A stretch of 48,132 nucleotides of DNA from an uncultured Bacteroidales bacterium (GTDB taxonomy: Bacteria; Bacteroidota; Bacteroidia; Bacteroidales; UBA932). Below the pieces are notes generated by a model. That model did no database searches. It worked only from the letters and a program-made list of their open reading frames with translations, and was not told the origin of the DNA. The translations under genes and the position numbers were made by a program. Positions 1 through 48,132 of the stretch are shown here, piece by piece (position 1 is the stretch's first letter; each line of letters opens with the position of its first letter). The stretch spans positions 1-48,132 of the forward strand of contig ONEX01000023.1 in NCBI GenBank assembly GCA_900316955.1, written 5' to 3'.

Positions 1-2
1 AG

Positions 3-146
3 GCGGGCCTAACTAGCGCTCAGACAGACGCCGTCATCCCTGCGGGCACGTCCGTTTCCTCCCGCTCGCGCTCGCTGAAAGCCGAATTCCGCCTGCGCAC
101 CACCTTCCACTCTGATACACCGCCGTCCACGGACTTATCGACATAA
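3..146 (+). CDS. possible 3-prime end of an unidentified gene
   Basis: A plus-strand frame is open from base 3 to a TAA at 144-146 and would encode the last 47 residues of a protein entering from the left. The deduced tail is rich in Ser, Thr and Pro and matches no family I recognise. It would end just before the enolase terminator, a sensible convergent layout. The frame is short and high-GC DNA often stays open by chance, so this may not be a gene. Nothing else is visible in bases 1-144. Confidence 0.2.
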   Translation, partial: AGLTSAQTDAVIPAGTSVSSRSRSLKAEFRLRTTFHSDTPPSTDLST

Positions 147-174
147 AAAAGACCGGTCCCTGAGGGGGCCGGCC
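145..174 (-). terminator. intrinsic terminator of enolase
   Basis: Read on the minus strand, a GC-rich hairpin (stem of about ten pairs with one mismatch, loop of three to four bases, arms at 151-160 and 164-174) is followed by six T residues (145-150). It begins 26 bases after the enolase stop codon. The other strand has no T run, so it should act mainly on minus-strand transcripts. Confidence 0.8.
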
Positions 175-200
175 TTGAGAGTGTGCGGAGCACGCCTGGA

Positions 201-1481
<1,281 letters not shown>

Positions 1482-1493
1482 CTATGAGCGCCG

Positions 1494-1501
1494 CAAATTT
1501 A
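1494..1501 (-). promoter_or_regulatory. candidate -7 box of the eno promoter
   Basis: On the minus strand this reads TAAATTTG, an exact match to the Bacteroidetes -7 consensus TAnnTTTG, 42 bases before the enolase start. No clear -33 TTTG was found at the expected distance. Confidence 0.5.
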
Positions 1502-1520
1502 CGAAATTAATTGCACATTA

Positions 1521-2369
1521 TCAACGGACGCGGTACACCTCGATGCCCGTTGTCGCTTTCTTTCCCATCACATACTCTTCCAGCGACTTTCCTTCCACGA
1601 CCACCTTCATCGGCACCGTCGATGCGTGGATGAACGTCACCGGCTTGCCAGGCTCCGCCAGGGCGATGCCGCAGTGCGAGATGTCCAGCCCGTCCACCCG
1701 GGTGTTGAAGAAGATGATATCGCCGCTGCGGATGCCCCCGAGGGCCTTTTTCAGGGCCGATTTGGGGATGTAGGTCGATGTCCCCGCATTGATCCGGTCC
1801 TCGATGGACGCGATGGCGGCGACATCCGTCATCCGCGCATAGGCGTCCGGATGGGTGGACATATAATGCACCGGATGGTCCAGGGTGACACCCCCGAGGG
1901 AGCCGGAGATGTTCTCCACCGTCCCGCGCGTCTCGCCTTGCCGGGCCCATTCGGTCGTGTAGTGCAGGCGGTCCTCATAGCGGGAGCAGACGCCGTCGCG
2001 GTAGCGGCTCTGCAGGAGCTCCGAGGCGAACGCCTCGAAATCCCCCTCCTGCCGCGCCGCGCGGACGAGTCCCAGGCACGTCTCCACAAACAGGATGCAG
2101 TCCGTCCGCGTGAGGTAGATGCACAGCTTTTCCTCCGGCAGTTCCTCCAGCGTACCAGCTACGTACGGCTGTCCGAGCAGGTCCTTCGCGGCCCGGACCA
2201 TCTGCGCGCCCGGCTCCTCGCCGGGGTGCGCCTGCAGGTCCGCGAGCACCTGCTCCGCCAGCGCCCGGTCCTCGGGCGTCGTCACATAATCGACCGCCGC
2301 CCGCTTCGGCTGCCCATGGCAGGCGGCCATGGAAAGGAGCAGGGCGAGGATCAGGGTAAACTTTTTCAT
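1521..2369 (-). CDS. DUF1460 family lipoprotein, putative N-acetylmuramoyl-L-alanine amidase-like
   Basis: The 282-residue protein opens with a lipoprotein signal ending in the lipobox SMAAC (Cys17), so it is probably anchored in the outer membrane facing the periplasm. The rest matches DUF1460 (PF07313), an NlpC/P60-like cysteine hydrolase fold. The TRTDCILFVE segment holds the likely nucleophile Cys91, and LDISHCGIAL holds the likely catalytic His232. Structures of relatives suggest action on peptidoglycan fragments, but the substrate here is inferred. It starts 4 bases after rodA and is the last gene of the mreB-to-rodA transcription unit, which ties it to wall growth. No terminator is visible after it. 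Confidence 0.85.
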   Translation of the reverse strand: MKKFTLILALLLSMAACHGQPKRAAVDYVTTPEDRALAEQVLADLQAHPGEEPGAQMVRAAKDLLGQPYVAGTLEELPEEKLCIYLTRTDCILFVETCLGLVRAARQEGDFEAFASELLQSRYRDGVCSRYEDRLHYTTEWARQGETRGTVENISGSLGGVTLDHPVHYMSTHPDAYARMTDVAAIASIEDRINAGTSTYIPKSALKKALGGIRSGDIIFFNTRVDGLDISHCGIALAEPGKPVTFIHASTVPMKVVVEGKSLEEYVMGKKATTGIEVYRVR

Positions 2370-2373
2370 GGGC

Positions 2374-3906
2374 TTAGAAATATTTCTTCTCCTGCCGGTA
2401 CAGGGCGACGAAGATGAAGATCAGGATCGTGAAGGCCCAGAGGGACGAGCCGCCGTAGCTCAGCAGGGGCAGGGGAATGCCGATGACGGGCATCAGGCCC
2501 ACGGTCATGCCGATGTTGATGAACAGGTGCATGAAGATGCACGAGGCCACGCAGTAGCCGTAGATCCGGTTGAAACTCTCCCGGCAGCGTTCGGCGTCCA
2601 GGATGAGCCGGACGATCAGGAATACGTACAGGAGGATGACCACGAGGCAGCCGAAGAAGCCCCATTCCTCGCCCACGGTGCAGAAAATGAAGTCCGTGGA
2701 CTGTTCGGGCACGAAGCCGAAGGCGGTCTGGGTGCCCTGCAGGAAGCCCTTGCCGGTGAGGCCGCCGGAGCCGATGGCGATCTTGGACTGGTTCACGTTG
2801 TAGCCCACGCCCGCGAGGTCCTCCTTCATCCCGAGGAGCACCTCGATGCGGGAGCGCTGGTGGTCCTGGAGGATGTTCTCGAAGATGTAGTCGGTGGAGA
2901 AGACCAGGGCGACGCCGACAATGAAGGCGGCCAGGGACAGGCCCAGGAAGCCATCCTTGCTGTTGAAGGCGCGGATCCCCAGGAAAGGAAGGGTCAGGAA
3001 GCTCAGGGCCAGGAGGATGTACATCGGCTTGACCTTCAGGAGGAAGGCCCACCGGTAGGCGTCGCTTTCGCCCGCCTTCGGCACCCAGGTCACCCGGTCC
3101 ATCCAGTCCATATGGGCCTGGATCCCATCCTGCAAGAGCCCCCAGAGCTGGGGCAGGAACGCCATCAGGGTGACGAAGCCTAGGCCGATGCCAAGGCGCG
3201 GCCACAGCTCCTTGCGCGGGCCCCGGAAGGCGTTGGACACGGTCAGGATGCCGATGAGGATGAGGATGGAGGTGTAGGGGCTCAGGGTGAGCGTGGTGAT
3301 GAACAGCAGGATGACGAGGCCGATCAGGGCGAGCCACCAGCCGGAAAATCCCTCGCGGTACAGCACGAAGATGAAGCCGGCGTACACGAGGGCGGAGCCG
3401 GTTTCGCTCTCCGCCACGATGATGAGCATCGGGACGCCGATGATGGCGGCCACCAGGAAGAAATCCTTCCACTCGCTCAGCTTGAAGTTCTGCCGGCTCA
3501 TGACGGTGGCCAGGAGGAGCGACGTGGTAATCTTCGATATTTCAGCCGGTTGGAACTTGACCGGCCCCAGCTCGAACCACGAATGGGACCCCTTGACGTC
3601 CTTGGATACGAATATGACCAGGACGAGCAGGGCGCAGACGGCCAGGTACATCGGCACGGACGCGCCCTCCCAGATCCGGGGCGGGATGACGAAGAGGATG
3701 AAGCCGGCGAGTCCGAAGGACGTGAGCATCCACACGAACTGCTTGCCGCTGCGGAAGTTCCAGTCGATGATGGAGGTCGGGTTCTCGGAGTGGATGGACG
3801 CGTAGATGTTCACCCAGCCGATGAGCACCAGCAGGATGTACACCGTGATGAGTTTCCAGTCGATGGACTGTTTCAGGCCGCGCTTATGGGTGTTCTCGCC
3901 GATCAT
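2374..3906 (-). CDS. rodA: rod shape-determining protein RodA (SEDS peptidoglycan polymerase)
   Basis: Polytopic inner-membrane SEDS-family glycosyltransferase that polymerises lipid II together with PBP2 during elongation. The 510-residue product has about ten hydrophobic segments, starting near residue 22. It carries the family segments PAEISKI, TGKGFLQGTQ and TDFIFCTVGEEWGFFG, and a C-terminal region ending in a short basic tail. It is longer than the proteobacterial protein (about 370) because of a large middle loop with extra membrane segments, as is common in Bacteroidota. It begins 4 bases after mrdA, its usual partner. Confidence 0.95.
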   Translation of the reverse strand: MIGENTHKRGLKQSIDWKLITVYILLVLIGWVNIYASIHSENPTSIIDWNFRSGKQFVWMLTSFGLAGFILFVIPPRIWEGASVPMYLAVCALLVLVIFVSKDVKGSHSWFELGPVKFQPAEISKITTSLLLATVMSRQNFKLSEWKDFFLVAAIIGVPMLIIVAESETGSALVYAGFIFVLYREGFSGWWLALIGLVILLFITTLTLSPYTSILILIGILTVSNAFRGPRKELWPRLGIGLGFVTLMAFLPQLWGLLQDGIQAHMDWMDRVTWVPKAGESDAYRWAFLLKVKPMYILLALSFLTLPFLGIRAFNSKDGFLGLSLAAFIVGVALVFSTDYIFENILQDHQRSRIEVLLGMKEDLAGVGYNVNQSKIAIGSGGLTGKGFLQGTQTAFGFVPEQSTDFIFCTVGEEWGFFGCLVVILLYVFLIVRLILDAERCRESFNRIYGYCVASCIFMHLFINIGMTVGLMPVIGIPLPLLSYGGSSLWAFTILIFIFVALYRQEKKYF

Positions 3907-3910
3907 CTTC

Positions 3911-5761
3911 CTAATCCTTCTTGACCCTGGACATCAGGTTCGCTTCCTTCATCCGTTTCTCGAGGTCCGTGCGCTTGACTTCGCCGTTCAGGTACTTCTC
4001 CACCATCAGCGAGGCCATCGGGGCCGCGTAGGTGGCGCCGAAGCCGCCGTTCTCCACATAGGCGGCGATGGCGATCTTGGGGTTGTCCATGGGCGCGAAG
4101 CAGATGAACACGGAGTTGTCGGCGCCGCGCGGGTTCTGCGCCGTGCCGGTCTTGCCGCACACGTCCAGCCCGTCGATGTGGGCGACCCAAGCGGTACCGC
4201 CCATGCCCGCGCCGGAGTTGACCGCCCGCCACATGCCCTTGATGACCTTCGGGAAATGCTCCAGGGACACCTTCGTGTACTGCTTCTCATAGTACTTCGG
4301 GTCGATCTCCACGCCTTCCGAGGCCTTGATGATGTGGGGGATGTAGTAGTAGCCGCGGTTCGCGACCGTCGCGCACAGGTTCGCCAGGTGCATCGGCGTG
4401 GCGAGGATCTCGCCCTGGCCGATGGACAGGGAAATGACCGTGGTGGAGTTCCAGCGGCCCTTGCCGTAGGCGCGGTTGTACGTCTTGGAGGTGGGGATGC
4501 TGCCGCTCAGTTCGTTCGGGAAGTCGGACCCCAGCTTGGTGCCGAAGCCGAAGCTCGTCACCATCTCGTGCCAGTGGTCCATAGCCGCGCCGTAGTCCCC
4601 CTCGAACTTGCGGTTGTCCAGGATGTTCTTGAGCACGTAGCAGTAGTACGCGTTGCAGGACATCATGATGGACTCCTCCATGTTCAGGGGCGACTTGTGC
4701 CCGTGGCAGCCCAGCTTGTGCCCGGCCCCGAAGTGGTAGCCGTGGCTGCAGGGATACATCATCTCCGGCCGCAGCACGCCCTCTTCCAGGCCCACGAGTC
4801 CGTTCACCAGCTTGAACACCGAGCCCGGCGGGTAGGAGGCCTGGACGGCGCGGTTGTACATGGGCCGGTACGGGTCCGCCAGGATCTCCTGGTAGTATTT
4901 GCCGATGTCGGCGAGCTGGCTCACGTCGATGCCCGGGGACGACACCAGGGACAGGATCTCGCCCGTGCCCGGCTCGATGGCGACGATGGCGCCCACCTTG
5001 TTCTTCATGAGTTCCTGCCCGTACTGCTGGAGCTTCGCGTCGATGGTGGTGACGATGTCATGGCCCGGGACGGCCTCCTTGTCGAACTCGCCGTCCTTGT
5101 AGGGCTGCTCGATCTGGTTCTTGGAGTTGCGCAGGAAGATGTGGTATCCTTTCTCGCCGCGGAGGTCCTTCTCGCGGGCCGCCTCGATGCCGGTCTTGCC
5201 GGCGTAGTCGCCGGACCGGTACTCGCCCGGATGGCTGTCCATGTAGTTCTGGTCCACCTCGGACACGTAGCCGAGCAGGTTGCCGCCGGCGTTGATGGGA
5301 TAGTCGCGGATGCCGCGCACCTGGCCCTTGAAGCCGGGGAAGCGGTACTGGACCTCGGCGAACTTGTTGTAGGTCTCGGCCGGGATCTGCTTGATCATCG
5401 TGACGCTCTGGAAGCCGATTTTCCGGCGGTTGCGCCGGTACTCCTGCATCTTGCCGCGGATGAATTCCACGGTGGTGTCCAGGGCGGCCGCCAGGCCGAC
5501 CGTGTCGAACTCCACCTTCTCCAGGTCGCGGGGGTTCACCAGGATGTCGTAGGCCACCTTGTTGCCCACGAGGATGTCGCCGTTGCGGTCGTAGATGACC
5601 CCGCGGGTGGGGTAGATGATCTCCCGGACCGTCGTGTTGTTGTCCGCGTCGATCTTGTAGTGGTCGTCCAGGACCTGGATGGAGAAGATTTTCGCCAGGA
5701 GGATGACCGCCACCACTCCCAGGCCGATGAACAGGCGTGTGCTTCTGGGATCGATGCTCAT
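3911..5761 (-). CDS. mrdA: penicillin-binding protein 2 (elongation transpeptidase)
   Basis: Class B PBP that crosslinks peptidoglycan in the rod complex. The start at 5761 (MSIDPRSTRLFIG) is preferred over an in-frame ATG 51 bases upstream. It gives an ATGA overlap with the mreD stop and puts the membrane anchor at about residues 10-30. That gives 616 residues, typical for PBP2. A PBP dimerisation domain follows the anchor. The transpeptidase domain has SVFK (active Ser near residue 314), the SCN triad (in MMSCNAYY) and KTG (in CGKTGTAQNP). It lies between mreD and rodA in the rod operon. Confidence 0.95.
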   Translation of the reverse strand: MSIDPRSTRLFIGLGVVAVILLAKIFSIQVLDDHYKIDADNNTTVREIIYPTRGVIYDRNGDILVGNKVAYDILVNPRDLEKVEFDTVGLAAALDTTVEFIRGKMQEYRRNRRKIGFQSVTMIKQIPAETYNKFAEVQYRFPGFKGQVRGIRDYPINAGGNLLGYVSEVDQNYMDSHPGEYRSGDYAGKTGIEAAREKDLRGEKGYHIFLRNSKNQIEQPYKDGEFDKEAVPGHDIVTTIDAKLQQYGQELMKNKVGAIVAIEPGTGEILSLVSSPGIDVSQLADIGKYYQEILADPYRPMYNRAVQASYPPGSVFKLVNGLVGLEEGVLRPEMMYPCSHGYHFGAGHKLGCHGHKSPLNMEESIMMSCNAYYCYVLKNILDNRKFEGDYGAAMDHWHEMVTSFGFGTKLGSDFPNELSGSIPTSKTYNRAYGKGRWNSTTVISLSIGQGEILATPMHLANLCATVANRGYYYIPHIIKASEGVEIDPKYYEKQYTKVSLEHFPKVIKGMWRAVNSGAGMGGTAWVAHIDGLDVCGKTGTAQNPRGADNSVFICFAPMDNPKIAIAAYVENGGFGATYAAPMASLMVEKYLNGEVKRTDLEKRMKEANLMSRVKKD

Positions 5762-6270
5762 TTGCGGTTGTCGGGGGCGAGGGTGTCGATGACCAGGAGC
5801 GAGAGGGCCCATCCCGCCGCGAGCGAGACGCCGAAGCGGATGGCGTTGAAGGCGAGGGTCCGGGTGCCCGCGCCGTCAGCCCAGATGTAGATCAGGAGGA
5901 AGAGCGCCTGGACGAGGAAGAGGGCGAGGGCCACCTTCCCGAAGCCGTTCTTCCGGACGGAGAAGTCCTCCTTGCGGGCGAACAGCTCGTCCCCGAAGAT
6001 CAGGCGGATGATTTCCTTCCGGACGAAGGCGACCGGGACGAGGGCGAGCGCGTTGAGCCCGAGGAGCCCCTCGGACAGCAGGTCCACCGCCCCGCCGGTG
6101 ACGAAGGCGAGCAGCAGGGTCCAGAACGTGGGCAGCCGCAGCGGCACGCACAGGATCAGCACGGGGAGGATCGAGAGCGTCAGGTACGGCGACAGGTTCA
6201 GGTAGTTGCAGATGAGCAGCTGCACCGCGACCAGCAGCAGGAAGACGAAGTAGTAACTGCCCTTTCTCAT
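5758..6270 (-). CDS. mreD: rod shape-determining protein MreD
   Basis: Small inner-membrane subunit of the elongasome. The 170-residue product is almost wholly hydrophobic, with about five or six transmembrane segments and a short charged loop near residues 85-110, as expected for MreD. The start overlaps the mreC stop by four bases (ATGA) and the stop overlaps the mrdA start the same way, which suggests translational coupling. Sequence conservation in this family is low, so identification rests on topology, size and gene order. Confidence 0.88.
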   Translation of the reverse strand: MRKGSYYFVFLLLVAVQLLICNYLNLSPYLTLSILPVLILCVPLRLPTFWTLLLAFVTGGAVDLLSEGLLGLNALALVPVAFVRKEIIRLIFGDELFARKEDFSVRKNGFGKVALALFLVQALFLLIYIWADGAGTRTLAFNAIRFGVSLAAGWALSLLVIDTLAPDNRK

Positions 6271-7085
6271 AGCTCGAACTCCTCCACTTCGTCAAAGGCC
6301 GTGTTATGGACGACAGTCACATAGCGGATGGCCGTGAAATCCTGGAACAGGTCCACCTTGATCTCGTTGGTGGCGCCGTTGATGACGCGGGCGTCCCCGG
6401 CCACGCCGAGCGGGATGTCCGGCGGGAACATCAGGGAGTGGCCGCTGGTATAGACGGTGTCACCCACGGCGTACTTGTACTGGAGCGGGACCTCCTGGAG
6501 GATGGCCCCATGGGAGCTCTTGCCGTCCCAGACCAGCAGGCCCGTCGCGCCGTCTTCGCCGAAGCGGCCGCTGATGGAGATGTCACTGTTCTGGAAGGAG
6601 AGGGCGTAGCAGTGGTGGGCGCTGACCGCGTCCACGATGCCTACGACGCCGCTGCGGGTGATAATGCCCGACTTTTCCTGGATGCCGTCCTCGTATCCCT
6701 TGTTCAGGATCATGTAGTTGTGCTGCTTGTTGCGGCTGATCTTGATGACTTCGGCCGGGACGTAGTCGAAGCCCCGGATCCGGCCGCGGGCCACCCCGAG
6801 CGAATCCACGCGGAGCGCGTGGGCGTCCGCCCGGAGGCCGTCCAGCTCCTCGCGGAGCTGCTGGTTCTCGAGGACGAGGTCCTCGTTGGTGCGTTTCAGG
6901 CTGAAGTAGCTGGAGATGGCCTGGGTGCTGCCCCAGACGGTCCCCATCACCCCGTGCGCCGCGCGGGCGATCCAGATGCGCTGGAGCTCGGCGTTGCGGT
7001 AGAGCAGTTGCAAAGCAGCAACCTCCAGGAGAATGAAGGTTGCCGCACTGATGATCCGGGGGAGGAACTTCCGCTCTTTGGGCAT
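6267..7085 (-). CDS. mreC: rod shape-determining protein MreC
   Basis: Periplasmic scaffold linking MreB to PBP2. The 272-residue protein has a short basic N-terminus, one membrane segment at about residues 10-28, a coiled coil near residues 65-90, and the beta-rich MreC domain. That domain shows the typical NKGYEDGIQEKSGIITRSGV segment. The start codon lies one base after the mreB stop, and the stop overlaps the mreD start. Confidence 0.93.
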   Translation of the reverse strand: MPKERKFLPRIISAATFILLEVAALQLLYRNAELQRIWIARAAHGVMGTVWGSTQAISSYFSLKRTNEDLVLENQQLREELDGLRADAHALRVDSLGVARGRIRGFDYVPAEVIKISRNKQHNYMILNKGYEDGIQEKSGIITRSGVVGIVDAVSAHHCYALSFQNSDISISGRFGEDGATGLLVWDGKSSHGAILQEVPLQYKYAVGDTVYTSGHSLMFPPDIPLGVAGDARVINGATNEIKVDLFQDFTAIRYVTVVHNTAFDEVEEFEL

Positions 7086-7086
7086 A

Positions 7087-8109
7087 TTACCGCATCAAGA
7101 AAGAGTAGTTGTCCGTGTTCTTGAGGGCGATGCAGGTGCCGCGGGCCACCGCGCGGAGCGGGTCTTCGGCCACGTGGAACGGAATGTTGACCTTTTCGGT
7201 GAGACGCTTGTCCAGGCCGCGGAGCAGGGCGCCGCCGCCGCTGAGGAAGATGCCGTTCTCCACGATGTCGGAGTAGAGCTCCGGAGGAGTCTGCTCGAGG
7301 ACCTGCTGGATGGAGGTCTCCAGGCGGGCGATGGACTTGTCCAGGCAGTGGGCGATTTCCTGGTAGGGGATGAGGGCCTCGACCGGGTGGCCGGTCATGA
7401 GGTTCGGACCCCGCACGAGGAAGGGTTCGGGTTCGGCGTCCAGCTCGGGGAGGACGGAGCCCACGGCGATCTTGATCTTCTCCGCCGTGGTCTCGCCCAC
7501 GCGGATGACGTGCTGCTGGCGCAGGTAGTTCTGGATGTCGGCCGTGAAGACGTCGCCGGCCACGCGGATGGAATCCTGCTGGACGATGCCGCCCAGGGAG
7601 ATGACGGCGATCTCGGTGGTGCCGCCTCCGATGTCGACGACCATGTTGCCCTTCGGCGCCTCCACGTCCAGGCCGATACCAAGGGCCGCGGCCATCGGTT
7701 CGAAGATCAGGTAGACGTCACGGCCGCCGGCGTGCTCGGAGGAGTCGCGGACGGCGCGGATCTCCACTTCCGTGGAGCCGCAGGGGATGCCCACGACCAG
7801 CTTCAGGTTCGGGGCGAAGAGGCTGCGGTGCCGGGCGTTGACTTGGCGGATGAAACCGCGGATCATCATCTCGGCCGCGTTGAAGTCCGCGATCACGCCG
7901 TCGCGCAGCGGACGGACGGTGCGGATGCCGGGGTTCGTCTTCTCATGCATGAGCTTGGCCTTCTGGCCGAGGGCGATGCACTTGTTGGATGTATTGTCGA
8001 TGGCGACGATGGAAGGCTCGTCCAGAACGATCTGGTCGTTCTGGAATATGACCGTGTTGGCCGTGCCAAGGTCCATTGCGAGCTCCTGGTTCAGGAAACG
8101 GAATGCCAT
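7087..8109 (-). CDS. mreB: rod shape-determining protein MreB (bacterial actin)
   Basis: Cytoplasmic actin-like ATPase that organises the elongation machinery under the membrane. The 340-residue product has the phosphate 1 loop DLGTANT near the N-terminus, phosphate 2 DIGGGTTEIAV in the middle, and the C-terminal SGGGALLRGLDK adenosine motif. It is the first gene of the minus-strand operon mreB-mreC-mreD-mrdA-rodA-DUF1460. A TAnnTTTG box lies about 38 bases upstream of the start. It is divergent from ispD across an 83-base AT-rich gap. Confidence 0.97.
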   Translation of the reverse strand: MAFRFLNQELAMDLGTANTVIFQNDQIVLDEPSIVAIDNTSNKCIALGQKAKLMHEKTNPGIRTVRPLRDGVIADFNAAEMMIRGFIRQVNARHRSLFAPNLKLVVGIPCGSTEVEIRAVRDSSEHAGGRDVYLIFEPMAAALGIGLDVEAPKGNMVVDIGGGTTEIAVISLGGIVQQDSIRVAGDVFTADIQNYLRQQHVIRVGETTAEKIKIAVGSVLPELDAEPEPFLVRGPNLMTGHPVEALIPYQEIAHCLDKSIARLETSIQQVLEQTPPELYSDIVENGIFLSGGGALLRGLDKRLTEKVNIPFHVAEDPLRAVARGTCIALKNTDNYSFLMR

Positions 8110-8146
8110 ATGGTAATCTTTAAATTGGACAGATTGAAATTGAGTC

Positions 8147-8154
8147 CAAAATTA
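8147..8154 (-). promoter_or_regulatory. candidate -7 box of the mreB operon promoter
   Basis: Minus-strand TAATTTTG fits TAnnTTTG exactly and is 38 bases before the mreB start, in the AT-rich divergent gap with ispD. On the other strand, TATATTCG at 8167-8174 (seven of eight matches) is a weaker candidate for ispD, 19 bases before its start. Confidence 0.5.
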
Positions 8155-8192
8155 CGAAAAAAAAACTATATTCGCGTAAAGATTTTTGCGTT

Positions 8193-8891
8193 ATGGAGCG
8201 AAAAAAGTATCTGGTCGTGACGGCCGGCGGATCGGGTACCCGGATGGGGTCGGCCCTGCCCAAACAGTTCCTCGAACTGGGGGGCCGGGCGGTGTTGCAG
8301 CGTTCCATCGAGCGGTTCCTGGAGGCCTGTCCCGGCATCAAGGTCGTCACCGTCCTCCCGGAGGCGCACATGGCCTGGTGGCGGCAGTATTGCCGCGACC
8401 GGAACTTCAACTGCCCCCAGCGGCTGGTGCCCGGCGGTTTCACCCGTTTCCATTCGGTGCAGGGCGCCCTCGCCTTCGTGCCCGACGGGGCGGTGGTCGC
8501 CGTCCACGACGGAGTCCGTCCGCTCCTGAGCGCGGCCCTCATCCGGGAGATGTTCCGGCGCATGGACACGGTCCGCGCCCTCATCCCGGTGGTCCCCGCC
8601 GTGGACACGCTCGCCGTCCTGGACAAGGACGCCGACGGGACGCTGCGGGACTCCGGCGAGCAGGTGGACCGCACCCGCATCTACGGGGCCCAGACGCCCC
8701 AGATGTTCCGTTCGGAGGACTTGAAGGCGGCCTATACCCAGGGCTTCGACCTCGCCTTCACGGACGACGCTTCGGTCGCCCGGAGATACGGCATTCCGCT
8801 CTCCTACATTGCAGGAGAGCGGAACAACATCAAACTCACGACACCGGAGGATCTCTCCCTCGCCGAGGCTATTCTTCAGCTTTCTTGTTGA
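8193..8891 (+). CDS. ispD: 2-C-methyl-D-erythritol 4-phosphate cytidylyltransferase
   Basis: Cytosolic enzyme of the MEP isoprenoid pathway, joining MEP and CTP to form CDP-ME. This pathway feeds undecaprenyl phosphate for wall synthesis. The 232-residue product fits the family size. It has the CTP-binding loop AGGSGTRMGSALPKQ near residue 11, the VHDGVRPLLS segment, and the C-terminal TTPEDLSLAEAIL end. Its last 23 bases overlap the convergent Lrp-type gene. Confidence 0.94.
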   Translation: MERKKYLVVTAGGSGTRMGSALPKQFLELGGRAVLQRSIERFLEACPGIKVVTVLPEAHMAWWRQYCRDRNFNCPQRLVPGGFTRFHSVQGALAFVPDGAVVAVHDGVRPLLSAALIREMFRRMDTVRALIPVVPAVDTLAVLDKDADGTLRDSGEQVDRTRIYGAQTPQMFRSEDLKAAYTQGFDLAFTDDASVARRYGIPLSYIAGERNNIKLTTPEDLSLAEAILQLSC

Positions 8892-9378
8892 GGCCGGTGT
8901 AGGTCGTCGACTTGAAATCCTTCACCCAGACCTGGCGCTCGATGGGCTCGTCCAGGGAGATCATCGTGTCCGTGGACTGGATGTACGGAATCTTCTGGAT
9001 GGTGTTCAGGAGAACCTCCATCAGGTGGTCGTTGTCCAGGCAGTATACCTTCGCAAGGATGGCGTAGCGGCCGGTCACGAAATGGCATTCCACGATTTCC
9101 GGAATCTTCTTCAGGTGGGCGATCACCTCCGGGTAGCGGGTGGATTCCGACAGGGAGATGCTGATGAAGGCGCAGACGTTGAGTCCGAGGGCCTGCGGCT
9201 TGACGAGCAGGCGGGACCCGGTGATGACGCCGTTGGCTTCCAGGCGCTTGACCCGCTGGTGGATGGCCGCGCCGGAGACGCCGCATTCACGGGCGATCTC
9301 CAGGAAAGGCATCCGCGCGTTCTTGACGAGGAAAGACAGGATTTTCTGGTCGATCTGGTCGATGTGATAAGTAGCCAT
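8869..9378 (-). CDS. Lrp/AsnC family transcriptional regulator
   Basis: The 169-residue protein has an N-terminal winged helix-turn-helix (about residues 6-55, including FLEIARECGVSGAAIHQRV). A C-terminal RAM (Lrp/AsnC ligand-binding) domain covers about residues 70-145, with the VTGRYAILAKVYCLDNDHL segment. Such proteins bind amino acids or similar small molecules and control metabolic genes as octamers. The target here is unknown. The gene ends inside the 3-prime end of ispD on the opposite strand and has its own candidate promoter. Confidence 0.9.
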   Translation of the reverse strand: MATYHIDQIDQKILSFLVKNARMPFLEIARECGVSGAAIHQRVKRLEANGVITGSRLLVKPQALGLNVCAFISISLSESTRYPEVIAHLKKIPEIVECHFVTGRYAILAKVYCLDNDHLMEVLLNTIQKIPYIQSTDTMISLDEPIERQVWVKDFKSTTYTGLNKKAEE

Positions 9379-9413
9379 GGGAATTCGGGATTACTGTTTA
9401 AAACTAACCACTA

Positions 9414-9421
9414 CAAAAATA
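9414..9421 (-). promoter_or_regulatory. candidate -7 box of the Lrp-type gene
   Basis: Minus-strand TATTTTTG fits TAnnTTTG exactly, 36 bases before the start codon and downstream of the topA terminator. The upstream stretch is very AT-rich, which weakens the call. Confidence 0.45.
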
Positions 9422-9473
9422 AAAAACTTTTTTAAAACTTGTTCTTTTTTCGGTAGGAAAAATAACGAATCAC

Positions 9474-9503
9474 AAAAAAACGGCACCCGAAGATGCCGTT
9501 TTA
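9474..9503 (-). terminator. intrinsic terminator of topA
   Basis: A hairpin with arms CGGCA (9481-9485) and TGCCG (9494-9498), extended by flanking A/T pairs, has an eight-base loop and is followed on the minus strand by seven T residues. It sits 34 bases after the topA stop. The other strand has a shorter T run. Confidence 0.8.
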
Positions 9504-9536
9504 ATATGGAACTTGGCCCGCTTCGGGGCGTCAGTT

Positions 9537-11846
9537 TTACTTTTTAAAGCGCCTGTGGCCCTTGGAAGTAGGATCCGAAGCGGCTATAATAGCCTGACAA
9601 TCAGCCTCTGTTAGGGTGGTGGCGTCGGTTCCCTTCGGAATCCGGTAATTGTTTTCACCCGATTTCAGATACGGACCGTAACGGCCGTTGACAATCTGGA
9701 TGGGCCCCCATTCGGCGATGACGGCGTTCGCCGCCGGCGTCTCGGGCGTCTCCCGGATGAGGCGGATGCAGTCGTCCAGCGTGATCTTGAGCGGGTCCGC
9801 GTTCCGGGGCAGCTTGACGTTGCGCTCGCCGTACTTGAGGTACGGGCCGTAGCGGCCCTTGGTGGCGACGACCGGAACGCCTTCGTATTCGCCCACGGTG
9901 CGGGGCAGCTCGAACAGCTTCAAGGCCTCTTCCAGGGTGATGGTCTCGATGAGCTGGCCCTTGCCCAGGGAAGCGAACTGCCGGTGCTCGCCTTCGCCCT
10001 TCTGCACGTAGGCGCCGAACTTGCCGAACGCGGCGACGACCTTGTCCCCGTCGGGGGCGGTGCCCAGCTCGCGGCTCACGCGGCTGTATTCCCGCGCGGC
10101 GAGGACGCTGTCCACCTGCTTGTGGAAAGGCTTGTAGAAGGTGCCGATGGTCTCGTTCCACACCTTCTTCCCGTCGGCGATCTCGTCGAAGTCCTTCTCC
10201 ACGTTGGCCGTGAAGTCGTAGTCCATGATTTCGCCGAAATTCTTGACGAGGTAGTCCGAGACGATGATGCCGATCTCCTGGGGGAGGAGCTTGCCGCGCT
10301 CCGCGCCCACGGTCTCGGTCCGGGCTTTCTCGGTGATGGACCCGTCCTTCAGGTGGAGGTCCGTCACCGGCATCTTCACGCCGTCCTTGTCGCCCTTGGT
10401 GACATAGCCGCGGGCGGTGGTGAGGGTGCTGATGATGGTGGCGTAGGTGGACGGACGGCCGATTTCCAGCTCTTCCAGCTTCTTGACGAGGGTGGCCTCG
10501 GAATAGCGCTGAGGCGGAACGGTGTACTTGCACTGGGCGGTGACGCCCTTCTCCTGCATCTTGTCGCCGACGTGGAGCTCCGGCAGGACCAGGTCGCCCT
10601 CTTCGGGCTCCTCGTCGTCCCGGCCTTCCAGGTACACTTTCATGAAACCGTCGAACAGCATTTCGGCGGCCTGGACGGCGTAGTGCTCGCTCCGACGGTC
10701 GGAGGCGATGCGGATGGAGGTGTTCATCACCCGGGACTCGCTCATCTGCGAGGCGACGGTGCGCTTCCAGATCAGCTCGTAGAGCTTCTTCTCCTGCGCG
10801 GTGCCTTCGATGGCGGTGTTCTCGATGTAGGTGGGACGGATGGCCTCGTGGGCTTCCTGCGCCCCCTTGGTCTTGGTCCGGTACTGGCGGGTGTGGGAAT
10901 ACTCCTCGCCGAAATTGTCGATGATGAACTTCTTCGCCGTGCCCAGGGCCAGGGAGGAGAGGTTCGTCGAGTCGGTACGCATGTAGGTGATCAGACCCCG
11001 TTCATAGAGGGCCTGCGCGACGCGCATCGTGGTGCCCACCGGGAAGTGGAGCTTCCGGGAAGCCTCCTGCTGGAGGGTGGAGGTGGTGAACGGAGCGGCC
11101 GGGAACCGGGTTCCCTCCTTCTTTTCCAGGGTGTCGATCCGGTAGGTGGCGCCCACCGAGTCCTTCAGGAACTTCCGGGCCTCCGCCATCGACTCGAAAC
11201 GGGTGTCCAGCAGGGCCTTGACCTTCACGGCGGCCGGGGCGCCCTCCGGATGGAAGACGGCCTCCACCTTATAATAAGGCGTGCTGCGGAAATCCATGAT
11301 CTCCTTCTCCCGGTCCACGACCAGGCGCAGGGCGACGCTCTGCACGCGGCCGGCGGAGAGCTTGGGCTGGATCATCCGCCACAGGACGGGGGAGAGCTCG
11401 AAGCCCACGAGCCGGTCCAGCACGCGGCGCGCCTGCTGCGCGTCCACGAGGTTCCGGTCGATGTCGCGGGGATGCTGGATGGCATCGAGGATGGCCGGCT
11501 TGGTGATCTCATGGAAGACGATCCGGCGGGTCTTGGCCGGGTCCAGGCCCAGGGTTTCGGACAGGTGCCAGGAGATGGCCTCTCCTTCGCGGTCCTCATC
11601 GGACGCCAGCCACACGGTCTCGGCCGTGGCGGCGAGTTTCTTGAGGTCGGACACGACTTTCTTCTTGTCGGCCGGAACGACGTATTCGGGCTGGAACCCA
11701 TGTTCCACATCCACGCTCAATTTCTTCTCCTGCAGGTCCCGGATGTGGCCGATGCTTGCTTTGACGAGATAGTCTCCGCCCAGGAACTTCTGAATGGTCT
11801 TCACCTTCCCGGGAGACTCGACGATGACTAAGTTTTTTCCCTCCAT
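9537..11846 (-). CDS. topA: DNA topoisomerase I (type IA)
   Basis: Relaxes negative supercoils by single-strand passage. The 769-residue protein begins with a Toprim domain (VIVESPGKVKTI at residues 7-18 and the acidic DEDREGEA motif near residue 83). It continues into the topoisomerase core with the active-site tyrosine Y288 in GLITYMRTDST. The C-terminus has no zinc-finger cysteines. It carries Toprim_C_rpt-type repeats instead (GRYGPYLKYGE, GRYGPYLKSGE and related copies), the form usual in Bacteroidota. It is divergent from the PBP1A gene and has its own terminator. Confidence 0.97.
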   Translation of the reverse strand: MEGKNLVIVESPGKVKTIQKFLGGDYLVKASIGHIRDLQEKKLSVDVEHGFQPEYVVPADKKKVVSDLKKLAATAETVWLASDEDREGEAISWHLSETLGLDPAKTRRIVFHEITKPAILDAIQHPRDIDRNLVDAQQARRVLDRLVGFELSPVLWRMIQPKLSAGRVQSVALRLVVDREKEIMDFRSTPYYKVEAVFHPEGAPAAVKVKALLDTRFESMAEARKFLKDSVGATYRIDTLEKKEGTRFPAAPFTTSTLQQEASRKLHFPVGTTMRVAQALYERGLITYMRTDSTNLSSLALGTAKKFIIDNFGEEYSHTRQYRTKTKGAQEAHEAIRPTYIENTAIEGTAQEKKLYELIWKRTVASQMSESRVMNTSIRIASDRRSEHYAVQAAEMLFDGFMKVYLEGRDDEEPEEGDLVLPELHVGDKMQEKGVTAQCKYTVPPQRYSEATLVKKLEELEIGRPSTYATIISTLTTARGYVTKGDKDGVKMPVTDLHLKDGSITEKARTETVGAERGKLLPQEIGIIVSDYLVKNFGEIMDYDFTANVEKDFDEIADGKKVWNETIGTFYKPFHKQVDSVLAAREYSRVSRELGTAPDGDKVVAAFGKFGAYVQKGEGEHRQFASLGKGQLIETITLEEALKLFELPRTVGEYEGVPVVATKGRYGPYLKYGERNVKLPRNADPLKITLDDCIRLIRETPETPAANAVIAEWGPIQIVNGRYGPYLKSGENNYRIPKGTDATTLTEADCQAIIAASDPTSKGHRRFKK

Positions 11847-11915
11847 AATCTTCTGCTTTTACCTATTATTTTGCAAAGTAAGCGAGATTTCGGGCAATTT
11901 TCCAAATTTTCTGAT

Positions 11916-11923
11916 TACTTTTG
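11916..11923 (+). promoter_or_regulatory. candidate -7 box of the PBP1A-ddl-prmC-U32 operon
   Basis: TACTTTTG matches TAnnTTTG exactly, 56 bases before the PBP1A start. No good -33 box is seen. The leader made from it would contain the hairpin at 11941-11957. Confidence 0.4.
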
Positions 11924-11940
11924 TAATTCAGTAATCCCAG

Positions 11941-11957
11941 CAAGACCTATGGTCTTG
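11941..11957. promoter_or_regulatory. 7-base perfect inverted repeat in the PBP1A leader
   Basis: CAAGACC and GGTCTTG are separated by only TAT. It lies 22 bases before the PBP1A start. It could be a hairpin in the leader RNA or a protein-binding palindrome between the divergent topA and PBP1A genes. There is no T run, so it is not a terminator. Confidence 0.5.
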
Positions 11958-11979
11958 TGCGCAATGAAAGAAATTTGAG

Positions 11980-14295
11980 ATGACAGACAATACACGCAAG
12001 AAGATCGTCCGCTGGTTCTGGATCCTGCTCCTGACGCCGATCGTCCTGATCTTCGTCCTGCTCGGGTTCGTCTGGGCCTTCGCCGAGATCCCGACCATCG
12101 AGGAGCTGGAGAACCCGGACAGCAAGCTGGCCACCCAGGTCATCGCCGAGGAAGGCGAGATCCTCACGACTTACCATATCGAGAACCGCACCTTCGTCAG
12201 CTATGACGAGCTTCCCGAGCACCTCGTGCAGGCGACGGTCGCCACCGAGGACGCCCGCTTCTACAGCCACTCCGGCATCGACATCCCCAGCCTTTTCCGC
12301 GTCCTGTTCAAGACGCTCCTGTCCCGCGACTCCAGCCAGGGCGGCGGTTCCACCATCACCCAGCAGCTCGCGAAGACCCTCTACCCCCGCAAGGAGCACG
12401 CCTCCAAGCTGGACATGATCTGGATCAAGCTCCGCGAGTGGATCACCGCGGTCAAGCTGGAGCGCAACTACACGAAGGAGGAAATCGTGGACATGTACCT
12501 GAACGCGGTCTTCTTCGGTTCCAACTCCTACGGCATCCAGTCCGCCTCCCTGCAGTTCTTCGGCAAGAACCCCATCGACCTGAAAGTGGAGGAGAGCGCC
12601 GTCCTGGTGGGCATGGTGAACAAGCCGACGCGCTACAACCCCGCCATCAACCCGGACAAGGCCCTGGAGCGCCGCAACCTGATCCTCGGGCGCATGCGCG
12701 ACAAGGACTACCTGACGCGGGCGGAGTGCGACTCCCTCCGGCAGCTCCCCATCGAACTGCATTCCCGCGGTATGGACCGCACCACCGGCGTGGGCCCGTA
12801 CTTCCGGGACATGCTCCGCCGGACGATGTCAGCCGAACGCCCCCGGCGCAAGTCCTACGCCACCGTGGAGGATTTCCGCGTGGACTCCCTCCAGTGGGCC
12901 GACGACCCCCTGTACGGCTGGCTGAACAAGAACCTCAAGAGCGACGGCACGCCGTATGACCTGGACAAGGACGGCCTCCGCATCTATACCACCATCAACT
13001 ACAAGATGCAGCGCTACGCCGAGGAGGCGATCGTCGAGCACCTGGGCCAGAACCTGCAGAAGGCCTTCTGGAAGGAGGTCCGCACCCGCAAGCACCCGCC
13101 GTTCTCGAACGACACGGACCAGAAGGTGATGGACATCGCCATGGACCAGGCCCGCCGCTGGAGCGACCGCAACCGGATGATGAAGGCTTCGGGCTGCTCC
13201 GACGCGGAGATCGCGAAGAGCTTCACGGAGAAGGTGCCCATGCGCCTGTTCACCTGGGAGAAGCCGGGCTATGTCGATACGCTCATGACCCCGGACGACT
13301 CCATCCGCTACTACAAGTCCTTCTTCCGGGCGGCCTTCATGGCCATCGAGCCGCGTACGGGCCACGTCCGCGCCTACGTGGGCGGTCCCGACTACCGGTA
13401 TTTCAAATATGACAACGTCCGGCAGGGCAAGCGGCAGGTGGGCTCCACCATCAAGCCCTTCCTCTATACCCTCGCGATGGAATCCGGCATGACCCCCTGC
13501 GACAAGGTGCTCAACGTGCCGCAGGTGCTGGTCGTGAACGGCGACCAGACCTGGACGCCGCAGGACCCGCACACCAGCGGCACCATGGTGGACCTCCGCT
13601 GGGGCCTCGCCCAGAGTTCCAACTCCGTGGCCGCCTACCTGATGAAGCAGCTGGGCCCGGAGGCGATGGTGTCCATGATGCACAAGATGGGCATCGGCGG
13701 CCGGATCGACCCGGTCGTCTCCCTGTGCGTCGGCTCGGCGGATCTCTCCGTGTATGAGATGGTCACCGCCTACAACACCTTCCCGTCCGAGGGAGAATAC
13801 ACCTATCCGCTCTTCGTCACCCGGATCGAGGACAGCGACGGCAACGTGCTCGGCCAGTTCTCCGACCGCCGCCACGAAGCCATCTCCCAGAACGCCGCCT
13901 ACGCGATGGTGCAGATGATGCGCGGGGTGGTGGACGGCGGCACGGGCTCGCGCCTGCGCTTCCGCTACGGCCTGTCCGGCGCCATCGCCGGCAAGACCGG
14001 CACGACCAACGACAATTCCGACGGCTGGTTCATCGGCTACACCCCCACCATCACGGCGGGCGTCTGGGTGGGCGCGGAGGACCGGTACGTGCACTTCTCC
14101 TCCACGGCTCTCGGCCAGGGCGCCAACATGGCTCTCCCGATCTGGGGCCTCTGGATGAAGAAGGTCCTCGCGGACGGCACGCTGGGCATTTCCTCCAACG
14201 ACGCCTTCCCGGCCGGGACGAACGTCTCGTTCTGCAACGGCGACGAAGGAGATAACTCGGCGAAGTCCGAGCTGGAAGACTATTACTTTGATTAA
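11980..14295 (+). CDS. class A penicillin-binding protein 1A (glycosyltransferase/transpeptidase)
   Basis: Bifunctional peptidoglycan synthase anchored in the inner membrane. Of 771 residues, about 12-34 form the membrane anchor. A GT51 domain follows, with catalytic Glu90 in ATEDARFYSHSGID and the GGSTITQQLAKTL motif. The transpeptidase domain has STIK (Ser489), SSN (546-548) and KTG (Lys672, in AGKTGTTND). A low-complexity acidic end follows. It is the first gene of a plus-strand operon with ddl 14 bases downstream. The neighbours make this a wall-synthesis unit. Confidence 0.95.
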   Translation: MTDNTRKKIVRWFWILLLTPIVLIFVLLGFVWAFAEIPTIEELENPDSKLATQVIAEEGEILTTYHIENRTFVSYDELPEHLVQATVATEDARFYSHSGIDIPSLFRVLFKTLLSRDSSQGGGSTITQQLAKTLYPRKEHASKLDMIWIKLREWITAVKLERNYTKEEIVDMYLNAVFFGSNSYGIQSASLQFFGKNPIDLKVEESAVLVGMVNKPTRYNPAINPDKALERRNLILGRMRDKDYLTRAECDSLRQLPIELHSRGMDRTTGVGPYFRDMLRRTMSAERPRRKSYATVEDFRVDSLQWADDPLYGWLNKNLKSDGTPYDLDKDGLRIYTTINYKMQRYAEEAIVEHLGQNLQKAFWKEVRTRKHPPFSNDTDQKVMDIAMDQARRWSDRNRMMKASGCSDAEIAKSFTEKVPMRLFTWEKPGYVDTLMTPDDSIRYYKSFFRAAFMAIEPRTGHVRAYVGGPDYRYFKYDNVRQGKRQVGSTIKPFLYTLAMESGMTPCDKVLNVPQVLVVNGDQTWTPQDPHTSGTMVDLRWGLAQSSNSVAAYLMKQLGPEAMVSMMHKMGIGGRIDPVVSLCVGSADLSVYEMVTAYNTFPSEGEYTYPLFVTRIEDSDGNVLGQFSDRRHEAISQNAAYAMVQMMRGVVDGGTGSRLRFRYGLSGAIAGKTGTTNDNSDGWFIGYTPTITAGVWVGAEDRYVHFSSTALGQGANMALPIWGLWMKKVLADGTLGISSNDAFPAGTNVSFCNGDEGDNSAKSELEDYYFD

Positions 14296-14309
14296 ACGGT
14301 TTTACGACC

Positions 14310-15329
14310 ATGTCCCGATACCAATCCATCGCCGTCATCTACGGCAGTGATTCTTCCGAGTGGGAGGTGTCTTGCCGCAGCGGCGAGTTCACCGCCTCCC
14401 GGATCGACGAGTTCAAGTACGACGTCTACGAGATTTTCGCCCGCTTCGGCGACTGGAAGCTCGTGGCGATGCGGAAGGCGAACTCGATGCGGGTCCCGTT
14501 CCCGGAGGGCGCCCAGCCCCAGGTGGACAAGACCGACTTCTCCGTCCGTGTGCTGGGCGAGAAAGTCAAGTTCGATTTCGTGTACATCATGCAGCACGGC
14601 GCGCCGGGCGAGACCGGCCTCCTGCAGGGCTATTTCGAGATGCTGGGCATCCCGCATTCCTCCTGCAGCGCTTTCGTCACCACCGTGGCCTTCGACAAAT
14701 ACTCCTGCAAGAACTACCTGCGCGGGCTGGACTATGTGAAGCTCGCGCCGGACGCCTTCATCCGCCTCGGCCAGGACGTGGACGCCTTCTCGGAGAAGAC
14801 GGTCGCGGCCCTGGGCCTGCCCCTGTTCGTCAAGCCCACGAACGGCGGCTCCAGCTTCGGCATCACGAAGGTGACGCGGGCGGAGGACCTTCCCTCGGCC
14901 ATCAAGTACGCGTTCAAGGAAGGCGAGACGGTCCTGGTGGAGAAAGGCATCGCCTCCGAGCATGAGCTTACCTGCGCCGTCTATAACGACGGCACGGGCG
15001 TCCGGGCCCTCCCCATCATCGAGATCATCTCCGAGACGGGCTGGTTCGACTACGACGCCAAGTACAACGGGCTCAGCCGGGAAGTCTGCCCGGCGGAGGT
15101 TCCCGACGCCCTGGCGCAGCTGATCCAGGACATCTCCCGCCGCATCTACCGCCATCTCGGCTGCAAGGGACTGGTCCGCATGGACTACCTGACCGCGGCG
15201 GACGGCATCTATTTCCTGGAGGTGAACATCATCCCGGGCATGACCAACGCTTCGCTGGTCCCGAAGATGGTGCGCGCCGCGGGGCTCAGTTTCACCGACT
15301 TCCTCACCCAGATCATCGAAAACTCCTAG
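14310..15329 (+). CDS. ddl: D-alanine--D-alanine ligase
   Basis: Cytosolic ATP-grasp ligase making the D-Ala-D-Ala dipeptide for the peptidoglycan stem. The 339-residue product shows the ATP-binding LFVKPTNGGSSFGITKV segment, the ATP-grasp stretch VLVEKGIASEHELTCAV, and the Mg2+/product site EVNIIPGMTNASLVPKM near the C-terminus. The start at 14310 is 14 bases after the PBP1A stop, and prmC follows after 3 bases, so the three are surely co-transcribed. Confidence 0.95.
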   Translation: MSRYQSIAVIYGSDSSEWEVSCRSGEFTASRIDEFKYDVYEIFARFGDWKLVAMRKANSMRVPFPEGAQPQVDKTDFSVRVLGEKVKFDFVYIMQHGAPGETGLLQGYFEMLGIPHSSCSAFVTTVAFDKYSCKNYLRGLDYVKLAPDAFIRLGQDVDAFSEKTVAALGLPLFVKPTNGGSSFGITKVTRAEDLPSAIKYAFKEGETVLVEKGIASEHELTCAVYNDGTGVRALPIIEIISETGWFDYDAKYNGLSREVCPAEVPDALAQLIQDISRRIYRHLGCKGLVRMDYLTAADGIYFLEVNIIPGMTNASLVPKMVRAAGLSFTDFLTQIIENS

Positions 15330-15332
15330 CCT

Positions 15333-16235
15333 ATGCTCCTGTCCGAATTCCTGAAAGACGGCGTCGCTTCCCTGGAGAGCCTCTATCCGACGGCGGAGGC
15401 GAAGGCGGTCGTCCTCCAGCTCTGCAGCGAGATCCTGGGAACGAAGAACTACACCCACATCATCGAGCCGCAGTATCAGATCGACAAGAAGAAGGTGCAG
15501 CCCCTGGCCGAGGCGATGGTCCGGCTCCAGGCCGGCGAACCCATCCAGTATGTCGTGGGCAAGACCGAATTCTGCGGCCATATCTTCAAGGTGGACAAGA
15601 ATGTGCTGGTGCCGCGCCCGGAGACGGAACTCCTGGTGCGCGAGGCGGTGAAGCTCGCCGCCCGCATCAAGCAGCGCCGCATCCCGTACGGCCGCTCCGC
15701 GGAGCCGGTCCGCATCCTGGACCTCTGCACCGGATCGGGCAACATCGCCTGGACGGTCGCCCTGGGCGTCCCCGGCGCCCGCGTGGTGGGCGTGGACAAC
15801 TCCGAAGGGGCCCTGGACGTGGCCCGGAGCCAGAATTTCTCCTCCGAGATGAAGGCCACCGGCGCCCAGGCGCCCACCTTCGTGAACGCCGACGTCCTGG
15901 AGACGGAACAGGAATTCAACTTCGGCGAATTCGACCTCATCCTCTCCAACCCGCCCTACGTGATGGAATCCGAACGGAGCCAGATCCGCAAGAACGTGCT
16001 GGACTACGAGCCCGCCTCCGCCCTGTTCGTGCCGGACGCGGACCCGCTCAAGTTCTACCGGGCCATCGCCCGCTGGTCGGACCGCTTCCTGGCGGCCGAG
16101 GGCAAGGGCCTGACGGAGATCAACGAAGTCCTGGGCAAGGAGACCGAGGCCGTCTTCAAGGAGGCCGGTTTCACCCAGACGGACATCGTCAAGGACTTCT
16201 ACGACAAGAACCGCTTCATTTTCTATACGAAGTAA
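15333..16235 (+). CDS. prmC: peptide chain release factor N5-glutamine methyltransferase
   Basis: SAM-dependent enzyme that methylates the glutamine of the GGQ motif in release factors RF1 and RF2. The 300-residue protein has an N-terminal helical substrate-binding domain (about 1-90) and a Rossmann methyltransferase domain. The latter has ILDLCTGSGNIAW (motif I) and the catalytic NPPY motif at about residues 206-209. The PRPETELLV segment before the Rossmann fold is typical of PrmC. It lies between ddl and the U32 gene with 3- and 7-base gaps. Confidence 0.94.
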   Translation: MLLSEFLKDGVASLESLYPTAEAKAVVLQLCSEILGTKNYTHIIEPQYQIDKKKVQPLAEAMVRLQAGEPIQYVVGKTEFCGHIFKVDKNVLVPRPETELLVREAVKLAARIKQRRIPYGRSAEPVRILDLCTGSGNIAWTVALGVPGARVVGVDNSEGALDVARSQNFSSEMKATGAQAPTFVNADVLETEQEFNFGEFDLILSNPPYVMESERSQIRKNVLDYEPASALFVPDADPLKFYRAIARWSDRFLAAEGKGLTEINEVLGKETEAVFKEAGFTQTDIVKDFYDKNRFIFYTK

Positions 16236-16242
16236 CGGGGCT

Positions 16243-18051
16243 ATGCGGGCCCTCGAACTCCTCGCTCCCGCCCGGACGGCGGACATCGGCTTCGCGGCCG
16301 TCGACTGCGGGGCCGATGCCGTGTATATCGCCGGCCCGGCCTTCGGGGCGCGGCAGGCGGCGGGGAACCCCGTCGGGGACATCCGCCGGCTGTGCGACTA
16401 TGCGCACCGGTTCGGCGCCCGCATCTACGTGACTTTCAATACGCTGGTGTACGAGGAGGAGATTCCGCAGGCCCGGCGGCTGCTGCAGGAACTGCAGGAC
16501 GCCGGCGTGGATGCGCTGATCGTGCAGGATGCGGCCGTCACGCGGCTCGCTCCGGAAGGGATGATCCTCCACGCTTCCACCCAGTGCGCCATCCGCACGC
16601 CGGAGAAGGCGCGTTTCACCGAGAGTCTCGGCTATGGCCGGCTCGTCCTGGAACGGGAGCTGTCCCTGGCGCAGATCCGCGCCATCCGGGATGCGGTCGA
16701 AGCCGAACTGGAATGCTTCGTCCACGGCGCCCTCTGCGTGTGCTACAGCGGACAGTGCTACCTGTCAGAGCACCTGGCGGGCCGGAGCGCGAACCGCGGG
16801 GCCTGTGTCCAGGCCTGCCGGTCGCTCTACGACCTGGAAGACGCTTCCGGCCGGGTGCTCGTGAAGAACAAGGCCCTGCTTTCCCTGAAGGATTTCAACC
16901 TCATCCACCGGCTGGAGGACCTGGCCGAGGCCGGGGCCGATTCGTTCAAGATCGAGGGCCGGCTCAAGAGCGTCTCCTATGTCCGGAACGTCGTCCGGGC
17001 CTATTCCGACGCGCTGGACGCCCTCGTTCGCCGCTATCCCGACAAATACCGCCGCGCCTCGTTCGGGACGCTCCGGGGCGGTTTCCGGCCCGATTTGAAG
17101 AAGACGTTCAACCGCGACTATACGGAACTCTTCCTGGACGGGAAACGTGGGGAATGGGCCGCGATGGACGCGCCCAAGTCGATGGGGGAGTACATCGGCA
17201 CGGTGGACCGCCTGCGGGCGGGCGTCGTGACGGTCCGACCGGCGAACCCCGGCCTGACGCTCCACAACGGCGACGGCTTCGCCTTCGTTGGCCGCGACGG
17301 AGGAATCGTCGGTTTCCGGGGTGATGTATGCGAGGGTATCACGATCCGCTGCAAGGAGGTTTCCGGATTGAAAGAGGGCATGCGGCTGTACCGCAACATC
17401 GACGCGGAATTCGAGCGGAAACTGGAGGCGGACCGGCCGGTCCGCGAGATCGGCGTGACGCTGCAGGCGCGGCTGGAGGCCGGCGCCCTGGCCGTCACCG
17501 CCGTGACGGAAGACGGCCGGGAAGCGTCCGTGGAGGTCCCCGCTCCTTTCGAGGCGGCCCGGGATGCGGACCGGATGCTGGAGACCGTGCGTGCCCAGCT
17601 TGCCAAGCGGTCCGGCATCTATGCTTTCTCCGTGGCCGGTGTGGAGGCGGACGGCCCGGTTCCTTTCATGAGCGCCTCCTTCCTGAACGGCATCCGGCGC
17701 GACCTGGCGTCGGCCCTGGACGCGCAGCCGGTGCGGAGGCTGCCGCTCCGCCGCGGCGCCGTGCGCCCCGACCCGGCGCCGGAAGCCTTGACCTATAAAG
17801 ACAACATCGCCAATTCCGTCGCCCGGGAGATCTACCGGGAGCGGGGGAGCGCCGCCATCGAGGACGCATTTGAGCTTACGCACCGCGAGGGAGCCGAGTA
17901 CATGCGGACGAAATACTGCCTCCGCCACGAACTGGGCCTGTGTCCGAAGCAGAAGCCGGGCACCCGTCCCGAACCTCTGTTCCTGCTCAACCAGGGCCGC
18001 CGGCTTCGCCTGGACTTCGACTGCGCAGCCTGCGAGATGACGGTCCGATAA
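16243..18051 (+). CDS. peptidase U32 family protein, RlhA-like RNA hydroxylation factor
   Basis: The 602-residue protein has the U32 TIM-barrel domain at about 1-290, with LLAPARTADIGFAAVDCGAD at the start and the family signature around ECFVHGALCVCYSGQC. The Cys cluster Cys158, 165, 167, 172, 188 and 192 may include iron-sulfur ligands. A DUF3656-like domain follows, and the end carries more cysteines (YCLRHELGLC, CAAC). Despite the name, E. coli members RlhA and TrhP act in hydroxylation of 23S rRNA or tRNA. Length and the extra domain favour the RlhA type. It ends the operon and converges on a lipoprotein gene 9 bases away. Confidence 0.85.
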   Translation: MRALELLAPARTADIGFAAVDCGADAVYIAGPAFGARQAAGNPVGDIRRLCDYAHRFGARIYVTFNTLVYEEEIPQARRLLQELQDAGVDALIVQDAAVTRLAPEGMILHASTQCAIRTPEKARFTESLGYGRLVLERELSLAQIRAIRDAVEAELECFVHGALCVCYSGQCYLSEHLAGRSANRGACVQACRSLYDLEDASGRVLVKNKALLSLKDFNLIHRLEDLAEAGADSFKIEGRLKSVSYVRNVVRAYSDALDALVRRYPDKYRRASFGTLRGGFRPDLKKTFNRDYTELFLDGKRGEWAAMDAPKSMGEYIGTVDRLRAGVVTVRPANPGLTLHNGDGFAFVGRDGGIVGFRGDVCEGITIRCKEVSGLKEGMRLYRNIDAEFERKLEADRPVREIGVTLQARLEAGALAVTAVTEDGREASVEVPAPFEAARDADRMLETVRAQLAKRSGIYAFSVAGVEADGPVPFMSASFLNGIRRDLASALDAQPVRRLPLRRGAVRPDPAPEALTYKDNIANSVAREIYRERGSAAIEDAFELTHREGAEYMRTKYCLRHELGLCPKQKPGTRPEPLFLLNQGRRLRLDFDCAACEMTVR

Positions 18052-18060
18052 GGTCTGCAT

Positions 18061-19248
18061 TCAAATCAGTTCCAGCACCAGTTCCACGTCGCCGAAATGA
18101 CCGGTGACGCCGTTGTTTCGTTCGATGTAGGTCCGCGTGAGGGCGCCGCGCCAGATGATGTCGTCGCGCGCCCGCAGGGGGATTTCGATTTCGAAACCAT
18201 AGCTCCGGGAGTTGTACTTGACCATGGCCGAGCATTTCCAGGTGGTCATGGTGCCGCCGTCGTCCTCCACCATCATGAAGGCGCAGTTGTCCAGCAGCCC
18301 GGTCCATTCCGACACGAGGACGGCGTTGAAATCCAGCACCTTGCCTACCTGTTTTCGCCGGACTACGATGAGGAAGTCCGTGATGGACGGGGAGTAGAGG
18401 CGCAGCTCCGCGTCCGTCGTGGCCCAGAAGTCCTCGATGGCGCCGCATTTCACCCAGACCTCCGACCCACCGCAGAACCAGGTGTCATACTGGCGGTTGG
18501 CCTTGAAGGAGCGGAGGACCAGCGTCTTGAATTCCCGGTCCCCGGAGCGGGTGCCGGGGGCGTTCCCGGCCTGGGGCCGGACGAGGATGTGGCCGCCGCC
18601 CTGGCCCCAGTCCGGGTCCTCCCGCCGCAGCATCTCCAGCGACGGGTATTCCGCGTCGCGGTTTCGGTTGATGACCCAGACGGGCCGCTCCCGGGCCATC
18701 TCTTCGTTGACGATGATCTCTTCCACGGTGCCGTCGTCCCGCCGGACCCATCCGACGTTCTCCGTGTCCCGGCCGCCGGGGTCGAAGGTCACGACGGGCG
18801 TTTCGTCCCCCTCGAATTCCTCGGAGAACGGCCAGTAAATCTGCACGTCCGAGGCGGACAGCGCGTCGAGGAACGCCTCGGCGTCCAGGGCCCGGGTCCC
18901 GTACTGTTTCCGGACTTCGGCCGCGAGCAGGTCCCGGAGCGGCGCCGGATAGGACGCCACCCGGGTGTCCGGCGTCCCGCCGATCCCGGTTCCCGGCGTT
19001 TCGAAAACCTGCCGCATCGGGTACTCTTCGTCGTACCCGTTGCCGGAGGAGGAGGTGACGGCGTCCCGGACCTCCGCCACCTGGTCTTGTCCGACCGGGA
19101 CGGAGGCGAGGAGACGCGCCACCTCGTCCAGGGTGAATACAAGGGGTTCTCCCGGCTCGTCGGCGGGGAGGTTCACGTGGTCCAGCCGCTCGCAGGCGGT
19201 GAACGCAAGGGCGCCGGCCAGGCACCCGAACAGGATCATTCTCTTCAT
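18061..19248 (-). CDS. hypothetical lipoprotein of unknown function
   Basis: I do not recognise a family. The start at 19248 (MKRMILFGCLAGALAFTAC) is preferred over an ATG 69 bases upstream because it puts a clean lipoprotein signal at the N-terminus with lipobox FTAC. That leaves 395 residues, mature from about Cys19. The protein is acidic and has no further membrane segments. The sequence looks beta-rich, with a Cys/Trp-bearing stretch (DTWFCGGSEVWVKCGAIEDF) and a C-terminal region of alternating hydrophobic residues. It stands alone between a convergent U32 gene and the sulfatase operon terminator. Confidence 0.7.
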   Translation of the reverse strand: MKRMILFGCLAGALAFTACERLDHVNLPADEPGEPLVFTLDEVARLLASVPVGQDQVAEVRDAVTSSSGNGYDEEYPMRQVFETPGTGIGGTPDTRVASYPAPLRDLLAAEVRKQYGTRALDAEAFLDALSASDVQIYWPFSEEFEGDETPVVTFDPGGRDTENVGWVRRDDGTVEEIIVNEEMARERPVWVINRNRDAEYPSLEMLRREDPDWGQGGGHILVRPQAGNAPGTRSGDREFKTLVLRSFKANRQYDTWFCGGSEVWVKCGAIEDFWATTDAELRLYSPSITDFLIVVRRKQVGKVLDFNAVLVSEWTGLLDNCAFMMVEDDGGTMTTWKCSAMVKYNSRSYGFEIEIPLRARDDIIWRGALTRTYIERNNGVTGHFGDVELVLELI

Positions 19249-19338
19249 CGTTATTGTTCCGGATTTGCAGCCCGGCTCCACGGATACAAAGTACCGGAAA
19301 ACGAGCCGTGTTCGCAAAAAGGGAAACGGATAAAGTTG

Positions 19339-19375
19339 AAAAAAGGCCTCTCAGCCTACTGGAGGGCCTTTTTTT
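19339..19375 (-). terminator. intrinsic terminator of the SusCD-sulfatase operon
   Basis: The near-complementary arms AAAAAAGGCCTC (19339-19350) and GAGGGCCTTTTTTT (19362-19375), the latter with one unpaired G, flank a short loop. T runs occur on both strands, so it could work in either direction. It lies after the last sulfatase stop at 19436. Confidence 0.75.
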
Positions 19376-19381
19376 GAAAAT

Positions 19382-19418
19382 CTTTTCACGCGAAATTCCT
19401 GAATTTTTGCGTGAAAAG
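19382..19418. repeat. long inverted repeat next to the sulfatase operon terminator
   Basis: CTTTTCACGC (19382-19391) and GCGTGAAAAG (19409-19418) are perfect complements, and inside them AAATTC (19393-19398) pairs with GAATTT (19401-19406). The result is a nearly continuous 16-pair hairpin with a two-base loop, 17 bases after the sulfatase stop. It could protect the mRNA 3-prime end or be a second terminator. Confidence 0.65.
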
Positions 19419-19435
19419 CAGCCTGCTCGGGCCGG

Positions 19436-20980
19436 TTAGCGGCCGGATTCGCCCGCCCTTTCCGCGGCCAGGATAGCCTCCAGTTCCCGGACCGTGCCGG
19501 GCTGGCTGTCGGCGACATTCTGCTGCTCGCGCGGGTCGGCGGAGAGGTCGAAGAGCTGCGGGAAAGGCTTGTATCCCAGCTCGGAGCCCGGGGCCCACCG
19601 GTATTCTTCCGGTCCGTCCGAAGGCTCGACATACTTCCACCGCGGCGTCCGGACCGAGAGCGTGCGGTTGTTGGCCTGTTCCACGACGTAAGGCCGGCCC
19701 ACCGGATCCTGCCCCAGCCACGCGTCCAGGCCGTCCCGGCTGTCCGGGGCCGCCCCGCGCGGAACGGTTGCGCCCAGCAGGCGGACCAGCGAAGCGAAGA
19801 GGTCGACCTGGGAGACCAGCGCCTCCGACTGGGTCCCGGCGGCGATGCGGCCGGGCCAGCGGACGATGGCCGGCACCCGGGCGCCGGCTTCGTACACGCC
19901 GTACTTGTTCCCCCGCAGGTTCCCCGAAGGACTGTGCCCGTTCAGCAGTTCCCGGGCCCGGTCCTGGTATCCGTCCTCCAGGACGGGACCGTTGTCGCTG
20001 GTGACGATCAGGATCGTGTTTTCCGTGAGTCCGAGCCGATCCAGCTGTTCCATGACGGCGCCTACCGTCCAGTCGAATTCCACGATGGCGTCGCCGCGCA
20101 GCCCCATTCCGGACCGTCCCCGGAACCGTTCATGCGGGAAGCGGGGGACGTGGATGTCGTTGGTCGCGAGATAGACGAAAAAGGGCTTGTCCTTGTTCCT
20201 TTCCATGAAATCGAGCGCATGGACGGTAATGGAATCGGCGATGTTCTCGTCTTTCCACAGGGCCTTGCCGCCACCTTTCATGTATCCGATCCGTCCAATC
20301 CCGTTGACAATGGCCTGGTTGTGCCCGACTCCGGGCGTGGACGGGAGGTTGAAGAGCAGTTCCGGGTGGTCCTTGGCGAGCGGTTCTCCCTCGAAGGGCT
20401 GCCGGTAACTGACCTCGATGGGGGCCGACGGATCGTATTGGGCGACCCGGCCGTTTTCAATGAACACACAGGGAACCCGGTCGCCCGTGGCCGCCATGAT
20501 ATAGGATTCCCGGAACCCGATGTCGGCAAGGCCGGTCGGTAGCGGGGCGTTCCAATCCTGCTCGCCTCCCTTCTCTCCCAGGCCCAGATGCCATTTCCCG
20601 AACGCGCCGGTGGCATAGCCTTCGTTTGCGAAGACATCGGCCAGGGTATATTGTCCGGGGCGGATGATCATGCCGGCGTCGCCCACGGCGATGTCGGTAT
20701 CTTTCCGGCGCCAGGCGTACTCCCCGGTAAGCAGGGAGTAGCGGGAGGGGGTGGATACCGAAGAGGTCGCGTACGCCTGGGTCAGGCGGACCCCTTGCAT
20801 GGCCAGCCGGTCCACATGGGGCGTCTCCACATTCCGGGCGCCATAGCATCCCAGGTCTCCATACCCGAGATCATCGGCCAGGATGATCACGACATTCGGG
20901 GGACCTTCCGTCCTCCCTGGCTGGACGCAGGATGATGCGACAGCGGGAAGGCAGGCGGCGTACCATAATTTACCTCTCAT
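19436..20980 (-). CDS. sulfatase (S1 family, serine-type), putative lipoprotein
   Basis: The 514-residue protein has a signal ending in a lipobox-like VASSC (Cys18), so it is probably surface or periplasmic. It matches the arylsulfatase family (PF00884), with the metal site ADDLGYGD (Asp36, Asp37) and FGKWHLG. The formylglycine motif is Ser76-Thr-Pro-Ser-Arg80, so the active residue is made from serine and needs an anaerobic radical-SAM maturase (anSME). The subfamily and sulfate position cannot be read by eye. Galactose- or GalNAc-sulfate is a guess from context. It is the last gene of the susC-susD-sulfatase-GH20-sulfatase operon, 16 bases after GH20. Confidence 0.9.
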   Translation of the reverse strand: MRGKLWYAACLPAVASSCVQPGRTEGPPNVVIILADDLGYGDLGCYGARNVETPHVDRLAMQGVRLTQAYATSSVSTPSRYSLLTGEYAWRRKDTDIAVGDAGMIIRPGQYTLADVFANEGYATGAFGKWHLGLGEKGGEQDWNAPLPTGLADIGFRESYIMAATGDRVPCVFIENGRVAQYDPSAPIEVSYRQPFEGEPLAKDHPELLFNLPSTPGVGHNQAIVNGIGRIGYMKGGGKALWKDENIADSITVHALDFMERNKDKPFFVYLATNDIHVPRFPHERFRGRSGMGLRGDAIVEFDWTVGAVMEQLDRLGLTENTILIVTSDNGPVLEDGYQDRARELLNGHSPSGNLRGNKYGVYEAGARVPAIVRWPGRIAAGTQSEALVSQVDLFASLVRLLGATVPRGAAPDSRDGLDAWLGQDPVGRPYVVEQANNRTLSVRTPRWKYVEPSDGPEEYRWAPGSELGYKPFPQLFDLSADPREQQNVADSQPGTVRELEAILAAERAGESGR

Positions 20981-20996
20981 ACAATTCTCTTTCGTG

Positions 20997-22571
20997 TCAA
21001 TGCCAGGCTTCGGCGATGTCCTCTTTCCAATTCCAGCCGCGGTGGTCGTAGAGCTGCGTCATTTTCTCCAATCTGGGGAGGAACGCATCCAGGTCCTTCG
21101 GGGCACCCCATTGCAGTTCCGCGAGCGCGGCGATGCGGGGCAGCATTTCCCATTCCATCTTGGTAGAATCGGCGACCCATTCGGTCCAGATGCACCCTTC
21201 GGCTCCGATGACATTCTTCCGCTCCGTCTCGGAAAGCTCGGCCGGAACGACCTCCAGGCTATATACGCGGTCGATGCTTTCCCGTCCGGTCAGACGGTTC
21301 CACCGGGGATTGCTGAAATACAGATGCTGGATGGGACAGGTGACGGTCGGGTGCCCTTCGCGGGCGGAGCGGAGCGCGGCTTTCGGGGAAGTCCATGCCA
21401 GGACCGTGACATCCGGGGCCGGCGTCCCTTCCAGGATCTCATCCCACCCCATCATGTGCCGGCCGCGGGCCCGGAGCACCTCCTGCATCTGTTCCATGAA
21501 CCAAGTCTGAAGACGGTTCTCCTTGCTTTTTCCCGGCAGGTCCTTCAAGCCGAGCTCACGGATCCGGGCCTGGCAGTCCGGACAGGATTCCCAGCGTTCT
21601 TTCGGGCATTCGTCCCCTCCCAGGTGGATGTACTGCGACGGGAAGATGTCCATCACTTCCTCCAGGACGGCTTTTGCGAAGTCCAGAGTCGCGTCCTTTC
21701 CGGGGCAGAGCACGTCGGCAAACACGCCGAAACGCTCCGCGACGGCATAAGGACCGCCTGTACAACCCAGTTCGGGATAGGAAGCGAGCGCCGCGAGCAT
21801 GTGGCCGGGCATGTCGATTTCCGGGATGACCGTGATCTGCCGGTCGGCCGCGTAGCGGACCAGGTGTTCCATCTCCTCCCGGGTGTAATGACCCTGGACG
21901 GGAATGGTGTCGAACTGGGTCGAACCCGGCTCCAGGATGCTCCGGGAACGATAGGAGCCGACCTCCGTCAGGCGCGGATAGGCCGGAACCGGGATCCGCC
22001 ATCCCTGGTCCTCGGTCAGGTGCCAGTGGAAGACGTTGATCCCGTGCAGGGCCATGATATCCAGGAGTTCTTCCAGATAGCCGATGTCGAAATAGTGACG
22101 ACCGACATCCACCATGAACCCGCGGTAGGAGAAAGCCGGGGTATCCTGGACCGTCGCTGCCGGGAGGGCGGGACGGCCTTGGGGATGGACAGGGAGGGCT
22201 TTGTACAGGGTCTGCGTTCCGTAGAAGACCCCTTTCCCGCTGCCTCCGGTGATGTGGATGCCGTTTTTCCGGCACTGGATCCGGTAGCCTTCTTCGGGAA
22301 GGGTCGGGTCGATGGAAAGGACGATCCGTCCCTTTTCCGACAGGGCCGGTTTCATCCCCGTGGCTTCTTCCAGTGCTTCGGAGAGCAGCCGGGCAGTCGT
22401 TTCCAGTTCCCGGGGTGCCTGGATGGCCGTCCGGGGAGAAAACACGAAGGGGGCGCCTTCCTCGACCGTGATCTCTTTCGGCAGGGGGCTGACGGCGAAA
22501 TCACCCAGGACGGGATCCGGGGCGCAAGCCGCCGTTGCAAGCAGGATGGCTATGAGAGGATGGAATTTCAT
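20997..22571 (-). CDS. beta-N-acetylhexosaminidase (GH20), lipoprotein
   Basis: The 524-residue enzyme releases terminal GlcNAc or GalNAc by substrate-assisted catalysis. A lipoprotein signal ends in TAAC (Cys16). A GH20b alpha/beta domain covers about 25-145. The GH20 barrel follows with VFHWHLTEDQGWRIP and the catalytic pair Asp320-Glu321 in HLGGDECPK. The start overlaps the preceding sulfatase stop (ATGA), which indicates coupling. Placement between two sulfatases suggests it acts after a sulfate is removed from a GlcNAc or GalNAc residue. Confidence 0.94.
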   Translation of the reverse strand: MKFHPLIAILLATAACAPDPVLGDFAVSPLPKEITVEEGAPFVFSPRTAIQAPRELETTARLLSEALEEATGMKPALSEKGRIVLSIDPTLPEEGYRIQCRKNGIHITGGSGKGVFYGTQTLYKALPVHPQGRPALPAATVQDTPAFSYRGFMVDVGRHYFDIGYLEELLDIMALHGINVFHWHLTEDQGWRIPVPAYPRLTEVGSYRSRSILEPGSTQFDTIPVQGHYTREEMEHLVRYAADRQITVIPEIDMPGHMLAALASYPELGCTGGPYAVAERFGVFADVLCPGKDATLDFAKAVLEEVMDIFPSQYIHLGGDECPKERWESCPDCQARIRELGLKDLPGKSKENRLQTWFMEQMQEVLRARGRHMMGWDEILEGTPAPDVTVLAWTSPKAALRSAREGHPTVTCPIQHLYFSNPRWNRLTGRESIDRVYSLEVVPAELSETERKNVIGAEGCIWTEWVADSTKMEWEMLPRIAALAELQWGAPKDLDAFLPRLEKMTQLYDHRGWNWKEDIAEAWH

Positions 22572-24247
22572 AAGGTTTGTTCAATCGGATCCTGATACAG
22601 CTTCTGCAGCCGGTGCAGTTCATCGAGCAGTTCCTTCGTGACGGCTTCCGTCCCGGGTTCCCCGTAGATGTTGTGAAGCTGCAACGGATCTTGGTCCAAG
22701 TCAAACAGTTCCCATTCGTCGATGTCGTTGTAGAAGTGCATCAGGCTGTAGCGTTCCGTCCGGACGCCATAATGGCGGCGGACCGAATGCTCGGCCGGAT
22801 ACTCGTAGAAATGGTAGTAGAGCGACCGGCGCCATCCCTTTCCTTCGGAGGTCATCACGTTCGCCGGCTTTTCTCCCCGCAGGAGAGGCAGGAAACTCTC
22901 GCCCTGGATGTCATCCGGGACAGGCAGGCCGGCCATCTCCAGGATCGTGGGAGCGTAGTCGATGTTCTGGATGAACTCGTCGATGTCGTTGGAGCGGTGT
23001 CCGAAGCCGGCTCCCAGGACCCGGGTGCGGCCCTTGGCCGCCTTCACGGGCTTCCCGCCCGGCATCCTGACCAGGAACGGTGTCCGGAAGCTCTCCTCGT
23101 ACATGAACCGCTTGTCGAAATACCCGTGTTCGCCCATGTAGAACCCCTGGTCGGAGGTATAGATCACGACGGTATTCTCCAGCAGGCCATGCTTTTCGAG
23201 GTACTCATAGACCCGGCCCACATTCCGGTCCACGGATCGGATGACGCTGCAGTAGTCCCGCATGTAGCGCTGGTATTTCCACTCATACAGGGCTTTCCCG
23301 GAAAGGTTGTCCCGCTTGAACTGCGCGATGATCGGGTCGTAGTACGCATCCCAGACGGCCTGCTGCTCCGCGTCCATCCGGCCTTCCACGGTCTCGCCGG
23401 GAGCGAGGTCCTGCCGGTACAGGCTGCGGCCGTATTCCTCCAGCCACGGCTGTTCCGGAGTATGGATCTCGTTTTCCCGGTCCGCCATCTTCAGGTCGTA
23501 GATGATGTTCATGTCGGCGAGGATGCTCATTTCCTGCTTGGCGGCGGCTTCGCGGGTGGCGTAGTCGTCATAGAAGGTTTCCGGAAGCGGGAAGGTGACC
23601 TCGTCGAAACTCCCCAGGTCCTGCAGGTCCGGCATCCAGCTGCGGTGCGGGGCCTTGTAGTGGAGGAACAGGCAGAAAGGTTTGTCGGCATCCCGATGCT
23701 CCAACCATTCGAAGGCCACGTCCGTCGTGATGTCCGTGGAATAGCCGGGGCGGACGACCTTTTCCCCGTTCCGGATGAATACCGGGTTGTAGTAATCTCC
23801 CTGTCCGGTGAGGATGTCCCAGTAATCGAATCCCGTGGGATCGCTCACCAGGTGCCATTTCCCGACCATCGCCGTCTGGTATCCGCCCGCCTGCAGCAAC
23901 TTCGGCAGTGTCTGCTGGCTGCCGTCGAAGATGCCGTGCTCGTTGTTCGTGAAACCGTTGGCATGACTGTGCTTGCCGGTCAGCAGGCAGGCCCGGGAGG
24001 GTCCGCTCAGGGAATTTGCGACAAAACTGTTTGTGAAGCGGGCCCCTTCCTCGGCCAGACGGTCGATGTTGGGGGTCCGCATGAACCGCTGGTCATACGC
24101 GCTTATGGTCTGGTAGGCGTGGTCGTCACACATGATGTAAACGACATTCAGCGGCTTTTCGGGCTTTTTCTTTGCTTGGGAACAGGAGACTGCGGCCGCC
24201 GTGGCCGCAGCTCCTGTCAACATCAGAAAGAGTCTGGGAGCGTCCAT
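22568..24247 (-). CDS. sulfatase (S1 family, serine-type), N-acetylglucosamine-6-sulfatase-like
   Basis: The start at 24247 is chosen because it overlaps the susD stop as TAATG and gives a lipoprotein signal (lipobox AVSC near residue 22). That yields 559 residues. Metal residues appear in IMCDDHAYQ, and the formylglycine motif is Ser81-Gly-Pro-Ser-Arg85 (serine type, needing anSME). The pattern FTNSFVANSLSGPSR and the length resemble GlcNAc-6-O-sulfatases of subfamily S1_11 from gut Bacteroides. The subfamily call is from memory of those proteins and is an inference. It sits between susD and GH20. Confidence 0.9.
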   Translation of the reverse strand: MDAPRLFLMLTGAAATAAAVSCSQAKKKPEKPLNVVYIMCDDHAYQTISAYDQRFMRTPNIDRLAEEGARFTNSFVANSLSGPSRACLLTGKHSHANGFTNNEHGIFDGSQQTLPKLLQAGGYQTAMVGKWHLVSDPTGFDYWDILTGQGDYYNPVFIRNGEKVVRPGYSTDITTDVAFEWLEHRDADKPFCLFLHYKAPHRSWMPDLQDLGSFDEVTFPLPETFYDDYATREAAAKQEMSILADMNIIYDLKMADRENEIHTPEQPWLEEYGRSLYRQDLAPGETVEGRMDAEQQAVWDAYYDPIIAQFKRDNLSGKALYEWKYQRYMRDYCSVIRSVDRNVGRVYEYLEKHGLLENTVVIYTSDQGFYMGEHGYFDKRFMYEESFRTPFLVRMPGGKPVKAAKGRTRVLGAGFGHRSNDIDEFIQNIDYAPTILEMAGLPVPDDIQGESFLPLLRGEKPANVMTSEGKGWRRSLYYHFYEYPAEHSVRRHYGVRTERYSLMHFYNDIDEWELFDLDQDPLQLHNIYGEPGTEAVTKELLDELHRLQKLYQDPIEQTL

Positions 24248-26055
24248 TACCAACCGGGATTCTGCTGCCACTTGTTCCCCGTAAGCGTCAGGAGGCGCTG
24301 CTGGAACGGAAGCAGGTAGTCTCTGTTTTCCTTGAACTTGTATCCGCCGCTCATCGTGCCCGGAGGGATGGGGATGATGTAGCGCCGGGCATCGCCGGGC
24401 ACACCGGTGAGGAACAGGTTGTTCCCGGAATCCTGGTCATAGACCAGTTCGCTGAAATTGTCCCGCAGGGTCGGGAGGTTGCTGCCCGTGAAAAGGGCTC
24501 CTTCGGGCGTCCAGTTCACCAACAGGACATCGGCTGCGGCCCAACGGGCGATATCGTAGAAGCGGCGGCCTTCCAGGGCCTGTTCCACGCGGCGCTCACG
24601 ACGGACTGCCTGGATGTACTTGTTCAGGCTCCGGAACGGATAATCGGCTTCGGTGTTGTACTCGCGGTCGAAATCCATCGCCGGCATGCCCACGCGGTCG
24701 CGGAGCGGCTTCAAGGCAGCGATGATCCGGGATTCGTTGCCGGCGCCGTCCAGCTCGGCCAGTGCTTCGGCGTAGTTCAGCAGGACATCGGCATAGCGTA
24801 CCTGGATGGCCGGCGTAGCACCCTTGTATTCCGCTTCCAGATTTCCGGTATAGTCGATCTGGACGTGCTTGAGGATGGCATAGCCTGTCGTGTTGTGATG
24901 GTGGCCTTCGGCAAAGAGCGGAGGTGCCGGCATTCCTTCCGGCATGTCCGGACGCAGGACCTGGCCGGGCATGGCGACGGTCTGGGCGAGGCGAGGGTCA
25001 CGCACCGTGGGCAGAAGCTCCTGTCCGTAAACGACCTGCGCGGCTTCCCGCTCGGCCTTGGTGTAAGGTCTTCCGTCGATGGACAGGTAGTCGTTCACCA
25101 GGGAAGAAGTGACACCGACGCCACCGCCGCCCTTGTTCAGATAGCGGTCCACGTTGTTGCCCACGAGGTCTCCGTCGTAACGCTTGTACCAGAGCACTTC
25201 CTTGTTGTTGTCCAGATTCGTGGTCTGGAACACGACCCGGTAGTCGTCGTTGGTCTTTCCCGTGTTGTGGATGGCCCATACGCCACGGTCCATGACGGCT
25301 TTGGCGGCTTCGGCCGCGGTCCGCAGATAGGACTGGATCTTGTCATCGGTGACGGTCTTGTCGTAGAAGGCGTCGTTCTTGGCCTTGTGGTATTTTTCCC
25401 ACGTGCCTTCGAACAGGGCGACCTCGCTTTTCAGCGCGCGGGCGACATCGCGGTGGACGCGCATCGTGGCGGCGCTGTTCTGTTCATTGAGGAGGCTGAT
25501 GGCCTCATCCAGGTCCTCCAGGATGAAGTCGGTCACGGCCGTGCGTGAGTCTTGGCCCACCTGCATGGCTTCCAGGTCCGGATTCAGCGGTTCCTTCACG
25601 ATGGCGACCCCGCCATAATCCTTGAGCAGCTGATAATAGTACCAGGCGCGGAAATAGTAGGCCTCGCCGATGAGCTGGTTGTAGTTGCCCGTCTTGTCGC
25701 AGTTGTCCTTGTTGTTCAGCAGGAAATTGACATTGCGGATGCGGGTATAGGCGCTCAGGGAAACGGCGTTGCCGATGGAAAGGGCGCCGTTGATGCGGGC
25801 GACCGGTGCCGAAGCGGCCATGTTGTCGCTATAGGTGTCCGATCCAGCGATATGGTTGCCGCCGCCCATGCCGAAATCCTGTGTGCGGACGGCTGTCTCG
25901 TAAAACTGGTTGATGTAATTCTGGATTTCACCGGTGGACCGGAACGGGTTATTCGTGGAAAGCACGCCTTCCGGGTCCTTGTCCAGCTTGAAGCAGGCCG
26001 TTGCGGCCGTCATGATGGCCAGTACAGTCAGTATATTGCGTAGTTTCATGATCAT
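24247..26055 (-). CDS. SusD/RagB family glycan-binding outer-membrane lipoprotein
   Basis: Surface lipoprotein that binds glycan and forms the lid of its SusC partner. The 602-residue product has a lipoprotein signal (TAATAC, Cys21 from this start). A second ATG two codons later (26049) is an equally good start. The N-terminal SusD-like domain contains NVNFLLNNKDNC and the QLIGEAYYFRAWYYYQLLKD helix typical of the TPR core. The C-terminal half has LLNYAEALAEL and the closing GNKWQQNPGW. It begins 7 bases after susC and ends overlapping the sulfatase start. Confidence 0.95.
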   Translation of the reverse strand: MIMKLRNILTVLAIMTAATACFKLDKDPEGVLSTNNPFRSTGEIQNYINQFYETAVRTQDFGMGGGNHIAGSDTYSDNMAASAPVARINGALSIGNAVSLSAYTRIRNVNFLLNNKDNCDKTGNYNQLIGEAYYFRAWYYYQLLKDYGGVAIVKEPLNPDLEAMQVGQDSRTAVTDFILEDLDEAISLLNEQNSAATMRVHRDVARALKSEVALFEGTWEKYHKAKNDAFYDKTVTDDKIQSYLRTAAEAAKAVMDRGVWAIHNTGKTNDDYRVVFQTTNLDNNKEVLWYKRYDGDLVGNNVDRYLNKGGGGVGVTSSLVNDYLSIDGRPYTKAEREAAQVVYGQELLPTVRDPRLAQTVAMPGQVLRPDMPEGMPAPPLFAEGHHHNTTGYAILKHVQIDYTGNLEAEYKGATPAIQVRYADVLLNYAEALAELDGAGNESRIIAALKPLRDRVGMPAMDFDREYNTEADYPFRSLNKYIQAVRRERRVEQALEGRRFYDIARWAAADVLLVNWTPEGALFTGSNLPTLRDNFSELVYDQDSGNNLFLTGVPGDARRYIIPIPPGTMSGGYKFKENRDYLLPFQQRLLTLTGNKWQQNPGW

Positions 26056-26062
26056 GGAGCGT

Positions 26063-29000
26063 TTAGAAGTTGACGACGATACCTACGGAAACGGTCTTGT
26101 TCATCGGATAGCTCTTACCGGCGTCTGAAGCGCCACGGTTGGCATTACCGCCGTTATAGGAATTATAGGTGAAGATGGCTTCCGGATCGAAGATCGTGGA
26201 CAGTTTGGTGAAAGTCAGGAGATTTTCTCCCGTCACGTACAACTGGGCCTTGCTCAGGCCGATTTTGCCGATCAACGACTGCGGAAGGTCATAGGACAGG
26301 GTGACGGTCTTCAGGCGGAGGTATGCGGCATTCTGCAGGTAACGGTCGCTGCACTGCTTCTGCTTGCTCTGGTAGGTGCCCACGCCGCCGGCGTTGTGGA
26401 TGTACGGTTTGGGATAATAGGCGTTGGGATTGTCTTCCCGCCAGTAGTCCATGTGCTCCTTGAGCACGGTCACCTGGGCATAAGGTCCGAAGCCCCAGAA
26501 ATAGAGGGAGCTCGAAGGGTCATAGTCGCGCTTGCCCACGCCCTGGAACAGGAAGTTCAGGCCGATACCCTTCCACCAGACGGATCCGTTGATCGTGTAG
26601 TTGTAGCGGGGAGTGGTGTTGCCGATAACGGTGAAGTCTCCCATGTCACCCAGGGTATTGCTGCCCTTGTTGATCTTGCCGTCCCCGTTCAGGTCGATGT
26701 ATTTCACATCGCCGGGCGTCCACTTCGTCGCGCTGATGAAGGAGTGGTCCAAGGCATTGAAGGCATCCGCCTCGGCCTGGTTCTGGATGAGGCCGTCTGC
26801 CCGGTATCCCCAGATCTCGCCGACGCTCTTCCCCTCATACCAGCTGCCGGCAGGATCGGTTCCGGTCGGGTTGGAATACTTGGTGACGACGGCCGTGGCG
26901 TCCGACACGGAACCGCCGATGGAGTAGTTGAAGTCACGTCCGGCGTGGCCCCGGTAGTTGATGGCGAATTCCCAACCACGGTTACGCATGTTCGCGTTGT
27001 TGGTCTGGGGCGCGCTGGCACCGAAGATGTCCGGATAGTCTTCGCCCGGGCCCAGCATGTCGCGCGTGTCGCGCTGGAACAGGTCGAAGGAGCCGGTGAG
27101 GGCGTTCCCGAAGAAGCCGAAATCCAGACCGACATTCTGGTTCAACACCTTTTCCCAGGTGGTGAGAGGATTCACCACGCCGGGAGCCTGGGTGTAGGAA
27201 TGGCGTCCGTCGGAGTAAATGTAACTGCCCAGACCGGAACTCATGCTCATGGTGGAGGCGAAAGTATAGGTCGCGGCTCCTGCCTGGTTGCCCAGCAGAC
27301 CGTAGGAGGCCCGGAGTTTCAGGTTGGAAAGCCAGCCGGAAGCGGACTGCAGGAACGGTTCCTTGTGAATGTTCCAACCGGCGGAAACGGACGGGAAGAA
27401 GCCCCAGCGGTGGTCGGCGGCGAAACGGGAAGATCCGTCGTAACGGCCGTTCAGTTCCAGCAGATACCGGCCGTCATAGTCGTAATTGATGCGCCCGAAG
27501 TAGCCGCGGGTGGCCCACCCGTAACGGGTATCCGTAATGGTCTGGTCGCCATTGCCCATGGTGACGCTGGGCGTGGCCGTGGTGTAAAGGCCGGTGATGG
27601 CGTTCTTGATGTAGGCGTAGTGGTAGTCCTCTTCCTGATAGCCGGCCAGCAGCGCGAAGTTGCTCTTTTCGCCCAGCGTGAAGGAATAATTGGTGTAGAG
27701 GCTGATGCTCTGGTAGTTGGTGTTCGTATTGGACCGGGTATATTTTCCGTCCTTGGGAATGCCCAGCTCGGAACGTCCGCCCTTGACGGTGGTCACTCCG
27801 TCCATCATGTAGATGTCCGGCGCGATGGCCACGGCTTCGTAATTGTTGACACCCAACCGGTAGGTGTAGTCCAGATTGATGAACCAGTTCTTGACAGGCT
27901 GGATCTGCAGCCCGGGGGTAATGTCCAGACGGTCGCGCTTGGTGGTCGTGTAAGTACCGCTCTGAAGGTAGGGGATCATCGTAAATTCCACATAGTGGCC
28001 ATTGTCATCCATGTAGTGTTTCGTGGAGAACTCCCGGGCCAGGGTGTGGTAGAAGCCATAGCCGATGGCACCGTCCCCGAACGGACTGTCGGTCTGTCCA
28101 TGGACGAATTTGGTGCTGAACATGAGCTTGAGCCAGTCGGTGACCTGGGCTTGCGTGTTGGCATTCACGTTGAAACGCTTGTAGCCCATGTCGGCGAAGC
28201 GCAGCGCACCGTCTTCGTCATACATGCCGCCGCTCACATAGTACTGGACTTTCTTGCTTCCTCCGCGGATGGACAGGTTGTGGTTGTGCTTGAGTGCCCA
28301 GTCCTTGTAGTGGAGCTTGAAGTAGTCGGTGTTGCCGAGGCCTTTTTCCGAGTTTTCGAAGGACGACGGGTTGGCCGTGGGATTGTTGCGGATCTCCGCC
28401 CACGGGTCGGCGGACGGATCTCCGTCGATGAACCGTTGCAGGTCGGCGATCTTTTCGTCGGAATACTTTCGGGGTGCATTGGCATTGGCGGCGCCGTCGT
28501 TCCAGAAATGGGCGAAATCCACGGAACTGGCCATGGTCGGAAGCTTGGTCGGTGCGTTCCATCCGACATTGCCGGAATAGCTGATGACGGGCTTCCCGTC
28601 GGCTCCGCGCTTGGTCGTGACCAGGATGACACCGTAGGCGGCCCGGGCTCCGTAGATGGCGGCGGAGGCGGCGTCCTTGAGGACGGAAATGCTCTCGATA
28701 TCATTGGGGTTGACATCCTGGAGGCTCATCTCGACGCCATCCACGAGGATATAGGGATTGCCGGTATCGCTCAGGTTGCCGCGTCCACGGAGGGTGATGG
28801 TCGTCGCGGCGCCCGGGGTGCCGGCCGCCGTGTTGGAGATGGTCAGGCCGGGAACCATGCCCTGAAGGGCCTGGGCGGCATCCACGACGGGACGCTGGGC
28901 GAAGTCATCTCCCTTGACCTGGGAGACGGCGCCGGTCAGGTTGACTTTCTTCTGGACGCCGTAACCGACGACGACCGTTTCTTCCAGCATCTGCGTATCG

Positions 29001-29299
29001 TTCTGCAGGACCACGTTCAGGGGTCCGCTGTTCCAGGTGATCTCCTGGGTGACATAGCCGATGCAGGAGAAAACGAGGACGTTGCCGGGCCGGACACCGT
29101 TCAAGACGTAGGTGCCGTCGATGTCGGTGACCGTGCCGGTCTGTGTGCCCTTGACGAACACAGAGCCGCCGACGACGGTTTCACCGGATGGATCGGTAAC
29201 CGTTCCCCGGACGGTCTGTGGGCCCTGTGCCAGCACGACGATGGAAGCCATGAGTGCGGCTGTCGCCGACAGGATGGCTTTGCGGAGTGTTTTAAGCAT
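26063..29299 (-). CDS. SusC/RagA family TonB-dependent glycan transporter
   Basis: Outer-membrane barrel importing oligosaccharides with energy from TonB. The 1078-residue protein has a signal peptide (about 1-25), a carboxypeptidase-regulatory-like domain (about 28-105) and the TonB-box-like segment EETVVVGYGVQKKVNLTGAV. A plug domain follows with the LVDGVE and SISVLKDAASAAIYGARAAY signatures, then a long beta-barrel ending in an aromatic C-terminus (TVSVGIVVNF). It is the first gene of the five-gene operon, divergent from the membrane AraC regulator across a 198-base gap that holds operator-like repeats. Confidence 0.96.
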   Translation of the reverse strand: MLKTLRKAILSATAALMASIVVLAQGPQTVRGTVTDPSGETVVGGSVFVKGTQTGTVTDIDGTYVLNGVRPGNVLVFSCIGYVTQEITWNSGPLNVVLQNDTQMLEETVVVGYGVQKKVNLTGAVSQVKGDDFAQRPVVDAAQALQGMVPGLTISNTAAGTPGAATTITLRGRGNLSDTGNPYILVDGVEMSLQDVNPNDIESISVLKDAASAAIYGARAAYGVILVTTKRGADGKPVISYSGNVGWNAPTKLPTMASSVDFAHFWNDGAANANAPRKYSDEKIADLQRFIDGDPSADPWAEIRNNPTANPSSFENSEKGLGNTDYFKLHYKDWALKHNHNLSIRGGSKKVQYYVSGGMYDEDGALRFADMGYKRFNVNANTQAQVTDWLKLMFSTKFVHGQTDSPFGDGAIGYGFYHTLAREFSTKHYMDDNGHYVEFTMIPYLQSGTYTTTKRDRLDITPGLQIQPVKNWFINLDYTYRLGVNNYEAVAIAPDIYMMDGVTTVKGGRSELGIPKDGKYTRSNTNTNYQSISLYTNYSFTLGEKSNFALLAGYQEEDYHYAYIKNAITGLYTTATPSVTMGNGDQTITDTRYGWATRGYFGRINYDYDGRYLLELNGRYDGSSRFAADHRWGFFPSVSAGWNIHKEPFLQSASGWLSNLKLRASYGLLGNQAGAATYTFASTMSMSSGLGSYIYSDGRHSYTQAPGVVNPLTTWEKVLNQNVGLDFGFFGNALTGSFDLFQRDTRDMLGPGEDYPDIFGASAPQTNNANMRNRGWEFAINYRGHAGRDFNYSIGGSVSDATAVVTKYSNPTGTDPAGSWYEGKSVGEIWGYRADGLIQNQAEADAFNALDHSFISATKWTPGDVKYIDLNGDGKINKGSNTLGDMGDFTVIGNTTPRYNYTINGSVWWKGIGLNFLFQGVGKRDYDPSSSLYFWGFGPYAQVTVLKEHMDYWREDNPNAYYPKPYIHNAGGVGTYQSKQKQCSDRYLQNAAYLRLKTVTLSYDLPQSLIGKIGLSKAQLYVTGENLLTFTKLSTIFDPEAIFTYNSYNGGNANRGASDAGKSYPMNKTVSVGIVVNF

Positions 29300-29347
29300 A
29301 GTGGTTTTTTTAGTTATGGTTAGTGGATATGGATGCGGTTATCTGCA

Positions 29348-29355
29348 CAAAGTTG
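29348..29355 (-). promoter_or_regulatory. candidate -7 box of the susC operon
   Basis: Minus-strand CAACTTTG matches seven of eight TAnnTTTG positions, 49 bases before the susC start. The direct repeats at 29378-29411 would then lie just upstream of its -33 region, where an activator would bind. Confidence 0.4.
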
Positions 29356-29377
29356 GGAAAAACCCTGCGAAACCGAA

Positions 29378-29437
29378 TCCGATCTTGTCCGTAAATAGTC
29401 CGATTTCGTCCAAAAATGCGAATTGGACGAATTCGGA
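29378..29437. promoter_or_regulatory. candidate operator: three copies of a 13-base motif
   Basis: TCCGATCTTGTCC (29378-29390) and TCCGATTTCGTCC (29399-29411) are direct repeats exactly 21 bases apart. A third copy, differing from the second at one base, lies inverted at 29425-29437. AraC-family proteins often bind direct half-sites about two helical turns apart, and the gene at 29498 encodes an AraC-type protein. The repeats are seen directly. Their role is inferred. Confidence 0.65.
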
Positions 29438-29441
29438 CGCG

Positions 29442-29449
29442 GATGTTTG
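29442..29449 (+). promoter_or_regulatory. candidate -7 box of the membrane AraC regulator
   Basis: GATGTTTG matches seven of eight TAnnTTTG positions, 49 bases before the start at 29498. The inverted motif copy at 29425-29437 would overlap its -33 to spacer region, which would suit autorepression. Confidence 0.35.
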
Positions 29450-29497
29450 GCTTTTCTCCGGAAAAACGCTAATTTAGCCATTGCAACCACGGCTTTG

Positions 29498-32245
29498 ATG
29501 AAAAACATCCTGCTTCTGCTATTTCTCCTTCCTGCGGTTTGGGTATCGGCCGCGCAGAATTCGCCGTATGCCTATATCCCGATCTCCTTGGAAAACGGCC
29601 TGTCCCAGCCGAATGTCACATCGTTGCTGCTGGACAGCCGGGGCAGTTTGTGGATCGGAACCCGGAACGGGTTGAATCGGATGGACCGGCAGGAGATAAC
29701 GGTCTATACATCCCATGGACACGATGCGGCACACCTGCCGGGGAACGAGATCCGGGACCTGTCCGAAACCGCGGACGGATCGGTCTGGATCCGGACGTCG
29801 CGCGGCATCGCCCGCTATCGCCCCTCCCGGGGCGGATTCGAGACCGTCATGGTGAAACCCTTCTTCTCGTCACTGGCCGTTCCCGACGGAATCCTGTTCG
29901 GAGGTGATGGATGCCTGGCCCGCGTGGCGGAAGACGGAAGTTCCGAGTACCTGTATCCTTTCGGGGAGGGCTCCTGTGTGGGAAAACGGGCTTACCGCAT
30001 CGGACGGATGGTGGCCTTGGAGGGGAGTGAGTTGCTGCTTGGAACGGATGAGATGGGCCTGTTCCGCTACGAGCCCGGCCATCCGGCCGTTCCGTTTACG
30101 CAGGAAGCGTTCCGGCAGGTCATCGCCTTGTACAGAAGCCAGGCGGGGGATATCTTCGTTGCATACGACGGAGATGGTGTCCGGCGTTATTCCCCGGACG
30201 GAACCGAGCTGGCCCATTATACGACCCGTAACAGCGGGCTGACCCATGACTATGTCCAGAGTTTCGCGGAATATGACGGATTCCTCTGGATTGCCACGGA
30301 TGGTGGCGGCATTTCGCTCCTGGACCTCTCTTCCGGCCGCTTTCAGACACTTCGTCACAGCCCTGACGATCCGGCTTGCCTGCCGTCCAACTCGGTGACG
30401 GTGCTTTACCTCGATTCTTCCGGCGTCCTGTGGGCAGGAACCGTCAAACATGGCTTCTTCCAGGTGCGCCAGAACCATATCCGCTCTTTCAGCGGCCCGT
30501 TGTGCGGATTGACGGACAACGCGGTCATCAGCCTGTACCGGGAGGACGACGGCTCGCTCTGGGTCGGAACCGACGGCGGCGGCATCCATCGTTTCGATCC
30601 GGTTTCAGGTCGTTTTACGCCGCTGCCGGGAACCCGTGGCAAAATCCTTTCGCTGGTCGGATTCGATGCCCGGAATCTGCTGGCTTCCATCTATATGGAG
30701 GGCTTTTTCCTGGTGGACAGAGTGACCGGTGCACGGAAACCGTTTACGCTTGTCAATGAGGAAGTGAATCGGCAGGAATGTTTCTGGGGATACCTTCCCC
30801 GTGTGGCGCGCGTGGCTGGTGACAAGCTGTATTTCCTTAGTTATTCCCCCTGGCTCTACGACCTGCGCACCCGGAGCTTCTCTTTGCTCCAGGTGGATGA
30901 CAGCCTGGCCGTCAGCGGTGTCAGGATGGCCTGTTCCGATGGGCGGGAGGCCTTCTTCTATCGGGACAATCAGGTATTGATCGCCGATTTGAAGGAGGAC
31001 AGGATCCGACTGCTTTTCCGTGTGGGGGAGCAGGAGAAAGTGACATCCGTCGCCTATGACGGTGATCGGACCGTGTGGGTGGGGACGGACCGCGGCCTTG
31101 GAAGGTACGACCGCCGCTCGGATACGTATGAACCGGTGGAAACCGGCCTTTTCGACAGCGTGTCGGCTCTGGAATACGCCGGGAACGGACAGCTGTGGAT
31201 CTGCGCCCGCAGCCGGCTGTTCACCTATCTGTGCGAAGGGAACCGCTTCGTTTCCTGGAGCGCTTCGGACGGGTTCCGCCCGAACGACATTAAAATGCTG
31301 TACCAGAACGCCACGAGTCCCGATTACCTGTACATGGGCGGTTCGGACGGGCTGGTGCAGATCAGCCGGGACATCCCGATTCCGGGGCTGGAACCGGTCG
31401 CGGTCTTTCTGGACCAGTTGACGGTGAACGGCCGTCCTGCGCTGTCCGATGTGCAGGGAAACCGGATCCGCGTCCCCTGGAACTATCAGTCCCTTGTCGC
31501 CTCTTTCCAGGTCAAGGACGGCGATGCCTTCCAGCGCAAGTATTTCCGCTACACCGTGGAAGGGACACAGACGCGGACCTTTGAAAGCGACGACGCCCGC
31601 CTGCGGCTTCCCGCCCTGTCGGACGGGACATACCGGATTCTGGTTTCCTGCCTGCAGAAGGGTGGCGATTTTACTGTGCCGGAATGCCTGCTGGAAGTCG
31701 TCGTGCTTCCTCCCTGGTACCGGACCGTATGGTTCCGACTGCTGTTGGCCGCCCTTCTGCTGGCGTCGGCCGCCTGGGGCATCCGCACCGTCACCAAGCG
31801 GCGGGAGCACGAGACCAAGAGTTCCATGGCCCATTTCCTCGAGGAAATGCTGCAAGATACGGAAGAGCGGGAAGATGATACCGCCATCACGCCCGATCCG
31901 GAATTCAAGGCCCGGCTGGATGCCGTCATCCTCCGGCATCTGTCCGATCCCGGCCTGGACGTCCAGTTCCTCACGGAGCAGCTGGCGATGAGCCGGACCC
32001 TCCTGTACGGCAAGGTAAAACAGGTGACAGGACAGGGTGTCAAGGACTATATCAACCGGATACGCATCGAACGGTCCGTGGACCTCCTTCTGCACACGGA
32101 CAAGAATATCAATGAAATCGCCGACGAAGTCGGTTTCGCCTATCCGCGCTACTTCAGTACGTCCTTCAAGAACCTGAAGGGCGTGACTCCGACGCGCTTC
32201 AAGCAGGAGAACCGCTCCTCCTCTAACCCGGAAACAAAACCATAG
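29498..32245 (+). CDS. membrane-spanning sensor: beta-propeller periplasmic domain fused directly to AraC DNA-binding domain
   Basis: The start at 29498 gives a clean signal peptide (MKNILLLLFLLPAVWVSAAQ) and 915 residues. Periplasmic Reg_prop repeats follow (for example LLLDSRGSLWIGTRNGLNR and GSLWVGTDGGGIHRFDP), then a Y_Y_Y-type beta-sandwich. One membrane segment lies at about 742-762. After it comes only a short charged linker, then an AraC HTH domain at about 820-905 (DVQFLTEQLAMSRTLLYGKV, INEIADEVGFAYPRYFST). No HisKA, HATPase or receiver domain is present, unlike standard hybrid two-component systems. It probably senses a glycan and binds DNA at the membrane. GH2 starts 3 bases later. 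Confidence 0.9.
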   Translation: MKNILLLLFLLPAVWVSAAQNSPYAYIPISLENGLSQPNVTSLLLDSRGSLWIGTRNGLNRMDRQEITVYTSHGHDAAHLPGNEIRDLSETADGSVWIRTSRGIARYRPSRGGFETVMVKPFFSSLAVPDGILFGGDGCLARVAEDGSSEYLYPFGEGSCVGKRAYRIGRMVALEGSELLLGTDEMGLFRYEPGHPAVPFTQEAFRQVIALYRSQAGDIFVAYDGDGVRRYSPDGTELAHYTTRNSGLTHDYVQSFAEYDGFLWIATDGGGISLLDLSSGRFQTLRHSPDDPACLPSNSVTVLYLDSSGVLWAGTVKHGFFQVRQNHIRSFSGPLCGLTDNAVISLYREDDGSLWVGTDGGGIHRFDPVSGRFTPLPGTRGKILSLVGFDARNLLASIYMEGFFLVDRVTGARKPFTLVNEEVNRQECFWGYLPRVARVAGDKLYFLSYSPWLYDLRTRSFSLLQVDDSLAVSGVRMACSDGREAFFYRDNQVLIADLKEDRIRLLFRVGEQEKVTSVAYDGDRTVWVGTDRGLGRYDRRSDTYEPVETGLFDSVSALEYAGNGQLWICARSRLFTYLCEGNRFVSWSASDGFRPNDIKMLYQNATSPDYLYMGGSDGLVQISRDIPIPGLEPVAVFLDQLTVNGRPALSDVQGNRIRVPWNYQSLVASFQVKDGDAFQRKYFRYTVEGTQTRTFESDDARLRLPALSDGTYRILVSCLQKGGDFTVPECLLEVVVLPPWYRTVWFRLLLAALLLASAAWGIRTVTKRREHETKSSMAHFLEEMLQDTEEREDDTAITPDPEFKARLDAVILRHLSDPGLDVQFLTEQLAMSRTLLYGKVKQVTGQGVKDYINRIRIERSVDLLLHTDKNINEIADEVGFAYPRYFSTSFKNLKGVTPTRFKQENRSSSNPETKP

Positions 32246-35353
<3,108 letters not shown>

Positions 35354-35371
35354 TCACCAAACACTCCTGAT

Positions 35372-36280
35372 ATGAAACGAATCGCACTCCTCTCCGCCGC
35401 GTGCCTCGTGATGCTGGGCACCGCGTGCAAAAGCGGCCCGGTCGCGCCCGTGGCCAGCCAGTCCAAGGTCGTCGAAGACGGCGGCACCGGTCCCTACAAG
35501 GTGCTGATGCTGGAGGATCCTTCCCTCGAGGCGCACACGATTTTCGCGCCGCAGGACCTGGCACCGTTCGGCAAGAAGAACCCGCTGCCCGTCCTCGTCT
35601 GGGGCAACGGCGCCTGCACCAATTCCCCGTGGGAGCACTACAAGTTCCTGAACGAGATCGCCTCGCACGGCTTCCTCGTGATCGCCACCGGTTACATCCC
35701 GATGGAAGAGAAGCCTTTCCGCGGGCCGATGTCCACCTCCGCGCAGCAGATCGAGTCCATCGACTGGGCCATCGCGCAGAATGCCGACAAGAACAGCCCG
35801 TACTACGGCCGGATCGACGTGGACCACATCGCCGCGGCCGGCATGTCCTGCGGTGGCCTGCAGACGCTGGACAACGCCACGGACCCGCGCCTCAAAACCA
35901 TCATGATCTGCAACAGCGGCCTGTTCATCAACCCGGGCACGGCCGTCCCGAACATGCCGATGCCGGCCAAGGAGCGCCTCCAGGAAATCACCGTCCCGGT
36001 GATCTACATCCTGGGCGGCCCCGAGGACATCGCCTATGAGAATGGCATGGACGACTTCCACCGCCTCGTGAAGGTCCCGGCCTTCGCCGCGAACTACCCG
36101 GTGGGCCACGGCGGCACCTACCGCCAGGACCACGGCGGCGAGTTCACCGTCCCGGCCCTCGCCTGGCTCCAGTGGCAGTTGAAGGGCGACAAGGAGGCCG
36201 CAAAGCTCTTCCAGGGCGCTGACTGCGGCCTCGCGAACCGCGAAGGCTGGACCGTCGAGAAGAACGGTTTGATCGACTAG
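35372..36280 (+). CDS. alpha/beta hydrolase lipoprotein, putative glycan esterase
   Basis: The 302-residue protein has a lipobox LGTAC (Cys19) and an alpha/beta-hydrolase fold of the cutinase-like or dienelactone-hydrolase-like group. An oxyanion-region strand reads PVLVWGNGACTNSPWEHYKF, the nucleophile elbow is GMSCGG with Ser159, a likely acid lies in GGPEDIAYENG, and a likely His in YPVGHGGTY. The substrate is unknown. It may remove acetyl or other ester groups from the glycan attacked by GH2, 18 bases upstream. It converges with GH43 with a 10-base gap. Confidence 0.75.
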   Translation: MKRIALLSAACLVMLGTACKSGPVAPVASQSKVVEDGGTGPYKVLMLEDPSLEAHTIFAPQDLAPFGKKNPLPVLVWGNGACTNSPWEHYKFLNEIASHGFLVIATGYIPMEEKPFRGPMSTSAQQIESIDWAIAQNADKNSPYYGRIDVDHIAAAGMSCGGLQTLDNATDPRLKTIMICNSGLFINPGTAVPNMPMPAKERLQEITVPVIYILGGPEDIAYENGMDDFHRLVKVPAFAANYPVGHGGTYRQDHGGEFTVPALAWLQWQLKGDKEAAKLFQGADCGLANREGWTVEKNGLID

Positions 36281-36290
36281 GCGAAGGAGT

Positions 36291-37331
36291 TTACTTCAAA
36301 TCCACCTTGGGCCAGCCGTCCGGCGTCCAGGTGAGGTCGCAGACGAGCAGTTTCGAGCGATACTCGTACTCGCTGTCGTATCCATGCATGAACATGTAGT
36401 CCTTGCCGGCGAAAGTCACAACTGCACAGTGACCGACGCCGGCATAGTGGCCATTGCCCTTTGCTACGACCGTTCCGCCGCCATCCATCAGGGACACGCC
36501 GTCCTTGTCGATGTACGGGCCCATCACTTTCTCCGAGCGGCCGACCACCACATTGTAGGTGCTGTTCTTGCCACGGCAGCAGAGGTCGTAAGAGACGAAC
36601 AGATAATAGTACTTCCCGTGGCGGAAGATGAAAGGAGCCTCCACGGCGCCGTTGCCCGGGTCGAAGTCCGGCCCGCGCGGATCCCGTTTGATGCCGTCGT
36701 CCTTGCCTGCGATGTCCTTGGTGGTCCCTTCCGGACGGCGGCAGAGCGGATACCACTCCTGCGGCTCGGCCATCTTGGTCATGGTTTCATCCAGCTTGAA
36801 CATCTTGATGCCGCGCCAGAACGAACCGAAGCATAGCCACCCGGTTCCATTCTCGTCCACGATCATGTTCGCGTCGATGGCATTCCATTCGTCCCGTCCC
36901 GGAATGGACTCGACGATCATTCCCTGGTCCTCCCACTTGAAGTCCGGAGACTTGGGGTTGAGGGTCTTGTTCGTCGCGCATCCGATGGCGGAAATGTTGC
37001 GGCCGAATACCGAATAGGAATAATAGAGGTACCAGAGACCGTTGTGGTACTGGATGTCCGGCGCCCAGGGCATCCAGCGGAAACCTTTGTCCGCCGCCCA
37101 CTGGGGGGTCTCGGACAGGACATGCGGTTCAATGCGCCAAGTCTGGAGGTCTTCGGAGGACATGCATCCCAGACCGGTCGTAAAGACATAGTAACGGCCG
37201 TCACAGAAGGCGGCGACGGGATCATGGGCGTCCGGGTATTCGACGACGGTGCCCGGTTCCGGACCGCCCCGCTGAGCGGAGAGGGAGACAGAGAGCAGGA
37301 GTCCCAGGATGGGGAGGATTCGTTTGACCAT
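36291..37331 (-). CDS. glycoside hydrolase family 43, endo-1,5-alpha-L-arabinanase-like
   Basis: The 346-residue secreted enzyme has a signal peptide (LLSVSLSAQ) and a single five-bladed propeller domain with no added binding module. The catalytic triad is visible: Asp37 in AHDPVAAF (general base), Asp153 in IDANMIVDE (pKa modulator) and Glu231 in VEAPFIFRHG (acid). GHCAVV may supply the His found at the calcium site of arabinanases. FRWMPWAPDIQYHNGLWYLY fits the arabinanase subgroup, but GH43 specificity is varied and a xylosidase or arabinofuranosidase role is possible. It is transcribed away from GH54, sharing a 177-base control region. Confidence 0.87.
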   Translation of the reverse strand: MVKRILPILGLLLSVSLSAQRGGPEPGTVVEYPDAHDPVAAFCDGRYYVFTTGLGCMSSEDLQTWRIEPHVLSETPQWAADKGFRWMPWAPDIQYHNGLWYLYYSYSVFGRNISAIGCATNKTLNPKSPDFKWEDQGMIVESIPGRDEWNAIDANMIVDENGTGWLCFGSFWRGIKMFKLDETMTKMAEPQEWYPLCRRPEGTTKDIAGKDDGIKRDPRGPDFDPGNGAVEAPFIFRHGKYYYLFVSYDLCCRGKNSTYNVVVGRSEKVMGPYIDKDGVSLMDGGGTVVAKGNGHYAGVGHCAVVTFAGKDYMFMHGYDSEYEYRSKLLVCDLTWTPDGWPKVDLK

Positions 37332-37359
37332 ATCGGTTTTGTTTATTGTTTAACCGGTG

Positions 37360-37367
37360 GCAAGATA
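37360..37367 (-). promoter_or_regulatory. candidate -7 box of GH43
   Basis: Minus-strand TATCTTGC resembles TAnnTTTG with one base missing, 29 bases before the start, and a TTTG lies 16 bases upstream of it. The same octamer occurs before the divergent GH54 gene. Confidence 0.4.
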
Positions 37368-37408
37368 ATCCTTTTTGGGCAGACAAAGGAGGACAATCCT
37401 GCGGAGAA

Positions 37409-37444
37409 GGGTGAAAATACACCTGTTCGGAAGAATTTTCACCC
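37409..37444. promoter_or_regulatory. candidate operator: perfect 10-base inverted repeat between GH43 and GH54
   Basis: GGGTGAAAAT (37409-37418) and ATTTTCACCC (37435-37444) are exact complements with a 16-base spacer, so the centres are about 2.5 helical turns apart. The right arm ends just before the expected -33 region of GH54. It could bind a dimeric activator such as the hybrid two-component protein encoded at 43902-48020 (inference). Confidence 0.6.
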
Positions 37445-37465
37445 CCCGAGCCGGGGATGAATCAC

Positions 37466-37473
37466 TATCTTGC
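37466..37473 (+). promoter_or_regulatory. candidate -7 box of the GH54-carboxylesterase operon
   Basis: TATCTTGC, the same octamer as before GH43, lies 36 bases before the GH54 start. Confidence 0.4.
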
Positions 37474-37508
37474 GGTCGGAATCCGAAATCAACTCTAAAT
37501 AATTCCAT

Positions 37509-40500
37509 ATGAAGCACAAAGCACTCCTTTTCGGGGTCCTCGCCCTGGCCCTGGCCACGCCGGCCACCATCGTGGCGGGCATCGCCCTTTCCCAAGGCCC
37601 GGCCCCAATCCCCGCGCGTCCGGAAGGCCCCTGTGACATCTATGCCGCCGGCGGCGCCCCCTGCGTGGCCGCCCACAGTTCCACCCGCGCCCTGTATGCC
37701 TCCTATGAAGGCCCCCTGTACCAGGTGATGCGCCAGTCCGACCGGGCTACGCTGGACATCTGCGTCGTCCCCGCCTCCCCCGGCGATCCGGGCGGCTATG
37801 CCGACGCCGCCGCGCAGGACGAATTCTGCAAGAACACCACCTGCTGGGTCACCGTCCTTTATGACCAGTCCGGCAAGGGCAACCACCTGTATCAGGCTCC
37901 CCGCGGCGCCTTTGTCGGGGCCGCGCTCGGCGGATTCGACACGATGCCCATCGCGGACATGGCCCCCGTCACCCTGATGGGGCATAAAGTCTATGGTCTC
38001 TTCTTCGTGCCGGGCATGGGCCTGCGGCAGAACGACCCGCACGGCACGGCTGTCGACGACCAGGCCGAAGGCCAGTACTGGGTCATCAACGGACACCACT
38101 ACAATTCCGGCTGCTGCTTCGACTATGGCAACGCCGAGACCGACAGCCGCGACGACGGCGACGGCACCATGGAGACCACCTACTACGGCAACCAGCCGCT
38201 GTGGTACCACGGTGACGCTCCGGGTCCTTGGATCATGACCGACCAGGAGAACAACCTCGTGGGATGCGTGAATCCCGATCCGAACGACAAGTATTGCCAG
38301 GGCCTGCCCAGCATCAGCTGGCGCTTCGTGACGGCAACCGCCGATGGCGAACCGCACCACTGGCGCTCCATGGGCGGCAACGCCCAGGGCGGCGAGCTCA
38401 TCACCATGTTCGACGGAACGCGCATCCAGAACGAACGCAACAGCTATGATCCCATGCGCAAGCAGGGTGCCATCGTCCTGGGCAACGGCGGAGACAACAA
38501 CAATTACTCCTCCGGAACCTTCTACGAGGGCGCGATGACCGCGCCGGACACGTTCCCGACCCTCGAGACGAACCAGGCCATCCAGGCCAATGTCGTCGCC
38601 GCCGGCTATGACGTCCAGCGCCTCGCCATCGGCGCTTCCGACAAGACCGCCACCCCGAACGGTCTCCAGACTTTCTCCCCGGGTTCGGTGGGCAACACCA
38701 CCGTCACTTTCGTGAACACCACCAAGGCTCCCATCAACGACCTTGTCCTTTCCATCGACGCGCCCAAGGGCTGGAAAGTCATGGTCCTCGGCAGCAAGGA
38801 GACCGCCAAGAAGGTCGGCTACGATGTCCTCCCCGGCCAGACGGTCGTCGCCAACTTCTCCGTCACCGCCGGTTCCCGCGAATACAACGGCGACCTCACG
38901 GCGAAAGCCACCTGGACCGCTCCGGACGGCAAGGCCTGGTCCGAAACCGCCGTGGAGAAGGTGCGCAATGTGGCCCCGGTGAAGATCAACGAGTTCCGTG
39001 TCGCCGACGGCGTGAACATGACCAACTCCTTCATTGAACTGTACAACGCTTCGGACAAGGAAGTGGATATCGCCGGCTGGGAGATCGTCCAGCATGGGGC
39101 CACCCTTCCTTACTTCTCCACCATCAAGATTCCCGGAGGCACCAAGCTCGCTCCGAAGGACTTCTATCTGCTGGGCCTCTCCACCTCCGGCCTGGCCGTG
39201 GACGCCGCCAAGGGAGAAAAGACCCTGTACGTCCGCGACGTGACCGGCATCCGGGCCGGTGACGAAATCACCATCGGCACCGGCGCCGCCGCCGAGAAGC
39301 ACAAGGTGGCCGCCGTCGTCAAGCATGAGCCGGAACCCGTGGAGGAAGGTGGCGACTACATGCGCCAGTACGGCCGTGTGATGAACGCCCTGGGCACCCC
39401 GACCACCCTGTGGCAGCCGCTCCCGGACGGCCCGGTGATCACCATCCCGAAGGGTTCCACCAGCGTTCCCGTGGACAATACGACCGGTTTCAAGGTGGGC
39501 GCCAAGATGGCCATCGGCTACGGGGCGAAGTATCCCGCTCCCGTCGCGGACTTCGAGAAATACGAGGTCGTGACCGTCACCAAGGTAGGAAAGCCCGGCA
39601 CCCAGGCCTGGCTCGCCTATGACGCCAAGCCCGGCGACCGCAACATCAAGGTTTCCTCCGTCGAGAACATCAGCGTCGGCGATGTCATCCGCCTGGACAT
39701 CGACAGCAAGGGACACGGCGTGGAATACGTGAAGGTCAAGAAGGTGGGCACCGCCTCCACCAAGAGCCCGGGCCGCGGCCCCATGACCCTGGAAGAGGCC
39801 GGCACCGGCCTGACGCTCACCAAGCCCCTGAAGTACGCCCACTCCGCCAATATGCCGTTCAGCTGCAACGGCACGGGCATCAGCTTCACGCCGGCAACGA
39901 AGTTCGACCATTCCAGCAACGAGCCCGTCCTCGCGCTCGTCTATGAAATCGTCCTCGAAGAACCGCTCCAGCGCGACCATCCGGTCGACGAGGTCATCTG
40001 CGACCCGGCCGTCAAGACCGCCGGCTACCAGGGAGAAATCGCTCCGGACCAGCTGTTCGGCGGCCCGGCCCTCGCCCGCATGGGCAACATGACGCTGTAT
40101 GATGCCGAAGGCCGCGTGGTGGATTGCCTCAACTGGGGCACCGTCGTGGATCCGATGCTCGCCGAAGGTTTCCAGGGCCAGTCCGGCCTCGAGGAGTACG
40201 GCAACTACATCCACCTCAAGGTGGAGAACGAGAACCGGGGCTGGGGCCGCGACCCGAACGCGCCCACCCTGCTGAACCCGAACCTGAGCGCCGGCCGCTA
40301 CCCGGACGGCAGCGACACCGACGACAACATGGTGGACTTCAAGTTCCAGCTTTCCACGAACCTCTACGAGCCCGCCAAGGCCGGCTCCAAGAAGATTACC
40401 ATCACCGAGACGGAAGGTCTCCGCATCGGCCACCACTTCAACATCGGCTATGGGGATGAGATGGAGAGCGTGATGGTCGCGACCATTGACGGGCCGCGCA

Positions 40501-40655
40501 CGCTCACCAGCAAGGTGAAGTTCGGCGAGTTCACCCGCGAGATCAAGACCACGGTCATCGACCTCACCCTGGGCGCTCCGCTCAAGAAGGACCACATCGC
40601 CGGCGCCTCCATCACCGACAACTTCCCGACCCCGGGCTACGCAAACCGTTTCTAA
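37509..40655 (+). CDS. GH54 alpha-L-arabinofuranosidase, AbfB-like catalytic core with NEW3-like and split lamin-tail-like domains
   Basis: The 1048-residue secreted protein has a signal peptide at about 1-30. Residues 39-370 match the GH54 arabinofuranosidase catalytic domain best known from Aspergillus AbfB: GPCDIYAAGGAPCVAAHSST, the vicinal pair Cys202-Cys203 in CCFDYGNAE, the nucleophile Glu247 in WIMTDQENN and the acid/base Asp329 in GNGGDNNN. No CBM42 follows. Instead there is a NEW3-like domain (about 388-485) and a lamin-tail-like segment starting VKINEFRVAD (491). Beta-repeats come next, then a segment resembling the end of a lamin-tail domain (MTLYDAEGRVVDCLNWG, 861-877) and one more repeat. 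Two carboxylesterase genes follow in the same operon. Confidence 0.9.
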   Translation: MKHKALLFGVLALALATPATIVAGIALSQGPAPIPARPEGPCDIYAAGGAPCVAAHSSTRALYASYEGPLYQVMRQSDRATLDICVVPASPGDPGGYADAAAQDEFCKNTTCWVTVLYDQSGKGNHLYQAPRGAFVGAALGGFDTMPIADMAPVTLMGHKVYGLFFVPGMGLRQNDPHGTAVDDQAEGQYWVINGHHYNSGCCFDYGNAETDSRDDGDGTMETTYYGNQPLWYHGDAPGPWIMTDQENNLVGCVNPDPNDKYCQGLPSISWRFVTATADGEPHHWRSMGGNAQGGELITMFDGTRIQNERNSYDPMRKQGAIVLGNGGDNNNYSSGTFYEGAMTAPDTFPTLETNQAIQANVVAAGYDVQRLAIGASDKTATPNGLQTFSPGSVGNTTVTFVNTTKAPINDLVLSIDAPKGWKVMVLGSKETAKKVGYDVLPGQTVVANFSVTAGSREYNGDLTAKATWTAPDGKAWSETAVEKVRNVAPVKINEFRVADGVNMTNSFIELYNASDKEVDIAGWEIVQHGATLPYFSTIKIPGGTKLAPKDFYLLGLSTSGLAVDAAKGEKTLYVRDVTGIRAGDEITIGTGAAAEKHKVAAVVKHEPEPVEEGGDYMRQYGRVMNALGTPTTLWQPLPDGPVITIPKGSTSVPVDNTTGFKVGAKMAIGYGAKYPAPVADFEKYEVVTVTKVGKPGTQAWLAYDAKPGDRNIKVSSVENISVGDVIRLDIDSKGHGVEYVKVKKVGTASTKSPGRGPMTLEEAGTGLTLTKPLKYAHSANMPFSCNGTGISFTPATKFDHSSNEPVLALVYEIVLEEPLQRDHPVDEVICDPAVKTAGYQGEIAPDQLFGGPALARMGNMTLYDAEGRVVDCLNWGTVVDPMLAEGFQGQSGLEEYGNYIHLKVENENRGWGRDPNAPTLLNPNLSAGRYPDGSDTDDNMVDFKFQLSTNLYEPAKAGSKKITITETEGLRIGHHFNIGYGDEMESVMVATIDGPRTLTSKVKFGEFTREIKTTVIDLTLGAPLKKDHIAGASITDNFPTPGYANRF
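39201..40625 (+). repeat. degenerate protein-coding beta-repeats in the GH54 tail
   Basis: Four units share a pattern like G-x-x-x-I-x-V-(x)4-G-(I/F)-x-x-G-D-x-I-x-I-G, often ending in a stretch like LTL-x-x-P-L-x-x-x-H. They lie at about residues 565-602, 641-694, 709-747 (with its tail at 766-781) and 958-993 (with its tail at 1017-1035). They are too diverged to be a DNA repeat and are seen only in the protein. Confidence 0.6.
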
Positions 40656-40667
40656 ACCATACTCGAT

Positions 40668-42266
40668 ATGAACACACGAATGACCATCCTGTTCGCAGCG
40701 GCCGCGCTCCTGGCGGCCGCCTGCGGACAGCAGGCTGCTCAGCAGCCGGCGCACCCCGGCCCCATTACGGCCGGTGAGCACACCCGCGTCAACACCACTT
40801 ACGGCACCGTCGAGGGCTACCTGGACGATGACGTGTACACCTTCAAGGGCATCCAGTATGCCAAGGCCGAGCGTTTCATGCCGCCCCAGGCTCCCGACAG
40901 GATCGAGGGGGTAAGGATGTGCAAACTATATGGACCCAAGGCCATGCAGGGCCAGGACCTCGTCTGGCGGGACAACACCCAGCGTGACTACAATTTCGGC
41001 AACCAGTTCATCATGGAGCCGATGAGCGAGGAAGCCTGTCTGGTGCTCAATGTATGGACGAAGGGAATCAATGACGGCAAGAAGCGTCCCGTATTCCTAT
41101 GGATCCACGGCGGCGGTTATTCCACCGGCTCCGGTCACGATCTGGACTGCTACGAGGGCCGCTCCCTCGCCGACAAGGGGGATATCGTCACCATCACCAT
41201 CAACCATCGGCTGAATGTCCTCGGATATATCGACCTCACCGCCCTGGGCGGCAAGTACGCGAACTCGGTGAACCTGGGCATGCAGGACATCGTGAAGGCC
41301 CTCGAGTGGGTTCATGACAATATCGAAAAATTCGGGGGCGACCCGAATTGCGTGACCATCGGCGGACAGTCCGGCGGCGGCGGAAAGGTTTCCACGCTGC
41401 TGGCCATGCCTTCCGCGAAGGGTCTCTTCCACCGGGCCGTCGTCCAGAGCGGTTCCACGCTTCGCGTGGGCGACCAGGAGTATTCCCGCAAATTGGGGCT
41501 CGCCACCCTCGCGGAGCTGGGCGTAAAGCCTGCCCAGGCGGAGGCGAAGCTTCCGACCTTCAGTTACGAGGAACTCGTTGCCGCCGGCAACCGGGCATCC
41601 CAGAAAACCGCAGCCGCCGGTATGCGGGGCGGGTTCGGCCCGGTCATGGACGGCAAGATTGTCGCCGACCAGCCGTTCGATCCGGAAGCGTCCGAGATCA
41701 ACCGGGGCATCCCGATGCTCATCGGCACCGATTTCAATGAGTTCACCTTTGACATCTCCCCGGAGAAGACGCTGGACGAGGTCAAGGCCGCCCTTACCGA
41801 AAGGATGGGCGAAGAAAAGGCCGCCCAGTTCATGGAGGAATTCCCGAAAGCCTTCCCGGACGAAGAGCCCAAGGCGATGCTGTACATGGACACCCGTTTC
41901 CGCGCCGGCGCGATGCAGCAGGCCGCCGCGAAGAGCCGTCAGGGCGGGGCGAACGCCTATTTCTACGAGTTCACCTGGAAGCCGGAGAACAACGTCCTGG
42001 GCGCCAGCCACGGTATGGAGCTCCCGTTCATGTTCAACAATGTGGCAGTCCAGCGCGAGATGACCGGGTCCTCCGAGAGCGCTTACAAACTCCAGGAAGT
42101 CATCAGCAACTACTGGCTCGCGTTCATCAAGACCGGCGACCCGAACGTCCCCGGACAGCCTGTCTGGGAACCTTACAACGAGGAAACCGGTCCTTGCATG
42201 ATTCTGGACAACACTTGCGGAATCCGCTACAACCACGACAAGAAACTGCTGGAAATTGCGCAATAG
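40668..42266 (+). CDS. type-B carboxylesterase, lipoprotein (first of tandem pair)
   Basis: The 532-residue protein has a lipobox LAAAC (Cys19) and the carboxylesterase fold (PF00135): oxyanion loop FLWIHGGGYSTGS, nucleophile elbow GGQSGGGG with Ser235, acid Glu358 in GTDFNEF and His448 in GASHGMELPF. Natural substrates could be acetyl or feruloyl esters on arabinose-containing polymers, judged only from the GH54 and GH43 neighbours. It begins 12 bases after GH54 and is followed at 15 bases by a close paralogue. Confidence 0.9.
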   Translation: MNTRMTILFAAAALLAAACGQQAAQQPAHPGPITAGEHTRVNTTYGTVEGYLDDDVYTFKGIQYAKAERFMPPQAPDRIEGVRMCKLYGPKAMQGQDLVWRDNTQRDYNFGNQFIMEPMSEEACLVLNVWTKGINDGKKRPVFLWIHGGGYSTGSGHDLDCYEGRSLADKGDIVTITINHRLNVLGYIDLTALGGKYANSVNLGMQDIVKALEWVHDNIEKFGGDPNCVTIGGQSGGGGKVSTLLAMPSAKGLFHRAVVQSGSTLRVGDQEYSRKLGLATLAELGVKPAQAEAKLPTFSYEELVAAGNRASQKTAAAGMRGGFGPVMDGKIVADQPFDPEASEINRGIPMLIGTDFNEFTFDISPEKTLDEVKAALTERMGEEKAAQFMEEFPKAFPDEEPKAMLYMDTRFRAGAMQQAAAKSRQGGANAYFYEFTWKPENNVLGASHGMELPFMFNNVAVQREMTGSSESAYKLQEVISNYWLAFIKTGDPNVPGQPVWEPYNEETGPCMILDNTCGIRYNHDKKLLEIAQ

Positions 42267-42281
42267 CAAACCGGAAAGACT

Positions 42282-43892
42282 ATGAGAAACTTCCTTTCCA
42301 TCTCCGCGTCCCTGTGCGCAGCCGCCCTGCTGCTCGGCGGCTGCACATCCAGGGAACCATCGGCGTCACAGCCGGCCCACCCCGGTCCCATTACCGCTGG
42401 CGAGCACACCCGTGTCAACACGACCTACGGCACCGTCGAGGGTTATCTGGACGACGACGTCTACACCTTCAAAGGCATCCGGTACGCCAAGGCCGGGCGA
42501 TTCATGCCGCCGCAGGCCCCCGACAAGTTCGAAGGCGTGCGGATGTGCAAGCTTTACGGCCCCAAGGCGCCGCAGTCGAACACCCTTGTATGGAGAGACG
42601 ACACCCAGCGTGACTACAGCTTCGGCAACCAGTTCAACATCGAGGCGATGAGCGAGGAGGACTGCCTGGTCCTCAACGTTTGGACGAAGGGTATCCATGA
42701 CGGCAAGAAGCGTCCGGTCTTCTTCTGGATGCACGGCGGCGGTTTCAATGACGGTTCCGCCATCGACCTGGACTGCTATGAAGGACGCGCCCTGGCCGAC
42801 AAAGGGGACATTGTCACCGTGAGCATCAACCATCGGCTCAATGTCCTGGGATATATGGACTTGAGCTTTCTCGGCGGCCCGTACGCGAACTCGGTGAACC
42901 TGGGCATGCAGGACATCGTGAAGGCCCTGGAATGGGTCCGGGACAACATCGAGAAGTTCGGCGGCGACCCGGACCGGGTCACGGTTGCCGGGCAGTCCGG
43001 CGGAGCCGGCAAGGTGACGACCCTCCAGGCTATGCCTTCCGCCAAGGGCCTTTTCAAGCAGGGAATCATCCAAAGCGGATCTTTCCGCCGGATTACCAGC
43101 GGAGAATATGGGCGGAAGCTGGGCCAGACTTTCCTGGCGGAACTGGGCGTGAAACCCGCCGAGGCGGAATCCCGGCTTGGGACATTTACCTACCAGGAGC
43201 TGCGGGAGGCCGGCAACCGGGCCATCGCCCGGATGACGGCCGCGCCCGGAGAACGGGGTGGATTCTGCCCGTTCCTGGATGGGAACGTCATCACGGAACA
43301 GCCTTATGACCCGGAAACCGCCACCCTTTCCCGGAACGTGCCCGTCATGATCGGCAGCAACTTCAACGAGTTTTTCTTCGACATCAGTCCGGAGAAGACG
43401 GAGGAGGAGGTCCTGACGACCCTCCAGGAGCGCATGGGAGAAGAAAAGGCCCGGCAATTCATGGATGAGTTCCGGAAGGTCTATCCCGACAAGGCGCCCA
43501 AGGACATGCTGTATGTCGATACCCGCGTGCGCAACAACACGCTCCGGATCGCCGACGCCAAGAGCGGCATGGGCGAGAAAGTGTATGTCTATCACTTCCA
43601 GTGGATCCCCGAGAACAATGTGCTGGGTGCCAGTCACGGCATGGAGCTGCCGTTCATGTTCAATAACGTCGCCCGCCAGCGCGAGATGACGGGCTCCTCC
43701 GAAAGCGCCTATAAGCTCGCCGACATCGTGAGCGATTACTGGCTCTCCTTCATCAAGACCGGCGACCCGAACACGAAGGGCCGGCCTGTGTGGGAACCCT
43801 ACACCCCGGACACCGGCGCCAGCATGGTGTTGGACAACACCTGTGGCACCCGGCGCGGCCACGACAGCATCCTGGTCGGGCTGGCACAGTAA
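42282..43892 (+). CDS. type-B carboxylesterase, lipoprotein (second of tandem pair)
   Basis: The 536-residue paralogue of the preceding gene has a different signal peptide (lipobox LGGC, Cys21) but a nearly identical start of the mature domain (HPGPITAGEHTRVNTTYGTV). Its triad is intact: Ser near 239 in GQSGGAGK, Glu near 363 in GSNFNEF and His near 453 in GASHGMELPF. Differences cluster around the region after the nucleophile and in the 300-330 loop, which may change substrate preference. It is the last gene of the GH54 operon and converges on the hybrid sensor with a 9-base gap. Confidence 0.9.
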   Translation: MRNFLSISASLCAAALLLGGCTSREPSASQPAHPGPITAGEHTRVNTTYGTVEGYLDDDVYTFKGIRYAKAGRFMPPQAPDKFEGVRMCKLYGPKAPQSNTLVWRDDTQRDYSFGNQFNIEAMSEEDCLVLNVWTKGIHDGKKRPVFFWMHGGGFNDGSAIDLDCYEGRALADKGDIVTVSINHRLNVLGYMDLSFLGGPYANSVNLGMQDIVKALEWVRDNIEKFGGDPDRVTVAGQSGGAGKVTTLQAMPSAKGLFKQGIIQSGSFRRITSGEYGRKLGQTFLAELGVKPAEAESRLGTFTYQELREAGNRAIARMTAAPGERGGFCPFLDGNVITEQPYDPETATLSRNVPVMIGSNFNEFFFDISPEKTEEEVLTTLQERMGEEKARQFMDEFRKVYPDKAPKDMLYVDTRVRNNTLRIADAKSGMGEKVYVYHFQWIPENNVLGASHGMELPFMFNNVARQREMTGSSESAYKLADIVSDYWLSFIKTGDPNTKGRPVWEPYTPDTGASMVLDNTCGTRRGHDSILVGLAQ

Positions 43893-43901
43893 GTCCGGAA
43901 G

Positions 43902-46900
43902 CTATTCTTCCTTCCCGGCTTCTCCCTGCAGGATGGCGCTGGGGAGGACGTGATACTGGTTCTGGAAGCACTTCGAGAAGTACTTCGGATCGTTGAAACC
44001 GACCATGTAGGCGATTTCGGACACGCTGATGCCCTTGTCGCCTGCATGGTCTTCCAGCATCTTCCTGGCGGTCTGGAGCCGGTACAGGCGGATGAACAGG
44101 GCCGGGGTGAGTCCCGTCAGGGCCGAGATTTTCTTGTAGAAGGGAGTCATGCTCATGCACATGAGCGACTGCAGCTGCGGGACGTTGAACTCCGGGTTGG
44201 TGTAGTTGTCCTTGAGGATGTTCAGGAGGTTCTCCATGAACACCTTGTCGGAGCGTTCGATGTTCACGTTGGCATAGGCGTTCTTGATGTCGAAGGAGAC
44301 CTCGTTCTGCTGCTGCTTCCGGTTGCTGAGGATATTCTCGATGCGGGTGAGGAGCATCTCCTTGTCGAAGGGCTTCACCAGGAAGGCGTCCACGCCCTCC
44401 TTGTAGCTGCTCAGGCGGGCATTGTCGTTCGAGAGAGCCGTCAGCATCAGGAAAGGAATGTGGCTCAAGGTGTTGTCGGCGCGGATCATCCGGCAGAACT
44501 GCAAACCGTCGCACACCGGCATCATGAGGTCGGATATGATGAAGTCCGGGGTGATTTTCTTGGCGAGGTCGAAGCCTTGTTCGCCATTGGAAGCTTCTGC
44601 GATGTGGTACTTGTCCGACAGGACCCCCTTGATGTAGGAACGCATGTCGTCGTTGTCTTCCACCAGCAGGAGAACCGGCAGGTTTTCGTCCTCCGGCGGC
44701 GTATAAGGAAGGTCCTCCACCGCCTTGGAATTCACTAGCTCGACCGGGAACAGGACCCGGAAGGCCGTCCCCCAGCCCTCCTTGCTCTTGACCCGTATCT
44801 CTCCGCCGAGTTCGGAAACCAGCTGGCGCACCAGGTACAGGCCGATGCCGCTGCTGCTCATCCCGGCCGTGGGATAGCCGGGCTTGTCCCCGATCTTGTA
44901 GAAGAGGTCGAAGATCTTCTTTTGCTCGGCAGGGTCGATGTAACTGCCCGTATTGGTGACGGACAAGTATTGCAGCATCTGTCCGTCGGAGCTCGGCACC
45001 TGCGCCATCCGCAGGGAGATCCGGCCGCCGGCAGGCGTGTGCTTGACGGCGTTGGACATCAGGTTGGACAGGATCTTGTTGATGATGTCCCGGTCGGAGA
45101 GGATGTGCTTGTGGACCATCCGGGTACCGGTATCGAAAGAGATGTTCCGGTCCTTCAGGACGGTCCCGTAGTCCAGGGCGTAGATGTCGGACAGGCGGGC
45201 GATGTTGAAACTCTCCCGATGGACCTTGACTTTCCCGGAATCCACGCGCCGCAGGTCCAGGACCTGGTTCACCAGGGAAAGCAGGTACTTGGAGTTCCGG
45301 TCGATGATCTGGATGGCGGGGGAAAGCGCAGTGTCCTTGTTGGTCGCCGCCATCTCGCTTACCGGTCCGAGAATCAGCGAGAGCGGTGTCTTGAACTCGT
45401 GGGTAAGCTGGGTGTACAAGGCCAGCTTCTCCTTGTTCGCCTGTTCCATCCGGGCCGAGTATTCCTCCAGCTTGGCTTTCTGTTCTTCCAGCAGGATATT
45501 CTGCTTTTCGATGGATTCCTTGGATTCGAGGATGTCCTGCATCGCCTTGGTCAAGTCCGCGGTCTTTTCCGCCACTTCGGAGGACAGTTCGCGCTGTTTG
45601 ATGCGGGCGGCCCGGACGTTCAGCCAGACCATGTACAGGATGGCCGAAAGGAGTACGAGGAAGATCAGGCCCCAAAACCAGAGTGTCTGGAAAAAGCGCG
45701 GATGGACCTTCACCTGCAGGGTCGTCTCCTCTGTCGACCAGGTGTCGTCGGCATTGGTGCAGCGGACCCGGAAGGTGTAATCTCCCGGTTTCAGGTTGTT
45801 GTAGCGGACGGAGCCATAGGGGCGCACGATCCAGTCTTCATCCAGTCCGTCGATCTTGTAGGAATACAGGACGCTCCGCGGATTGGAAAGGTCCAGGGCC
45901 GAATAATGGATGTTGAAGGAGGGGTGGTCCGGATAGATGTCCAACCGGGCCGGGTGCCCCAGGGACAGGCCGCCCCCATGTTCAATCCCCGTCAGTTCCA
46001 CCTTCCTGTCTGAACTGTGGATGGGGCGTATCGGAGCGTCAAACAGGACGAGTCCGTTGGTGGTGCCGAAGGTAATCCGTCCATCGGAAAGCCGATAGCC
46101 GGAATCGATATAGCAGTGGTTGGAGGGAAGCCCGTCCGCATCCGTGAACTTGGACATCCGGCGGGACGCAGGCGCGTAGCACAAGATGCCGTCCGTCGTC
46201 CCGATCCACAGGTCACCGGCCGTGTCTGGAATCAGTTTGGTGATGCGGCTGCGGAAAGGACCGTAATTGACGGAAAGGGGGGAAAAACGGCCGTCTTCGT
46301 CTTGGACATAGATTCCATTGTTCTGGCTTCCCAGATAGATCCTTCTGTCCGGGGTTTCCGTGATGCTGGTGATCCGCTCGAAATGGGGGTCCCCGGAATG
46401 GGAGAAAGAGGGCTGGAAATCCACGTCGAAGGTGCCGTCCAGGTTCGTGTTTCGGTTCAGGTCGATGCGGCAGATCCCGTATCCGCCCGCCCACAGGGTG
46501 CCGCGGCTGTCCAGGAACAGGCAGTGGAAGCGGGGCGGGTAATTGGTCTCGGAGGACAGCCAGATCCGGTGGAATCCTTTCTTGTCGATGTCCAGGAAAC
46601 CGAGGCTTTCGTTGGTGCAGTACCAGATGCCTTTTCGGACCGGGTCGAATTCGAGGTCGAAGATATGGTTGGAGGCGATGCCGCTGTTTTCCGTATGGTA
46701 GGCCAGGAACCGGGGATGACCCAGGTCGGCATGGGCGAGGAAGATGAGGCCGTCGTTGCGGCTGGCCAGCCAGTAGTCGCCGTGGTGGTCCTGCCGGATG
46801 ACGAACACGTCGTCCTGCGACAGCCCGCCGTTCTCCTTGAGGGAATAGATGTCCACGGTTTCCTTCCCGGCCCGGCGGATGCCAAGGCCTTTGCCCAGAA

Positions 46901-48020
46901 TCCCCATCAGCAGGTTTCCGTCCCGGTCTTCGTAGCTGCAGGAAATGATATTGGAGCTGCCTTCGACGACGGAGAGGAGGTCGTTCACGGTGACCGTTTT
47001 CGGGGTGACCTGGTTGATGCCGCCCACGAGCGTGCTCACCCACAAGGTGCCGTCCCGGTCCACCAGGATGTGGTTCACGTAGTTGGTGTTGAGGGACTGC
47101 CGGGGCCTCCCTTGCGTCAGATGGCCGAATTTCCCGTTCCGGGTGAAATGGTCGATTCCCTTGGAGGTGCCGACCAGGATGTCGCCGGACGGATCGGCGG
47201 CGAGGCAGGTCACATGGTCGTCGGAGAGGGAAGCCGGGTCGTGCTTGTCATGCAGGAAAGCGGTCAGCGAATGGGAACGGACGTCATCGCAGAATAGGCC
47301 GTCTTCGGTGCCGATCCACAGATAGTTGCCTTGGATGAGTACGGTGGAGACATCCCGGATAGGCGCCAGTTCGGGATAGTCGCCGGGAAGGGCCGGTTCC
47401 AGGTAGCCGGGCCGGGTCTTCCGGAAGCATTCGACCCCGTCGAATCCGCCGACCCAGACGACATCTTCGCCAATCGTCAGGTAGCGGAGCGAAGCGGATG
47501 AAGCGGGAAACTTGTCCACGCGGATGACTTCCCCCGTCCCGTCCAGCTCCACGGCCACCACGCCGTCCCGCTGCAGGGCCCAGAGGAGCCGGTCCCCGTC
47601 GGCCTTGATGCCGATCATGGGCTGGGTGAGCAAGTCGGATTCCTGCCAGAGGTCCTTGGAGAAGGAAACCGTCCCTTTCTCGGTGGAGATGCGAGTCAGG
47701 CCGGCGTTGCTCGCGGCCCAGATCGAGCCGTTCCCGTCCTGGGCGACGCCATAGATGAAATCGTTTTCCAGCCGGGTGCCGGCATCGGCCGAATGGGAGT
47801 TGAAATGGACGAAGCGGTTCCCGTCGAACCGGTCGAGGCCGTTGGACGTGCAGGCCCAGAGGTAACCGGACCGGTCCTTGAAGGTGGTCAGGACATATTC
47901 GTCACACAGGCCCTCCTTGGTCCCGTAGACGGCATATCGGTTCTGGTTCGTCCAGTCGGCGCGGCCCGGGAGTGCCAGGGCGGCCAGGCTCAGAATCAAC
48001 AGGAATCGCTTCATAAGCAT
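43902..48020 (-). CDS. hybrid two-component system sensor kinase/response regulator (HTCS)
   Basis: The 1372-residue one-protein signalling system has a signal peptide (ATG at 48020 or, two codons on, 48014). Two sets of Reg_prop beta-propeller blades cover about 25-690, then a Y_Y_Y domain to about 780 and a membrane segment at about 787-807. A coiled coil, a HisKA box (LTHEFKTPLS, His near 872) and HATPase_c (NLMSNAVKHTPAGG, SSSGIGLYLV) come next. The receiver (VEDNDDM; phospho-acceptor Asp near 1163 in ISDLMMP; KPF) and an AraC HTH (about 1283-1368) end it. HTCSs detect oligosaccharides and activate nearby PUL genes. The GH43 and GH54 genes are the natural targets here. Confidence 0.95.
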   Translation of the reverse strand: MLMKRFLLILSLAALALPGRADWTNQNRYAVYGTKEGLCDEYVLTTFKDRSGYLWACTSNGLDRFDGNRFVHFNSHSADAGTRLENDFIYGVAQDGNGSIWAASNAGLTRISTEKGTVSFSKDLWQESDLLTQPMIGIKADGDRLLWALQRDGVVAVELDGTGEVIRVDKFPASSASLRYLTIGEDVVWVGGFDGVECFRKTRPGYLEPALPGDYPELAPIRDVSTVLIQGNYLWIGTEDGLFCDDVRSHSLTAFLHDKHDPASLSDDHVTCLAADPSGDILVGTSKGIDHFTRNGKFGHLTQGRPRQSLNTNYVNHILVDRDGTLWVSTLVGGINQVTPKTVTVNDLLSVVEGSSNIISCSYEDRDGNLLMGILGKGLGIRRAGKETVDIYSLKENGGLSQDDVFVIRQDHHGDYWLASRNDGLIFLAHADLGHPRFLAYHTENSGIASNHIFDLEFDPVRKGIWYCTNESLGFLDIDKKGFHRIWLSSETNYPPRFHCLFLDSRGTLWAGGYGICRIDLNRNTNLDGTFDVDFQPSFSHSGDPHFERITSITETPDRRIYLGSQNNGIYVQDEDGRFSPLSVNYGPFRSRITKLIPDTAGDLWIGTTDGILCYAPASRRMSKFTDADGLPSNHCYIDSGYRLSDGRITFGTTNGLVLFDAPIRPIHSSDRKVELTGIEHGGGLSLGHPARLDIYPDHPSFNIHYSALDLSNPRSVLYSYKIDGLDEDWIVRPYGSVRYNNLKPGDYTFRVRCTNADDTWSTEETTLQVKVHPRFFQTLWFWGLIFLVLLSAILYMVWLNVRAARIKQRELSSEVAEKTADLTKAMQDILESKESIEKQNILLEEQKAKLEEYSARMEQANKEKLALYTQLTHEFKTPLSLILGPVSEMAATNKDTALSPAIQIIDRNSKYLLSLVNQVLDLRRVDSGKVKVHRESFNIARLSDIYALDYGTVLKDRNISFDTGTRMVHKHILSDRDIINKILSNLMSNAVKHTPAGGRISLRMAQVPSSDGQMLQYLSVTNTGSYIDPAEQKKIFDLFYKIGDKPGYPTAGMSSSGIGLYLVRQLVSELGGEIRVKSKEGWGTAFRVLFPVELVNSKAVEDLPYTPPEDENLPVLLLVEDNDDMRSYIKGVLSDKYHIAEASNGEQGFDLAKKITPDFIISDLMMPVCDGLQFCRMIRADNTLSHIPFLMLTALSNDNARLSSYKEGVDAFLVKPFDKEMLLTRIENILSNRKQQQNEVSFDIKNAYANVNIERSDKVFMENLLNILKDNYTNPEFNVPQLQSLMCMSMTPFYKKISALTGLTPALFIRLYRLQTARKMLEDHAGDKGISVSEIAYMVGFNDPKYFSKCFQNQYHVLPSAILQGEAGKEE

Positions 48021-48035
48021 TGGAATTCAGTCTTG

Positions 48036-48043
48036 TAAACTTA
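48036..48043 (-). promoter_or_regulatory. weak candidate -7 box of the HTCS gene
   Basis: Minus-strand TAAGTTTA matches seven of eight TAnnTTTG positions, 16 bases before the start. It lies inside a short palindrome with arms TGTAA and TTACA (48034-48045). The leader would be unusually short. Confidence 0.25.
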
Positions 48044-48098
48044 CATAAAAATCACGGTTTTTACACCAGTGCAGATATAAATCAAGACCGTAACACGT

Positions 48099-48106
48099 TA
48101 TTTTTG
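48099..48106 (+). promoter_or_regulatory. candidate -7 box for a divergent gene beyond the window
   Basis: TATTTTTG fits TAnnTTTG exactly on the plus strand, pointing out of the right edge. No coding region for it is visible in the window. The rest of 48021-48132 holds nothing else I can name. Confidence 0.3.
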
Positions 48107-48132
48107 TGGGCGAGTGGCCGTTTTATTCCTCA

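What the first reader, a model, noticed from the sequence alone, without database searches (positions are those of the whole stretch)
37623..38618. Fungal-type GH54 arabinofuranosidase core in a Bacteroidota glycan cluster
The catalytic domain keeps the residues known for Aspergillus AbfB: the vicinal cysteines (202-203), the nucleophile Glu (247) and the acid/base Asp (329), plus long stretches close to the fungal sequence as I recall it. GH54 is best known from fungi, while Bacteroidota usually rely on GH43 and GH51 for this activity. Possible transfer between fungi and bacteria in a shared niche, or an under-described bacterial branch, deserves a tree.
Basis: partly seen in the sequence, partly recalled or inferred. 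Interest (0 to 1): 0.75.

Follow-up and report, generated by a model that had tools for sequence, protein, structure and literature searches.

The report
Bacterial GH54 arabinofuranosidase, not fungal transfer
The gene encodes a genuine GH54-type enzyme for clipping arabinose off plant fibre, but its family tree places it in a large bacterial branch, so it does not look like a recent gift from fungi and is largely ordinary.

Summary
ORF 37509-40655 (+, 1048 aa) has a GH54 catalytic domain at aa 41-367 (390 bits), 55% identical to Aspergillus kawachii AbfB; Cys202-203, Glu247 and Asp329 are present. The fungal-transfer reading fails. In a 91-row tree the domain sits in a starred 16-row Bacteroidota set inside a 70-row set (100/100) with Acidobacteriota, Planctomycetota, Verrucomicrobiota, Pseudomonadota and Gemmatimonadota. 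AbfB, the only fungal row, lies outside it, next to an actinobacterial plasmid copy (98/69); grouping AbfB with the 16 Bacteroidota rows is rejected (p-AU 6e-5). Bacterial GH54 groups, some with NEW3 and lamin-tail domains, were in print in 2021 (PMC8155123, passages). The protein lacks the fungal CBM42 and carries NEW3 plus a lamin-tail region apparently interrupted by four related repeats. The neighbouring GH43 resembles endo-1,5-arabinanases, so arabinan is the likeliest substrate (inference). Full-length copies are patchy: 6 of 37 genus genomes, 3 of 344 order genomes. With high identity across phyla this suggests transfer among bacteria. New member of a known kind.

The parts
37509..40655 (+). 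GH54 gene, 1048 aa, ATG start
   Evidence: ORF; Pfam
37509..37628 (+). N-terminal signal-peptide-like hydrophobic segment (aa 1-40), no Cys before aa 42
   Evidence: sequence, (Cys list); no signal-peptide predictor was available
37629..38609 (+). GH54 catalytic domain (aa 41-367)
   Evidence: PF09206 7.1e-117; AbfB 1wd3/6sxt
38112..38117 (+). vicinal cysteines 202-203
   Evidence: 131 of 131 rows
38247..38249 (+). nucleophile Glu247 (AbfB E221)
   Evidence: 131 of 131 rows; title of 6sxr
38493..38495 (+). acid/base Asp329 (AbfB D297, role recalled)
   Evidence: 130 of 131 rows
38265..38297 (+). extra Cys pair 253 and 263, absent in AbfB, possible extra disulfide and marker of the window-type branch
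   Evidence: both in 104 of 106 rows at 68% or more identity to the window, in 0 of 25 others
38676..38912 (+). NEW3 / NPCBM_assoc domain (aa 390-468)
   Evidence: PF10633 2.2e-07, 31.4 bits, cut-off 24.4
38970..39227 (+). first part of lamin tail domain (aa 488-573)
   Evidence: PF00932 4.4e-11, 43.6 bits, cut-off 34.3; lamin A/C 1ifr E 0.021, prob 1.00, 68 columns, rank 4
39195..39326 (+). repeat R1 (aa 563-606)
   Evidence: hhalign 96.5-98.5% to R2-R4; controls
39426..39596 (+). repeat R2 (aa 640-696)
39612..39764 (+). repeat R3 (aa 702-752)
40083..40340 (+). stretch that looks like later lamin-tail strands (aa 859-944)
   Evidence: alignment A2; assignment to the LTD fold is inference, Pfam alone finds nothing in aa 854-1048
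40371..40487 (+). repeat R4 (aa 955-993), inside the 96-residue insertion before the terminal PTPG..N motif
40626..40646 (+). terminal PTPG..N motif (aa 1040-1046)
36291..37331 (-). GH43, endo-1,5-alpha-L-arabinanase-like
   Evidence: PF04616; 4kcb 6.2e-97, 1gyd 2.3e-93
40668..42266 (+). carboxylesterase a
   Evidence: PF00135; 5a2g 2e-90
42282..43892 (+). carboxylesterase b
   Evidence: PF00135
43902..48020 (-). hybrid two-component regulator (Reg_prop, Y_Y_Y, HisKA, HATPase, response regulator, AraC HTH)
35372..36280 (+). small alpha/beta hydrolase
   Evidence: PF12740; 2fx5 2.9e-18
32249..35353 (+). GH2 beta-galactosidase-like
29423..32245 (+). Reg_prop/AraC regulator
19436..29299 (-). SusC, SusD, two sulfatases and GH20; probably a separate block
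   Evidence: beside GH54 in 82 related loci only one sulfatase (L011) and one weak SusC (L081) found

Best explanation
The gene encodes a secreted bacterial GH54 alpha-L-arabinofuranosidase of a widely shared bacterial branch. The catalytic domain removes terminal arabinofuranose with Glu247 as nucleophile and Asp329 as acid/base (retaining mechanism, inferred from AbfB). Its C-terminal NEW3 plus repeat-interrupted lamin-tail region probably acts as a spacer or surface/substrate-contact module in place of the fungal CBM42. With the neighbouring endo-arabinanase-like GH43, two carboxylesterases and a hybrid two-component regulator it forms a small arabinan-degrading cassette. Its patchy presence and high identity across phyla point to gene transfer among bacteria, not from fungi. 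Shown: family, residues, tree position, domain order, neighbours. Inferred: activity, substrate, secretion, role of the C-terminal region, bacterial transfer.
For: PF09206 390 bits; AbfB 55% identity and conserved residues. Tree and AU test. NEW3 and LTD both over cut-off in 6 of 6 other window-type proteins scanned, from Bacteroidota, KSB1, Acidobacteriota, Alphaproteobacteria and Opitutae. An extra Cys pair in 104 of 106 window-type rows and 0 of 25 others. GH43 matches endo-arabinanases. GH43, GH54 and the first esterase recur side by side at 86-94% in L011-L013, the three loci nearest to the window. GC and GC3 of the gene (0.645, 0.87) lie within the range of the other window genes measured (0.592-0.655, 0.734-0.937).
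Against: No assay. NCBIfam's AbnA model is matched by the GH43 far below its cut-off (242 against 480 bits). A GH43 like the window's is found in only 5 of 82 related loci, the esterases in 10 (6 of them only at about 30%), the regulator in 6 (identities; flanks of 8 kb or less), and in L011-L013 the regulator lies on the other side of GH54, so the cassette is local and the substrate may vary. The esterases' substrate is unknown. The AlphaFold model of the catalytic domain is poor. Bacterial transfer rests on one short domain and mostly on MAG contigs, which may be misbinned, and paralogy raises the number of changes.
Confidence: 0.85

Rival explanations
1. Recent transfer of the catalytic core from a fungus (for instance an anaerobic gut fungus) into this Bacteroidota lineage.
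For: 55% identity to a fungal enzyme and the same catalytic residues; patchy presence in the phylum. No gut-fungus sequence could be placed.
Against: Bacterial relatives at 69-97% with titles of at least seven phyla; AbfB lies outside the 83-row bacterial set (100/99) and grouping it with the Bacteroidota is rejected; no CBM42 found.
Confidence: 0.03
2. Vertical descent from an ancestral Bacteroidota or deeper bacterial GH54 with many losses, no transfer.
For: A 16-row starred set of Bacteroidota and own-order rows (100/99); the 20 Acidobacteriota rows need only 2 changes.
Against: The 17 labelled Bacteroidota rows need 5 changes, 3 forced by starred branches, though 3 of the 17 are in the paralogue branch. 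Full-length copies in 0 of 394 other phylum genomes and 2 of 343 other order genomes, so losses would be very many.
Confidence: 0.12
3. The substrate is arabinoxylan or arabinogalactan side chains and not arabinan.
For: GH54 enzymes are reported on several substrates (PMC8155123, passages); GH2 and esterases nearby; the neighbours differ in most related loci.
Against: The GH43 next door, kept in the three nearest loci, is closest to endo-1,5-arabinanases.
Confidence: 0.3

Closest known systems
Aspergillus kawachii AbfB (GH54, PDB 1wd3, 6sxr-t)
   Same: Catalytic domain 55% identical, vicinal cysteines, Glu nucleophile and Asp kept
   Different: AbfB ends in a beta-trefoil CBM42 (PMC6887791, passages); the window protein has NEW3 and a lamin-tail region with repeats, and the Cys pair 253/263
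Bacterial GH54 groups of PMC8155123, above all 'Bacterium I'
   Same: A combination of GH54 with LTD, NPCBM_assoc/NEW3 and RPT1 (and RICIN) is reported there (passages)
   Different: The passages name Acidobacteria, Verrucomicrobia, Proteobacteria and Actinobacteria, not Bacteroidota; no RICIN was found here; insertion of repeats within LTD is not in the passages seen
Second GH54 of the same genome, G000:C12:162027-162980
   Same: GH54, NEW3, LTD below Pfam's cut-off; a GH43 nearby
   Different: 54% identical, in another bacterial set of 13 rows (96/99); terminal insertion absent; no Cys 253/263 (among the 25 others)
Actinobacterial GH54 on plasmids (L096, L097)
   Same: GH54 domain; L096 is 69% identical to AbfB
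   Different: Ricin-type trefoil instead of NEW3/LTD

Membership tests
GH54 alpha-L-arabinofuranosidase | GH54 catalytic domain by curated profile | tested here: met
   PF09206, 390.4 bits, cut-off 25, profile 1-314 of 315
GH54 alpha-L-arabinofuranosidase | Glu nucleophile and Asp acid/base at AbfB E221 and D297 | tested here: met
   Glu247 and Asp329 aligned; E221 from 6sxr title, D297 recalled
GH54 alpha-L-arabinofuranosidase | vicinal cysteines | tested here: met
   Cys202-203, 131 of 131 rows; that they form a disulfide is not tested
GH54 alpha-L-arabinofuranosidase | arabinofuranosidase activity | not testable with these tools
   no assay possible
fungal-type GH54 (AbfB architecture) | C-terminal CBM42 / AbfB domain | tested here: not met
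   behind the catalytic domain only NEW3 and LTD over cut-off (FliMN_C and Alpha_adaptinC2 below it)
recent fungal acquisition | gene groups with fungal GH54 to the exclusion of bacteria | tested here: not met
   one fungal sequence only
lamin tail domain (PF00932) | profile match over the curated cut-off | tested here: met
   43.6 bits, cut-off 34.3, aa 488-573
lamin tail domain (PF00932) | whole lamin-like fold, here split by insertions | tested here: inconclusive
   lamin A/C 1ifr rank 4, E 0.021, 68 columns; phage tail proteins rank above it (0.0032-0.011), nothing at 0.001; no Pfam match in aa 854-1048
polysaccharide utilization locus | GH genes in one unit with a SusC/SusD pair | tested here: inconclusive
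   SusC/D at 24247-29299, but no SusD and one weak SusC (L081) beside GH54 in 82 related loci (flanks 8 kb or less)

The most novel reading that the evidence does not exclude
The C-terminal 560 residues are a lamin-tail fold whose loops have taken up four or more copies of one ~40-residue beta repeat, making a new glycan- or surface-contact module that stands in for CBM42 and has travelled with GH54 through at least seven bacterial phyla.
Probability: 0.35. Interest if true: 0.4.

Novelty: new member of a known kind. Interest (0 to 1): 0.22.

Why it matters
It removes a tempting fungus-to-gut-bacterium transfer story and places gut Bacteroidota GH54 in a branch shared by many phyla. PMC10461819 (section 12 read; other passages) counts 20 characterised enzymes among 1594 GH54 sequences and creates no subfamilies; the text seen does not say whether any belongs to this branch. 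The Cys pair 253/263 gives a simple marker of the branch, and the conserved C-terminal region without CBM42 is a concrete, testable module.

Tried and rejected
Fungal transfer: rejected by tree and AU test. Compositional sign of recent entry: none. Viral carriage: 4 pattern matches in viral contigs, none a relative. Five matches in the phylum sample besides the own genome cover only 78-105 profile positions and are not counted as GH54; so too one, two (G473, G668), one (G1009), one and one. G1034 matches in two pieces in one 704-aa frame; it may be a divergent GH54 and was not counted. Pieces under 280 model positions or 150 bits were left out of the tree, which then dropped 40 rows at 92% identity or more, leaving 91 of 131. 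FliMN_C behind LTD is below Pfam's cut-off in the window but over it in L031; I did not follow it. A lipobox count by regular expression (15 of 96) was too crude to use. Passages found under 'GH54' were GH5 subfamily texts (mostly GH5_4).

Full report
Observation. ORF 37509-40655 on the + strand (1048 aa) carries the GH54 catalytic domain at aa 41-367 (PF09206, 7.1e-117). The best solved relatives are the A. kawachii AbfB entries (about 3e-104); identity over the domain is 55%. A 1143-aa ORF on the other strand (37350-40781) covers the gene; no family was sought for it, and given the high GC3 I take it as a shadow of the coding strand.

Distribution. The same genome has a second GH54. In the genus 6 of 37 genomes have one or two, and 0 of 24 other order members in that sample. 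Full-length copies, centre genome included, were found in 1 of 395 genomes of the phylum, 3 of 344 of the order at 80% completeness or more, 6 of 247 in the phylum of an Acidobacteriaceae strain (L082), 3 of 349 in the phylum of Rhizomicrobium (L080), 2 of 194 in the phylum of an Opitutaceae MAG (L089) and 1 of 199 in the phylum of Aeoliella (L032). The centres were picked because they have it; without them the counts are 0 of 394, 2 of 343, 5 of 246, 2 of 348, 1 of 193 and 0 of 198. None of the 14 control genomes matched.

Tree. After dereplication 91 of 131 rows were used. The window sits in a set of 16 rows (100/99), 10 labelled Bacteroidota and the rest the window and genomes of its genus or order, inside a 70-row multi-phylum set (100/100). 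The own-genome paralogue is in a set of 13 rows (96/99). AbfB pairs with the Streptantibioticus plasmid copy (98/69, not starred) outside the 83 rows (100/99) made of these two sets. The root is a midpoint, for drawing only. Forcing AbfB together with the 16 rows costs 134 log-likelihood units, p-AU 6.12e-05 (the group was named after the tree was seen). Window-type domains from other phyla are 70-81% identical to the window, higher than the 54-55% between the two copies of the own genome. The label Bacteroidota needs 5 changes, 3 forced by starred branches, which suggests transfer among bacteria; paralogy (3 of the 17 labelled rows are in the paralogue set) and misbinned contigs account for an unknown part. 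A Cys pair (253, 263) is in 104 of 106 rows with 68% or more identity to the window, missing in L037 and its duplicate L109, and in 0 of 25 others, AbfB included: a marker of the window-type branch independent of the tree's details.

Architecture. Behind the catalytic domain come NEW3 (aa 390-468) and a lamin tail domain (aa 488-573). Both are over cut-off in 6 of 6 other window-type proteins scanned. In the paralogue set 3 of 4 have NEW3 and 4 of 4 LTD, one below cut-off. Other GH54 proteins scanned differ: ricin-type trefoils in L096, L097 and L128, a below-cut-off BNR repeat in L119, a 3-keto-disaccharide hydrolase-like domain in L121, nothing more in L122. AbfB has CBM42 (PMC6887791, passages). 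Four stretches (aa 563-606, 640-696, 702-752, 955-993) are related repeats by profile comparison: hhalign 96.5-98.5% for all six pairs, against at most 22.9% in 52 comparisons of the repeats with 13 other slices of the same alignment. In the 37 rows aligned 6 of 37 have 5-6 residues between the ...DF and PTPG..N motifs and 31 of 37 have 96-171, that is, an insertion at the domain's end. The AlphaFold model of aa 488-1048 (mean pLDDT 76.9, pTM 0.74) finds lamin A/C (1ifr, E 0.021, probability 1.00, 68 columns) at rank 4, below three phage tail or tailspike proteins at 0.0032-0.011 and with nothing at 0.001 or better. Pfam finds nothing in aa 854-1048 on its own. One lamin-tail fold interrupted by repeats is thus supported but not shown. 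The full-length model (pLDDT 70.9) returns the AbfB structures first (E 1.5e-21, but TM-score 0.23 by query); its catalytic part is of low confidence.

Neighbours. GH43 (36291-37331) is closest to endo-1,5-arabinanases (4kcb 6.2e-97, 1gyd 2.3e-93). Two COesterase genes and a hybrid two-component regulator follow GH54. In L011-L013, the three nearest loci, GH43, GH54 and the first esterase stand in the same order at 86-94%; L012 and L013 add two more esterases (74-90%), L011 instead a sulfatase like the window's second (83%), and the regulator (73-84%) lies upstream, not downstream as in the window. L012 has a further GH43 there. Over 82 related loci, many with short flanks, a GH43 like the window's is found in 5, esterases in 10, the regulator in 6, GH2 in 6, the small hydrolase in 2, SusC in 1, a sulfatase in 1, SusD and GH20 in 0. 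Other loci have other partners, for instance a GH43 with F5/8 domain and a CE2-like esterase in L019. The best reading is a small arabinan-directed cassette in this lineage, with esterases removing acyl or feruloyl groups (inference).

Literature. PMC8155123 (passages) divides GH54 into Fungi and four bacterial groups and reports LTD, NPCBM_assoc, RICIN and RPT1 in its Bacterium I. PMC6071333 (passages) counts 31 GH54 genes in the camel rumen and GH54 among debranching enzymes of Bacteroidetes bins; PMC3368933 (one passage) lists GH54 counts of rumen metagenomes. The listings showed me no paper whose title or abstract start announces a characterised Bacteroidota GH54 or repeats inserted in LTD; most of those papers were not opened, and the library lacks most subscription journals.

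Verdict. A sound observation with an unsupported headline: an ordinary bacterial member of GH54, with an interesting but partly known C-terminal region.

Noticed in passing
L024, L027, L028, L040, L042, L045, L056: 7 of the 80 genome-contig loci carry a window-type and a paralogue-type GH54 within the same 16-17 kb, in Bacteroidota, a Planctomycetota, a Verrucomicrobiota and an unclassified MAG; this may reflect joint use or joint transfer.
   Followed up: partly
L012 and L016; L013 and L015: Two window-type GH54 genes lie on one contig in each of two MAGs (CACYWN010000004.1, JAFSJK010000023.1).
   Followed up: no
L091, L092, L093, L094, L095, L131, L135, L137, L138: Proteins of other genomes match only 74-105 positions of the N-terminal third of the GH54 profile over its cut-off; PF09206 hits alone overcount GH54.
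   Followed up: partly
window 38265-38297: Cys253 and Cys263, absent in AbfB, are both in 104 of 106 window-type rows and in 0 of 25 others.
   Followed up: yes
L045 7857-11238: A window-type GH54 copy is split over two frames: assembly error or a broken gene.
   Followed up: no
L073: The only row without the acid/base Asp (Ala instead), in an ORF of 464 aa that ends soon after the catalytic domain.
   Followed up: no
window 19436-29299: Two sulfatases, GH20 and a SusC/D pair look like a separate sulfated-glycan locus beside the arabinan cassette.
   Followed up: no
L139 11307-14164: The second GH54 of the genome lies next to a GH43 with F5/8 domain and an alpha-L-fucosidase.
   Followed up: partly
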